From Gracilariopsis chorda (Eukaryota; Rhodophyta; Florideophyceae; Gracilariales; Gracilariaceae): a DNA stretch of 64,000 nt. Under the pieces are notes generated by a model, which made no database searches, was not told the origin of the DNA, and saw only the letters and a list, made by a program, of their open reading frames with translations. Shown here one piece after another: positions 1 to 64,000 of the stretch (positions are counted from its first letter, which is position 1; each line of letters begins with the position of its first letter). The DNA lies in the NCBI GenBank assembly GCA_003194525.1, contig NBIV01000340.1, positions 1 to 64,000 of the forward strand, written 5' to 3'. The translations under genes and the position numbers were made by a program.

Positions 1-454
1 CTCCTGCGGGATCGGCATTTCCACAATCCCCTGGGGGTTCCCGTGCGACACGGTGATTGGGTGGCAAAACCGCCTCCCTGCCAGTGCGCACGAGCGCTCT
101 GCACCATACGTTTCCGGCGATGCCGTGGTGTCCCCGGCTACTGACGGGTTGCCTGGGGCTAACTCCGGTACACCGGTATTTTTTGGTCAAAAATTCCCCC
201 TCTGGGGGGTTCCGGGCAGGTGCCGATGACACCCTTTTCAGGGAATTGCCGCTGAGCGCCAGTGCACCATCTCCGTGAGGAGGAGCAGCGTCCGGTACGA
301 CCGGTTTCGAGCGTGCGATGGCGCGCGTTATTCTCGAGTTCCTCGGTTCTTCGCCGCAGCGATGCGGGGGTTGGCGAAAATTTATTCCCCGTAGCGGGGG
401 CTTTTGATTCCGTCAAACGACGGGAGGCGTTTCCGGTGCTTGCGAGCCAGGGCT

Positions 455-3400
455 TTAAAGCTTCGACTGCAGCTTGGCCGCCTTTTTCCCCAAGAGGGGT
501 GTGGGTATTCCCCTGTGAGGCCGGCGTATCTGGGCGCCCCTTCTCCGCAGGGCGCGGGTCTGATCGACCTGATTGAACCGCTTCCGCGGGGACTTCCGCC
601 AACGGCGGCTTCGAGGCATCGGGCGATTGCCTTTCCGCTGCTGCGGTATGGAGTGAGGCTTCTCGTTTTCCCGTGACAAACGGTGTATTTGCCGCTTTTG
701 CGGGGCCTGCGCGTCTGGTTCCTGTTGCACAGCACTGCCAGGGAACGGGGGATTTAGTGTCGCGTGACATACTCCGTGCTCCACGGTCAGTGTTCCGTAT
801 GTTACGGTGTGTTTCCCGTTGCGACGGTGATATCGTCCCTCGAAAACGAGTGTTCTCCTCCCCTCCTTAGACGGAGCGGCGGGATAAGGGATAACATTCC
901 CCGCCTGGCGGGTATAAATGCGCGCCAGTGGGGCAGATGTGGTAGGGGCGGGCGCTGAGGGGCCCGAATTACCCGGCTGAGCCGGTGAGTCCGACAGAGT
1001 CGGTAGGTTCTGAGAGTCCCCGGCTGGGGGTGTGGTAGTACCGTAGTGTCTAGTACTCCCGGATTGTTCCGATGTAGCGGTGTCCGTAGAAACGGGGTTG
1101 CCTGGATCCAGGACTACCTCTGACGAGGGAGGAGGGGCGAGGACAACACGATCACGGGAAATCCGTTCGTGCGTGTCCCCCATCTCTACCACGACAGTGT
1201 CGGTGTTAACAGAGATCACTTTGAAGGGTCCATCCGCCACAGGCGAGAGTTTGTGACGCTTCTCCCGTTCCGGGTTGTAGTATTCCTTCCTGATGAAGAC
1301 GTAGTTATTTGCCCGAATCGGGGATGGTTTTCCTCGCACGCGAGCGTCAAAATCCCGCTTGTAAGCGGCTTGGGCCCGTGCCATTAGACTTCCGCGCCGC
1401 GGGGACCAGCTTGGAAAGCCATTGCTTCCATTGCTGCCGGTAGATACCCACAGATGGGAAATTGTCCAAGGTAGCTTGGGGTTCCAGCGCCACAGGCGGG
1501 GGTGTTCTAGATAGAACTAACTCGAATGGCGAAACTCCGGTAGTCCGGTGTACCTGCGTATTGTACGCGTAGGTTACCGCATCAGCGTAGAGATCCCAAT
1601 TCGTTGGGTGGTCAGCGACGTAGGAACGTAACGCCGCGAGTAACAACCGGTTAAACCGTTCAACTTGCCCATTACACTGGGGGTGGTAGGTAGTCGTGAA
1701 CAAGTTCTTGACATCCAGGATGCGACAAACATCCTGGAAGAACTTGCTCACGAACTGCTTCCCGTTGTCAGAGAGCACCTATACAGGGGGACCGTAGACA
1801 AAAATCCAGTGCGTCACCAGAGCCTGGGCCACCGTGAGAGCGGTTATCCTCCGAAGAGGGACAGTCCGTACCAGCTTAGAAAAGCGGTCGTTAATGACAA
1901 GTAGAAACTTGTTTCTACGTTTCGTGGTGAGTAATGGTCCGAGAATATCGATCGCAATAAACTCGAGCGGCGCCCTTGCGCGGAATAGTTTCATCTTCTT
2001 CGCATTTTTGCGGAGTTTGACGCGATTCTTCGCGCATTCGCTACAAAACCGCACAGTTGCGTAGCAGTCCACCGCCATTGCGGGCCAATAGAAATCCCAT
2101 CGCAGGGTTAGGTAGAGTTTCCTCCCACCTGGGTGACCTCCAATGGGGCGTAGTGTGATAGATGTAACACCTGCGATTGCAGGGAATGTGGTACCACAAT
2201 CTGTGGGCGGGCTTGGACCTTTCTTACGAGGTAGCCTTTGTCGTTTACCCCGAAAGGGAGATCTTCACCACCGTTGATACGGGCACGAATTCTCGTACAG
2301 AATGGGTCGCCGAATTGTTCTCGGATCATTTCTTCCGGTGATACCGGTACAAAGTTTCCCGGTAACGGGTTCTCAGATTTATCTCGCGATGCGAGTAGTT
2401 CGTCAAAATCAGCATCCTCGTCCCAGGTTTCTGGCCTAGCCTCGACGGCATGTTCCGGATCATCCGGGTCTATAGCCATGAAGCATGGGACTTCATCATC
2501 CTCCGTTGGGAGTGCTTCCCCACTTGTGGGTAACCGCGATAAAGCGTCGGCTTGAGTGTTCTGCGCGCCCTTTTTATAAATGACTTGAAAGTCATATTCC
2601 GCGAGGCGGAGTCTCCAGCGCATGAGGCGTCCCGACGGGTCGGAGATATTCATCAACCACCTCAATGAGGAATGATCCGTGTACACGGTGAAGTGAATTC
2701 CCATAAGGTAGGGGCGCAGAGTGGTCATCGCCCATACGACGGCGAGGCACTCTTTCTCCGATACGGAGTAGTTCCGCTCATGAACATTGAGCGAACGTGA
2801 CCAATAACCAATTGGATGTCGTTCCCCCTCGGGGGTGGTTTGAAAAAGAGCACACCCGACTTGGTAGTCGCTCGAGTCCGTATCTACGGAGTATGGCAAC
2901 CCAAGGTTTGGGAGATGTAGGATTGGTGCTGATGTGACAGCCTCCTTTAAGGAGTTGAAGGCTTCCGATTGCTCGGGCGTAAATATTCCCAGTTTTGGGG
3001 GTTCCCTTTCGCAACAACGCGTTCAGGGGCGCTGCAGTATCCGAAAAGTTCGGGATAAACCGTCGATAGACGTTGACCAGCCCCAGAAAGGAGCGCAGTT
3101 CCGTTTGAGTACGGGGTTCCTTTCGCCTCAACGAGGGATTTGACTCGAGCTTTCTCGATCGCTAACCGTCCAGGACGGATAATGTGACCCAGATACTTCA
3201 CAGTATCTGTGAAAAACTCGCATTTCCTGAACTTGAGGGTAATTCCCGCATCGCGGAGTACGGTGAGCACGTCTTGGACGTGAGTGAGATGGTCGTCCAA
3301 CGAGTTGGAGAAGATGATGATATCATCAAGGTAGACCAGACAACTCCGCCACTTAAAGCGGTTGAGTAGAATATCTACTGCACGCTGAAAGGTGGCGGGG

Positions 3401-5076
3401 GCGTTGGTTAACCCAAATGGCATCCGCTTGAAGCGGTACGTTCCTGCATGGCAGGTGAATGCGGTTTTGTCGCGATCCTCCTGTCTGACAGGTACTTGCC
3501 AATATCCCCAATTGGCATCAAGGGCCGTGAACACGGTGGCGTCTCCCAGGGAGTCAATGCACTCGTCCATACGAGGGATGGGGTACGTGTCCCTAACAGT
3601 CACGGCATTGAGCCGGCGGTAGTCGACACAGAACCTCCAGGTTCCGTCGGCCTTTAAAGCCAGTACAACTGGGGATGCCCAGGGTGATTGAGCGGGCTCA
3701 ATCACACCTGCGCGGAGCATCTTGTCCACCTGGGACTGCTCCTCTTCCCGAGCTTTCGGACCTGCCCTGTAAGGGGGTTGTGCAACCGGTCGCGCACCGG
3801 GGATTAAATCGATCCGGTGTTCCGTTGCATTAATCTCGCCAAGCGAGCCATCCCACATTGTGGTGAATTCCCGTAACATAGTACGGAGTTTGTCGCGGTG
3901 CGACTCTGGCACGTGGCTGAAGTCCAGCGCTTCAAGTGCTTTTTCCGGATCAATCCGGTCATTGCTCGATGGAGCATTGTCCTGTGGAACAGGTGTGGTT
4001 CGCAATTCCGAGTTACTCGGTATGTTCGGCGCTGAAGTAGCGGTTTCTTCCCCCTCCTTAGACTTGACGTCTTCGGACGGTGGGGCGAACTCCTCAGAAG
4101 AGGTGGTAACTCCGAGTACATCGGCGGCTGTCATCTTCGTTGGCAGCATTCCCATAGGATGGGGGGTTACACTCCCAATTACTTGGTGTTTGACCAGATA
4201 CTGGGGGTGTTTGCCAAGGTTGGCAACCAATATCCGGAAAGAAACATCCGGGGAAATGGAGACAATTCCATTAGCCAGCGCCAGCTGGGATTTCTCGTAC
4301 AACGAGGCGAGGGGTTGTATAACCCGAAGACTGTGTTGACGGGAATTTACCTGCACCCAGACTTGGGACTCAGCCGGTATAGAAACCGAGGCAGCGACGC
4401 GGAGCTTGGTGGACTCGCGGGACGCGGGCGGTGGTTCCTGCGCAGCAGGGAGCGGAACTTGTTTCCGAGAGGACCGCTTTAGCGGGCGGCGAACAATCGG
4501 AACCGACGATCCGTCGTCAAGTTCTACACGCCTGAGGCGGGGCCTGATTGCGTCGACAAATCTGTCGCAGTAATCACATCCCAGTATGACTGGTACTGCC
4601 AACGAACGGCAAACGATGAAGTCCAACTTCACCACGGAGGTACCAAGTCTCGCGACGAGGTCCACTGTGCCCACCGTTTGTAACGGGTTGTTATTCGCAT
4701 CCAAAATGTCGGGGACCGCGTCAGAGCGGATACGAGACCGCACAAGCGGGGGTAACAATGATTCCACAACGAAGTTGGGGCCTGCACCTGTATCCAGGAC
4801 GGTGAGAAACCTCACCATAAACTGGGGGTCAAGGCAAAGGTCGGCATAGACCTTATAATTGCGCTTGGCCAAGACCAAGACTCTACCGGGAATCCGGGGA
4901 TTTTTACTCCGTATCCACGGGCGACGCAACACACCGAGGTGCGCAGAGTCCGCGTCAGCGGTGTCTTTCCTCGAGAGGACTTTCACCGGGGAGCGAGGCG
5001 AGGACGCCTCGGGCACCAACAGCCTCGTTCTTGAGGACGCCTCTCCCAAAGGGGAGACTCCCTCAGTTAGTTTTCC
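455..5076 (-). pseudogene. pol: Pol polyprotein (PR-RT-RNaseH-IN) of gypsy copy 1, disrupted
   Basis: In the -1 frame relative to gag and open across the gag stop. Visible in order: aspartic protease (LDTGAGPNFV, then VILGCDYCDRF), reverse transcriptase (FCVDYRRLNAVT, YLDDIIIFSN), RNase H ([33 protein letters not shown]), integrase zinc region (CSECAKN), catalytic core (DILGP, SDNGKQF, HPQCNGQVERFN) and a C-terminal GPF-type module (DGPFKVISVN) with a long basic tail. The frame breaks near 3125, between about 3000 and 2900, near 2130 and near 1390, and an in-frame TAG lies at 1779-1781 just before the second catalytic Asp. This copy cannot make a full Pol. Region 1-454 continues the element 3' of the last clear coding stretch. 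Confidence 0.9.
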
Positions 5077-7241
5077 GCCTTCGACGGTGGGTTGGTTTCC
5101 TCGACAACGAGTGCTTCATCCCGTTGACAGGGGTTTCTATCCGCATAAGCGGGGGTTGCAACGGATGGTTGCGTGATCTCCCGAATCGGGGTGTATGAAG
5201 CTTGCCGCGCACGCGGGGTCTGTGGTAGGGCGTGGGAAAAGTCCGTTTTAGCACGGAGGTAGGAAGCCGTCGGGACGGAACGTTTCTCCTCTGGAGTGAG
5301 GGCCTCATAATTTGCCACCACCTTGGCCATATCCTTCAGTGAACAAATACACTGAGGAGAGGTATGGTCATGGGCATAGCACAGGTGGCAAATGAGAGCC
5401 AGCACCGCGACACGCGGATTATTATTCCGAGTATCGGAGAAGCGAACCGCAGGGCGGGTGTCAGTCCATCCAGGCCGTTGATAACGGGATTGACCGTTTG
5501 AAAACGGGAGTCGTTGGGGTTGAACCCGACTGTTACCACCGTATAGAACGGGATCTTCTGTTCCCGTATCATGGGTCATCTCCGTCGTTGACGGTAACTC
5601 ACTGGTGGGTATCGACACACCATCCCCCTGCGCTAAATGCACGGTATCAAATCCCTGTCCAGGGTTCCCATCCGCGGTGAGCGGGAGAGAGGAAGCTTCG
5701 CTTTCCAGCAACAACGCCTTGGCGGATTTAGACCGATGGTTCGGAGTTCTTGCACGAAGTGCATCCCCTTCCGCTCGAGCGTGTTGGACCAGCTCGAGGT
5801 AGGTGATGCTTCGCTTGTCCTCCCGATAACGGGTAACTAAACTCCGGATTGCCGGGTCAAGACCATCAATGAACATGGTACTGCGCTCCCCAGCGGGGTA
5901 TACGTTACCACATCTGTGGAAAGCCTTGTTAAGGCGCACCGAGTAATCGGTCTCGGTCTCTCCAGCACGCTGGCGTGTATCTCGCAAAGCGAGGATAGCC
6001 TGCTGAATAGCGGTGTTGGTGGCATAGGAGCGCAGAAGATACTGCACAGCCTCCGGCCAGCAAGTAACTTCTCCCTCGGAGGCGCGAGAAGATCCTCTGA
6101 CAGAGGTGTATTGGTCCTCCGCCACTCCCCGTAAGAAATACGGTAAAGCCAAATAGGCTTGTCCCTCATTCATACCGAGGATATCGGCCTCCGCTACAAA
6201 GCGGGATAGGAAATCCAGTACTAGGACTGGGTCCTCTCCAGTAAAATACTGGTTGCGGAGCGAGAGCTGCATTCGCTTAATGCATTCTCGCACCTTTCCC
6301 GTACCACGGGGCGTACGTCCAAGTGACGAATCTTCAAGCCGGTAGTACCGGTATGATAAAAGCTTCCGGTAATCCGGGTTTGTCGGTTTCAATTCCCGGA
6401 GACCGGGGTGTCTTCTCCCCTTCTGGCGGGTTCGGACCACACCTTCAGTGGCCGATGACCGCTTCGAGCGGGAGGAGTAGCCTCGCTTCTCGTCCTCCGA
6501 GTCGGAGTCCGAGGAGCTCGAGCTAACCGAATGGTTTCGGGATGAGTCCGACGATGTCGAAGAATCGGAGTTCGAATATTTTCGGTGTTGTTTCCGTTGG
6601 TGACGGCGTTTCTTCTTCCCAGCAAGCTGGTCGTTGTGCGATGCCTCGTTTACCGGATCACCCGGGGATGGTTTGTCCATGAGGACGAACTGCTCCAGCG
6701 TCTCCAGGCGGGCACCAATCCGATCAAATCCGGCTTCAACTCCTTCGATGAAGGCGGCGGGTTGTCCCAAACTCTCCAACACGGAGTTGACGTCAGACCG
6801 TAAAATACGGAGTTCCTCGGCGACCTCCTTTACGGGGGTTGCCGAGACCACCTCTTGGAGGGATTTTAGTTCCCCTACAAGGGTGTCATGGGCGGTCCAC
6901 AGAGCGCGGACCTGGGATTCCAGGGAAGTCCCCTGGGGGGTGTTATCGCCCGTTCCACGGGGGCTTGAAGCCGCGACAGCGGGAGCAGGCCGGGGTGCCT
7001 GGGGCACTGCGGCAACAGCCGGAGCCGATGCTGCATTACCCTGCGGGGGTGATAACGAGGGCAAAAGGAGGTTCCGGGGTTCCCGGTCGGGGGTATCGTT
7101 CCGCGATGAAGCGGCGCCAGCACGGCTGGAACTTGTCCGTATAGGGATACGGGGTACGAACCGAACTTTGGAAGTGTCCGCGTTGTCGCGGGAGCGACTA
7201 CGCGTAACCACTGGCTCCGCGTCGGAGGGATTTCTCGACAT
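5067..7241 (-). CDS. gag: Gag polyprotein of gypsy copy 1, intact
   Basis: 724 aa starting at an ATG at 7241. The N-terminus is Arg/Ser-rich and followed by a Pro/Ala-rich stretch. A helical region near residues 110-190 precedes a Ser/Asp/Arg block (about 225-275). The capsid-like retrotransposon gag domain is at about 300-490 (FLSRFVAEADILGM, WPEAVQYLLRSYA, DPAIRSLVTRYRED). A nucleocapsid-type zinc knuckle CX2CX4HX4C (CHLCYAHDHTSPQC) lies toward the C-terminus. It packages element RNA into virus-like particles. The stop TAA at 5067 directly follows a GGAAAAC heptamer, and pol lies in the -1 frame. No internal stops are seen, unlike pol of the same copy. Confidence 0.92.
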   Translation of the reverse strand: MSRNPSDAEPVVTRSRSRDNADTSKVRFVPRIPIRTSSSRAGAASSRNDTPDREPRNLLLPSLSPPQGNAASAPAVAAVPQAPRPAPAVAASSPRGTGDNTPQGTSLESQVRALWTAHDTLVGELKSLQEVVSATPVKEVAEELRILRSDVNSVLESLGQPAAFIEGVEAGFDRIGARLETLEQFVLMDKPSPGDPVNEASHNDQLAGKKKRRHQRKQHRKYSNSDSSTSSDSSRNHSVSSSSSDSDSEDEKRGYSSRSKRSSATEGVVRTRQKGRRHPGLRELKPTNPDYRKLLSYRYYRLEDSSLGRTPRGTGKVRECIKRMQLSLRNQYFTGEDPVLVLDFLSRFVAEADILGMNEGQAYLALPYFLRGVAEDQYTSVRGSSRASEGEVTCWPEAVQYLLRSYATNTAIQQAILALRDTRQRAGETETDYSVRLNKAFHRCGNVYPAGERSTMFIDGLDPAIRSLVTRYREDKRSITYLELVQHARAEGDALRARTPNHRSKSAKALLLESEASSLPLTADGNPGQGFDTVHLAQGDGVSIPTSELPSTTEMTHDTGTEDPVLYGGNSRVQPQRLPFSNGQSRYQRPGWTDTRPAVRFSDTRNNNPRVAVLALICHLCYAHDHTSPQCICSLKDMAKVVANYEALTPEEKRSVPTASYLRAKTDFSHALPQTPRARQASYTPIREITQPSVATPAYADRNPCQRDEALVVEETNPPSKAEN

Positions 7242-7322
7242 GAGAAAATACCGTTACGATGGGAAACGATCACGGAACTTCCGGTAAATAAAAACAAACC
7301 TCGTAAGAGGGAAAACAAAAAC

Positions 7323-7343
7323 CGATTCTAGGTCGGGAGACCA
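7323..7343 (-). other. Primer binding site, tRNA-Tyr-like
   Basis: Just inside the LTR the minus strand reads TGGTCTCCCGACC and continues for 21 nt. Its complement parses as a tRNA 3' end: C56, G57, A58 of the T loop, C61 opening the T stem, acceptor strand TCGGGAG, discriminator A73 and CCA. The implied C1:G72 pair with A73 is the identity signature of eukaryotic tRNA-Tyr. The same 21 nt are at 60598-60618. There are 8 nt between LTR and PBS, or 3 if the LTR ends CCACA. Confidence 0.65.
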
Positions 7344-7351
7344 CTTTGTGG

Positions 7352-8145
7352 TGCAATGCCCCAAAGGGGAAAAACACCGAAAGACGTCCGGGATCTTCCT
7401 CTCACGAGGTGAACCCAGTTGGGTAGAGCCCTCCCAGAGGTGTCACGGCGAAGCCGGTTTGTAAGACCAGGGACACCTGTCGCGACTCGCGCAGGGAGGT
7501 GAAGGCGAAGAATCGGTATCCGCGTGAGCGGGGTGTGATCCTCAGTAGAGGTATGTTTCCACGTAAGTGGGGTTGTGTGAGCGGATGCGCACACGAGGGC
7601 CGCGGATAGCGGGAGGTGCTACCCTAAAAAGGAGAAAAAGAAGGGCGAAGTGAGTCGCGAGAGCGACGGGGACGAACGGCGATGCCCGTAACAATATCCC
7701 TATACAGGGCGAAACACCAATGCAATTGGAACAATTATACTCCCAGTGATGGGTCTCCTTTAGATGTGCAAGGGGGGTGAACTTCCGTACACTACGGTGC
7801 TTCCCTCCAAGGAGGAGTTGAGAACACGCGGAGGCGGTAAAGCTCAGAGCCAATTCCCCAGGTTGGGGTCCCTTGTTGGGGAAGGTTTACTGGTGCGACG
7901 GCAGTGCGCCGTCGCACTAAGTACTAGCTTCCCAGAAATGGGTGTGAAAATAATAAATAAAATTAACTAAAATACTCCACATTCCGTGGCAACATCCACT
8001 ACTGTGGCCAACCGCCAATTGACCCAAAACCGTGTCCCACGTGTCTATACCCACCATTGTGGGGCGTAGTTCATATACACACTACACAACCGATAATATC
8101 GGGAAAGCGTTCAAGTACCCAGAATCCCTCCCTGAGGGCGTTGCA
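7352..8145 (-). repeat. 5' LTR of gypsy copy 1
   Basis: On the minus strand the LTR opens with TGCAACGCCC at 8145 and closes with GGGGCATTGCA at 7352, giving TG...CA ends with a short inverted terminal match (TGCAA/TTGCA). It is about 794 bp and aligns with 59793-60589 in the other copy. The outer boundary is fixed by comparison: outside 8145 the two copies have unrelated flanks. The inner boundary could be 5 bp further in (ending CCACA). The most diverged stretch is 7630-7710. A 10-bp stem with a 5-nt loop (GTGCGACGGC and its complement) is present in both copies. Confidence 0.85.
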
Positions 8146-11100
8146 CTTCACCAACCTGACGATGTATCCCTCACCGTTCTTCGAAAAAGGTAAGTCATAT
8201 CCTCCATTGAGGCGAGCGCCATTCTGCGTACAGAACGGGTCGCAATGTTGTTTGCGAATCAACTCTTACGGATTAAAAGGCGTAAAGAAGCCTTCGTTTG
8301 GGGGCTCCGAAGTCTCGAGAATATCGTCAAAAACTTCATCTGACCAATCCTTGACATTCCGTTCATCGTTCTAAACCACAAAACACGATATCTCTAGATA
8401 ATTAACCAGTTTTGCTTCTACAGTGGTTCTTAGGTAGGGTAACGCGTCCGCTTCTGTTTAAGGGTTCCATTTTTATGAAGTACTTCGAAATCGAATTCCG
8501 AGAGTCGGAGGCGCCAACGCATGATGTGTCCCGATGGTTCGGGACTCTCCACGAGCCAATGAAGGCAGCAGTGATCCGTATGTACCTTAAATTGGGTTCA
8601 CATAGGATATTGTCGAACAGTGGCAAGCGCACGGACAACGCCAAGACAGTCTGTTTCCGAAACCGAGTAGTTACGCTCATGCACGTTCAATGTCTGAGAC
8701 CAATATCCGATTGTGAATCGTTCACCGTCTTCAGTAAATTGAAATAGCGCACAACCAACCTGGTTATCAATGGCATCAGTATCCATTTCATGGAGTAACC
8801 CGAGACTTTGCAACTCCAATATTGGGGGAGACGTCACGGCGTTGATGAGAGCCGAGAAGGCAGTGGCTTCCGCGTTGCCAAAAGGTTCCAGTTTAACTGT
8901 TTGTCCCTTCTTCAGGAGAGCATTCATTGGTGTCGCAAGCTCCGCGAAACTCGGTAAAAACGAACAATATACGTTACAAAATCTAAGAATTGATCAAAGT
9001 TCCGTTTGCGTAGTCGGATATTTCGCGTTCTTCAGCGACTTACTTCTTATCTGGCCTATCGAGAGCTGTCTGAGGCGGAGTATATGTCCAAGATACTTCA
9101 CCGAAACGTTACAGAACTCGCACTTCTTGAGATTTCGCGTAAACCCTGCATGTCGCAGCACACGCATAACACTGCTCACATGGGTTATGTGATCATATAA
9201 GTTGTTTGAGAACACGACTTTATCGTGGAGATACACGAAGCAGATTTTCCATTTGAACCAGGCCAATAGAATATCTATGGCACTTTGCAACGTAGCAGGT
9301 GCATTGGTTAATCCGAAAGGCATTCGTTTAAAACGATATAGTCCTTGGTGACACACAAAAGCAGTTTTGTCGCTGTCCTCCTTGCGGATAGGTACTTTTC
9401 AATAACCTCAATTGGCTTCAAGAGCGGTGAACACTGTAGCACTCCGAAGGTCGATGTACTTGTCCATCCAAGGAATCTGGTAAACGTCTTTGACGGAAAC
9501 TGTGTTGAGACGTCAGTAATTGATACAAAATATTCACAGTCCATCCACTTTTGGAACGAGTACTACTGGCGGAGCCCAAGGTGATTGAGCGGGTTCAATG
9601 ACACCAGCGCGTGACATCTTCTCAACTTGAGAACTTCCTCTTTGTGTGCTTTCAGTCCATTCCGATATGAATTTTGTGCAATTGGCTGAGTTTTTGGTAG
9701 CAAATGAATACGGTGCTCCGTTATTCCTATCGTTCCAAGGGAACCCTCTCACATGGGGGTAAACTCTCAAAGCATATCCCGAAGTTTCTCACGGTGATAG
9801 TCAGGGACATGATCCAAATCGAGCTTCTTGAGTTCCACTATAGGGTTCGCACGCTCTGAACAAGGTGGTAGCGAACGAGATTCCGTAGATCGATTTACTC
9901 TGACGTTGGGCTCCGAAATACGCTCAGCATTTATGGATTTGTTTTCCCCTTTTTTAGAGACTTCCACTCCGAGGAAGGCAGCAACTGGAATGTTTGTTGG
10001 CAGGAATACTCGCGTTTTTGGTAGACCTGAACCCGGGATTTGGTTTTGGACTAACACCTGGGTGGTTTTGCCAACTTTGGACACCGAAACCTTAAAGGGA
10101 ACATCAGAGTTGCTAAACATCACTCCGTTCGCAAGTGCAAGTTGACATTGGTCGTATAACTAATAATGAGGTTGAACCAAATGGTATCCCCTATGGTTGG
10201 AAACAACTTTGAACCAGACTTGCAACTCCATTGTCACGGCAACTGATTGAGCGAAACAAAGCTTCGTATAAATGGGACCCGTGTACTGTACTTCCTGAGC
10301 AGCCGGTATCGGTACACGCTTTTACGTAGCACGCTTGAGTGCTTTCCGGACAATGGGTACGGTAGAACCGTTTGCGATTCCCATGTTTCTTGCACAGGGT
10401 CGAATTTCTTCGACAAAGCAATCACAAAAGTCACAACCAAGAATCACTGGTGCCGCGAGTTTATCGCAAACAACAAATTCCAGTTCAATCATACAGATAC
10501 CCAGTCTCATGACGAGAGGAACGTATTCCACGGTCTTTAGAGAATTTCTGTTCGCGTCAGCGATATCCAGACCTGATCTACAGCGATGTAATGTGAGCCC
10601 GAAGAGCCGGGGTACCAGTTCAGAGTCGATAGGGTTGGGTGCAGCCCCTGTATCTAAAACAGATATCTGGCGAACCATAAATTGGTTGGGCGGGCCAAGA
10701 TCGGCATAAATTTTGTAATCTCTCCTGGCCGTGACCACAGCTCTATCCGGAATACGAAAATTAGGAGAACTTATCCACGGAAGACGTAAAACCGAAATGG
10801 TTTCAGGTCCGGAGCAGCCATATTTCTGGTAGAGATCCTAACGGCTGAGTAGGGACGCTGTAACGCCTCCGGCATCAACTTCGGCTCAGAAGACGCTCCT
10901 CCCGTGGAATAGACTTCCTATTCTAGCTTTTCGAGATGGAACTCACCGACCTCGGTGCCACCATCTCATGGTGGGAACCAGAATGAATCCCATTCGTGGG
11001 TACGACCGCGTCCACTGGTTGATCAGGGGTTGGTTTAACAACGGGAATATTCGTTCGTGCCAGTGCGCCGTTAGCGAGTAATGCTTTAACCTCTTGGTAT

Positions 11101-11690
11101 GATGTACTCGTCGTTCGGGCCCGATCAGCTGGGGTCAGCGTTTCGTGATTCATGATATCCTTGGGCATCTCCCAGAATATCAAGTCACATTTCGGGACGA
11201 TATGACCATGATAGTAACATCTATGACAGATAGCCGGTAGTACTTCATCTTATTGACTATGGTTATCCTTTTGAAAGTGTGGCTGCGGTATGAACCATCG
11301 TGGGTAGGTAGCACGGGATCCGTCTGAACCATGACCCAGTGGAGTCGCCTGTATTCGCACTGCCGCAGCGTTGAAAGTGAGGTCTTCCTCTGAGGTCGAC
11401 GCCGATGTTGAAAGCACGTCCGTAGTCCCAAACGAGTGAAGGTGACTGCCAGCGTACTGGGAGTTGTGCATATCCGCATTTGCGAGTGTCTGCCTTGGGG
11501 CAAAGACATTGATTGTGACGATTCCTCCAATAAGAGAGCTCTCTGTGACTGGCGTTTTGATTGACTCCGTGCATGGTGAGTTTCTCCCTCAGCTTGGGCA
11601 TAGTGGACCAGTTCAAGGTATGAATTCTTCCATTTATCCTCACTGTGTCGTACAATGCGAGACGTGGACGTGGGACGCTGCAAGGTAAAT
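8146..11690 (-). pseudogene. Degenerate Ty3/gypsy relic, host of the copy 1 insertion
   Basis: Minus-strand fragments are colinear with the neighbouring gypsy element but highly decayed. They include gag (11683-11180, LELVHYAQAEG, matching LELVQHARAEG of copy 1), protease (10738-10322, SVLDTGAAPNP, VILGCDFCDCF), reverse transcriptase (9770-8994, GVIEPAQSPWAPP, RFKRMPFGLTNAPAT, FVYLHDKVVFS in place of YLDD) and RNase H (8927-8598, [11 protein letters not shown]). Stops and frameshifts separate every piece. It is truncated on the 5' side inside gag near 11690 and cut on the 3' side by the copy 1 LTR at 8145/8146, within the post-RNase H segment (GEGYIVRLVK). The missing half should lie beyond the left window edge. 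Confidence 0.9.
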
Positions 11691-12421
11691 TGGAACCCTA
11701 CTAGGGAAAGCCCTCAAAGGGAAGACACCACTGTAACAGCGCCCGCACCCGTGGCTCGCCTGCTCAAATCAGGACTTCGCAGTAGCGATAACACGCAAGG
11801 CGTTGCTCCTCGCACTAGTGGCAAAGCGCGCCCGTTGATGGCCGACCCTTACTTAGGTTACCTCGACGAAGACGACATCCTCAATCGGGTGTACACCACG
11901 ATTTGGTGCTTGCAATCCCTGATCGATGGGAAGAACTAGGCTTTTGTGGAACTCTTGAAGAGGTAGAACGTTGAGATGTGCGTCGGTGTTCTCGGAATGC
12001 TAGATAAGGGTGCTAGATCGCAAGTTTGTTAGGCAATCACTCAAAAAAACTACGAAAACGCTAGATTCTGCTAGTTCGTGGTGGTTGGCAAGCAAAAAAA
12101 AAATTTTTCGGAAATCACTCTTTCATATTTTCTATTGTCATCCGTCCCTAGTACCGCACTTCGCTAGTTTCAAGTTTAGAGCAAGTTCTTTGCTCACTAA
12201 ACGCTAGTTAGAGGGCTCGAAATGGCGCTGGCCGCGTAGCGGCCAGCGGCCCCACCCCCATGCAACCCAAATTAACTTACATATTTCCATCTCGTGGATT
12301 TCAAACTTCAAATTGTCAAAGTTTGGAGCCCAACTGTTCTCTCAGCCTCACTGGGTGGCACCCACACTCTTGAACACCAAACATAAAACCTCCCTTACCA
12401 TCCTTACCATCCTTCTTCTCC
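11655..12421. other. Spacer with weak ORF and one strong hairpin
   Basis: An 94-codon plus-strand frame (11655-11939, containing DPYLGYLDEDDILNRVYTT) has no relative I recognise. It could be a fragment of an unrelated element abutting the relic gag, or chance. 11940-12220 is AT-rich with repeated CTAG motifs. 12226-12248 is a perfect 10-bp stem with loop GTA (CGCTGGCCGC/GCGGCCAGCG), and the stretch ahead of the next gene is CT-rich. Nothing else is apparent. Confidence 0.4.
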
Positions 12422-13180
12422 TTATCCTCTCATTCCACGCCTCCTCTTCAACCGACTCTCACCTTCTATTCCTTCGTCGTCCTTCTCCTCCAACCTCTTC
12501 CTTACAGCCCCTCGACCGGGAGTAACAGGAGTGCCTTCCCCGACAACAGCTCTCCCTTCCGCATCACACACCTTCTTCTGCATTTCCTCGATTAGATGCA
12601 CAGCCCTACCAACCAGTAAAAGTTGCTTCTCCAACACCAAAACCCGTCTACGCATCTCCTCGTTCTCCTTCCACAGTCTCCTCAGCTCCTCACCCACACA
12701 CGCCACAACCCCATCTACATGCATTTCCGCCCACACCCCAGCCTCCCTTGCCCTCCTACGCAGCTCAGCCACAGCACCCATAGGCACCCCTTCCTCTGAA
12801 GAACTCAGCACCATCCCCCCCATCTCCACCACAACCTCCTCGATACACTCATCCAAACGCTCCTTAAGCCCTCCGCCCACGCTCCTCACCAGTTTCTTCA
12901 CATCGCGGTAAAACCGACTCATTCGCCCCGCCCCACCTCCTCCTCCTCCCCGTCCTCCTCGACTTCCCTCGCCCTCACTTCCCTCCCCCCCATCCCCTCC
13001 CATCATCGTCCCAACCCCAAGCTCCCCGAACCCAACAACGTTCCTTCCCTTGCCCTCTTCACCATCACCCTTCCCTTCCTCCTCCTTCTTCGTCCTTGGA
13101 GGCGTCTCGGGGACCTCCCTCTTCTCCGCTTTATCCAACAACGCCAGTAGCTCCTCATCATTCACGTCTTCGCTAGACAT
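12422..13180 (-). CDS. Hypothetical protein with coiled coil
   Basis: About 252 aa from the ATG at 13180 (MSSEDVNDEELLALLDK). In-frame codons upstream lack another ATG. The N-terminal third is acidic/Lys-rich and followed by a Gly/Ser/Arg low-complexity stretch. After this come a helical block (RFYRDVKKLVRSVGGGLKERLDE) described here only in outline, and a coiled coil (EELRRLWKENEEMRRRVLVL). The C-terminus is basic (SRLKRRRGMRG) and resembles a nuclear localisation signal. The helical architecture suggests a nuclear scaffold or kinetochore-type protein, but no family is recognised. The gene lies 240 bp downstream of, and on the same strand as, the next membrane-protein gene. Confidence 0.6.
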   Translation of the reverse strand: MSSEDVNDEELLALLDKAEKREVPETPPRTKKEEEGKGDGEEGKGRNVVGFGELGVGTMMGGDGGEGSEGEGSRGGRGGGGGGAGRMSRFYRDVKKLVRSVGGGLKERLDECIEEVVVEMGGMVLSSSEEGVPMGAVAELRRRAREAGVWAEMHVDGVVACVGEELRRLWKENEEMRRRVLVLEKQLLLVGRAVHLIEEMQKKVCDAEGRAVVGEGTPVTPGRGAVRKRLEEKDDEGIEGESRLKRRRGMRG

Positions 13181-13422
13181 GGCTACTACACGCCCCACCA
13201 CAACGGCGCTCCCGTTCCTAACCCAACCACCAAGCGAGCACTCCCCAGGTACTTATCCAACCGCATTTTTTCACTCGCCCGTTTTCGCGCCATTTCCCAC
13301 CGAGTCGTGTCCCACCAATAATCTGAAACGAAAAATTTAGAACGACATTAGTTTAACACTTCCTTCAGTTTACAACTCTATCACACTAACTTAGGTATGT
13401 ACAGGTAGAACTACGAACGTGT

Positions 13423-14619
13423 CTAAAGAAATGGTTCAAAACGAGAACCAACAGCCCTACAGTGCTCTCCTAGATTCGCGACATACCTTCGAAAATGGTA
13501 CTCCAAGTCCATATCCACAGCCATACCCAAAAGAAGCAGCACGAAAAAGATAGTATTCTCCACTACAGGCGCGAGTCCCCTTACCTTGTGCAAAGAAGTA
13601 TCGCTCAGGAACGTGAAAATCAAGTAGGTAAACACAACAGGGAACACCCTTCCGATATAGAGCCTCATAGTAGCCACACCATCTCTAAACCCAAGCACCT
13701 TATTCAAACCACCGTATACGGTCCTGCACACATCCAAAATCAGCCCAACACTACCTCTCTGCACATATGGGAGCTCTCTTTCATTGTTAATGCTGTCCCT
13801 AGTCACAAAAAACATCGTTAGCCGTTCAACCACATACGACATACCCCCAAACATGAAACCACCAGTGAAAAATGCAAGAGCACCAGTCCTAAGTTCCATT
13901 CCAATCGAAATTGGCGCTTCCAAGAAGTGATAGCCAACAAAAATACAAACATTCAACGGCAAAAGACCTGCCATCGTGAATCCAAGTAGTCTGTTTCGAA
14001 TCACAGAAATCCGTGCCATTCGCTGGCTGTCCCGCAAAGGTACGTATGCCAATGAACCAAAATGCCTTCTATGCAATGCAAACACCATATCGAAGATAAA
14101 CAAATGCAAAACAGTCTCCAGAATTACCACAATCAACATCTTCGGAGACATTCGAACATCCCCTACCACATAATGCATCAAAAGCGGTTTCAATACCCCA
14201 TAAAGAGCACCAATGGCTAATGAAAACAGAAACGCATATGCGCACCAAGCCCTGAAACTGAACATATGACGAGGGCTTCTAGAAAGGTTTGGCGCATTCT
14301 CCAGATATTGTATCAAATGAGTACTCCCGTACAGCACGTGCAAAAAATTTGAATTCGTTAAGATATAATTATGTGTCGGTACTTCGTCTAGAACCTCGTA
14401 TATCTCCGTCACATCCTCCAAAACACCCGCGGTGAGCAACCTTGACGCCCCTCGCACAACACCCTTCTCCGTATCCGTACTATACCGAATTTCAAGTACT
14501 TCGTCAAACCGAATCACCGTCTCATTCGGAAAGATATTCAGATACGCACGAGTCCTCCGGTCACTCTCGGAAGACTGCAAATAGTAGTCGTGGTGCTTGT
14601 GGATGTTCTCGAATGCCAT
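13423..14619 (-). CDS. Multi-pass membrane protein of unknown function
   Basis: About 398 aa from the first ATG at 14619 (MAFENIHKHHDYYLQ). The N-terminal ~130 residues are soluble and contain LNIFPNETVIRFDEVLEI. Six hydrophobic segments follow: AYAFLFSLAIGALYGVL, MLIVVILETVLHLFIF, LLGFTMAGLLPLNVCIFVGY, ALAFFTGGFMFGGMSYVV, VFPVVFTYLIFTFL and NTIFFVLLLLGMAVDM. The tail is short and cytosol-like. No conserved catalytic motif or transporter signature is recognised. The frame is uninterrupted and codon use resembles the other host genes, so it looks functional. A red-algal lineage-specific family is the likeliest explanation. Confidence 0.7.
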   Translation of the reverse strand: MAFENIHKHHDYYLQSSESDRRTRAYLNIFPNETVIRFDEVLEIRYSTDTEKGVVRGASRLLTAGVLEDVTEIYEVLDEVPTHNYILTNSNFLHVLYGSTHLIQYLENAPNLSRSPRHMFSFRAWCAYAFLFSLAIGALYGVLKPLLMHYVVGDVRMSPKMLIVVILETVLHLFIFDMVFALHRRHFGSLAYVPLRDSQRMARISVIRNRLLGFTMAGLLPLNVCIFVGYHFLEAPISIGMELRTGALAFFTGGFMFGGMSYVVERLTMFFVTRDSINNERELPYVQRGSVGLILDVCRTVYGGLNKVLGFRDGVATMRLYIGRVFPVVFTYLIFTFLSDTSLHKVRGLAPVVENTIFFVLLLLGMAVDMDLEYHFRRYVANLGEHCRAVGSRFEPFL

Positions 14620-15180
14620 GTTTGAATGTCGATCACGATTGTACCTCCTCCCCACTTGAACCAACCTCTTCCTCGCTTATATGCACAACGTACCATCCTC
14701 CGACTTGCTAAACCCTCCCAATTCCAAACACGCGAAGCAGTGTTTTGAACCAGTACACGATAATGCATTCAGTGTCTACACTCCTTTTCATAAATCAAGC
14801 ACTGCTTGCACCCCACACCGCATTCTGATATGAAAGGAACCACTACCTTCACTATGGACACATTTGGGAACCGCAGTCTTTCCCTGTAGCAATGTCGTGC
14901 TTCACATCCCTACAATCTCCTTTAATTCTCATAAATAATTACATATTCACTTTCATTTACATTCATATCTCATATGATTTGTCCACTATACCTTTCTTTA
15001 TTCTCCCCACCGATATACCCGCCCACCAAGTTTCTTCTTATACCTGTACCTCTCTTAATAAAATATAACAGAGCTTCATCTTTCCAGACATCATCCCTTC
15101 ACTATTAAACATCATCCAACACAAATGGCGTCATCTTTTCCACTCCCATCACCCTGTCCCTCTATTTACATCTATTCAAC
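14620..15180. other. Intergenic region between divergent genes
   Basis: About 560 bp between a minus-strand and a plus-strand gene. AT-rich in 14920-15130 with several TATAAA/ATATAA-like strings (for example near 15057), so it may hold both promoters. No coding signal is seen. Confidence 0.4.
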
Positions 15181-15501
15181 ATGTCAGAAAGTCGCTTCCC
15201 TCCTCATCCTTATGTCGCAACAACACATCGGGAGGAGGTACCCGTCGTGATGAGAGAACTTTTGCGCCTTGTAGCTCTTCATACACGAATTCATCATAAT
15301 ACTCTCACCAATGAGCACTCCATGGAAGCACTACTCAAGTACGGAAAATCCCTCACATCCCTCAAGGCCTCCTTCTCTGAGTTTCACGTTCGAAACGGTT
15401 TCTTCTACGAAATCTCAAGAAAATTGAAGGAAGCTGGAGCTAAGGACCCAGCCCCCCTCCATACAAGGCTCGTAGACGTTATCCAGTTCCATATTGTATG
15501 A
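15181..15501 (+). CDS. Small hypothetical protein (106 aa)
   Basis: Starts with ATG at 15181 (MSESRFPPHPYVATTHREEV) and ends with TGA. It is mostly helical, with a leucine-rich first helix (VMRELLRLVALHTRIH), a second (SMEALLKYGKSLTSLKASF) and a C-terminal VDVIQFHIV. No membrane segment or signal peptide is seen. The size and all-helical pattern would suit a small complex subunit, but no family is recognised. An upstream AT-rich region and clean ends favour a real gene. It converges with the following minus-strand gene, about 130 bp apart. Confidence 0.55.
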   Translation: MSESRFPPHPYVATTHREEVPVVMRELLRLVALHTRIHHNTLTNEHSMEALLKYGKSLTSLKASFSEFHVRNGFFYEISRKLKEAGAKDPAPLHTRLVDVIQFHIV

Positions 15502-15634
15502 TAGTACTCAATAGAAGACCCATCATGAGTATGATACTTGCTCACATCCATTTCAAAAGAAACGAATAAACACATTGCACTAATTTAAGTCAAGTTTTAC
15601 AAACGTTTATCACCATATATACTACTTATCATCA

Positions 15635-16719
15635 TTAATCACTTTCATCGTCCTCTCCTATCAGACCCTGCAATCCTTTAGGGACCATCTCTCCCTCCTC
15701 ATCATCCTGTTCATAATCCCCATCAGTATTCATCTCCACGGGCTTCCATACGTAATCCTCCTCCTCATCGTCTGACTGATTGTTCCCCTCCACATCGTCC
15801 ATATCAACGTCTCCATCATCAGAACTACCACCTCCCGCCTCCATCTCTTCATCTTCCTCTTCCTCCTCAAATCGAGGTGTAAATCCGACCTGTCTATGTA
15901 CAGCATCCGGGAGATTGTATCCGTCAGGCACAAGATACATATGGTAGCGGAAGCAATACCCTTTCACAATCGCATCATCATACCCAGCTCCAGCGTGGAA
16001 TACATCCCCTCTTCCAATAAACACAGAAAACGGCGGAATCCTCACCTTTCGCACCACCATAGAACCAGAAAGCCGTTTCACGTTCTCCCGAGTCATAGTC
16101 AGGTTATGAGACCTCTCGCATACCCAAATCATGAACGCATCTGGCCCAGATGCCATTACGAAATAGCCCGGGTTTGCTTCCTTCTTCCTATCCGCCTCCG
16201 ACAGATTCCTAAAATCAGTGTGCAACACTCGCCTAGGGCAATCCTCTCCAGTACACAATACACGACCACCAGTTTCAGGGGCATACATCGCTCCAACTTC
16301 TGAGTTTCGCTCAGTCAACCAAAGTGCTGCCGCAATCTGACCAATTCTTGCATCCAACAACGCCCTCTTCCGCACAAGCACTGCAGCGTTTTTGAGCGCC
16401 TCAATTCTATCCACAATCCCCCTCTTCGTTGTTATAAAACGTCCCACTGCCTTTAGGAGGTTCAAAGGTTCAACGGATGGCGATGCAGAGATCGGCAGAG
16501 TCCTGTTCCAGGCCCAGATCCACCCGCTACGTCCATACCCCGCAATTGTGCTTTGCCAACCTTCACCTTTTCATCGCTATTACCGATTCGCACAAACAAA
16601 TTGACAGACGCCCCACCATGGAGCTCTCTGTTTGCATCGCGTTGAGCGGGCGGAGGCGTGGAAAGGTTGGAAGCTCTGGAGCTGCCCATGCTTTTCGCTT
16701 TTCCTCGCGTAGTCGGCAT
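15635..16719 (-). CDS. Fe(II)/2-oxoglutarate oxygenase-like protein, frame interrupted
   Basis: The main frame (16465-15635, 276 codons) has no ATG. Its N-terminal part is probably the overlapping upstream frame beginning at ATG 16719 (MPTTRGKAKSMGSSRASN), which ends just past 16462. A short intron or a single frameshift must join them. The core carries the dioxygenase facial triad: His and Asp in VLHTDF (H82, D84 of the 276-codon frame), a distal His in GRGDVFHAGAGY (H157) and the 2OG-binding-type Arg in FRYHMYL (R173). After residue ~195 the tail is very acidic (Glu/Asp runs). The fold assignment rests on the triad and the frGDvfHaGa pattern; the substrate is unknown. Confidence 0.55.
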
Positions 16720-17024
16720 TTCTATGTCAGGCCTTCGCAGCGAAGCGGATTTCCTGGGACAATGCTTCTTCGTCTTCGTAGAACTCTTATTCCGGCCGAG
16801 AACCACGCTGCAATCTTGAAGCGTTCGCGTGATCAAGTTGTCGTGGCACCCAGTCGCGTAAGATGCTCTCGTGATCACGTCTGCTCGGTTCAGGCGACGT
16901 GAGCATCTATACTTTTGAAATACATGGTATTGAAGACGTTTCCTGACAACCATTAAGTTCATTTAGGCGGCGCTGCAATGCACCTGTAATGATTTTGCAT
17001 TGGTATTCGAAGTTTGTTTTTGGG

Positions 17025-17110
17025 GGTGGAGGTCCGTGGACCGGAGTGTCGTGGCGCTTCATCAGGCGCCTGATGAAGCGCCACGACACTCCGGTCCACG
17101 GACCTCCACC
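17025..17110. repeat. 86-bp perfect palindrome, no spacer
   Basis: Arms 17025-17067 and 17068-17110 are exact reverse complements (43 bp each) with the centre in GGCGCC. The bases beyond both ends do not match, so the palindrome is bounded. It lies between the oxygenase-like gene and the end of the Plavaka-like transposase. Confidence 0.97.
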
Positions 17111-17150
17111 ACGTGGCGGCCAGCAGTTCCGAAAATCAAAAAATTAGTTT

Positions 17151-17238
17151 AAAATTAGTGTCTGGAATGAACGGACATCTGCGGTACGACCTAGTAGGTC
17201 ATGGGCGGAAGATGCATGGTTCATTTTACACTAATTTT
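17151..17238. repeat. Short inverted repeat pair (AAAATTAGTG)
   Basis: AAAATTAGTG at 17151-17160 is inverted at 17229-17238 (CACTAATTTT), with looser similarity on the inner side (GGAATGAA against AAAATGAA). The right arm supplies the last codons and the stop of the adjacent transposase frame. This could be a miniature element or the transposon's own end, with the C-terminal part lost. Confidence 0.4.
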
Positions 17239-19376
17239 TTGAGGGTACCGAGGTGCGAAGAGTGGTAGGGTCCGAGGACGGTGGTGGCTGTGAGTTTGAA
17301 GGATCTGATCTGTCGTTCGAGTGATTTGAGAGAGTCTTCGGTCCATTCGGAAGTGGAGTTGTATCGCATGGCGTAGAGAACGAGATCTGTGTACTTGGTG
17401 AAGACGGAAGTGATTGGGGAGGAGTCGATTTCGTTGCAGCATCTGTCGAAGAATGCTCCGATGAAGGGGAATACCATGTCGAGTGCGCGGTAATCTTTTG
17501 CTTCGAGCATTCCACGGAGTCCTTCTGTGGTGAAGAAGCCGTTAAGAGCTTGAGCGTTGTCGGAGGTGGAGAAGTCTATGTGGAGTCCAGTTGCAGGGGA
17601 ATCTTTTTCGATGGCCGCAAGAATGGAGTTGGAGTGTTTGAGGATGGAGGTGCGGATGGATTGGAAGGATCTCTTGGATTTGCTGGGACCGACAATGGAG
17701 AAGAGAGAATCGGATCGGAGACGTTCGATTGCGGTGGCTTTGATGAGTTTAGAGACGCCGAGGTGGAAGTTATGCAGTGGCTCGAAGGCGAAGATGTTGT
17801 AAGAAGAGAGAAGCGGAGTGATGTTGAAGATGGGGTATGATTCGAAGAGAGAAGTGTACTTTGCGAGGGAGAGAGAATGAAGTGCTGTTGCTGCCTCTTC
17901 TTTTTTGGTGCGTGCCACTTTTGGTTTCCGGGCGAGTTGCGCTTCCTCGGATTCGCGGAGAAGGCAGGTGTGCTGTCTGCGATTGGTTCGAGTTTGGAGT
18001 TGTGTGCGGAAGGGGATGGGATCTGTATTGAGGAAGAGGTGTTCCCGAGGGACGGTGCATCTCGGGCAAGGGTGCTGCGGCCGTGTTCCGTGGGAGATGG
18101 CGAGGATGTCCTTTGCTTCGGGGATGTCTGCGCAATAGCTGGCGAGGATGGGGTGGCAGTGGCGGAGGACACCGTGAGCGTCACGGAAGGAGAATCCTGG
18201 GAGCGCAGAGGTGAGGAGTGGGTTGAGGATGGTAGAGATGGCGCGCTGAATGAGGTTCATTTTGGTCTCGCGTGGGATGTTGGAGGATGATTTCGGGACG
18301 TAGTCGCCGCCGTCGTCGAAGGCGGTAAACGGGGAGAAGGAGGTTGGAAGGTATCCGAGGAGTGTGAGATTTTCGGATATACACTTTCGGCGGAGGGCAT
18401 CGGAGAAGTTGAGAAACGTGACGTGGAGGGGGTAGGAATTGACGGAGGAGCTTTTCAGGGAGGTTGCGGACTTGTCCGAGTAGAGCTGGACGAGGCCGAT
18501 GAATGATTCGATACCGGTTTCCTGGGGGGTGTGCCAGACGATGTCATCGACGGGGGACTGCATAATTTCCTGTTTGATGGCTGGGACGACTTTCTTTCCG
18601 AGGGCTGCAGCCATGGGATGTGCGAAAGCCGGGTGACCAGAAGACGAAGAAGATGAGGAAGATTGAGATACCGGCTGGAAGAAGGTGTTGTTGAGGTGTG
18701 CGAGTGCGAGTTGTTGCTTGAGGACGTCGATGGCACGTTTCTGGAAGAGGGTTGCGGAGAAGGTGTTGCGCTTGTCTGTGATGGTGGAAGGGATGAAGCC
18801 GTTGGAGCTGATGCGTTGCTTGAAGAGGTCCTCTTGCAGTGCGAGGCACTGCCTGGCGGAGGAGATGGAGGTCTGGAAGGAGGACTTGGAGAAGTCTGGA
18901 TGGTTGAGGATGGAGATGAGCTCGTCTGCTTTGCGGGTGCTGACGGAGGATGCGATGGAGGAGATGTAGAGGACGAGTTGTTCGAGATGAGGGTTGTCGG
19001 CGAGAGGGGAAGGGGAACGAGAAGGGGGCGGGAGAAGGGGGTTTGAGGAGGAGACGGAGCCGATGGCGTGACTTGCGATATGGTAAGCGTCTTGGGTTTG
19101 AAGAGAGAGGGAAGCCTGTTGAAGTTCATATGGATCATCATCGGCGAGGGGGACGTTGTCGGAAGGACGGTGAGAGGGAAGGGGAGGAGAATTGATGGAG
19201 AGGTTGGGAACGGATTTTCGCTTCTTGGTCCTGGGAGGGAACTGAACTGGAGCGGTGGCTGTGGAGGAGGAACGCTTGTTGGCGGTGAGGCGATGGGGGC
19301 ACCTGCGTTGGTGACTCTGAAGAGAGTATGTGGTGCGGCCGTGGAAGGAGCAGCGAGGGTAGCAACAGGGGAACAT
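17226..19376 (-). CDS. Plavaka-like (CACTA-type) transposase, C-terminus truncated
   Basis: The frame is open from 19583. The likeliest start is the ATG at 19376, immediately before a zinc-finger-like motif (CCYPRCSF...LQSHQRRC); this gives about 716 aa. A Ser/Pro-rich linker follows. The conserved core shows WHTPQETGIESFIGLVQLYSD, NSYPLHVTFLNFSDALRRK, TLLGYLPTSF and CADIPEAKDILAISHG with a CPRCTVP cysteine pair, the layout of fungal and algal Plavaka/KDZ-like transposases. The last residues (KKLV) are encoded by an AT-rich inverted repeat, so the normal C-terminal half appears lost. The 2.3-kb open frame suggests recent activity. Nearby palindromic DNA may mark a rearranged element end. Confidence 0.7.
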   Translation of the reverse strand: MFPCCYPRCSFHGRTTYSLQSHQRRCPHRLTANKRSSSTATAPVQFPPRTKKRKSVPNLSINSPPLPSHRPSDNVPLADDDPYELQQASLSLQTQDAYHIASHAIGSVSSSNPLLPPPSRSPSPLADNPHLEQLVLYISSIASSVSTRKADELISILNHPDFSKSSFQTSISSARQCLALQEDLFKQRISSNGFIPSTITDKRNTFSATLFQKRAIDVLKQQLALAHLNNTFFQPVSQSSSSSSSSGHPAFAHPMAAALGKKVVPAIKQEIMQSPVDDIVWHTPQETGIESFIGLVQLYSDKSATSLKSSSVNSYPLHVTFLNFSDALRRKCISENLTLLGYLPTSFSPFTAFDDGGDYVPKSSSNIPRETKMNLIQRAISTILNPLLTSALPGFSFRDAHGVLRHCHPILASYCADIPEAKDILAISHGTRPQHPCPRCTVPREHLFLNTDPIPFRTQLQTRTNRRQHTCLLRESEEAQLARKPKVARTKKEEAATALHSLSLAKYTSLFESYPIFNITPLLSSYNIFAFEPLHNFHLGVSKLIKATAIERLRSDSLFSIVGPSKSKRSFQSIRTSILKHSNSILAAIEKDSPATGLHIDFSTSDNAQALNGFFTTEGLRGMLEAKDYRALDMVFPFIGAFFDRCCNEIDSSPITSVFTKYTDLVLYAMRYNSTSEWTEDSLKSLERQIRSFKLTATTVLGPYHSSHLGTLKKLV

Positions 19377-19583
19377 GGTGCGGGAAGGAGAGTTGAAGCA
19401 TTGGAAGGAGAAAGGGGAGCAAAGGGGTTGTTGGAGAGCGAAATGCGGGAGCGTAATTATTATGGCGCACGGGGATGAAGTGGAGCAGGTGATGCCGAGC
19501 GTTTTGCGCTGGCTCGTGGACTGGTGCATGCTATGCAAGGCCGCAGACACTGACAACGAGTGAAGGATAGCGAGGGCTATCAT

Positions 19584-20300
19584 TTTTTGTAAACTCTAAT
19601 GTATTTCCTATATATGTATTTATCTGAGCATCCTATCCTTCTATTTGAAGGGGCAGTTCCGGTGGTCCGGTCAGATTTTCAATCTCACGTTCACATGTGA
19701 AGGTATGTAGTAGTGGAGTCTGGACTCCACTTCGCGGAGTCCGGACTCGGTTTTTGGTCCGAAATAACTTGGAAATGTGAAGTGCTTTACTAGTTTATAC
19801 TTTCAAAAAACTAGCAGTGTTGAATGTGTGAAAATATTTTGATGGAAATTGATTCATTCAAAAGTGGGTTTTAAGAGTCGATATCCGTCCATTTCAATTC
19901 TTTCCCTTTTGATTGTCAAACTAGCATTCCGAAAACACCGACGTGCCCCACGGCGTGTGGGACGTTCACGTGCAACGTGCGTCACACGGCACACAGCAGG
20001 TATACGCACTTGATCGTAACACTTTTACTGCGTCGCGGGGCACTGAGGTGCAGAAGTAACGGACACCGTACCCGTGTACACAACAACCCGTGGCACCCAT
20101 CGGCAAGGGTTTACCTAAAATGGCACCGACACTTTTTGGACGGCGGGCAGTGACGTTCATCCAATCAAGAGCCAGTGTGCAAGCACCGTAGCCAGTCGAT
20201 CCGCCTCCATGTGTAGGGAGTGCGGCACACTAGTATCTTCGTCAAACGGTAATCCCGAACCTGTGAGGGGCTAACCTAATCTCGGACGCTACTGTTCGCC
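19584..20300. other. Non-coding stretch with small hairpins
   Basis: No gene recognised. GTGGAGTC-TG-GACTCCAC at 19713-19730 is an 8-bp stem followed within 20 bp by the palindrome GAGTCCGGACTC. 19930-20160 has runs of CACGTGC/GCACGT-like words and a 64-codon minus frame with no relatives I know. It is possibly LTR-derived. Confidence 0.35.
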
Positions 20301-20845
20301 GTTTAACGACTCTTAAAAGTTCATCTGAATGCGTATTACTCTGGAACGCGATTTCTATCTGGAAACACTTTCGGATTTGCACTATGAGAGGTATAACGGA
20401 AATTACCGTTCAGCCGACTTGACGGGCCAACGGAAAGTAAATTCCAAGTCTCTGGTCCTCGCGAACCAGAATAACCTCGTCCAGGGTTGGAAATGGCACC
20501 CCTGAAGGGTTCGCTCTTACAGGAATCTGTCATGGGAGACGTAGAATCGGACACTTATTCCCGAGAATTTGTCATCGAGCACATTGTGCGTCACAAATAT
20601 GACCCAAAAGGGTTGGTTTATTACCAAATCCGTTGGTATGTATACCCTCGAGAAGAAACCACGATGGAACCCATCGAACACCTACCTAGGTCTGAAGTCC
20701 TGCAATATCACCAAAGGACTTGAACATCCATACCAGCAACGGCGGATACAGCCCAAGTAGGGTAAAACTGTACACGGTCCCTGAAGGGTATGAAGTGACC
20801 GCGAAGCGGAAACGCTCGAAGAAGAGAAGAAGAAGATCCTAACGG
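20301..20845 (+). pseudogene. Chromodomain-type retrotransposon fragment
   Basis: The plus frame 20487-20723 encodes EFVIEHIVRHKYDPKGLVYYQ followed by IRWYVYPREETTMEPIEHL. This is the chromodomain pattern (aromatic cage positions, W, TxEP, NL-type end) found at the C-terminus of chromovirus integrases. A basic run (KRKRSKKRRRRS) in another frame and a purine-rich tract GAAGAAGAGAAGAAGAAGAT near 20818-20840 follow, as expected just upstream of a 3' LTR. No integrase core is preserved upstream. It is opposite in strand to the gag relic that follows. Confidence 0.6.
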
Positions 20846-21063
20846 ATGGAACAAGAAGTTGATGAACTGTAGCAAATAGAATACTACCGAATGAACAGTT
20901 ATACCGGATTAACGATTTAAAGAACAGAAGTCATGATGATGAAGAACACTCTGAAGTGAAGAATGAAGAAGAAGCCTGAAGAAAGAAGTACTAGTTTGGT
21001 TTAAACCAGAAAATATCGCAACATCTAGCACCGATACGTGAAGGTCAGAACACTGAATACAAG

Positions 21064-22868
21064 TTATCCCGACGAAGGGCCCGCACCAGAGTGGCTGGTT
21101 GACTGAGAATAGTTTGCCACGGCGAGAGCCAGGAGCTGTCCAACATCAACCATGTCCGGAGGTACCGAGATTCCAAGGTTTTGGAGGTTCTCGCGCAACT
21201 CTATGACGTGAGGGTCCGTTACAACCGTATTTGGCTCGTTCGCTAGGGGTTCTAGCTCACTCATATGAGTTACGAAGCCCCACCCCTCGGGAGCACCGGA
21301 TTGGTTGGACGCCCCAGCATTGCTCGGAACAACCGAATCCATGACCGGTCCATGGTAAAGCCTGCCACTTTCGTCGGCCTCGTATCCATAATCGGATGAT
21401 CGAATTCAACGGAAGGCTCTAATCGTCATGAAATACGAATCCTGTCGGATGACAAGCTGGAATGGTTCGCGGAAGACTGCGTTGCTCAAATGCATGAGCA
21501 CTGGACACCGTTGCACCCACATATTGGTCGTAAGAAAAAATGTCCCAAGCAGTTGGATGCCGGCAACACGAAGGTTCTTCAGGAGGATTTCTTGGACCCT
21601 GACGACGGTCATCCCACGGAACTGTATCGCAGTTGACTTGGTCGATCACATCCACGATGTATAAGACTTCATCCACGTTTTTGTGGCATCCCAATGAGAT
21701 TAACAGGTCGAGCTGCTTGGTGATGTTACTAACCATCGGCGGTATGAACCAAAGATGGTAGTTGTCAAATGCTTCTTAGAGAATGAAAAAGGGTAGGTGG
21801 GTAGCCCAATCTGCGACAATAAGTGACCAATAACTGGATATCGTATCATCGATGATGTGGGAGCATCTATAAGCTAAACAGGGATGCAGTTCCGGGAATC
21901 ACCCCTTAGGTACTTCAACTTCACACCACCACGGTGGCAACGCTGCGAACCGACAATGAAAGTTTGCAGAAGGTACCTTTTGGTTTCTATATGGGTGTAT
22001 AGAATCAGATACTCGTGTTGGGAACGTGCCTTGCGCTCAAACCGAGTCTTCTCGGAGAACGCCGCTTGCGTTTCAAAACTTCGGACGAACCGTAACTCCG
22101 CACGAATGATGGATCTCGCCCAATAGAGCATATCGAACTCGATGGATGCCTACGTTGCGGTTCCGAATTGTGCCGTATCGAACTGTCCAGGTTATCCTTA
22201 TAGGATACTTCGCCATGGTAGCGATACCTCGGTACGTCGAAATCGTATTCACTGGGAATCAGGTGTTGGGTTGGAGTACGACTGAGCCGTTTCTACGCGA
22301 TTCGCTTCATTTCTTCTCGAGCCCTATCCAGGTTCCCTCCTCGGCGCAAGTCTATCCTTAAAAAGTTAGGATCCAACGCAATGCGTCATCGCTAATCGCG
22401 TGAAGTGACCACGGTAAGTAGAAGCCCTCCAAGGAAAACGCTGTCGCGTGCGTAGGACTGGATCAGTGGCAGGTTGAGAACCTCATACGGGTGAAATCAA
22501 GGAGCGCGGGCATAGATCAAAGGATTCTGTAACGGATCCCGTGCTTCCAGGGTTACCCTGTGGACTCACCCGAGTTGGCTTATGACCACCCGATTACCCT
22601 GAGAGGTGTGCCACGCGCGGACGTGTACCGGAACGGTTATCGGAGCGTTATCCTGAGGCAATAGAGCCATATGAAACCGGCTCAGTCCGGAGGATGAAAG
22701 AGCGATACTACCAGACTGGGAAGTCCCCGCTCCAGGGTTGTGATGGTTGAGATTATCTGAGTTAAGTAACGGAGATGAAAAATTGGTTTCGATGTTGTTA
22801 GTGTTCGTTCGTCGTCGCGTTATGCGTTGAACCGGAGGAAGGTCGGTATCACTCATGAAAAGTTGCAT
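21064..22868 (-). pseudogene. Gag relic of a second gypsy-like family
   Basis: On the minus strand a gag-like N-terminus (MSDTDLPPVQRITRRRTNTN) begins about 70 bp downstream of an LTR ending at 22940. It is Ser/Pro/Asn-rich and continues to 22566, after which the frame breaks repeatedly. Later pieces at 22131-21874, 21736-21419 and 21342-21064 (LRENLQNLGISVPPDMVDVG) are in different frames. No pol is recognisable to the left, so the element is 3'-truncated or interrupted. Assignment rests on position relative to the LTR and composition; no zinc knuckle is seen. Confidence 0.5.
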
Positions 22869-22939
22869 TCTTTATACCCTTCTTCGCCTGCGGGTCACTC
22901 GCTTTCGTTGCGATGTTTCCTGGTCTAAGAACGGGGATG

Positions 22940-23885
22940 TGTAGAGCAATGCGTTCGCGTATCATCTAGGCAAGGTGGATCATGAATGATTCAGTACCGA
23001 CATGGCATCCGGTTAACTCAAGTATGAGTAGATCCTCGGAAATACTGGATGAAATTCGATATGAATTCTAATTGGTACTTTTGGAACCTTCGTGGGTGAT
23101 TTCTTTGGTATCTGGAATAGATGGACGCGGGGCAGGCGTACGGATATTATTCATGGTTGGCATGATTCACACGTGTCGTGTTGTGCCGTGGCCGGCAGTG
23201 CCGCCACGTGACAAAAGTGTGTGTGGACCACAATTGTGGCACACTACAGTAGTATTATTCTTAGTTCCATGTGTCCCAATGGTACTTAACGGAGGACGGC
23301 CCTGCCGTTTCACCCTGAAGCAACGTTAAGCTGTGACTTGGCTCAGAGTTTACCGCTTGCGCGAAGTGACCAACTCCTGCTGAGTTTTCGCAGCGTTTGG
23401 TCTCGTTATACTCACCCACACAGTGTCAACAAGGACCGCTGATCTGTTTTACCCAGTCAATTCGCCCAGTGTTTACTGTTTTACCGTATTGGTTACTTTC
23501 CAGTGTGGGAACAGATAGTCGTTCGACTCAGTATTGAATTTTGCCGCGCTGGCTGAATACGCAACGCTCCCCACTACTGGGTCTCTTTACGCTTCCCGCA
23601 CGACCCGCCGGGTTGTACGTTCCCTTTGATTTCTACCCCTTTTTCCCTTTTCCCTTTCTGGATTCTCTGTGGACCTGAACACCGCTAACAGGGACATGCG
23701 CACTACGTTGACCAGCTGATAACCCGATTATTGGTAGCACTGACATTGGTATTGTCTGGAAGCCACCCCGGTTTTACACCCGAACACCGTGTAGCACAGA
23801 AGGCTTTTTTGCTGCGCCTACCTTGCAAGAGAGCAAAGCCGCGAACAACTTTGGAGGTTCTCCTGCATAGGGATATTGCTCCACA
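22940..23885 (-). repeat. 5' LTR (family 2), about 946 bp
   Basis: Minus-strand orientation, beginning TGTGGAGCAATATCCC at 23885 and ending GCTCTACA at 22940. It aligns over its length with the solo LTR at 38977-39913 (for example AACACACGTGTGAATCATGCC-type blocks and GTGAAACCCC). A gag-like frame starts shortly downstream, so this is the 5' LTR of the gag relic at 21064-22868. A partial inverted copy follows at 23910-24374. Confidence 0.75.
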
Positions 23886-23909
23886 TAATCAGCAGTTCTA
23901 TTTGATAGT

Positions 23910-24374
23910 GTGTGGGTGAATATAACGAAACCAAACACGGTGAAACCCCAAAAAGAGTTGATTATTTCGCGCAGGCGATAGACTCAGAGCCGAGTCACAG
24001 CTTTTCTACACTATAGGGTGAAACGGCAGCGCTGTCTTCCATCAAGTACTATTGGTTCATATTAAAACTGTAATGTGCGTCAGTTTTGTTCCATACGTTT
24101 GTGTCACTGGGCGGCACGGCCGCACGGCGCGACACGACAGGTGTCAATCATGTCAGCCTTGAATGGTGTCCGTACGCTTCCCATGAATTCATCTAATCCA
24201 GATATCATAGAAATCTCCCATAACGGTTTCAAAAATACCAAAGAAAGTTCATATCGAATTACACCTAAACTTTCCAAGGTTCCATTCATATCTGAGTTGA
24301 ACAGATGCCACGTCGGACCGAATCATTCATTATCCACCTCGTCTGGAGGGTATAACAATACGCATTGCTTTACA
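23910..24374 (+). repeat. 5'-truncated LTR (family 2), plus orientation
   Basis: Matches the 3' half of the solo LTR (about 39430-39913): GGTGAAACCCC, AGAGCCGAGTCACAG, GATGCCACGTCGG and the terminal GCATTGCTTTACA at 24374. It is inverted relative to the LTR at 22940-23885, with about 25 bp between them, so transcripts could fold back. The 5' half is absent, perhaps removed by insertion of the neighbouring element. Confidence 0.7.
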
Positions 24375-24445
24375 TGAAGCAGTTAAACTCGATTTGGAGC
24401 CAGTTGTTTACTGAAAGTCTTCGAGAACCATGATTCACACAGTTC

Positions 24446-25501
24446 TTGAGAGACGTGTGCTTCTTCAATTTGAGTCGTGAAGAGCATAGGCTATGGTTTT
24501 CAATCTGGGTTGATTGCTTTATGCTCATAGGAGATAACAACGAGCTGATCAATGATTTGAAGAGCATTCTTTTCTCAGAATTTGCGATAAAGGTATGTAG
24601 TGGGACAGACAGCTTGTTGGGAGTACATATTCAGTGATATGGATATGGACTGATGCCGCACAAGCACCGGTGTATAGAGAAAATTCTCACTACGTCTAAC
24701 ATGGCACGATCTGACCCAGTTGGTACTTCTATTTCTAGTGGCTACTGAACATCTAGAGCGCTCAAAGCAGAGTGATTTTTGTCCAAGACCGTCTACCAAG
24801 AAGCAATTGGCTCATTTCCTTATCTTTCGACCCGCCAGATGCCAGAAATATGAAGCGCAGTCAACATAATCTCTTGGGACCAGGCAAATTCCACGGTCAC
24901 TCATTAGAACGTGGTCAAGTAATTTCTACAATATCGGACTTGTACGAGGAGGCATGGACTCAATATTTCTGTCAGTAGTGTTGGGACAGAAGTACTAATT
25001 GCAGATGCAGATACAGATTAGGCTGGAGATACGAGTGATAGGAAATCTACCAATGTTTACTGTTTGTATTCCCTGGAAAGTCTGGTATCACGGAAAAACC
25101 TGAAGCCGACATGCATTGCTACGTCAACTCCCCAGTCAGAGTATATTGCGCTTTCGGAATGCTTGAAGCAGGTTAAGTAGACTCGCAATATTCTTGAAGA
25201 ATTGGGACTTGCACAGTGTTTGGAACCTACAACTGTGTATGAAAAGAACACTGAGGTATTGAAATGGGCATCTGGTGGTCGCAGGACAAAGCATGTTGAA
25301 TTTAGGTATCACTTTGTTTGAGAAGAAGCTGAGTCAGGACGTATAAGGCTTGAACACTGCAGCACAGAAGATATGATTGCTGATATCTTGACGAATCTAG
25401 TTTCAAGAGAGCGCCACAAGATGTTGAGAGATCATCTAGGCGTAATAGAAAGTGCTCATGGTATGAAGGGGGATGGTGAAAGAGATATTCCTTTGCCATG
25501 A
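24446..25501 (+). pseudogene. Ty1/copia pol relic (RT and RNase H)
   Basis: Reverse-transcriptase remnant at 24446-24637 (WVDCFMLIGDNNELINDLKS, LLGVHIQ; YVDD has become WVDC). The RNase H end of copia pol follows at about 25075-25480: TPQSEYIALSECLKQ, TRNILEELGL, RRTKHVEFRYHFV, CSTEDMIADILTNLV and RERHKMLRDHLGV. Stops interrupt it (for example after LKQVK and YHFV). A deletion removed the segment between RT and RNase H. No LTR of its own is identified. Confidence 0.85.
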
Positions 25502-25779
25502 GACACTTCAACTACTCGCGTTAAAGTTTAAAGGTGATAGACAGAGACCAGCACATTAGTGTGATCCGTTCTCGCGAAAGATGAACGACAGCATCTTGAT
25601 GTGATATCCGTATTGAGTGGTTCCATGACTTGTGACCACTAAAGTATCTGGTGCCTTAGATTTTTGCATGTTTTTGCATAATGTGCATCTCAACAACCCG
25701 CTCTTAAGCCGTCTTCGCTTCACGATGCTTACTGTCCGCGATATAAGGCATCACATCTTTATCGCTTTCGGTAAGAGCA

Positions 25780-26830
25780 ACCCATTTTCGTGAACTTCGA
25801 TTCCCAGAACTTTAATGCAGGATACTGTCCGTGGCTATTAAACTTTCCGTAGTTGGGACGGTAGCCCACATCGCTCGGATTCTCGTATAACCACATTCAG
25901 TGCCATAGTCGCTTTTTCCAAGTTAGTGCCAAGTGAGAAGTAAGCATCCACAAAGGCTCCATAGCTCAATTCCGAAACGCCGATAATACCCGTTATCCAG
26001 CCCCTTGACGATAGGCCGGCAGACTCAAGCAGCTACTGATGAATGGCCTGTGCCACGAACACAGAGTGTGACCACCCCATGGGCATGGAACGCATAACAG
26101 GGTATAGCTGCCAATCACGCTTTTCTATCCAAGGTAAACCGAAATAGGGGCTTAGCCATTCCGGTACCTTAATCCGATCAAACTGATTGTCCATATCCGA
26201 TTTACCGACATATAGCTTCTGCCTGGAAGGCATCCACAAACGTGCAAGGTGTCCTGGATTCGGTAGATCAATCCCAACAGGCGCTATAAAGACTTTATTC
26301 GCGTTGCACCCGTCAATAATCAGCCTCTGGCTTCCCTTATCACTCTTCGGTACCCCACAGACTCCATGAATAACCTTCGGTAGTTCCTTAGTCAGCCGGA
26401 CAAGTCCGATCTTTCGCAATTTTAAGACCAACGTTCCGTAATCTTCATTGCCAATGCCGCAAAAAGGCGTTTCCATTTGCCCGCGCTCACACGCGGGCTT
26501 CAGTATTCCACCTTCTGCAGCATACATTCTTTGGATGTGTTCTGGTAACACTGCAAGAATATCAACCGAGTCTCCCAGACCATCAACTGGCAAGGCAACT
26601 CGCTCCGGGTCCAACCACACCCATTTATGTGGGGGTTGATATCCAAAACTAATGTCCTCGTCCTCTACAGAAAACCCCGCATCGAAATAGCTTCGGCGGA
26701 AGGAATCCGCTCCGATGTCTTGTAAGAAGTTGGTCACCAGCCATTGAACAGCGTTTCTCTCTCCTGATGTCGGGTGATATGAGAAGACATGCCCGGCATT
26801 CAGGCTCAGGCTACCTACCAGCTTGTGCAC
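25780..26830 (-). pseudogene. Reverse-transcriptase relic, protist non-LTR/DIRS-like type
   Basis: A 265-codon open segment (26830-26033) has VPKSDKGSQRLIIDGCNANK, KSDMDNQFDRIKVPEWLSPY and MPMGWSHSVFVAQAIH. This is the finger/palm layout of RTs found in retroelements of algae, oomycetes and dinoflagellates. After a stop the palm continues in another frame (ELSYGAFVDAYFSLGTN, where YxDD has become FVDA). The catalytic Asp pair is lost and later stops are present, so it is inactive. Which order it belongs to cannot be settled without a tree. Confidence 0.65.
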
Positions 26831-26995
26831 GATGTCTTTAAGCAGTCTCCGTTTTCTAAGACGCTGATTTCGTCGCTTACTTTCACACTCTGTGCACCTC
26901 GTTGCATCACCAACTACCCACTGTAGGGAAGCATATCCCGCTCGTTCATCGTACCTCAGTGCACTATATGTTGTTGTCTTTTTTCTAAAGTCGCC

Positions 26996-28210
26996 TCAAG
27001 CTGTCTCCCTGTCTTCCGACAGGGCAGACCTATCCTTTTTCGTCGAAGTTGAGAGTTCTTTTCTCAATTTTTCTGACTTTAGCAAACGTCGGCGGTGAGT
27101 TTCGCTCACCAAGTCATCCTGCTTTTCCTCCAGTTCACGCGCCGCAGACCAGGTACCGGTTCTGTCCGCCATTACTACAGCTGCCAGACGCCGGATGGCA
27201 AGCTCAACTGCAGGTCCGTCCTTCGCGCGTATAACAACCAGAGAACTAATGATGCAGTCCATGATTTTTGCCAGTATGGCCACTTCGCGCGTATTTCGAT
27301 TTCCACTCAAATGCTGAGCTTCAGTCCAAGCGGAGACCGTCTGGTAGTTGGTCAAAGCCTTTCTCAACATGTTCTATCCCTCCAGGGAGTCCACGAGAAC
27401 TGCCTGATCCGGGAAAGACCCGCGCACCAACACCCTAAAGAATGATTTATTAGACTTTTTGGAAGTCGACGCAGAAGGTTTCGTACTCGAAAAGTCGTCT
27501 TCGAAGTCCGAACTTCCACTTGCCTCAAGGTCGTCATTTACTTTAACCTCTCCGCGCCTGCCTCGATACAGAACTTCCAACAAATCCTTCTCTCTGCTAG
27601 CGTTCTTGGATTTCAACTTCTGAAGCTCTTTCCGAAGAGAAGCATGCTCTTGCGTAGTTCATCGCGGACCTGTTCACAGTCGCGTTGCATCTTTGCTAGA
27701 CCCTGCATTAATGATGCTAGGTCAGTGTCTTCACGATGACGTGGCGTACGGAGTGCTCCCCCTTCGCTTTCATCGTCGCTACTGCTCTCCGAAGAGGATT
27801 TCCCTTCAGTTTCTTCCGCAGTTCTTCCTTTTTTAGGGCTCTTCTCCTTTTCTACTAGGGGATAAGTCCCGTCTTTGACTTGCAACAAGATAGAGTCCAC
27901 TTCATCCCCTTCGGGGATCCTATCGACCTCCTTCCGCAAAGCATTATGCAGCGCGACTTTGCTCTTCTTGCGCTCCCCAAGATATTCGGCTTCCCGTTGG
28001 CCACATTCTGCCCTGAATAGTTCTAGGGCTTGTCCACGACTCCCTTTGAGTCGAGCACACAGTTGCAAACAAACAGTCGGTGTTGTTGTTGTAGCAGGTC
28101 TCTAAACTCGTCAGGCTGCTAGCCCAGAGCTCTTCGAGGGCCGCCAATTTATCCCGTGACACAGGTTTGCGCTTTTTTAAAAGGCTGCTTCCGACGGTGA
28201 GCTGACTCAA
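26996..28210 (-). pseudogene. Gag-like ORF1 region upstream of the RT relic
   Basis: Four consecutive minus-strand pieces: 28210-27944 (SQLTVGSSLLKKRKPVSRDK), 28068-27613 (CARLKGSRGQALELFRAECG; acidic Ser/Glu stretch; coiled coil ending KSMLLFGKSF), 27616-27374 and 27370-26996 (helical, charged). They are offset by frameshifts. Position, strand and the acidic/basic composition suit the ORF1 of the RT element that follows at 26830. No RNA-binding zinc knuckle is seen. 25502-25779 is a short gap with nothing recognised. Confidence 0.45.
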
Positions 28211-29269
28211 ATAAGGCCAACCGTCACCTGGTGCTCTCTTGGAGCACTTGCCGGGCCATGTATCCGGCAGGTCCCTGAGAGCAGCCCCACCACGTCTCAG
28301 TTACCACTGCCATTACCTTGTACCACAATGCCATGTCACCAACACCAGCTGGCTTTAAGAAGCTAGCACAGACGTTACACCCACGCTTGCTGACCCTCTC
28401 TCTTACTCTCTCTTGTATGCTCGCCGTTCAAGGCTCACCGAAATCACTGATTAAAGGCAAGTCTTAGGCTACGCCAGTACGGTGATTTGAAGGACCAGAG
28501 GCACGCATCGCGCCAAAATTAGACAGCGGTGGCTCACAAGGAGATCCGCTGACGTCACAATTATGGACCGCCATATGCTGTTTCCAGGTCTACTGCCTAG
28601 TTCTATAGTGCGATCCTCCCCAACTAGTTAAAACCGCCACCCCTGAGGCTTATGTCTTTAGAAATAGTATAGTCGAACCTATGCCTTGAGGCTTCCCTGA
28701 TTGACCAGACTATAATTGAAAGAAAGAGAGCCCATCCAACATCCGTCTTAGCCTAGGCTGGGTGCACCGCAGGTTCACCGGTGCCAGGATCCATACACGC
28801 AACGCACTCGCATCCTAGACCTGTGACTAGAGAAGGCAGTCCTTCCCTACTTGCCCCTTTGTACAGCTTTCGCTGCTTCGCCGACACCAGCATGGAGATA
28901 AGGACTCAGATTTACGTCGGCAGTAGTCAAAGCGTCACAGGATATTCCACTCAGATATATTATTACCTACTTTTTCACTCTGTAATACAAAAATAACCCT
29001 CCGGTGGTAAGAGAGCAACAATTGCGTCATCTCCTTCACAGTGACAGTGCATAATACCCTCAGACTAACTCATGGATACATTATTGATGTTTTCACGTCT
29101 TTGAGACTAGCCTCGCGTGTTTCAATATCTTCTTCAACATTTAGCCATTTCTCAATATCATTTGCTCTTGGCTCTTCATACAACTGCTCTCTGGCTGGAT
29201 CGTCTTTCATCATCAACACAGACATTTTTTTTAACGGCATCGACTTATCGTTCAAAGCCGTGTTTTGCT
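28211..29269. other. Non-coding stretch
   Basis: No gene found. 28226-28300 contains GGTGCTCTCTTGGAGCACTTGCC, a 7-bp hairpin, and a nearby GCCGG...CCGGC pair. The remainder carries only scattered short frames. It may include the untranslated end of the RT element and the 3' flank of the transposase pseudogene. Confidence 0.3.
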
Positions 29270-30609
29270 TCACATTGCAGGAAATTTCCCCTTCAACTGA
29301 ATTAAGTTCTGCGGCAAAATGAGCAGGGAGAATGTGCGCTTTTTTCGCCTAAATCTTGCAATTGTTGTCGAATTTATCTCTTCCCAGCTTATACTTACCA
29401 TATGACTTACATCTAGCATATGCGGATCAAAACCTTCTTCCATCCCACGCATTCCTCGTTTAGCTGTTGACGATCTGCGACGTGCTAATATAGTCTTTAC
29501 TTCTCTAACAATGTTGTGCAAAAGTAGGCCACGATATCGAGCTTTCCATGCCGCAATAATTCCCAAGTCCATTGGCTGGTGGATTGCGGTGCAGTTAGGG
29601 GGAAGTGTCATCAACTCTACCTGACACTTTACAGCCTTAATGTCTGTCCCATGAGGACCACAGCTATCAATCAACAGTACACAGGATCTGGAGGTAAACT
29701 TACGAACAAGCGGTAGGAAAATTTCTAGAAACCACTTACGAAATGTCACAGAGTACGAACATGCCTGTTTCGGCTTAAGCACGGCACAGGTGGTTTTCCA
29801 AGACGAAAGCATCTAGTATTCTTTGCGGTGCCAATAATTGACATCGGTACCTTCGCTGACCCGTCCGCATTCGAACATACATAACCTGTTACGCGATCTT
29901 TGGCCTTCATTGCTTTGGTGCCACGGACCGTTTTGTGACATTCGTTTGGTGGCAAATATGTTCGCCGTGGTAGTAACTTGTAGAAGAAACCGGTTTCGTC
30001 AACATTGAATATGCAATCGATATCAAATTCTTTACGCTTTTTGCGTAAAGCACTCATATCTGCAGCGACCATTTGTTCAGAGGCACTGCCAGCCCCTCCT
30101 GCAAGAGACACGGAATTCAAGCCATGCCGTTTCAAAAAGTTGCATACCCAGCCTTTAAGGGCTTGGAACTGAGTAAGACCATGCTGTTGCGCGTCACAAG
30201 TAGCCCATTGAAGAAATGTATCTCGGACCATAATTGCTTTTTGTTGTATGAATGACTGTGTAACCAGAATTTTTGCTGATCTTGCGACCTGAAGAAAGTC
30301 TAATACGTTCTGCTCAATGTCGGAAAATGGAGGCCGCTTGATGGATTTAGCACGAAGAGAAGTTGGGGCGTTGTTTTCATACGCAAACAGTGCGTTTGAG
30401 GATCGTTTGATGTTTGTGACAGTGCGGCTCGAAATCGAGAATTGAGACATGATTTGACTAACATTTCGTCCCTGGGAAAGTAGTCTGGCAACTTCAATTT
30501 GCTGGCCAATATCAAGTCTGGTGCGTTTCTGGATCGGTTTTGATCGTTCAGTGACCATCGCTGGTTGATGGTCGTCGAAAACGGGTCGACACTTAGCGAT
30601 AGAGATCAT
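29270..30609 (-). pseudogene. Pogo/Tigger-like transposase (DDE_1), frameshifted
   Basis: Two minus-strand frames overlap at 29746-29812 with a -1 offset. The first (ATG 30609) has an N-terminal helix-turn-helix of Psq type (LSQGRNVSQIMSQFSISSRT), a CENP-B-like second HTH and the first catalytic Asp (NVDETGF, D204). The second has LLIDSCGPHG (D49) and IHQPMDLGIIAAWK (D82), a DD32D spacing typical of pogo/Tigger/jerky. Restoring one base would give a near-complete protein, so inactivation is recent or partial. I could not identify terminal inverted repeats. It differs from the pogo-like element at 53055-55276 (different HTH and spacing). Confidence 0.85.
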
Positions 30610-30799
30610 GGGAGTGGCAACCGACGGCCGGGAGCAAAGTCTCCCCTATAGGTGTGCTACGTGCTGCGGGTGGCATTACTTAGAGGGAGGCAATGCTCAA
30701 AGTGGCACTATTGCGAGGCCCCCCGCTGCAATTGAAATCATTTCGGCACTTCAAAAACTGGGTGTCGAAGGTTAGCTCATATCTCTCGTTTCTCTTCCA

Positions 30800-31402
30800 T
30801 AGCGCAAGCATTTGATATCGCTGACACTCTGTTCGATGAACAGAAATACACTTCCGAGTTAATCATGAAAGGTCCTTACATCAAAATTTACTCGGTTGGA
30901 GAAGGCGCGGTTAGGAAAGCACTCGACGTTCTTGAATTCATTCCCGATTCCAAGAAATCACGCTGTCGTATCACGCACGGGTGCATGATAGACGCAACAG
31001 AGGATGCGTGGTTACCCCACTTTCAAATGGCTCTCAAGCGGGAATTGAAAGAGCTATCAAGACGAGATGACCGAGCCTATCGGCTATAGAAGGCACGAAT
31101 TCGTACCCACCAAACGTCTGCTTGAGGCTGGAGTGCCAGTCATTATTTGGAGTGACTGGGATGCAGATCCAATTTTACCGATCACCTCCATGATTCGGAC
31201 GCTGCAGCCAAAAAGCGTTCCGGACTTGAAGATCGCTATCAAATTGTGGACCTGGAACCCAGCTCATTCTCTTCGACAGGATGATGATACTAATTCTCTT
31301 GAAAAAGGAACGTATGCTGAATGCATCTGTAAGATAGTGAATGCTGGAGTAGACTCGTACCGAACATATTTCCCAGAACCAGGACCGACACATTGTCGAT
31401 GA
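30800..31402 (+). pseudogene. Amidohydrolase (YtcJ-type) pseudogene fragment
   Basis: Fragments in two plus frames: YIKIYSVGEGAVRKALDVLE with CRITHGCMIDATEDAWLPHF (30865-31089), then PTKRLLEAGVPVIIWSDWDA, ILPITSMIRTLQ and SLEKGTYAECICKI (31067-31402). These match the C-terminal half of YtcJ-like metal-dependent amidohydrolases: the H..GD.A helix, the RI.H motif, the GVPV..GSDW metal-binding Asp and the SLE.GK.ADL end. The N-terminal half with the HxH motif is missing and the frame is broken near 31070, so it is a dead partial copy. Confidence 0.6.
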
Positions 31403-31918
31403 CTGGAACCAACGAGAGCTTCACTCTAATAGTGAGCTCTCTACTTATACTAGCTGAGTGGTCGTGTACTTGAGCCATCAAGTGGATGTAGCACTGAACG
31501 AGTGTTACTCTATTACAGCGTCGCTCTGAGCAAAAACCTTCTTCAAAATAAAGACCGGTGGCTTCAAGAAAGTCAAAGTGAAAAAGACTGTTTTGAGTGG
31601 ACGATTTGTGTATAAACCTAGGTTGCTTCCTATAGAACAGATTACCATGCCCTTCCGTCGACGATGACTACCCGGCGATGCCGAAAAGCTGTTTCCTTGG
31701 TTACGGATTTCAAAGCTCCCCGGGGCGATTGATATTAAAGTGACACCCGCGATCCACCTTTCGCACTTTACGGTGTCTCATGCTAGACGTAGGATAAAGT
31801 TTGAGCCTCGCAAAAGACTCGCTGCGCAGTGCTCTTGAGATCTAACCCTGATGCAGCCATTTCTGCTACTGGTACTCTGTTGCTTAACATACTGCGCTCT
31901 GTGGGCCACAGCTGTAAG
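31403..31918. other. Non-coding spacer
   Basis: About 515 bp downstream of the VWA-like gene stop. Short broken frames only; 31700-31830 vaguely resembles retroelement coding sequence. Nothing reliable. Confidence 0.3.
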
Positions 31919-33187
31919 CTAATGCGAGAAACAGCCCCGCACCAGAAATCTCTGAAGCTGTAAAACCGAGCCATTGGTTCTTGACTCTCCAATTCCCAAA
32001 TGACACACAAATGGCCCACCATCACAACCATTCTCCGAGAGCGCGACAGAAAAGTCGACCGTTGTAACAGACAGAGCAGGAACGCGCAAAGGCAAAGAAG
32101 GTGATTGAATCACAATTCGATTTCCGCACGTGTCGTATCCATACTCAGCTGTGAGTCGATATAAAACGCCATCAATAGCTTTGAACCGCCTGCCGGGCGA
32201 GTTCACAACCCTTAGCGCGGCGCGGAACAGTGCAGATGCGTCCACGCCCGTCAACAGTAAGCCTTTTGTTGCGTTTACAAGGGCGGAAAGCTGTCCTGCG
32301 GCCACTTGTTCCCCTTCATCGGGTGGAAGAGGAGTGCAATACACCGGCGAACAGGAGGGACTAAAGGGACACTGTGGCAGCTTTGCCAATGCACCATCTA
32401 ACCCGGGCTGTCCCACACTTGCTGCGATCAAAGCCGTCTCGCTAAACTCATTGAAGATACTAAAACGCGTCCGAGCTGGTTCATAGTCACTTTTTGTACA
32501 TGTCGGATCACGTCCTGGAGTATCTCCCGCCACTACCACAATGCGCCGAGCGTTGGTTCCCCTCCAACCAATAGTTTGGGCATAACGTGCCTTGTCGATG
32601 GCGTTGAGGAGAGTGCGAGGGACCGTTTTCATCTGAAGGGAGGGAATGAACTGCAATGCGTTTCGAACGGCAGAGACGTTGGACGTCATTGACTGAAGCG
32701 GTAAATACGGCGGCCCGTAACGACTGAATGACGCCTCTCCCGCGTAAACAGCAACAGCGATGATGGCAGACAACTTTTTGGTCATTGCGGTTGCCAAAGT
32801 TGAGAACTCGGTGATCACTTTGGGCAGGTGGTCTCGCATCGATGGTGAGGCATCCACCAAAAAGAGAACGCTGAGACTTGCATCGAGCAGATTCACACTC
32901 ATGCGGAAGCTCACTGGGTTAGACAGGGACAGCACGAAATCATTGACCGGGTATTCATTGTTTGGGCACGGATTGATCCTTGCGAGATCAGGATCGAGAG
33001 TGCAATTGCCGTCCAAAGATATGCAGCCATGCTGTTTGGCTGGTTCACATTGAGTTTCTGAAAGTCCTTCGCAAAGAACATGAGCAAAAAGGCCTGCTTC
33101 GCGACACTTTGGTTGTGCAGTGCAGCATGGAAGGAGGATAGAAACGACAACAACAACGACGTAAAAGCTTATCACTTCAAGCGCCAT
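31919..33187 (-). CDS. Secreted integrin-beta-like protein with VWA/betaI domain
   Basis: 422 aa from ATG 33187. A signal peptide (about residues 1-24, hydrophobic VVVVVSILLP) precedes a cysteine-rich PSI-like segment (CEGLSETQCEPAKQHGC). A short hybrid-like strand region (FVLSLSNPVSFRMSVN) comes next, then a VWA/betaI domain with a complete MIDAS DxSxS (VDASPSM; D112, S114, S116) followed by helix RDHLPKVITEF. Later come IVVVAGDTPGRDP and a cysteine-rich C-terminus. No C-terminal membrane helix is seen, so it is probably secreted or wall-associated. The order PSI, hybrid strand, betaI resembles the integrin beta N-terminus, though generic VWA proteins cannot be excluded. It is transcribed divergently from the GNAT gene, with a 408-bp shared upstream region. 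Confidence 0.75.
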   Translation of the reverse strand: MALEVISFYVVVVVVSILLPCCTAQPKCREAGLFAHVLCEGLSETQCEPAKQHGCISLDGNCTLDPDLARINPCPNNEYPVNDFVLSLSNPVSFRMSVNLLDASLSVLFLVDASPSMRDHLPKVITEFSTLATAMTKKLSAIIAVAVYAGEASFSRYGPPYLPLQSMTSNVSAVRNALQFIPSLQMKTVPRTLLNAIDKARYAQTIGWRGTNARRIVVVAGDTPGRDPTCTKSDYEPARTRFSIFNEFSETALIAASVGQPGLDGALAKLPQCPFSPSCSPVYCTPLPPDEGEQVAAGQLSALVNATKGLLLTGVDASALFRAALRVVNSPGRRFKAIDGVLYRLTAEYGYDTCGNRIVIQSPSLPLRVPALSVTTVDFSVALSENGCDGGPFVCHLGIGESRTNGSVLQLQRFLVRGCFSH

Positions 33188-33595
33188 GAGAAACGAGCGG
33201 AAAGGCTCCGGCTTTTCAGGTAGCAGAAGGTGATTGTCAAGAAATAAGACGTAGCTTTCTGTGATTTCCTGGGGAGAAGATTCATTCGAAGTCTCTCAAG
33301 AATGAAGTCAAGAGTTGGCAGTGGTAGTTTACCCTTTATCCACGGCGCGGGTCTTCAAGCAGAATCAAATGTAAGGCTATTAGACACGCGAATGAAATCA
33401 TCGCTGCTTGATGAGCGATAAACTGCGCTCTGCTGTCTCCCTTCAAATTTGGTGTAAGCTCCAATGCTGTGATCACATGAACGTGTATTGAGCACGAGCA
33501 CACAAGTTCATAACTAGCTAGGTGTAGTCCCTCGAGATCGTTCGCTACTGATCTCAGACGTGCGATACTAGCGGCACGATTTGCTCAACAAAGGC
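33188..33595. other. Divergent intergenic region
   Basis: 408 bp between two start codons pointing apart, presumably holding both promoters. No clear TATA box within 100 bp of either start. No coding signal. Confidence 0.35.
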
Positions 33596-34732
33596 ATGTC
33601 GCATTGCAAACCGCGTCCCATTTCGCTCACACTGCTCATCCACTTCAACGGTGACTCGTTCCTTTTTCGTCCCTACCACAATGAATATCACCGCACTCAG
33701 CTACAGACCATTTGCCGCAACGTCTACAATGGAATAGACTTCGTGCCGCAGATTGCGCACGCGCTGAGCAGCGATGTGCGCTGCTCTCCGTATGTACTGT
33801 GTGACGCAATGGGTGTGGCGGCCTTCGTCAACATGCGATGGAGGGAGCGTCATCACAATGACAACCGGGTACTATTCTTCTTCGACGGCATGCGCGTGCG
33901 AGAGAGCTTGCGAGGGAACGGAGTGGGCACGCTTACTTTGTCGGCCGCCATGCATGCAATAAGTTCCACGTACCGTATGAGTAACAACCACAAACCGCGC
34001 ATCGCTCTCCTCTCAGTGACGAACCCTCACAACAAGGCCATGCGCGAAGTGTTTCACAAACTCAGGTGGACCAGTCACGAGGTCATGCATGTGTGGCCTA
34101 CTCCAGACATTGTTCTCGATGCGAAACGGCGAAATATGCGCTTGATGGAGGTCGTTGACGAGTCTAATTCGATCACCGCCCCGCTTAGAGAATTCTCGAA
34201 ACAATGGACCGCTGTCTTTACCGAAGGCCAGATCCTCACAGCCATGAAGCTGTTGCAGCAGCAAGGCGCCAGCTATCAGCGACCCCTCTACTACGACGTA
34301 GAGTCCGCCGAGTGCGCCAGTACTTTTCTCAAACACAAGCTGGCCCTAGCGGAGCGCCGGTCTGTGTGGCGCCTGCAGATTGACGGCCAGTTGCGAGGAT
34401 TGATCTTCGTCCGGGAGATAGTAGTTGAACAATCCGAGCCGTGCAAGCACAGCCTCCTTTCCGCTTGTGTGGTGGATGCGCAGGCGGCGGAAAGTTGCAT
34501 CGTTTTTGCCACAGAGCACCTGGCTCTTGACGTTTTCAACGTGGTTTATGACACGCCTATCCGCTCGCATCATATCTCGCAATCGAAATTGTTGTCTCGA
34601 GTGCCGTCGGAGCCCTTCGTCATCTACAGACACGACGGTTCACAATGTGACAAGGTTGGCGTCAACATGGAATGCACCGCTGTCGAGCCTCAAACACAAA
34701 GAGCGCGTCTAATCCGCAATGACCAGCCCTGA
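33596..34732 (+). CDS. GNAT-family N-acetyltransferase (NAT16-like)
   Basis: About 378 aa from ATG 33596 (MSHCKPRPISLTLL); five in-frame codons upstream begin with TTG. The N-terminal GNAT domain shows FRPYHNEYHRTQLQTICRNV, then YNGIDFVPQIAHAL, a strand giving VLFFFDGMRVRESLRGNGVG with the acetyl-CoA pyrophosphate loop (R-x2-G-x-G: RGNGVG), and LLSVTNPHNKAMREVFHKLRW, the conserved N..S/A..L/F..LGF-type helix. The early 'DYVP/DFVP' motif and the two-domain length resemble vertebrate NAT16 (histidine acetyltransferase) and plant HLS1. The C-terminal domain (260-378) is less conserved. The substrate cannot be told from sequence. The frame is intact. Confidence 0.75.
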   Translation: MSHCKPRPISLTLLIHFNGDSFLFRPYHNEYHRTQLQTICRNVYNGIDFVPQIAHALSSDVRCSPYVLCDAMGVAAFVNMRWRERHHNDNRVLFFFDGMRVRESLRGNGVGTLTLSAAMHAISSTYRMSNNHKPRIALLSVTNPHNKAMREVFHKLRWTSHEVMHVWPTPDIVLDAKRRNMRLMEVVDESNSITAPLREFSKQWTAVFTEGQILTAMKLLQQQGASYQRPLYYDVESAECASTFLKHKLALAERRSVWRLQIDGQLRGLIFVREIVVEQSEPCKHSLLSACVVDAQAAESCIVFATEHLALDVFNVVYDTPIRSHHISQSKLLSRVPSEPFVIYRHDGSQCDKVGVNMECTAVEPQTQRARLIRNDQP

Positions 34733-35084
34733 CAATCACCGACTTGAGACGACAACGTGAGACTAGTAGGCTGAAGCTACATTGATTATATGACTCTACC
34801 GGGCACACAGCTGCGTCGAAGTACAGTAAATGTAGACTGCTCATAAGTTTTTAATTTTTAAAAAGTGCACTGACCTTTCACACAGTATTTCGTTGGATGA
34901 GCTCACTTTTGCTTTTCGAATGGATCTCAGAAGCCAGAACTTCGCTCCCCTTTAATCAAATCAACAATTTTATTATATTTGTACGGAGAACCAAATCATT
35001 GTTGTGCACCACAGTTGCCTATGAAGAAGGCCCTCCCAACATATTCAATGTAAATCGTCCTTCACTGAAGTATGTCACAACTTG
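34733..35084. other. Non-coding spacer
   Basis: AT-rich 3' flank of the acetyltransferase gene, with TTTTTAATTTTTAAAAAG near 34850 that could serve transcript end formation. Nothing else seen. Confidence 0.3.
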
Positions 35085-36043
35085 ATTTGTTGTAGACTGA
35101 GTCAATTCTGAAACTTCTTGAAGAGTCATGAGCCTGTTCCGGTACTGAACAACACGTTGCAGCCTCTGAATAATATATTCGAACATTCACAAATCGATAT
35201 TGGTTGCTTCAAAACCATATTGAATATGTGATGTCGCAGTCAGGTCTCTCACGATGTCATTCGATGCAAAGACTTTGATCCCACACACTTCACCCAAGAG
35301 TCTCAGTGCGTAGCCCTCCTGCGATGTGTTGCATACCAAATGGGGCGATAGCATCCGCTAAGTTTGTAAGGGTTCAACCACAGAAGTTCTTGGCCTTCCT
35401 GAAGAGAGAAAGCTTTTACTGAAAGCTCTCCTTCAGCTTAGTAATAGAAAGCTGTTAAGCACAATAAAGAAGACGAAGTAAAGGTTCAAGCCCTAGAATA
35501 TACTCTTCTCCACTCATACCGTTTTGAGCAAGTGCTATAAGCCTTTTAGAATCTGAAACCTTTTTAAAGATTTCGAGTTTGGAATGCAAGAAGTGTGCTA
35601 CCGTCCGCTGCTCGTGTCTTCACATTCTCCATGTAATACCTTCTAGCTAGCCTATGTTCCATGTTCAGATCCTCTCGGAAAATTCTTGAGCACCCGCCAT
35701 CAGCCACGTACAACGTTTGCCTTGTAAACAGCTGAGCGCTTCTCCCTCCAAAATGACATCAGTGGGTCTTCCAAGCTGTAACTCCTCTCCTCACAATTTG
35801 ATCGACTACGTTTCCTGTAATCTTTTTGTCTTCAGTGAAAATTGGAAGTACTGGTCGATGTGCTTTGATCGACGGAATATCATATGACACATCGAAAACT
35901 GAACTATTTCCGCAGTCATTGTCACCATCCAACTTGAATACTGCGTTTGATAGGGCTTCTATGAACGCAAATGTTATCAGACAGTCTTCTGTACTCATGT
36001 GCGTATATGGTGCATCCGCACTACTGAAATGAAATGACCGCAC
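35085..36043 (-). pseudogene. Decayed minus-strand coding relic of unknown family
   Basis: The 5' piece (36043-35759) reads APYTHMSTEDCLITFAFIEA, LDGDNDCGNSSVFDVSYDI and RPVLPIFTEDKKITGNVVD. After a stop, readable segments continue in the same direction: EDLNMEHRLARRYYMENVKT, then LGEVCGIKVFASNDIVRDLT with HIQYGFEATNIDL, and VVQYRNRLMTLQEVSELTQS down to 35085. Stops and shifts interrupt it at least six times. Sequence complexity is like a real protein, perhaps a transposase or a helicase-type element protein, but I do not recognise it. Confidence 0.4.
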
Positions 36044-36743
36044 AGGAACGTCACAAACTCTCTAATGGTCATCACTGTTCCATGACGACTCCTAACTCTG
36101 ACGCTAATTCTTTGAGCAAAGAAGGTGATCCAGTCAGAATGGCTCAAGTCTCCAGAGGAAGCGGTTCCAAGCTTCTGTGCACTTCTAACAATTGGCTCCC
36201 GAAAATGGTACTTCTGATGAACAAGAAGCAGCTGATAAGACGTCGGATTTTAAGGAGGGAAGTCTTGAGGAGAATGAAAAATGGGCATGTGAGGTAATGT
36301 CAAGGGACCATGGGTCTGAGCTGACAGAAGTAGGAATATTGCTGTCCAAAACGTTCCACGTTGCCAAGCTAGGCGCCGATAGAGGAGGTACCAGGAGATA
36401 TTCCGAGTACCAAGGCACTGTGGCCTTAGTATTTATTATGCAGTAGTTTTATTCAGTATTTTAGGATATTTTCCGGAGGTCAGAGTGCGCTGTCAACCAT
36501 ATAGGTTGGCTTGAGTGCCGCCGATCTCCAAAGCGCAAAGATAATCGCCATTGCAGTCTTCCTTTGGCCCTTTGCAGCTAGTAGACGTTAAAAGCCTCCA
36601 AGCCACCGCTACCAATCTTATGAGCTGTAAGGACATGAAATAACGCCCGCCCACTGCACCTCGCTGCCAGTTGGTGCATCCGTCACCAGTATGCCCAGTA
36701 TATTTTCACCCCAGCTACTGGCTCTTTCTGTCACTACTACCTT
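36044..36743. other. Non-coding spacer
   Basis: Only short overlapping frames on both strands (for example 36192-36446), with no recognisable motif. Confidence 0.3.
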
Positions 36744-38408
36744 TCAGTATACTACTATTCCATTTAACCAAGGGACGTAGTACTGTACTACAGGGGCTGT
36801 AAAGGCTCTCCTGAGTGCCAAGTGTTGACCAGATGGTGGTTCAACCCGTACTCTTGCTTCAATCGGTTCACCGGCGCCGAAGTGGCTCTCTCGATGTATG
36901 GGAGCCAAGCCTTTGACAACTTGTCTGCGTATCGGTTCACCGCGCTTGGCAGCCATTTTGCAATAAATTAAACCCCGAGTACGTGAAGTAGTGTCCTTAG
37001 CTTTCTCAATTCTGCCATCATCGGTTTCGAAGATGAAACCATCCGTGCAGACTAGTTCCAAAGTCACCGCAGAGCCCGGTAAGTACTTGGCGAAATGTCT
37101 CTCCAGAAGCAACTTGACAGCCTGTAGCTATCGCAATGTGATTGAATCTCTCTGATCCACTGCTCTCCAGAACTCTTGACCGGCCAATAAACCATTTGCA
37201 ACTCGCTTCATGTCGGTTCCCTGGGTTCCCCCATAACCTAAGTCGGCCGCCTCGCAGTGGATGTTCACGCTGGTTCCATCTGATGCAGTAACAGGCCTTC
37301 GGTAGGATCGAACGCCCGCCAATGCCAAAAAATCACGGATGGACTACCTCGAAAGTCAGACTCGATCTTTTTTCCCACTGTTCACGCCGTCCTGGTGCAC
37401 CTTTAAATCAGTGTACAACAAACTGCTGTAAAACCTTGCCAACGCAAAACCTAGCCCAAGGGACGTACACATGCCGCAGGATTGACGCAATGACCTTAAA
37501 GACACCAATCTTCGATTGCAGTATGTTGCCTGTATTAGTTTGTGCGCCAATTGCCTTACTTTTGTCACCTTGTGCTCCACCACAAACACCTTCATTGCCG
37601 TAGTGCAAATGAAGAATCGAAGGTGGTTCAAGCGCTGAGTCCCCTCGCCATTGCTCTTGTACGGGTGTTTGATTATACCAAGACTGGCCAAGAGAATGTC
37701 CAGCTCCTGCCGCGCACGCGCGCAGTCGTCCCGCGTTGCGGCCTGCCCTTAGGCGGATGGTGCTATCAGAAAGTCTTCTATATATGGTAGCACGCTCTAA
37801 CCCCATCTCTCTCTGGTTTACCTGACTAGAGCTTTCAAAAGTTTTGGGAACCACATTGCTGACATGTCCTATACAAAGGGAAGAGCCACGCACCGAACAT
37901 GTCGACCAGGATAACGGAAGATAAAGTAGTCGCGCATAAACGGGGCCAAGTAGAATGCGCGGTATCCCACTTTCATGTCCCATGACATTAGGTAATCATC
38001 CTTCTGTAAATCCAGTGCAAAAGAGGGTATCGTCGCCATCTTCACTATCCTTCTGTGCCATTGTTTGCTTTGCTTGGAAAAGTTTATCACGAATCACCCT
38101 ACAGGCTCTCCGCAATGGTCTTGCCCAAACAAAGTGAACGCCCAAGAAATCATATTTCCCTTCTGTGCTTGGTTCATGGCGTAAAGCTCTGACATGTCCT
38201 CTTAAACATTCTTTTAAAAGCCTTTCGCGAGATTCCGGAGCTCAAACTCCCGGTCATGCGCCCTTTGGTGTATATGTGGTAGCAAGACACCGTCCGTGAA
38301 AGGGGCCGTAGGAAAGTCTTTCATTCCGTACTTTACAACAATAACACGAAGTGTGACGCCCTGAGAACTTTCCGCCAGTGAGCGGACCTCAGTGACGTTT
38401 GCCTTCAA
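36744..38408 (-). pseudogene. Second reverse-transcriptase relic (RT plus RNase H-like)
   Basis: Read 38408 to 36744. An N-terminal segment (PTAPFTDGVLLPHIHQ, FELRNLAKGF) is followed by an RT palm block (LMSWDMKVGYRAFYLAPFMR, DYFIFRYPGRHVRCVALPFV: KxGYxx...LPFG type). A frameshifted middle (37983-37408) comes next, then an RNase H-like stretch (NIHCEAADLGYGGTQGTDMK, WRAVDQRDSITLR, stop, AVKLLLERHF). This G..I..TLREL.AV arrangement is seen in DIRS-like and related protist RT elements. At least two frameshifts and one stop are visible. It is a different family from the RT at 25780-26830. Confidence 0.65.
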
Positions 38409-38454
38409 AGTGGGGACACCACAAAATCAAATCCAGAAGCTTTGCACCTTTCCA

Positions 38455-40029
38455 TTACTTTGAGGCTTGGGCCTGTTTTTCCTTGTAACCCTTTCGTCTT
38501 CTACCGTTGAGCTGCTCCAGTTTCAGCTCTGCTAGCTGTTTGACGGATTCAATTTCAATTTTGATAGTTAAAGCTTCCTTGGCTGTGCGATAAGACTCCG
38601 AAAGTACGGCGTCGTGTCTTTCTTTCACAAGAAAACACCTTTGCCTAGCGACTTCAAGTTCTTGCATCGTTATATCCCGGAAATACTGACCACGCATCGC
38701 AAAAACTTCCACTGTGGCCTTCGCGAAGTTTTTTATGATTTCCAGAAGTTTACAAAACGTTTCGTTGTCTTCGTTCTCACGCATTGAAATAGAAAGAGTG
38801 GTTAGGGCCAGTTCGATAGAAACTCCAAGAACGTACTGGGTTTTCCACTCTTTTGCGGAGCGCTTGTACCGATTTCTCAAGTCACAGTAGAACGCGTTTT
38901 GCGCAGTCCTGAAGTAGCCCAAGTGTGTCATAGGTACGTGTGCGTCTCGCTGAAACATGCAACGCTGTTCAATCATTGTGGAGCAGTATCTCAAGGCCGT
39001 AAATCCTCCCAAGGTGTTCGTAGTTTTGCTCTCTTGAGAGGTAGGTGCAGCCAACGGGCCCTCCGTACCACACAGTGCTCGGGTGTTAAACCGAGGTGGC
39101 TTCCGGCTATACCAACGGAGGTGATTTCGAGAATCGCGTTACCAGAATAGTGCACAGGTCCGTGTGAGCGGTGTTTTGGTCCACGGAGAATCCGGAAAGG
39201 GAAAAGGGAAAACGGGGAGAAACCGAAATGAAAGGTACAACTCGGCAGGTCGTGCAGAAAGCCGAAAGAGACCCAGCGGTGAGCGGTGTTGCTTGTTCAG
39301 CCAGAACGGCAAAACGCAATACTGAGTCAAGCAGCTACCTATTCCAGCAATAAAAAGTAACCAAAACGGTAAAAGCAGTGAACAATGGCGAGTCCACGGG
39401 GTAAGACAGATCAGCGGTCTTTGGTGATACTGTTCGGGTCAGTATAAAGGAACCGAACGTGGTGAAACCCCAGCAGAAGTTGGTCACTTCGCTCAGATGA
39501 TGAAATTAGAGCCGAGTCACAGCCTGTCATTAATTCCGGGCGAAACAGCACGGCCATCCTCCTTAAAGTACTTTTGGGTCACAATAAACTAAGCATACTA
39601 CTACTGTATTGTGCCACATTTGTGGTCCACAAACTTGTGTCAGTTGGCGGCACTGCCGGCCACGGCACAACAGGACACGTGTGAATCATGCCAACCATGA
39701 ATAATATCCGTATGCTGCCCACGCATCCATCGCTTCCACATACAACAGAAATTATCCACGAAGGTTCCAAAAATACCAATTAAAATTAATATCGAATTTC
39801 ACCCAGTATTTCCGAAGGTCCACTCATATTTGAGTTGAACCGATGCCACGTCGGTATTCAATCATTTATGATCCACCTGGCCTAGAGGGTACGCTCAAAC
39901 ACATTGCGTTACAATCATTCTGGCTGTTTTGGTGGCTGCAACCACTTGTTCATAGTCGTGCAGTACAGTTTCAACTTCGTTTAGTGCTTTCTGAACGACT
40001 TGCAGATATATTAACTTTTCGGTTGCCAT
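38455..40029 (-). pseudogene. Coiled-coil gene split by a solo LTR
   Basis: The 3' part (38976-38455) is open and encodes charged helices (MQELEVARQRCFLVKERHDA, KIEIESVKQLAELKLEQLNG) ending in a basic Gln/Lys tail. The 5' part continues beyond the LTR at 39918-40029 in the same frame, from an ATG at 40029 (MATEKLIYLQVVQKALNEVE) to AATKTARM. Removing the LTR plus one 5-bp duplication leaves about 210 codons with no stop, which shows the insertion is recent relative to decay of the gene. Function unknown. It may be a host gene or the ORF1 of the adjacent RT relic on the same strand. Confidence 0.7.
38977..39913 (+). repeat. Solo LTR (family 2), 937 bp, with 5-bp target duplication
   Basis: Begins TGTGGAGCAG at 38977 and ends GCGTTACA at 39913 (TG...CA). 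It is flanked by the identical pentamer ATCAT at 38972-38976 and 39914-39918. No internal coding sequence is present, so it is the product of LTR-LTR recombination. It aligns with the LTR at 22940-23885, with the partial LTR at 23910-24374 and with the fragment at 57717-57990. Confidence 0.93.
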
Positions 40030-40388
40030 AATGTGCGCCTAAGTTTAGGTCACTTGCTACGAAAGGTGTTGCCGCTTATAAGGGTCGTTCTATGAGCTTC
40101 AAAAATTTAACAGATGTAAACGTGTTACGCAATCAACTTCAAGCTTTCACCCAAGGCTTCATTCTATGAGTTTTGTTCTAACGCCAGCCCCATACCCTCT
40201 CAGATACTAGTCAGTAGCCTTGTGGCCACCCTTGCATCATGCCAACGTTCAAACGTGTAACTCAATGCCAATATCTGGGAATTCGAAAACAGCGTAACGG
40301 AACAAAACATCGCGCTCTACTAAGCAAGACAGATCTCTCCAGAGCAATGCGTGTGTTCAAATGCTCATCAACTATATAAAACCGAAGA
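40030..40388. other. Non-coding spacer
   Basis: Upstream of the split gene and of the Harbinger fragment. No clear coding content; a TATATAAA string near 40374 precedes the transposase fragment. Confidence 0.3.
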
Positions 40389-41132
40389 GTGCTTACAGTC
40401 ATTTGTATTATTCTTTTCACCATTTCAGCGTACTTATGTCAACCTATACATTTCAAGAGCCCCGTTGTTTGGAGACCACAATTTAACTTTGACGCTCATA
40501 TGGCTACTGTTTCTAGTCAATTGTTTCGCCAAATGTACCGTCTTGCAAAACACCAGTTCACTATTCTTTCCAAACTTTTCGCAGTCAAACTCGTGAGAAT
40601 GCAAAGAAAATAGAGCTATTTTGCTGCTTCTCTATCTTTACCTGTTATGCTACGTTTGACGCTACGGTTCTCATCAGGCGCAGGCTATCTAAATCTTGGT
40701 TGGTCATACGGTGTTGTTGAATCTATCGAATATCATGTGTTTCATGACACTTTACACGTTCTAAATGAATTGCTTCCACACATTCGATTTCCGATCTCCT
40801 TTGAAGAGTGCTTTGCAAGCGTAGGTATGTTCAAAAAACGTCGCGGAAGATTTGATGGTGTTGTGGCTGCTTCGGATGCTATTGCGATCGAAATTATTCG
40901 GTCTAAACTCCATGAAGCGTCAAATACTTGTAACTACTACAATCGCAAAGAGATATTTGCAATATTTGTGCAGGCCGCAGTTCAAGCAGGCTACAAATTT
41001 TGCTTCATTTGTACGCGACATGCCGGTAGAACGCATGATTCTACAGCTTTTAAAGCAACTTTATTGTACGATCTGTTAAGCGGTCCATTGCTACCATTTT
41101 GGGCAGCTATTGTTGCTAATGAGGCTTATTAA
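40389..41132 (+). pseudogene. PIF/Harbinger transposase fragment
   Basis: The upstream frame (40389-40613) carries FRQMYRLAKHQFTILSKLF, like the FRMS..F..LL.. N-terminal helix of Harbinger transposases. After a stop and shift, 40647-41132 continues with LRFSSGAGYLNLGWSYGVVE, FDGVVAASDAIAIEI (expected DG.HI.I), NYYNRKEIFAIFVQAAVQAG with YKFCFICTRHAGRTHDSTAF, and AAIVANEAY. This follows the DDE_Tnp_4 order up to the third-acidic region, then stops where further sequence is expected. It is a dead 5' fragment; the two middle acidic residues are partly retained. Confidence 0.75.
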
Positions 41133-41589
41133 AAACCACCAAAAAAATTATAACGCCGTTTCCAAGACGAAATCTAAATCCAAATAAAAATATTTTCAGC
41201 GCGTATCCTCCTCTTTCTAGTTTTTGTTGCGAGCAGGCGTTCTGTTTATGACAAAACGTTTTAGTGTCTATTTGACCAGCAATCTCATATGAGGTCAATT
41301 TTATTCACTGTAGAACTTTATCAAAACCTTAAAACTTTTCCAAAAACTTTTTAACTTTGATCTTCCCATCATATCTTCTACGCCGGCAGCGCTGAACCAT
41401 GTCCGCAACACATCACCAACAGTCGTAGCTGTCACATCAGGCACTATTGTCAACAACATTGGTACACAATGGCCCCGTTTACAGATCTTATAGTTCAAAG
41501 AGCACTTGGTTGACCACTTTTCAAGTTCGAAATTTGAAATGTGGGGCCATGCGGTTCAGGTTTCAATTTTTTTTAATTTTGCGTGCCGT
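41133..41589. other. Non-coding, possible miniature element interior
   Basis: AT-rich, no genes. CTCATATGAGGTCA at 41284-41297 recurs within the 28-bp palindrome at 41590-41617, so the roughly 330 bp between could be a MITE whose ends carry TGACCTCATATGAGGTCA. Confidence 0.35.
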
Positions 41590-41617
41590 TGCGCTGACCT
41601 CATATGAGGTCAGCGCA
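41590..41617. repeat. 28-bp perfect palindrome
   Basis: TGCGCTGACCTCAT and its exact reverse complement abut with no spacer, centre CATATG. The half-motif CTCATATGAGGTCA also occurs at 41284-41297. Confidence 0.9.
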
Positions 41618-41619
41618 CC

Positions 41620-42353
41620 GGTCCGATAGACACTAGTAAACCTCTTTTTCCAGTTCCAACGATATTTGCAACTCTAACAGACCGGGACGCCACACTGCCA
41701 CGTCCTAAACCAATAGCCCTTCCGATAGCTATACTTCTGGTAACTGGTTTCGAAATAGTAGCTAGAGCTACTCCTCTCGATACGACTCCCGACGCCCATC
41801 TTGATGGACCCCTAGATGCGCCTTTTGACGCACCTCTGATCGTTGCAGCATTCTTAGCTCTAATGCCTTTCGTGCCATGCACGGTACCACGATTAACTGT
41901 CATGGTATTGGTTTCTTTTGATGAGCCATCCCGTCCCTGACTAGTCCTGCCTGTGCCGACAATGGGACCTACTGGGGCTCCGCTGGTGCAGGCAGTTCCC
42001 CGAGAACGCGCCAGTGGATTACGCCTGCCGGTCCCAGGTTGAACCGATGACGACACATACGAAGAATGGCGAGCTTTAGAATGGTTCTCACCTCCCCCGT
42101 AAGGTAATACCTGTCTTATATGGGATATTGAACAAATCAAAAATACGGGAGTCCCCACAGAATAAATCCGCGCATCTCCGTTCTGGGGCACGGACCTGGT
42201 GCCCACTGATTGTATGACACCTTGAGATCCGGCAACCTTTCCAGAAATTGCGTTCAAAGTGCTCCCCGCGTTAGAGGGATGCATTCCCCAGGACTTGAGA
42301 AGACCGGCTGTGTCACAAAATAGAGCCAACATTGTCATCTCACCCGCCAACAC
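41620..42353 (-). CDS. Possible low-complexity hypothetical protein
   Basis: An open frame of about 245 codons with Gly/Arg/Ser/Thr bias in the second half (RGASKGASRGPSRWASG, RAIGLGRGSVASRSVRVANI). The C-terminal codons run into the palindrome at 41590-41617. No domain or membrane pattern is recognised, and an AT-moderate region with few stops could give such a frame by chance or from an old element. Weak support for a gene. Confidence 0.25.
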
Positions 42354-42807
42354 ACACCATGTGCAGGGTCACACGGTGTGACTTACACCATCAAGCGTAA
42401 CGCATGCTTAACACAGATATCGTAGCGCTACAAACCGCGCTCTCTTACTGTTCATGGTCGACAGCCAATCGAAACAGGCCGGTTTGCATTGCAAACGGGC
42501 CTGTTTCGGTTCGCTGTCGATGCAAGCTTTTGCAACTGCAGAGTCAACTGCTTCAAAACTGCTCAATGAACAGTCTCAAACATGTAGTCGTCTTTAAAAC
42601 AAGTAAGTTAGAGCTGGCCTTGCGATGAAATCATCAAACACCAAACCGTAAGAATACAGCAGATAGCTACCTCTAATGCATCATCAACTGCAGCCAACAC
42701 TGCCATCTCACCCGCCGTCTCACACCACGCCCCGGGTTACACCAACCCCCCACCCCCTTTAGCAATTCCGTCCAAAAAGCGCAAACTCAGCATGGCAAAA
42801 ACTCATG
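42354..42807. other. Spacer with long imperfect hairpin
   Basis: Non-coding. 42458-42520 forms a 63-base inverted repeat with a few mismatches: outer TCGACAGC/GCTGTCGA, middle CGAAACAGGCC/GGCCTGTTTCG, inner GTTTGCA/TGCAAAC. It could be a small RNA hairpin or a terminator-like structure 290 bp downstream of the membrane-protein gene stop. Confidence 0.6.
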
Positions 42808-43492
42808 TCACACCTCTATGCCAGGCGCAACAGCCTCATCCAAAGACTGATCCATCGCAGACCCCTCTCCCACCACATCCTCTCTTTTCACCACCACACC
42901 CTCGTCCCCGATGTACATACCGTCCGTATCAATGTCCAGAGAGCTCATCATAACGGAGAACCCGAGAGCGCCGAAGAAGTACACAGTCACCACCACCGAC
43001 ACTGAAAGCACCGCGACTGCCGGCCATGATTTCTCCTGACATCCCGTTGCGATGAATTTCGCATTGAAGATCAGTCCAAAGAAGAGAAACTTCTCCAACT
43101 TGCACTCTCTCTCAGTACCTTCGCATTCAAGCTCCACCATGTGAAGAACAAACATGAATGGCATCATCAAAGCCCATCCCACCCCATTTGCCAGAAGCAA
43201 AATACGACGAGACTTGCGCAGCGGCTTCAACAGACGCAGAGTACTTTCAAACAACACCACCACTGTACTCACAGACAAAATCAGGCTCAGAGTCATTATA
43301 GTTACAGCAATCCACGTAATGTTCAGCAGACTGTACGCGAAACCAACAAAAGAGAACAGACGACCCCATACTGCGAGGCTCTTCGGTACAGATAGCCGTC
43401 TTGCTGCGTGAAGCACGAACAAATTCCCAGTTGATACCCACGAATACGATTGAAATGATCAACCAGTACGCAGGGTACGTCGACCACTCCAT
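42808..43492 (-). CDS. Multi-pass membrane protein, one frame discontinuity
   Basis: From ATG 43492 (MEWSTYPAYWLIISIVFVG) the frame gives a first membrane helix. The rest (43422-42808) lies +1 relative to it: AWGRLFSFVGF-type helix, WIAVTIMTLSLILSVSTVVV, LLLANGVGWALMMPFMFVLH, FLFFGLIFNAKF and VAVLSVSVVVTVYFFGAL, then an acidic tail. The shift could be a one-base indel near 43435 or a 34-nt GT-AG removal (43466-43433); the latter is unusually short. Six membrane segments in all. No family recognised. Its ATG lies only about 13 bp beyond the point where the neighbouring SWR1-like pseudogene loses homology. Confidence 0.55.
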
Positions 43493-43504
43493 AAACGTGG
43501 GAGT

Positions 43505-45500
43505 ATGAATGGCTTTCGAACAGTTTGGGCATGAAGAAATGCATTAAAGACCAAAAGCTCCGTAACAGAATTTTGCAGAGAAGTACCTGTTAGCAACAGA
43601 CGATGTCTCGATGAGAAGGTTAGTAGTGTTTGCCACCTCTGATATTCAAAGTTCTTGAAGCTATGCACCTCATCCAAGATCAAGTAGTACCACTTCTTCC
43701 GACGTAATATAATGGAATCATGCACCGCCAGGGTGTAGGAGGTGATACACGCATGCAACATATCAGGCCTTGTCCAAACGCGGCGTTTCGCTTTTCGTTC
43801 CTTGACAGAGCCAAAATACATCAAGACCTTGAATCCTGGCACCCATGTTTTGAATTCTACTTCCCAGTTCACCATACCTGAGATCGGAACAACAATGAGG
43901 TGTGGACCCCACACTCCTTTCTCAACAGCCAACCATGCCAAGAGAGCAATATTCTGAATGGTCTTTCCAAGTCCCATGTCATCCGCTAGTATAGCATTGA
44001 GGGTTTTCCGCCAAAGCGCCAGTAGCCATTCCAAACCTCTTCTTTGATAATCTCGAAGGTTTCCACGAAATAGCTTACTTGGTAAATGAGTACTCAAATC
44101 ATGATTTCGAACGACATGTAAAGGAAGTGTTGTACCATTCTCGACAGCTTTTGAGGATTCCTCGACCTGCCCTTTTCCCTGAACGGATGCTGAATGGTTA
44201 GAGTTGCCATTATTTTGTGGTTCGGACAAACATGGCGATTCTCTAGAAAAATGGGTATGATCCTCTTCCTTAATCTTTGTAGACTTTCCATTCATTGAAG
44301 AGTACTTCTCTACCACGCCAGCATTCGTGTTACGGTCTTTGACTACATGTTCAATATTTAAAGATGACATGGTACACCTTTCCTGACCCATTGCCATTCC
44401 TGTATTATCTTCCTTAACCCCACTCTCTACCGGAGAGAGAAGTGTGAATTTCGGATCATTGTTAGCATCCGTAGGCAGAGTGGAAACTTTTGATCCACTC
44501 TGAGGTTTCAATTATAGCGTCTGATCTGCTCTATACACATCAGGGTCTATCCCTTGTTCTCTCAAAATCTCTTCAATGCAGGCTGCTGCCTCGTTGGCCA
44601 GTCTTTGACCCTCGTGTACATCCGGCACGTCTTCAGCCTCCGTAGCTCTTATTGTCTCTTCATCATCAAGAACTTCATCCCAAGATGTAGGCTCATTCAC
44701 GCCTGAATCGTCGACGTCTTTCACTAAGGCTGTATTCGAGTTCTTTTCGGAACAATACTTCTGCGGATCAATACCCTGAGAACGAAGTAAGTCCTCTAGT
44801 GGCAAATCCGCTTGATTTTGTAATGCACGCAACTCGTTTGGATCCCTTTCTTCTTCTGCTTCTGCTATGGCCATAGTTGTTTCATCACCGAAACCATCAG
44901 TGTGCCCTTCGGCAGAGTTATTGGCAGGACTCGAAAAATCAGAGTCACAATCCTCTTGTTTGCTGTTGGCAAGACTCGGAACATAGCCTGTGACGCGGAA
45001 AATGGTTGTAGACTGTTCTCGTAAGCTATTCTCTTAAGGACTGCCTTCTGGAAGAAGAGCACAATCTGCCTTATCCCTGGCATGGTTGTCAACCCTTCCG
45101 TCACCAAAGAATATACGCTTTACCACATTGCAGGCGTCGTTATGATGGATAGCTGCAGGGGGGACTCGGAGCGTAGATGCAAGCTCTGATGAGAGTGCTT
45201 CTGTTTTCTCAAGAAGGTCCTTGAGTTTAGATCGCCTTTCCTTGTCCTGCTGGGCCTTAGTCTTTAAAGCGGCTCTTTAATCAGCAATCTACCCATTTTG
45301 CCTCCAAAACTTCGAGACATCCTTTTCCATAGAAGTTGCAAGTTTTCGAATTGGTTGCAATTCTTCTACTTGAGCTTTAGCTTCACGACGTCTCCGCTGA
45401 TTGTGGTACTGTAAAACCATCTTTGCAATCTTTCTTGACATTCACATTTTCCACTTGCGCTCTCTGATGAAATCGGTAGCCAACCATACTGCTTGTCCAG
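43505..45500 (-). pseudogene. SWR1/SRCAP-type Swi2/Snf2 ATPase pseudogene
   Basis: Read 45500 to 43505. HSA domain: AVWLATDFIRERKWKM, stop, RKIAKMVLQYHNQRRRREAK, then PIRKLATSMEKDVSKFWRQNG, stop. An acidic linker has ALQNQADLPLEDLLRSQGI, as in SWR1. A TAA stop follows at 44512-44514. Then comes the first ATPase lobe: LRDYQRRGLEWLLALW, Walker A DDMGLGKT, GPHLIVVPISGMVNWE, Walker B DEVH and LLTGTSLQNS. An extra T in the run near 43556 breaks ELWSLMHFFMP, and homology ends at FESHSY. The second helicase lobe is absent. SWR1 deposits H2A.Z in chromatin; this copy has at least four stops plus a frameshift and cannot work. An intact gene should exist elsewhere. Confidence 0.88.
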
Positions 45501-45775
45501 AACATAATGGACTTCGGATCGTTGCAGGGAGCATTTTGAACAAGCCACGCCCATTACTTTGCATTACATAGAATTTGCCGCTTCCTACAGAGCTAGTGTT
45601 ACTATATACCTCTATCTGACTCAAGAGATGATTTGAAGTTGTCCAAAACTCTTTCAAACAAAGCGTTTTCTTTTGCACCAACGCCGTGCTCCAACATATC
45701 CTTCACACCTACTATCGCTTCCGGCGCCGACGTAGTACAGCGAGCTTGTGCTTCCATGACTTCAAACTGTAGCCG

Positions 45776-46147
45776 TCACTTTTTCAGTTGTTCTAATTCA
45801 ACTGGAACATTTTGTTGCTGATTTAGGGCCAATACCAGCCCATCTAACCTAACAAAATTAACATCATGCATATATCGCTTTGGTCTCTTTTGTTGGTCAC
45901 GTAAAAACTCATTTCCTGCAAACCTGTACGGGTTGAACCCAAAACGCACCCCTTCTTTCCGTTGAGCAGCACTTTCCAATTCACTTGAAACAAACTGTTT
46001 CAAAATAGGGTGTAGCTGCAGAAAGCAGTACCCGTACATAATATAGGCATGGCGGATGGCAAAACTATCGAACGCTTCTGGATCCCCTTGTCCTGACGCC
46101 TCAAATTTTGCTAAAGTACTGACCATATACGCTTTTGAATTCAGCAA
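45776..46147 (-). pseudogene. Small open relic upstream of the SWR1-like pseudogene
   Basis: 124 codons: FASGQGDPEAF-like start (KFEASGQGDPEAFDSFAIRH), then FGFNPYRFAGNEFLRDQQKR and NQQQNVPVELEQLKK. Same strand as the SWR1-like pseudogene and ending 280 bp before its HSA domain, so it may be remnant N-terminal sequence or another gene piece. Not recognised. Confidence 0.3.
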
Positions 46148-48735
46148 ACTTTCTCTTTAACACATAATCTTCACGAATATAAGGACTGTCAGCATGATTC
46201 AGCATACATATATCATCGGATGTGATACTTTCGGAAAGAGTTGTGTTTGCAGCCGGTTTAAAGGACATTTTATTAAACCACGGCGCGATTTGTTCACTCC
46301 ATGTATCTTCATTCTGCCGATCAAGCTCCTCTCTGGTTTAGCACTCCATCACGTGGGTGTTTGTTGCAGTCATACGTGGGTCCGCAAAAGCGTGAAGCAA
46401 TCTACAATACTCTGCTGCTTCAAAAGCTGTGTGTCGACTTTCGCTGGGAGACGAGTTGTTATAAAAGGATTGTAGCGATGTTTGTTCCACGACAACTTTA
46501 TTTCTGATCAGTTGCAGTGCCGTTTCTTGAATATGATGAATCTGCTCTCTTCCGGACTCAGATTTTCTTATACGAACTGTCGTATGTGCTAAGGATTGAA
46601 TGTGAGTAGAAACATTGTTAGAGCTGGGTACTAAGTTTTGCATTACTTGAATAAAATGAAAATGCGTTTGTTTGCCGCTTTACCATTTTCAAAGATAAAA
46701 TTTTGCGTTTTGTCTCTATCTTCGCGTTAATGGCTCAACTAACTTTGAGCACCTTCAACGCTTTCTTACATTTTGAGTTTCGAAATATGTAGGCATCAAG
46801 TTGATTGCAAGCCTAATGGAGCGTTTTTGGAGGTGGCTGAGTACGGGGTCCAACATTATGTGTATTGGATGTCTGCGGATCAGAGTCTGTCATGTTCGTA
46901 CCAGCGGTTGTTCGTCATTCACAAAGTGCGGCAAGAAAGAGATCATAGTTATTGAAACCACGCAGTTCTAGGTTTGTCATTTGGACTTGTCGGGTGCAAG
47001 CTAGTTTTTGAATAAATGCAACTGTGAAGTGTATTGTTCCTACGTTCAACATTCGTTTAATGTAGGAAGCAACAATCGTGCTCCCTACATTAAACGATGT
47101 CTTGAAAGGTTGGGAGCCTGTAAATACCTGATTGCTCGAGAATGGTTTTCCACTTCGGTTTTGTTTCATTTAACAACTCATAGAACGCCCCTAAATGAAA
47201 GGAATTTCCAAAGCAACGGAAATGGGGCAGAAAGCGATGAGCGCTGACGTTGGCTAGTTTGGTCAGTTAAGTACGGGCCGCAACGTTCTCTTCCATCAAT
47301 ATAACGATGTTCTTGTAGGGGAGATATCGCTGTTGACACAGCCCGATGGGCTGTGATATCGGAAACGTAGTCCGATGGGCATATCGGGAATTACTGTACC
47401 GATGGATCGTTTTAGAACTGGAACGCTCGGCGCCGCTGGCTACCCCTTGATACTGCTGCGACTTCATGGCCGTGCTCTCTGAGACAGTAGAATGAAGCTT
47501 ATAACCATTGGTGACATGAACGGTACCTTTCTTGGATTCAATTCAGGCGTCAAGTACTATACAATCCTTTTGTTTTGCAAATGAATTTGGAACTTGAAAC
47601 CCTCGAGTTCATTGCTTCGGATTCAAGTGTAAGCCAGAAAGAAGACGGATAATGACGAAATAGTTCTACTGCTTGGGCCAATTTTTGTCTTTCTATTTGC
47701 TTGTGCTTGATCAGACATCGACTGCGACGGTAAGTTCATAGACTATGGACCATCCACGAGGAACAGAAAACAGCATATCGTGCACACAATCTGCTTTGAA
47801 CGCGGTTACTGAAACCGATAAAGTAGTCCTTGTGTAGCAACGCTTGGTGGCTGGAGGGTTACGCCCCAAACTGCGCGAGGGATGGATACGTGTTCATTTC
47901 TTCTCTTCTGTCGAAGAACAAAGCAACAGTGTAGCGCATACATTTAAGAATATGCACCTTTGATCTATATAACATTGATTGTGACTTATTGCATGGGGTG
48001 CAGTCAAGGTAGAATTGGAGATTAAGGAACCTAAAAATGAGAGCGTACAACTCAAGGACGTCGGATCAGGAAACGCTACACGCTACTTCGGGCGTTCCCA
48101 AAGGTATTCGCAAATCCCAAACCCCAGACGCTGTCGGTCCGTGAGGAGCTGTAGTGTTCACAGGGGCACAGTTTAGGCAATTCGGGCTAACGTCGGTGAA
48201 TCTGACCGAAAACCGTGTTCTTTATGTCAACTTAATCAACCTGCTTTTTAGCACAGAGAACTGCCGAGCAGAATGAGAAGCACACACACCAAGTGTTTTA
48301 TGTTTGAATCTTGAACTTGTAGGATATGACACCATTCTGGCTTGGATAGAACCATCAGAAGCGCTGCGGTATTGAAGAAGTGCTGCAAAGATCCTCGCAG
48401 TCCGCTCATATTGCACTCGTCTTGCTCAAATCGAAAGAGAGCTCCATAGAAATTCCGTCCTTGCTCTTTTGGCTTGGGATTGCTTCTATGCTCGCATCAC
48501 ACTACTCATAGCAAGAGCGCTTCTTCACATGGCACTGAAGATTTTCTTTGTACCAAGAGTAAGGCTATGCCAGTTCTATAATTAAAGTAAACCATAATGC
48601 TGACGCCTCTGTTTCTCTGCAATGTCCTGTCGCTAACATGTAGCATCTCCCACCTTTGGTGCATGAGAAATGATTCCTGTTTTCAGTAGCACCATCTCAA
48701 TACGCCTGAGCGTCTTGGCACTAATCTTTCTACGC
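46148..48735. other. 2.6-kb region without recognisable genes
   Basis: Only short frames. Two hairpins stand out: arms CGTTTAATGTAGG at 47054-47066 and its complement at 47084-47096 (17-nt loop), and CACAGCCC-GAT-GGGCTGTG at 47337-47355 (8-bp stem, 3-nt loop). The latter resembles the stem-loops in the gypsy element. 48490-48735 is the 3' flank of the glucan lyase gene. Confidence 0.4.
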
Positions 48736-51700
48736 CTACGTAATGGTAATCACAGCGTCTTGCAGAACCAGGTTTGGCAACTTCATCCACAGAGAAGACG
48801 TATCATTGTCAGCCCAGTATTCTCCAACACCTCCATCACTGAACAAAGCTGCCCTCGAGTTCGCAGAGGTCGGTGTCATGTCCTCTTCACCCGCTCCAGA
48901 AGACACGTTAATTTTTGATGCAGTCGTAAGATTACGGATTCGAACGTAGAATGGACCATCAAATACGTATTGATAAGTGTCATACGCAAACTTGATCGTC
49001 GTCGTAACACCTTTCCGTAAGGCTTCGACATTGATAACAGAGAATTTGCCATGGTCCTCAGCATCTGTAGTAATACCGCCATCATCAAGATAACACATAC
49101 CGTCGGCACGGTTGTTTCCAAGAGGGAATACCTCAAACACCAACGGGTCTTTGTCTGTGTACGTGTTCATTGACTTGTTCGAACCGTCCAACGTGTAGCG
49201 GGTAGGGAGAATAGCTCCTTCCCTCACAAATATCGGAGAGTCGCTTTGTGGCACAGAATAGTTCTTAATCATCTGCCCTCCATCCAACGCAGAATCCAGG
49301 CGCTTGGTGTCATAGTCAGGGCCGAATTTGTACCATTTGGTCAGCACAGGCAAGTACAGATCGCGACTGGTTGTATTCTCCCACACAACAGGTGCACACA
49401 AAATACGATATCCATCGTGTCCGCCGAGAAGGAAGTGGTCATCCTGTGCGCCGCGAACGTTTCTGTCGTTGTCGTACATGGAAGCTGCCTTGATAATCGG
49501 TTTCCCGAAAGCCGCATTCTGGTACATAGCAGTGTACAACACCTCCTGCCAGCGGTAACGGAATTCAATGAATTTTCTCAATGTAGCCATCTCGTCCTTG
49601 TACATGTACAGTTCTTGATAGTATTTTCCCTCTTGCTTGCCCTCGACCAACCTACCATAGTGGTTTCTGAACCACGGTAGTAAGCAACCCGCCTGCACGA
49701 ATCTTACCATTAGATCCCCGGGACACACGTTTCGTCCATCATACGAAGTAAAACCTCCAATGTCGGACCCAACTAGTGGAAGGCAAGACATGTTCATGTT
49801 GACGATGTTCGCGATCATCATTTGGAGGTATCTTTGGGAGGAAGAGTTGTCTCCAACCCACATTCCTCCAAAATGCTGGTTGCCAATGTAACCTCCACGA
49901 CTGATAATATAACTGCGGCGGAACTTCGTTAGAGTGTCTGCATTTGCAACAATCCCTTCCTTCCTCGTAGATTCACAGAGTGTGTACGCATGCATATTGC
50001 GTTGAGTGAACATCGGTTCCCTTCCATGATTCTCATATCGCATATCAGTTACGAGAACTTGTGGATGGTAAGATTTCCAATTGTATCGTCCGTTCGAAGG
50101 ATCATTCTCATTCGGCCAGCCGTAAGGTGATCTCGTATCGACTGCGTCGCCAACTTTGTGTGGCATCATAGCTGGAACTGTCATGTCTTGCCAGACGAAA
50201 TCCAGACCAATTTTGAAGAGCTTGCTGTAGTTATCACCCCACCATTCAGCCACACCCGGTCGACCCCAGTCTGGGAAAAGTGCATCACAATTCCCTCCGC
50301 CACCATAGTCCAGATGTCCAATGTACGCATCGCTCGGCCCGTCGTTGGTAGTTCCGAAGTTAGTGTTCGTCAGTGAGTCATTCTTCGTGTACAAACCCTT
50401 CTCCCTCAATGTCTGATTGACTTCGTAATCTGCCCCGCCGTTGTCGTTTCTCAAGAAGCAAGTAACATTCGTCTGACATACAAGGCCTTTGTCATGTGCC
50501 CATTCAAACACCGACTTGTTATTCGAGTCTCCCCCGGTGCCTACCTTATTTGCCGTCCAAAATTCAATCTTCGTGGTGAACACGCGCAAATCTTGTTGCA
50601 TATCCACATCTACGGCTAACCCCTCTAAAGGGAAGTTATTGCTTTGGTAACCTTCGACAATCTCTTGAACAGAGATGTTATTACCACCCTCTGGTCTTTG
50701 CTCTCTCAACAAGGAAGCAATCCCAAAGACTCCCTGAAAGTAACCAAACACATATTTCGGAGGCATTACGGCACGTTTGTTCAGAACTTGGTTCTCAAAC
50801 TCTTTGCCTTGCAGAAGAGAGAACGCTTGGACAACATCCTCAAGACCATCTCCATCACCATACACAAAATGTTGGTCAAATGGACCGCACTGTGCTCCCA
50901 TGTATGCCAAGTTCTCCTCTCCACAGTTCCAGGAAGTACCACCAGTATTCATGTAAGTTTGGGAGACATTATCCATAAACCATCCGTACGAGTACTGTTC
51001 ATCGCTGTTGCCACTGCATCCCTTAACAACTACCCAAGGTGCTGCAAAATACATGGGAATGTAGAAGTTCGGGTCGGAAGGATATCCTGGAGCAATAAGA
51101 TCTGACTGGTTGTAGTTATAGTTGTCATAATTGTAATTTGTCATGGCGATTCCAGTTCGTTCTAAGATGTACTTGTTCCTGTTTTGTTCGGAGTCCCAAA
51201 ACTCGCAGTTTACTTCTCCTGCACCATAGAACCCCTCTTTCCTGTCGGGATCGTTGCGGTAATTTTCATTAACGGAAGCGATGGCAGTGCCGTACAACCT
51301 GTCGACAAACATCAATCCCCGGCACTTGTTCCCTAACGATCCTGCCGGCACTTCATTATTCTCCATGATCCCTTTTCCATCCCTCTTCCTCGTAACTCTA
51401 GTCTTAAAATTGCCATATATGATAACGTTCAGATCCTTGGTCTCAAATTTCAAGAAACCTTCTTTTGTGAAGCCCATCTTAGGATCAAACCCCTTCGACT
51501 GCTCCTGCTTCCGGATCCAATTTAGTTGCTGCTGGAGGATAGGCCCACGATCCACATCGCGAATAGGACCATCAGGGTTGAAGCGAACCCTGAAACAATT
51601 GTTCTTGTATGACGTGACCTGAACCTGAACCGGTTTCTCGAGAGTGAAGGATGGATTGTCGATACGGTCGAAGTTCACATTCATTGTCGCCGTCCAGTCG

Positions 51701-52011
51701 TCAATATCGCCGGGAGTGGAAGATCCGGCAGCAAACCAGTTCGTATTGCTGAGGGGGTCGAAGCGCCACACAGGGACGTAGTCATAAGTGGTGTAATTGA
51801 TATTGTCCGGGTTGTCCTTCCCTCCAGTAACAGCAGTCGGTTTGTCGAACAAAGCGGACATGGATACATTGAGGCGGTTGCTTTTGCGCACAGCTAGACG
51901 CACCGCTGGAACAACCGAATGAATAAGAATGTGTGACCTAAAAATGCCCACACACGTGAAAGTTCTGGCCCCTAGCGCACTAGGCGCCACGAAGGTGAGG
52001 GTTGGATACAT
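48736..52011 (-). CDS. Alpha-1,4-glucan lyase (GH31), plastid/secretory precursor
   Basis: About 1091 aa from ATG 52011 (MYPTLTFVAPSALGARTF); the frame is open 21 codons further but this Met fits known Gracilariopsis precursors. The first ~50 residues look like a targeting peptide. Diagnostic GH31 lyase blocks: DNPDNINYTTYDYVPV, NYNYDNYNYNQSDLIAPGYP, GLAVDVDMQQDLRVF, the nucleophile region LDFVWQDMTVPAMMPH (Asp codon 50185-50187) and LPLVGSDIGGF. It cleaves alpha-1,4-glucans (floridean starch, maltosaccharides) by elimination to 1,5-anhydro-D-fructose, starting the anhydrofructose pathway used under stress. Length and motifs are complete and no intron is needed. Red-algal hallmark; alpha-glucosidase function is unlikely given the lyase-specific WQDMT. 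Confidence 0.96.
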   Translation of the reverse strand: MYPTLTFVAPSALGARTFTCVGIFRSHILIHSVVPAVRLAVRKSNRLNVSMSALFDKPTAVTGGKDNPDNINYTTYDYVPVWRFDPLSNTNWFAAGSSTPGDIDDWTATMNVNFDRIDNPSFTLEKPVQVQVTSYKNNCFRVRFNPDGPIRDVDRGPILQQQLNWIRKQEQSKGFDPKMGFTKEGFLKFETKDLNVIIYGNFKTRVTRKRDGKGIMENNEVPAGSLGNKCRGLMFVDRLYGTAIASVNENYRNDPDRKEGFYGAGEVNCEFWDSEQNRNKYILERTGIAMTNYNYDNYNYNQSDLIAPGYPSDPNFYIPMYFAAPWVVVKGCSGNSDEQYSYGWFMDNVSQTYMNTGGTSWNCGEENLAYMGAQCGPFDQHFVYGDGDGLEDVVQAFSLLQGKEFENQVLNKRAVMPPKYVFGYFQGVFGIASLLREQRPEGGNNISVQEIVEGYQSNNFPLEGLAVDVDMQQDLRVFTTKIEFWTANKVGTGGDSNNKSVFEWAHDKGLVCQTNVTCFLRNDNGGADYEVNQTLREKGLYTKNDSLTNTNFGTTNDGPSDAYIGHLDYGGGGNCDALFPDWGRPGVAEWWGDNYSKLFKIGLDFVWQDMTVPAMMPHKVGDAVDTRSPYGWPNENDPSNGRYNWKSYHPQVLVTDMRYENHGREPMFTQRNMHAYTLCESTRKEGIVANADTLTKFRRSYIISRGGYIGNQHFGGMWVGDNSSSQRYLQMMIANIVNMNMSCLPLVGSDIGGFTSYDGRNVCPGDLMVRFVQAGCLLPWFRNHYGRLVEGKQEGKYYQELYMYKDEMATLRKFIEFRYRWQEVLYTAMYQNAAFGKPIIKAASMYDNDRNVRGAQDDHFLLGGHDGYRILCAPVVWENTTSRDLYLPVLTKWYKFGPDYDTKRLDSALDGGQMIKNYSVPQSDSPIFVREGAILPTRYTLDGSNKSMNTYTDKDPLVFEVFPLGNNRADGMCYLDDGGITTDAEDHGKFSVINVEALRKGVTTTIKFAYDTYQYVFDGPFYVRIRNLTTASKINVSSGAGEEDMTPTSANSRAALFSDGGVGEYWADNDTSSLWMKLPNLVLQDAVITIT

Positions 52012-52127
52012 CTTACGGTCCGGAAGTGCAGGGAAATGTAGACAGCTTGGTACGACTCTCAAAACGGAGGGCACGAAGGCTTGTTGGTTGCTTCAGGATA
52101 CGATGGGCGCATCATCGGATGTCTGCA

Positions 52128-52134
52128 ATTTATA
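52128..52134 (-). promoter_or_regulatory. Candidate TATA box of the glucan lyase gene
   Basis: TATAAAT on the minus strand, 117-123 bp upstream of the chosen ATG, in otherwise mixed sequence. It is the only good TATA match in the proximal upstream region. Confidence 0.4.
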
Positions 52135-53052
52135 CCTGAAAGACCGGAGATGAGATTCAAGATGGAAATAGCTCTTCCACCGTGAAGACGAGGATTCTGC
52201 ACGCTGTATGATATCTGGTAGATATGATAAAACATCTAAAAAAAAGACATCCATTGCTTGCGGAGTAATCGTCTGGACACATGGACGGTGCAGGTAGCAT
52301 TAAAAAATGTCTTGTTTGAATCGATAGGTTAAAACGTTGAGATTTTGTCTGACGAGTTGTTGAGTGGGGGAGAGGTGGAGGAGGGGGGAACAGGATGGGG
52401 GTTGGGAGATTTGTAGGGGTCCCGTAATGGTATATTTCTTTAGCGTTCTGTACCCATTCGAGTGGGTGCAGATTTAGGACAGGGTGGCCGGAGGAACGAT
52501 GATCAGAGATTAGCGACGTGTGTGCCCCTCGGGCATCCGCCGTGTTGAACACCGAGTGGTTACATACAGTATGAGTTACATCGACGAACGAGTGCGACTT
52601 GAGGGGCACGAGAAGTGACAAGATTGGTTCCGAGCCGCATTCGAGATACCCTTGGTAGCTACCAATTTTCGCTTCGAGTGGCCCGTACTTGCACGACTGC
52701 TTGATACATGTAGCCCGTCATTGGTTTCGGCAAGGCAGAAATGCTTGAGAAATGAACGAGATATCTGAATCAAGCGCCTGATAGTTTACGCGAAAAGCAG
52801 CGTGCGCGGACTTGCGTGCGAGAAGGGTATCAGGCGTTGTACCCTCGCGAACCCTCTACGCCAATGGCGTGCGGCGAGAGGCGTGGTGCGGTTGTGGTAA
52901 CAGCCAATGAAGGCGCGCTGCGGCCCAATACTTGGAAGGTGTGGCTGTCGACGTGGCATTGGTGGCATACGCGCAAATCGTGGGTGGCTGGTATGCGTGC
53001 GTAAATGGTACATGTACGACTTGGTGTGCATGACCATGACCCTGACGTGAGG
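52135..53052. other. Upstream region of glucan lyase, non-coding
   Basis: About 0.9 kb. GT-rich tract at 52360-52420 (GGGGGAGAGGTGGAGGAGGGGGG). No gene recognised. Ends at the TA target site of the pogo-like element. Confidence 0.4.
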
Positions 53053-53054
53053 TA

Positions 53055-55276
53055 GCGGTCAGAAGGGCTTAATTTGAGAAAGGGCTTTATTTGAGACGGT
53101 GAAACTGCAAATGACGTAATCTCCTATCCCAGCGCTTCCACTTACCCCTAGCCCAAGATTCCCACACCGTTCAACACCGCGTTCAACTTCCTTCCCCTCT
53201 ACCCAAGAACATTTGCTGCAAAACCATGCCACTTTCCATGCGGCGCCAAAAAGCCCGTCTGAAACGCAATTTCGAACGTAGAAACGAGGAACAAGCAAAT
53301 CACATGCGCGCTGTAGCACTTTTCAAACACGGCTGTACCCCACGAAACGTTGCATCAGGTTGTCATCTTTCACGTGCGACAACCTATGGCTTGTTCCAAG
53401 CAACAAAATTGACAAACAGAACCAAACTCCACAAGTTTCTGAATCCCGTAGACTTTAAACCAGGTAGACCAACAACTCTAAGCCGAACAGAAGAAGAAGC
53501 GATTGTTAAGCGCGTCATTTATGCAGGTCAGCGCGAATTTGCATTCGATGCCAATCAAATGAAAAGTCTAATCGCAGATGTAACCGCCGATGGACGGGTT
53601 GGATACCAGCGTGGTGTTCCCTCTGATGCAGCCATTCGTTCTTTCCGTGCACGGAACCGTTCTCTAACGTTTAGCTACGCAGAAGAAATGTCTCATAAGT
53701 ACTTTGCAGGTGAGAATATTGACCATGTGAAGCTTAGTACACTTCTGACGGAGCTCCAAAAACAAAAACCTGACGTTTTCTAAGATCCAGATCGTATCTG
53801 GAATCTAGACGAGACTGCTGTGAATGCTTCGCATGGTCGCAGATTGAAAGTATTTTCAGCTTCCAGTAGTCATCTTTCCGGCAGACGTCATGATCTGAAA
53901 GAGAATGGCAAGCATCTCACTGCCGTTGTGCTTGTTTCAAGCTCTGGGAAACTTGCACCACCTTTTCTTATCGCAGAAGGGAAAAAGTGTATGCCAAAGT
54001 GGATGGAAGAAATCAAGCAAGATACCGTTAGTTCCTTGTCTCCAAAATACAAATGGCTTGGCTACAATACCTGGATTCCAACCGGTACAGTCGTCCGATG
54101 TTCACCGAAGGGAAGTATGGATCGTGCAACTTTGACCCATGTCGTGAAGCATTTTGCAGAATTCGCGCGTCAGTTCGTGTCGCCTTCAAAGTCACTATTG
54201 CTCTTGCTTGATGGGCATAGCTCTCGCAAAGGTACAGAATGGTTGGTAGAATGTGAGAAATTGAAGATACATGTCATTCAGCTTCCCGCCAATACTTCAC
54301 ATTTCCTTCAGCCTTGTGATTCCCATACAAATAAACATTTCAAGGAAGAAACGAGGTCAGTTCGTGATGTTCTTCTGGGAAGCGGAGAGTTTTCCCATGC
54401 CAATATGTGTTTCAAAATGAAACTGGCCATTGCTGGCTATCGAACAATTACGCCTGAAGTTGTGAAGAAGAGCTTTGTTGACGTTGGGATGTGGCCGATG
54501 GATAATATCTTCGTGGACAGACTCCGTGAGAAACTGGAAATGCGAGCTGATTGGAAGAGTCGGAAAGGTGAAACGGATGCAATTGAGGTCAGATCTTCCA
54601 ATCGGCTCCGAACCAAAGACGAATCGATTTACCCAAAGATCCAGGACGCATTATCTTCTCACGTTAATCCAACTGCCGCAGTCACAGAAGTAGAGAATAT
54701 CCTCCAGAACAACCGCTCAACAAATCGAGTTATATGGAAAGCAGCACCATTGCGTGCTCCAGTTCGTGTGGTCCGCGGAAGAGTTGCCAGTGATGGCGGA
54801 ACCCCGGCTTTACGACTCACTCAGAGCACGGGTAAGGAAAACAAGCAACCGCCAAACTCCACCATCATAAACAAAGATTGGGATGCTCCACCAAGGAAAT
54901 TAAAGGAGAGAACGGAGCGCTTGTATCTGAAGTGTTTGGACGAGAATCTGCCGCCGCTGTTTAACAGTGTGCAAGATGATAGTGTGCCTATTAATAAGTT
55001 AGTGAGACGTCGACAAGCCAAACAAAGACGTGGAAACTTACGGGTTGAACTAGGGGAAGGACCGCGAGTCCCGAGAGGCACGCGCAGATCGCGCATGCCT
55101 CGATAAGCGGCAAAAGAAAGCGCTGGGGATGGCGGCAGCGTCGTCTCAAATAAAGCCCTTGGCCTCATTGCACCGCATTTTTGCTTCACGGGATGGGATA
55201 TTTTATGCCAAAGCAGCTTCGAAATCGCCTTTTTTTGAAGCACGGTGTGTGTCTCAAATTAAGCCCTTCTGACCGC
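53055..55276 (+). mobile_element. Pogo/Tigger-like DNA transposon with 25-bp TIRs
   Basis: Perfect 25-bp terminal inverted repeats beginning GCGGTCAGAAGGGCTTAA at 53055-53079 and inverted at 55252-55276, flanked by TA on both sides (53053-53054, 55277-55278), the Tc1/mariner/pogo target duplication. A second copy of the core motif AGGGCTTTATTTGAGACG lies just inside the left end (53081-53098) and inverted at 55142-55159, so each end carries two related sites, probably transposase-binding. The single gene inside runs left to right. Confidence 0.93.
53226..55106 (+). pseudogene. DDE_1 transposase of the pogo-like element, one in-frame stop
   Basis: Open from ATG 53226 (MPLSMRRQKARLKRNFER) to 55106 except for a TAA at 53781-53783 (codon 186). 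The downstream part is in the same frame, so a single nonsense change splits an otherwise 626-codon gene. N-terminal HTH (GCTPRNVASGCHLSRATTYG) and a second DNA-binding helical region precede the catalytic core: IWNLDETAV (D195), LLLLLDGHSS (D329) and FLQPCDSHTNKHF (D365), a DD35D spacing. The C-terminus is basic (RRRQAKQRRGNLR). The enzyme would cut and paste the element. Suppression or readthrough cannot be excluded, and a sequencing error is possible. Confidence 0.9.
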
Positions 55277-55278
55277 TA

Positions 55279-56116
55279 ACCCTTACCGTTTGTACGAACC
55301 ACGCTTGTCAGGCTCTCTTTAATCATCAAAACCGCGAACTGTCTCGAGCAATCTGAGGAGCCAAATTTCGGACCTTGAGTAAAGGCTTAGGCCGGCGCAA
55401 CACTCCGTTAACCACCTGGCATCTGCGGCATCGATGCGTACCCTTGCTGGACCACCAAAGTTGAGATAGTGTTCCTCCGGAGCCAAGAAGGCTACGGCCG
55501 AAAATCTTCTATTGTGCGCCCGCGGGTCCTCAGTAACCGGGCCCGGAGTCTGTGTAGAAAGTAAAAGCAGCACTTCAGTTTCTCCAGAGAAGTTCTTAAT
55601 GGTCCTCAATCATGCCTGGGTTAGCAGCTACCCCTTCATGTTGTGGACTGGCATCGATCGGTTCAAATGAATTGCAGGGAAGCCCTAAGCACATTGGAGT
55701 TAAAATCTAGAATTGGCCTGTGATTCTTTTTCGTAGGTATTACATGATCACAATTTCTATCCAAGTGGAAAAAAGAAGGCGCTAAGGTTCACGAAGAAAC
55801 GCGATGAAAAAAGGTGACAAATCTGACCTGTACATCGAGGAATCCATAATTCTCGGTCAACACAAATGTGAGAGCGATAGGCTGATATGGCTGGATATCT
55901 TTCGTGAACTGAAAGCCAACAAGAGTAGCTTAACACAGAATCTTTTGGATAATGTCTCAATTACGGAAATACTGTTGTAGACTACCATCCGATGGACAGT
56001 TGGATTGTGTAACATACCGATTGAGAAGGTTTACAGGCTGTAAACATTTGTCTTGCATTAATCTGGCATACCTTCTACTTGAGATTTAAAAAAAACAAGG
56101 AGCAGTGTCAATACTG
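55279..56116. other. Non-coding spacer
   Basis: A 96-codon minus frame (55609-55319; HYLNFGGPARVRIDAADARW) has protein-like complexity but no recognised family. Otherwise nothing. Confidence 0.3.
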
Positions 56117-56850
56117 GAAGGTATGATGAACAGGGGTTTGAGACTTTTGAAATGCTGAATCTGGCGTTTATTCTAAAGAACGGCTTTGGAAAAGTAGTGC
56201 AGGACCACAGCGAAGCCCTTCTTTTACTGGAAGACGCTGTGAGGGGAGCGAATGCTGTTTCGGCGCGCGTCATGCTCGCCTACGCTTTATCATAACGGGG
56301 GAACCTCAACGAAGGGGACGTAAAGCGAGGATTCAGAGACATAGCGCAGCGTGCAGGAAGAGCAGGACGACGAATAGGAGCTCCGGAAAGCTCTATGGCT
56401 GATATCATACTATAGCACAAAGAAATGGGCAGCTCTTCATGATGGTTTGTGCGATGATCATTGCATATTAAGCGATGAGGATGCGTTAATATTGTCGAAC
56501 GGACTTCTCTTTTCTACGAGTGTAGACTTATTTGACATGGCATTTGTGAAATCACCTGAATTAACTGCACCCAACAGCAGCGTTGTTCTAAGAGTGATGG
56601 AAGTGAAGCTTCTCTTTTTGTTAAGCCTCCGGAAGAAGAAACATAAGAAAAGAGCTACATTGAACGATGTAAATGCAAAGAGTGCAAAGCTGATGAACCC
56701 AAATCGCAAAATGGTGACCTCCTTCGTGTTGATGTCGACAAAATAGTAAAAGCGTGCAGCAAAACGTCACTGTCAATAATCTGCGATGCATGTCTTCGCA
56801 GCTATCTCCGAGAAATAGTTGTGTTAGAGAGGAGCTCTGACCCGCTGTAG
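56117..56850 (+). pseudogene. Sel1-like repeat and Cys-rich relic
   Basis: 56117-56297 reads MLNLAFILKNGFGKVVQDHS and EALLLLEDAVRGANAVSARV up to AYALS: one and a half Sel1/TPR-like units (A.....G.GV..D...A..LLE.A...G...A). After a stop, GNLNEGDVKRGFRDIAQRAG continues to 56415. Further on, a Cys-rich piece (YIERCKCKECKADEP, CDACLRSYLREIVV; about 56655-56820) could be a zinc-binding remnant. Several stops are present. Probably remains of one gene, but the link is not proven. Confidence 0.4.
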
Positions 56851-57716
56851 AGCTTGCTTTGTTCAGTTCAGTGGCGTTGTGCTTTGCACAAATAGTGAGT
56901 GGTGAAGAGGAGCAGCAGTGAAGAAATTGTGATCGCCGCAAAGTGTCAGACTAAGCCTGGGAAGAGTTTGAGCTGCAGTAGGAAGATGAGACCGATCGCG
57001 CCAGTGAAAACCATGGTAGTACAAAACAGACGAGCGTGGCATATGCTTGACTTCGTATCGACAAATGCTCTACCAGCGAAAATCTCCAGCTACGACAATA
57101 TGTTAATTCGACAAATAACATGTCTCCGACATGGGTAGAGGTTTCAATAGGTCAGAAGGTGAGATAATGAGAGCAACGAAGAGGGCCCTGCGATGAGAGT
57201 GAACACCAGACCTGGAACAGTTTTCACTCATGAGGCACAGCTTTATGGTTTTCGAAGTCTTTAATTCCTGTTTGCATGATCTTGTTTTCTGTCGACTCGA
57301 CTATTGTGAATGAAACAACGATCCTCCTCCTCGTTCTCTCATGAACCAAAGAGGCGTCAATGACGGCATGGCGCTGTAGTTGTTCGAGTATCACTTATGC
57401 CTCTCCTTGTATTAATCTTCCTAATAAAAATCTAGCAGCGTAGACCCTCGCCACTATCGAGGAAACGGATTTTCCGCGGAACCTTTGGAGTAGGGCGATC
57501 AAGGTTACGAGATGTTTCCAGTCGTTGGCACTTGTCCCTTGGCCAATCTTCCTCTGTTATCCTCACCAAACCTTTTCCTTTCCGGATCCTCTTCATGTTT
57601 TGCGTTTCGCTCTTCGCACCATTTCCGCTGGGAATACGTTGTACAGAAAAGCATGAATGACGCTAGCGTTACTCAGGTATTCTCCTCGTTATGGGCCCAG
57701 TTAGAGAGCTCATAGG
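56851..57716. other. Non-coding spacer
   Basis: No gene or repeat recognised beyond chance-length frames. Confidence 0.3.
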
Positions 57717-57990
57717 TTCAAGTTTGTAAGACCGAGGTGGCGCCTGGCTACATTTATGGAGATGTTACCAAAAAGCGGTAAAGCAGAAGGTTGGCTTGAT
57801 GTAAAAATCCGTATAAGAGGTGTTTTTGCACGAGAACATTCCACAAGAAAAGTGTAAAAGAGAAGAAAACCAAGAAAAAAAGTAACCACCCTTTGTATTG
57901 TGGCAAAAGCCGAAAAGGGTTCGATGGCCAGAGTGATGTTTACACAGCCAGCGTGGCAAAACGCAATATTGTGAGTGGACTGACCGTAGC
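57717..57990 (+). repeat. Diverged fragment of family 2 LTR
   Basis: Aligns with 39084-39330 of the solo LTR: TAAGACCGAGGTGG against TTAAACCGAGGTGG, CCGTATAAGAGGTGTTTTTG against CCGTGTGAGCGGTGTTTTGG, and GGCAAAACGCAATATTGTGAG against CGGCAAAACGCAATACTGAG. More diverged than the other copies and truncated at both ends. Confidence 0.65.
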
Positions 57991-58520
57991 CGCTCATTAG
58001 AACGAGCCACAAGGTCCACACACTAGACTTCTGGATACAAAATAAATAGACTGAACGTTCTCACTCCCCCAAGAAGAAAAAGGCGGACAGAGCGACAACC
58101 AATACATGGTAGCATCGCTGCGGGCATACGACAGGCCTGACAGCGACTATATGATATACTGTATCGATAACAGTATCGATAAGCAAACAGCGGCCGCCGC
58201 CGCAACAGCACACCCAAGAAGGTTTATCATTCAAAGACGCTGCAGAAATCATTGCTTAACTGCACCCAACCTACAAACAAAGAAAAGCTCGCACCTCTCA
58301 CGAAACGCTGGGCTTCTCTAGCCGGGCGATGAGCGCACCTTGCGCACTCTACCTTCCCATTCGCAACTTTAGCCGACTTCTCGATGGAACTGCCTCTCTA
58401 TGCGCTCCCATTTTCAAACCACCATTCTTTGCCTTCCTCAGCACTCTTATACGCTGACCCAACGTCGATTCGCCCCTCTGGCTCACGATCTTTTCCCCTA
58501 TCTCTGCGGTCTCTAAAACA
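57991..58520. other. Non-coding spacer
   Basis: Contains TATCGATA twice (58157-58182, separated by ACAG) and a GCGGCCGCCGCCGCAAC stretch. No gene recognised. Confidence 0.3.
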
Positions 58521-58627
58521 ATGGACAACGGCTCTCTGTTTTCGCTTGCTACCCCTTTACTGCCACTAGACAACTGCTTTTGGGTTTTACTTGCACCCCT
58601 ACCATTTTCACTGACTTCTGCCATTGA

Positions 58628-58920
58628 AACCCCTCTGCGGCTTTTGCTTTTGGCCTCCCCCCCCCGCGGCTTCTGCATTTGGACCACCCCCCCCCCACCT
58701 CATGGCTTCGGTCTTTGGCCGCCATCCCCGGCGGCCTCCGCCTTTGGACCATCCCCCTCCCGCCCACGCGGCTTCCGCCTTTGGCTGCCCCCCCCCCCCT
58801 TCGCTCTCTCTCTCGTGGAAAACCGGCTTCTGCCTTGGGCGTTCCCCCCGTGGACACAGGCTTCCAGCATAAAACCCCCCCCGCGGCTTTCTCCTTTGGT
58901 CCCCCTCCCTCTCTCGACGC
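58628..58920 (+). repeat. Proline-rich minisatellite
   Basis: About eight imperfect units of 33-37 bp built on GCGGCTTCCGCCTTTGG followed by a poly-C stretch. In the plus frame 58521-58946 they encode repeats of the type PPPAASAFGPPPP with frame slippage between units due to variable C runs. It may be part of a gene or an untranslated repeat; no start or flanking domain supports a real protein. Confidence 0.7.
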
Positions 58921-59520
58921 TGTTAGTATCCGCCGCTTTCTGCTAAGTCCTGAACACAAGACCTTGCTTGGCAACAACGCCCGTTACCCACAGCGTGGAA
59001 GCTGGCAACTAGTCTCTCAAAGGAATCTGTAGGCTGATTACCGTAAGCGAACAGAAAGGGGACTTGAACTAATCCGGCGGCGATTGAGCGCACTGGAGAA
59101 CCAGCACAGCTCTGGTGTGGCTGCGAACCGTCGATAACAGGGCGTCTCATTGTCCAGCCCGGACTCCAACGACAGATCGGCGAGCGAATCGGAGCACGTT
59201 TGCCGAGCAAGTAACCGAAAGGGATCTGAGGAGGTCAACTGGTGAACACGTATCCTGCTGTGAGTAACCTCTCCTGGACATCCCGTACGTTACACACACC
59301 CTCGTTCTGGATTGCGCAGAACTTGGGCAGGCTGTTAAAATCGCATCTCACCGAGAGATTCTTACTCGGAGCCAGGGTTCTGACCTTTACGGGTTCGGGG
59401 ATAGCATCTCTTGCCAGTGGCCCCGAACGTTCAAGAAGTAAAAGAAGGATCCCTCCTCCGGTAGGACACCGGTGAATAAGTTTTATCTGCCACCTTATCT
59501 GCGTCTCGCGTAGAGTTTAC
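58921..59520. other. Leader region of a copia-like element, not resolved
   Basis: No gene. Lies directly upstream of a copia gag start, so it should hold that element's leader and LTR, but no TG...CA boundary or tRNA-Met-type PBS could be recognised. Confidence 0.3.
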
Positions 59521-59790
59521 TTGGCGATTGAAATTGACAAAGACCACGAGACTAAACGTATACACAGACTAAAGGGGAACGCCGACTACTACACATGGCG
59601 CATATACGTGTGGGACCTAATGCATAGCTTGCAAGCACTATTCGTGCTCACAAAACCACGCCCAACTGATGGTAGCGCGCAAGCACGCAAGCGATGGGAC
59701 GATTCCAATCGAGAGGCAAGATCGGCCATCGTACAGAACTTGGGCACACAGCCTATTGTTGCTGTCTCTAAGTTACTAAAACGGGAGTGA
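59521..59790 (+). pseudogene. Ty1/copia gag N-terminus, cut by gypsy insertion
   Basis: Open frame AIEIDKDHETKRIHRLKGNA, YYTWRIYVWDLMHSLQALF, then RKRWDDSNREARSAIVQNLG. This is the N-terminal gag pattern of copia elements (LkG.NY..W.......L......, W...D..A...I...L). The codon before the first listed residue is TTG, so the true ATG is uncertain. The frame is terminated by the gypsy LTR entering at 59792/59793. The rest should reappear beyond the right window edge. Confidence 0.7.
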
Positions 59791-59792
59791 CG

Positions 59793-60589
59793 TGCAACGC
59801 CCTCAGGGAGGGATTCTGGGTACTTGAACGCTTTCCCGATATTATCGGTTGTGTAGTGTGTATATGAACTACGCCCCACAATGGTGGGTATGGACACGTG
59901 GGACACGGTTTTGGGTCAATTGGCGGTTGGCCACAGTAGTGGATGTCGCCACGGAATGTGGAGTATTTTAGTTAATTTTATTTATTATTTTCACACCCAT
60001 TTCTGGGAAGCTAGTACTTAGTGCGACGGCGCACTGCCGTCGCACCAGTAAACCTTCCCCAACAAGGGACCCCAACCTGGGGAATTGGCTCTGAGCTTTA
60101 CCGCCTCCGCGTGTTCTCAACTCCTCCTTGGAGGGAAGCACCGTAGTGTACGGAAGTTCACCCCCCTTGCACATCTAAAGGAGACCCATCATTGGGAGTA
60201 CTAATTGTTCCAATCATATTGGTGTTTCGCCCTGTATAGGGAGTCCTGTCCACCGGCATTGCCGTATCTACTCGTCGCTCTCGCGACCCACTCGTCCTTC
60301 CTCTTTCCCCTTTTTAGGGTAGCACCTCCCGCTATCCGCGGCCCTCGTGTGCGCATCCGCTCACACACCCCCACTTACGTGGAAACATACCTCTACTGAG
60401 GATCACACCCCGCTCACGCGGATACCGATTCTTCGCCTTCACCTCCCTGCGCGAGTCGCGACAGGTGTCCCTGGTCTTACAAACCGGCTTCGCCGTGACA
60501 CCTCTGGGAGGGCTCTACCCAACTGGGTTCACCTCGTGAGAGGAGGATCCCGGACGTCTTTCGGTGTTTTTCCCCTTTGGGGCATTGCA
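59793..60589 (+). repeat. 5' LTR of gypsy copy 2
   Basis: Starts TGCAACGCCC, ends GGCATTGCA; about 797 bp. Counterpart of 7352-8145. Stem-loops occur along it, for example 60021-60045 (10-bp stem), 60070-60082, 60141-60153, 60185-60196, 60230-60241, 60274-60287, 60390-60401 and 60410-60421. Confidence 0.87.
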
Positions 60590-60597
60590 CCACAAAG

Positions 60598-60618
60598 TGG
60601 TCTCCCGACCTAGAATCG
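60598..60618 (+). other. Primer binding site, tRNA-Tyr-like (copy 2)
   Basis: Identical over 21 nt to the site at 7323-7343 and equally placed 8 nt from the LTR end. Complementary to a tRNA 3' end with G72, A73, CCA. Confidence 0.65.
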
Positions 60619-60699
60619 GTTCTTGTTTTCCCTCTTACGAGGTTTGTTTTCATTCACCGGAAGTTCCGTGATCGTTTCCCGTCGTAACGGTATTTTCTC

Positions 60700-62873
60700 A
60701 TGTCGAGAAATCCCTCCGACGCGGAGCCAGTGGTTACGCGTAGTCGCTCCCGCGACAACGCGGACACTTCCGAAGTTCGGTTCGTACCCCGTATCCCTAT
60801 ACGGACAAGTTCCAGCCGTGCTGGCGCCGCTTCATCGCGGAATGATACCCCCGACCGGGAACCCCGGAACCTCCTTTTGCCCTCGTTATCACCCCCGCAG
60901 GGGAATGCAGCATCGACTCCGGCTGTTGCCGCAGTGCCCCAGGCACCCCGGCCTGCTCCCGCTGTCGCGGCTTCAAGCCCCCGTGGAACGGGCGATAACA
61001 CCCCCCAGGGGACTTCCCTGGAATCCCAGGTCCGCGCTCTGTGGACCGCCCATGACACCCTTGTAGGGGAACTAAAATCCCTCCAAGAGGTGGTCTCGGC
61101 AACCCCCGTAGAGGAGGTCGCCGAGGAACTCCGTATTTTACGGTCTGACGTCAACTCCGTGTTGGAGAGTTTGGGACAACCCGCCGCCTTCATCGAAGGA
61201 GTTGAAGCCCGATTTGATCGGGTTGGTGCCCGCCTGGAGACGCTGGAGCAGTTCGTCCTCATGGACAAACCATCCCCGGGTGATCCGGTAAACGAGGCAT
61301 CGCACAACGACCAGCTTGCTGGGAAGAAGAAACGCCGTCACCGACGGAAACACCACCGAAAATATTCGGACTCCGATTCTTCGACATCGTCGGACTCATG
61401 CCGAAACCATTCGGTTAGCTCGAGCTCCTCGGGCTCCGACTCGGAGGACGAGAAGCGAGGCTACTCCTCCCGCTCGAAGCGGTCATCGGCCACTAAAGGT
61501 GTGGTCCGAACCCGCCAGAAGGGGAGAAGACACCCCGGTCTCCGGGAATTGAAACCGACAAACCCGGATTACCGGAAGCTTTTATCATACCGGTACTACC
61601 GGCTTGAAGATTCGTCACTTGGACGTACGCCCCGTGGTACGGGAAAGGTGCGAGAATGCATTAAGCGAATGCAGCTCTCGCTCCGCAACCAGTATTTTAC
61701 TGGAGAGGACCCAGTCCTAGTACTGGATTTCCTATCCCGCTTTGTAGCGGAGGCCGATATCCTCGGTATGAATGAGGGACAAGCCTATTTGGCTTTACCG
61801 TATTTCTTACGGGGAGTGGCCGAGGACCAATACACCTCTGTCCGAGGATCTTCTCGCGCCTCCGAGGGAGGAGTTACTTGCTGGCCGGAGGCTGTGCAGT
61901 ATCTTCTGCGCTCCTACGCCACCAACACCGCTATTCAGCAGGCTATCCTCGCTTTGCGAGATACACGCCAGCGTGCTGGAGAGACCGAGACCGATTACTC
62001 GGTGCGCCTTAACAAGGCTTTCCACAGATGTGGTAACGTATACCCCGCTGGGGAGCGCAGTACCATGTTCATTGATGGTCTTGACCCAGCAATCCGGAGT
62101 TTAGTTACCCGTTATCGGGAGGACAAGCGAAGCATCACCTACCTCGAGCTGGTCCAACACGCTCGAGCGGAAGGGGATGCACTTCGTGCAAGAACTCCGA
62201 ACAATCGGTCTAAATCCGCCAAGGCGTTGTTGCTGGAAAGCGAAGCTTCCTCTCTCCCGCTCACCGCGGATGGGAACCCTGGACAGGGATTTGATACCGT
62301 GCATTTAGCGCAGGGGATGGTGTGTCGATACCCACCAGTGAGTTACCGTCAACGACGGAGATGACCCATGATACGGGAACAGAAGATCCCGTTCTATACG
62401 GTGGTAACAGTCGGGTTCAACCCCAACGACTCCCGTTTTCAAACGGTCAATCCCGTTATCAACGGCCTGGATGGACTGACACCCGCCCTGCGGTTCGCTT
62501 CTACGATACTCGGAATAATAATCCGCGTGTCGCGGTGCTGGCTCTCATTTGCCACCTGTGCTATGCCCATGGCCATACCTCTCCTCAGTGTATTTGTTCA
62601 CTGAAGGATATGGCCAAGGTGGTGGCAAATTATGAGGCCCTCACTCCAGAGGAGAAACGTTCCGTCCCGACGGCTTCCTACCTCCGTGCTAAAATGGACT
62701 TTTCTCACGCCCTACCACAGACCCCGCGTGCGCGGCAAGCTTCATACACCCCGATTCGGGAGATCACGCAACCATCCGTTGCAACCCCCGCTTATGCGGA
62801 TAGAAACCCCCGTCAACGGGATGAAGCACTCGTTGTCGAGGAAACCAACCCACCGCCGAAGGCGGAAAACTAA
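60700..62873 (+). pseudogene. gag: Gag of gypsy copy 2, single-base frameshift
   Basis: ATG 60700 opens a frame nearly identical to the intact gag at 5067-7241 (R/S-rich N-terminus, SDS-type block, capsid-like domain). At about 62313-62316 this copy has four G where copy 1 has five, and the frame ends at 62364. The second part, 62322-62873, resumes in the correct frame and carries the zinc knuckle (CHLCYAHGHTSPQC). A homopolymer miscall would explain it as well as a real mutation. The stop TAA at 62871 follows GGAAAAC. Confidence 0.9.
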
Positions 62874-62898
62874 CTGAGGGAGTCTCCCCTTTGGGAGA
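62864..62898 (+). promoter_or_regulatory. Candidate -1 ribosomal frameshift signal, gag to pol
   Basis: GGAAAAC (62864-62870) sits immediately before the gag stop and reads G-GAA-AAC in gag frame; slipping one base back gives GGA-AAA and enters the open pol frame. Thirteen nt later a 6-bp stem with a 4-nt loop follows (62883-62898, TCTCCC/GGGAGA). The same arrangement is conserved in copy 1 (heptamer complement at 5070-5076). The heptamer is not a textbook slippery site. Confidence 0.45.
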
Positions 62899-64000
62899 GG
62901 CGTCCTCAAAAACGAGGCTGTTGGCGCCCGAGGCGTCCTCGCCTCGCTCCCCGGTGAAAGTCCTCTCGAGGAAAGACAGCGCTGACGCGGACTCTGCGCA
63001 CCTCGGTGTGTTGCGTCGCCCGTGGATACGGAGTAAAAATCCCCGGATTCCCGGTAGAGTCTTGGTCTTGGCCAAGCGCAATTATAAGGTCTATGCCGAC
63101 CTTGGCCTTGACCCCCAGTTTATGGTGAGGTTTCTCACCGTCCTGGATACAGGTGCAGGCCCCAACTTTGTCGTGGAATCATTGTTACCCCCGCTTGTGC
63201 GGTTGCGTATCCGCTCTGACGCGGTCCCCGACATTTCGGATGCGAACAACAATCCGTTACAAACGGTGGGCACAGTGGACCTCGTCGTGAGACTTGGTAC
63301 CTCTGTGGTGAAGTTGGACTTCATCGTTTGCCGTTCACTGGCAGCACCAGTCATACTGGGATGTGATTACTGCGACAGATTTGTCGACGCAATCAGGCCC
63401 CGCCTCAGGCGTGTAGAACTTGACGACGGATCGTCGGTTCCGATTGTTCGCCGCCCGCTAAAGCGGTCCTCTCGGAAACAAGTTCCGCTCCCTGCTGCGC
63501 AGGAACCACCGCCCGCGTCCCGCGAGTCCACCAAGCTCCGCGTCGCTGCCTCGGTTTCTATACCGGCTGAGTCCCAAGTCTGGGTACAGGTAAATTCCCG
63601 TCAACACGGTCTTCGGGTTATACAACCCCTCGCCTCGTTGTACGAGAAATCCCAGCTGGCGCTGGCTAATGGAATTGTCTCCATTTCCCCGGATGTTTCT
63701 TTCCGGATATTGGTTGCCAACCTTGGCAAACACCCCCAGTATCTGGTCAAACACCAAGTAATTGGGAGTGTAACCCCCCATCCTATGGGAATGCTGCCAA
63801 CGAAGATGACAGCCGCCGATGTACTCGGAGTTACCACCTCTTCTGAGGAGTTCGCCCCGCCGTCCGAAGACGTCAAGTCTAAGGAGGGGGAGGAAACCGC
63901 TACTTCAGCGTCGAGCATACCGAGTAACTCGGAATTGCGAACCACACCTGTTCCACAGGACAATGCTCCATCGAGCAATGACCGGATTGATCCGGAAAAA
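62874..64000 (+). CDS. pol: Pol N-terminal part of gypsy copy 2 (protease region), partial
   Basis: Open in the -1 frame from before the gag stop to the window end. It includes a linker (SSPRSPVKVLSRKDSADADS), the aspartic protease active site VLDTGAGPNFVVE, the psi-loop-like VILGCDYCDRFVDAI and a long spacer before reverse transcriptase. It would mature Gag and Pol after packaging. No stop is seen in the visible ~375 codons, in contrast to pol of copy 1; RT and integrase lie outside. Confidence 0.85.

What the first reader, a model, noticed from the sequence alone, without database searches (positions are those of the whole stretch)
1..7241. Gypsy element tiled with regularly recurring short stem-loops
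The coding DNA contains perfect 4-6 bp inverted repeats with mostly 3-4 nt loops every 20-40 bases. Examples: 973-985 CCGGC-TGA-GCCGG and 991-1003 CCGAC-AGA-GTCGG. In gag, six lie within 176 bp: 5180-5190, 5205-5216, 5242-5257, 5267-5278, 5286-5296 and 5336-5355. More fall around 50-420 (CCGTG-CGA-CACGG, CCCCC-TCT-GGGGG, CCGGT-ACG-ACCGG, CCGCA-GCGA-TGCGG, CCCCG-TAG-CGGGG, CCGTC-AAAC-GACGG). For random GC-rich DNA I would expect such a stem roughly once per 90-130 bases, so density looks several-fold raised. The stems ignore reading frame and also fill the LTR. Possible explanations: selection for a compacted, nuclease- or silencing-resistant RNA genome, a packaging code, or a mutational process that makes small inversions. 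I know of no description of this in Ty3/gypsy elements.
Basis: partly seen in the sequence, partly recalled or inferred. Interest (0 to 1): 0.78.

Follow-up and report, generated by a model that had tools for sequence, protein, structure and literature searches.

The report
Jumping gene tiled with clamped mini-hairpins
A fungal jumping gene carries, along the whole stretch that could be read, hundreds of tiny hairpins, mostly with the same C-C/G-G base and often about 20 letters apart, and where this was tested evolution has kept the paired letters fixed even where the protein does not need them, which points to a hidden second code in its RNA.

Summary
Window 1-7241 holds 281 perfect stems (at least 4 bp, loop 3-5) against 84 in dinucleotide shuffles. 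Synonymous-codon shuffles do not explain it; two host genes show 1.2x and 1.6x. Stems are pure Watson-Crick: G-U stems of equal stability are not enriched. They are clamped 5'-CC...GG-3' (span 13, five pairs: 45 seen, 1 expected); mirror GG...CC hairpins sit at chance. Centres favour 18-23 nt spacing, and stems fold better on the coding strand. Against an older subfamily, fourfold-degenerate sites (RT region) changed 12/97 in stems, 11/24 in loops, 41/140 elsewhere, while rare variants hit stems, loops and other sites about equally: purifying selection while active. Two sister families (60-64% RT identity) share the excess; the more distant gypsy families sampled do not. I read it as a dispersed recognition code in the genomic RNA, most likely bound by the element's own Gag; no binder is shown. 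Generic compaction, silencing resistance and mutational origin fit less well. Nine literature searches listed no description.

The parts
1..8150 (-). Hairpin-tiled Ty3/gypsy element (5' end at 8150; 3' end lies beyond window position 1)
   Evidence: stem counts; second copy comparison; 3' LTR found in another copy (L072)
7347..8150 (-). 5' LTR (TG...CA), hairpin-tiled
   Evidence: match to the 3' LTR in L072; ends; 30 vs 8.4 stems; 22 vs 1.6 CC..GG hairpins
5067..7241 (-). gag ORF, 724 aa, CX2CX4HX4C knuckle at aa 618-631
   Evidence: no Pfam family over cut-off; named gag by its place before pol and its match to the same place in other gypsy families
2947..5049 (-). ORF with reverse transcriptase (RVT_1, 7.1e-37)
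2108..2899 (-). RNase H-like domain (RT_RNaseH, 7.9e-37)
1347..1778 (-). piece of integrase core (rve, E 0.0016, below the curated cut-off); frame broken in this copy
973..985 (.). example hairpin CCGGC-TGA-GCCGG
991..1003 (.). example hairpin CCGAC-AGA-GTCGG
59787..64000 (+). second copy of the element (98.1% identical, cut by the window end), equally tiled: 179 vs 48.8 stems
8151..11674 (-). old, degraded relative (RT/RNase H/gag pieces), weaker excess

Best explanation
A clade of Ty3/gypsy retrotransposons in this fungal genome carries a repeated RNA structure code. The typical unit is A-rich linker, CC, 2-3 variable paired bases, a 3-4 nt loop, the complementary bases, GG, A-rich linker, recurring with a preferred spacing of about 20 nt through LTR, gag and pol. 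Shown: the excess, the clamp polarity, pure Watson-Crick pairing, spacing, coding-strand asymmetry, restriction to one clade among the families sampled in this one genome, and (RT region) purifying selection on stems at synonymous sites in the active lineage.
For: Excess over dinucleotide and synonymous-codon shuffles. Sequence-specific clamp: CC..GG span 13 with five pairs 45 vs 1.0; GG..CC 0 vs 1.1. Preferred spacing: 66 of 228 neighbouring centres at 18-23 nt vs 39.3 +/- 5.5 under random placement, 0 of 5000 reach it; an older subfamily peaks at lag ~19. Coding-strand asymmetry: A just after the hairpin 84 vs T just before it 27, p 5e-8, A-rich after hairpins in the LTR too. Mean stem pairing probability 0.48 sense and 0.37 antisense (111 hairpins), 0.33 for 150 chance hairpins. 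Fourfold sites, differences held by at least 70% of 18 older copies: stem 12/97, loop 11/24, other 41/140, p 3.5e-4 for stem against the rest; rare variants among those copies about equal in stem, loop and other sites. 33 of 45 stable hairpins in the RT region kept in the subfamily. Hairpin positions coincide between families at 62-69% nt identity: 12 vs 3.9, 9 vs 2.3, 6 vs 0.8 expected. Gag has a CCHC pattern; the 753-aa open frames holding the gag match in L011 and L012, families without the hairpins, lack it.
Against: No binding data. G-U stems are excluded, which simple RNA folding on one strand does not predict and which would also fit DNA or both RNA strands. The second flank contrast, A before versus T after, is not significant (55 vs 39, p 0.12). 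Pair-level covariation is weak: 2 of 217 pairs have a compensated change in most older copies; across cells double Watson-Crick changes are 46% against 10-26% when slid for the near subfamily, but 36% against 27-37% for the old one; between families the column test is not above slid controls when the window family is the reference. Some coincident hairpins between families have identical sequence, so shared descent explains part. Variants shared by several of 9 young copies are rarer in stems (11/1445) than elsewhere (43/2570), but against the singleton ratio p is only 0.19. In the sister families L069 and L070 no clear ~20-nt peak is seen. The knuckle correlation rests on a simple pattern and few families; the gag of L069 and L070 was not seen.
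Confidence: 0.45

Rival explanations
1. Silencing evasion: local hairpins in both the sense RNA and antisense or small guide RNAs hinder annealing and RNA interference; ~20 nt spacing would match small-RNA length.
For: Needs pure Watson-Crick stems on both strands, as seen; tiling of LTR and genes alike; preferred 20-21 nt spacing.
Against: Equally stable GG..CC hairpins are not enriched; coding-strand asymmetry of flanks and folding.
Confidence: 0.13
2. Reverse-transcription pacing: hairpins in the template pause RT so that RNase H cuts at regular distances; spacing reflects the RT-RNase H footprint (recalled, about 18-20 bp).
For: Spacing of about 20 nt; sense-RNA bias; GG is met first by the enzyme moving 3' to 5'.
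Against: Does not by itself explain G-U exclusion or the fixed CC/GG clamp; no enzymology here.
Confidence: 0.12
3. Mutational origin: fold-back copying during reverse transcription turns imperfect palindromes into perfect ones (quasipalindrome correction; recalled mechanism).
For: All-or-none stems: perfect 155 vs 11.9, one mismatch 92 vs 67; the excess is weaker in older copies.
Against: New hairpins arise at the chance rate in young copies (6 of 75; 7.5% simulated); fourfold sites in stems are conserved rather than co-changed; at third codon positions loops and flanks next to stems change freely; clamp polarity.
Confidence: 0.1
4. DNA-level signal: palindromes bound as double- or single-stranded DNA, two helical turns apart.
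For: G-T pairs excluded; spacing close to 21 bp; CC..GG is its own reverse complement.
Against: Arms differ from site to site but must match each other; coding-strand asymmetry; the excess rises with RNA hairpin stability, though the clamp may account for that.
Confidence: 0.09
5. Chance or base and codon composition.
For: The element is more GC-rich (0.56) than most of the window.
Against: Dinucleotide, codon and synonymous shuffles; GG..CC control; fourfold-site conservation.
Confidence: 0.01

Closest known systems
Dispersed packaging signals in RNA viruses (MS2, enterovirus-E, HBV pregenome; review PMC6281560, passages seen; PMC7793301, abstract and outline seen)
   Same: Many short stem-loops along the genome that share a recognition feature and tolerate variable sequence elsewhere; spacing matters for assembly.
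   Different: Here the shared feature is the base of the stem, whereas in MS2 it is loop and bulge bases; stems are strictly Watson-Crick; hundreds of sites tile LTR and genes with a preferred spacing; the carrier is a retrotransposon; no coat-protein binding shown.
Yeast Ty3 genomic RNA structure (PMC11381356, abstract, outline and passages seen; PMC4974528, passages seen)
   Same: Same superfamily; RNA genome with folded regions; Gag NC with one CCHC finger packages the RNA.
   Different: Ty3 has a folded core of about 20% of the sequence and specific cis elements; the passages seen describe no periodic clamped mini-hairpins.
Genome-scale ordered RNA structure (recalled term; one search searched it with retrotransposon, listing only)
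   Same: Excess folding beyond shuffles along the element (mean z -1.78 on the sense strand, 20 windows).
   Different: That is a bulk folding-energy property (recalled); here a sharply defined unit with clamp and spacing.
Palindrome clusters in maize Sirevirus LTRs (PMC10760457, passages seen, citing Bousios et al. 2016, itself not seen)
   Same: LTR retrotransposon with many palindromes and predicted structure.
   Different: Copia elements, concentrated in the LTR; here gag and pol are tiled equally.

Membership tests
Ty3/gypsy (Metaviridae) LTR retrotransposon | RT followed by RNase H, related to gypsy-type pol | tested here: met
   RVT_1 and RT_RNaseH in order on the minus strand
Ty3/gypsy (Metaviridae) LTR retrotransposon | Integrase downstream of RNase H | tested here: inconclusive
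   rve piece at 1347-1778 downstream of RNase H, E 0.0016, below cut-off; frame broken
Ty3/gypsy (Metaviridae) LTR retrotransposon | LTRs TG..CA and polypurine tract | tested here: met
   5' LTR in the window; 3' LTR and the G-rich tract before it seen in copy L072 only
Dispersed packaging signals | Many stem-loops sharing a recognition motif | tested here: met
   CC..GG clamp, 178 sites vs 15.9 expected in 8151 nt
Dispersed packaging signals | Evolutionary conservation of the sites | tested here: met
   fourfold sites in stems 12/97 vs 52/164 elsewhere, RT region only
Dispersed packaging signals | Binding by the cognate coat/Gag protein and effect on assembly | not testable with these tools
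   no binding or assembly data
Genome-scale ordered RNA structure | Folding energy below shuffles along the genome | tested here: met
   20 windows of 200 nt, mean z -1.78 sense (range -5.5 to +1.0), -1.46 antisense; 9 GH31 windows +0.38

The most novel reading that the evidence does not exclude
A retrotransposon clade has evolved an element-length, roughly 20-nt-spaced RNA code of self-complementary, CC/GG-clamped mini-hairpins overlaid on its protein genes, read by its own Gag as a self-identity mark. The overlay shapes codon choice throughout and is inherited as a density and spacing rule, with individual hairpins gained and lost between families.
Probability: 0.35. Interest if true: 0.95.

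Novelty: new variant of a known kind. Interest (0 to 1): 0.86.

Why it matters
It would be an overlapping code laid over an element's LTR and genes, with a unit defined well enough to test: clamp, loop, spacing, strand. It gives a natural system for asking how Gag tells its own RNA from host RNA, a long-standing open question for retroelements and retroviruses, and suggests codon choice governed by a structural rule. The two-subfamily contrast (stems conserved, loops free, decay after insertion) makes the selection testable from sequence alone.

Tried and rejected
Composition and codon bias: rejected. RNA thermodynamics alone: rejected, because at equal free energy G-U stems are not enriched (-7 to -2 kcal/mol, sense: 35 seen, 36.5 expected, Watson-Crick 249 vs 46; antisense G-U 48 vs 44) and GG..CC hairpins are at chance. 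Templated mutation: disfavoured. One hairpin per Gag subunit in a T=9 shell: considered from a recalled subunit number, not tested, dropped. Pair covariation between families: not above slid controls with the window family as reference. Young-copy contrast: the first count looked strong (shared variants 6 in stems, 49 other); with a symmetric classification it became 11 vs 43, p 0.19 against singletons, so it is not used as proof. An earlier still simpler count against the window copy alone was set aside because variants private to that copy biased it. A count over unoriented copies (second part) was discarded, as five of its nine rows were not in the orientation of the reference. Relatives in viral contigs: none for six peptide patterns from the RT ORF. 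Gag against PDB sequences: none at E up to 1. No structure prediction was run: for gag I held mainly near-identical copies, too shallow an alignment.

Full report
Observation. Every example in the finding is present. In window 1-7241 I count 281 perfect stems of at least 4 bp with loops of 3-5 nt, one per 26 nt, against 84.2 +/- 8.6 in dinucleotide shuffles; for 5 bp or more 116 against 21.4. Shuffling synonymous codons leaves gag at 30.6 (87 seen; highest of 200 shuffles 45) and the RT ORF at 27.9 (84 seen). Three control genes of the window: GH31 44 vs 37.1, SNF2 18 vs 11.2 (z 2.0), Plavaka transposase 15 vs 15.7, though its stems of 5 bp or more are 8 vs 3.9 (z 2.6). By 1-kb bins the excess is 2.6-4.3x in 1-8000 and 3.1-4.1x in 60001-64000; of the 52 bins between, 34 are below 1.5 and 18 lie at 1.5-2.8. 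The rest of the window is thus mildly raised as a whole (1.49x for 7800-24000, 1.21x for 24000-44000), part of it old relatives of the element. In twenty 10-kb stretches taken elsewhere in the genome, 190 of 200 1-kb bins round to 1.5 or less and 10 to 2 or more.

Anatomy. The genes are on the minus strand: LTR 7347-8150 (TG..CA), gag 5067-7241, RT 2947-5049, RNase H 2108-2899, then integrase pieces in broken frames. The 3' end lies off the window; another copy (L072) puts the 3' LTR about 780 nt further on, giving an element of about 9.7 kb. A second copy fills 59787-64000. The genome (91 Mb, 1081 contigs) gave 40 scored gag matches, all at 99-100% identity, out of 1005 candidates of the first look; only 40 were scored, so copy number is a lower bound. 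I infer a basidiomycete host from recalled knowledge of the transposase types; no call names the host.

What the unit is. The excess is concentrated in loops of 1-5 nt (peak 3-4) and a total span of 11-14 nt. It is absent or weak for stems with fewer than 3 G-C pairs. It depends on sequence as well as stability: with ends CC..GG, span 13 and three further pairs there are 45 against 1.0 expected; with GG..CC, 0 against 1.1. CC is the commonest end, not the only one: CT and CG ends are also enriched (5.3x and 3.5x) against 14x for CC. Given CC..GG ends at spans 11-13, both next pairs are Watson-Crick 155 times against 11.9, while one Watson-Crick plus one G-U (15 vs 10.3), A-C (18 vs 11.2) or other mismatch (59 vs 45.5) is near chance. 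At equal RNA free energy, Watson-Crick hairpins are enriched about four- to seven-fold between -7 and -2 kcal/mol, and G-U-containing ones are not (35 vs 36.5 on the sense strand, 48 vs 44 on the antisense).

Spacing and strand. Among 229 non-overlapping stable hairpins in 8151 nt, 66 of 228 neighbouring centres are 18-23 nt apart, against 39.3 +/- 5.5 with random non-overlapping placement (0 of 5000 simulations reach it), and 13-17 nt is depleted, 21 vs 40.8. So about 3 in 10 neighbours sit at the preferred distance; it is a preference, not a strict period. The autocorrelation of local folding energy peaks at lag 21-22 and again near 40 in the window copy (0.08, 0.05; six shuffles stay within 0.05), and near 19 and 38 in the average of 19 older copies; in the sister families L069 and L070 (2 kb each) no clear peak is seen. 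The strands are not equivalent: A just after the hairpin exceeds T just before it (84 vs 27, p 5e-8), and again at offsets 2 and 3 (p 0.01, 0.008), while A before versus T after is not significant (55 vs 39, p 0.12). Hairpins of the LTR also tend to be followed by A (0.50 of 24). Stems reach a higher pairing probability on the coding strand (0.48) than on the other (0.37; 111 hairpins, every second one) or in 150 chance hairpins of shuffled sequence (0.33). This favours the genomic RNA as the molecule that is read; it is an inference.

Selection. I compared the RT region of the window copy with 18 copies of an older subfamily, about 82% identical (L029-L046). They are 18 of the 40 places listed; L018, L047 and L048, which I also held, were left out of this count as more diverged. 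Differences held by at least 70% of those copies occurred at 35 of 424 stem sites, 32 of 159 loop sites, 32 of 169 flank sites and 108 of 687 other sites; at third codon positions 12.6%, 46%, 40% and 25%. Over all positions loops do not differ from the rest (p 0.25); at third positions they change more (p 0.01). At fourfold-degenerate sites: stem 12/97, loop 11/24, other 41/140, p 3.5e-4 for stem against the rest; at all third positions the contrast holds separately for G/C (p 0.02) and A/T (p 0.001). Rare variants within those copies, which I take to be mostly mutations after insertion, fall about equally on stems, loops and other sites (0.038, 0.034, 0.038 per cell; flanks 0.028). So the pairing, not the loop, appears protected while the element is active, and the protection stops after insertion. 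33 of 45 stable hairpins have a counterpart in at least 30% of the copies, 29 of them with no typical change in either arm. Compensated double changes are few: 2 of 217 pairs, as expected if intermediates are not tolerated, but this means covariation is not the main evidence. Counted over cells, double changes that keep pairing are 46% against 10-26% when slid for the near subfamily, and 36% against 27-37% for the old class, i.e. no signal there. In 9 young copies, shared variants are rarer in stems, but the symmetric count is not significant.

Distribution. Old copies keep a reduced excess: 2.5-3.3x in the 18 copies above, 1.6-2.3x in L018, L047 and L048, and 1.1-2.7x in 21 copies of an older class (20 of the 40 places, and the window's own) against 3.6x for the same region of the window copy. 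Two sister families represented by 2-kb pieces (RT 64% and 60% aa identical) show 60 vs 22.5 and 53 vs 22.1 stems, with CC..GG ends overrepresented. The more distant gypsy pieces at hand (RT about 32-47% identical, or gag only: L010, L011, L012, L015, L016, L022, L071) show no enriched ends or spans. All this is within one genome. Hairpin positions coincide between families more than under circular shifts (12 vs 3.9, 9 vs 2.3, 6 vs 0.8), some with different arms but some identical, so shared descent explains part; a strict column test of covariation is not above slid controls with the window family as reference and only mildly raised, on small numbers, with the sisters as reference. I read this as a density and spacing rule that is inherited, with partial turnover of sites.

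Mechanism. The clamp polarity argues for recognition by something that reads the stem base. Dispersed packaging signals are the closest working model: many stem-loops with a shared recognition feature, whose spacing affects assembly (PMC6281560, passages; PMC7793301, abstract and outline). Ty3 Gag packages its RNA through an NC with one CCHC finger (PMC4974528, passages); this gag has such a motif at residues 618-631, while the 753-aa open frames with the gag match in L011 and L012 lack the simple pattern, a lead only. The exclusion of G-U pairs remains unexplained under this model: it may mean a strict need for regular helix geometry, or that both strands or the DNA matter. Silencing evasion, pacing of reverse transcription, DNA-level palindromes and templated mutation are kept as rivals with lower weight.

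Literature. Nine searches of the held open-access library listed no paper whose title or abstract start describes such a tiling; I saw listings only, some cut short (10 of 77 papers, 10 of 30, 12 of 14), and subscription papers are mostly not held. The Ty3 RNA structure paper (PMC11381356; abstract, outline and passages) reports a folded core of about 20% and a dimerization palindrome; the passages seen do not describe this pattern.

Noticed in passing
window 8151-11674 (-): Old degraded gypsy relative (RT 46-62% aa, RNase H, gag pieces) directly next to the young element; part of an old class whose 39 other listed members are 74-85% identical to it.
   Followed up: partly
window 20001-24000, 26001-28000, 31001-32000, 59001-60000: Stem excess of about 1.8-2.8x without a match to this clade's RT, RNase H or gag; may be other parts of old copies or another element type.
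   Followed up: no
window 17226-19583 (-); 29270-30609 (-); 53820-55106 (+): Plavaka transposase and two DDE_1 transposase genes, the one at 29270-30609 with a Tc5 DNA-binding domain and split over two frames.
   Followed up: no
L072:1700-2001: Sequence just outside the 3' LTR of another copy also has more stems than shuffles (13 vs 3.7), but only 2 CC..GG hairpins (0.4 expected); possibly a nested older element.
   Followed up: no
L012, L011 gag-bearing open frames (753 aa): Open frames with the gag match in hairpin-free gypsy families lack the CX2CX4HX4C pattern found in the hairpin clade's gag.
   Followed up: partly
window 48736-52074 (-) and 43459-44511 (-): Host-type genes: GH31 glycosidase and an SNF2-related helicase piece, used as controls.
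   Followed up: yes
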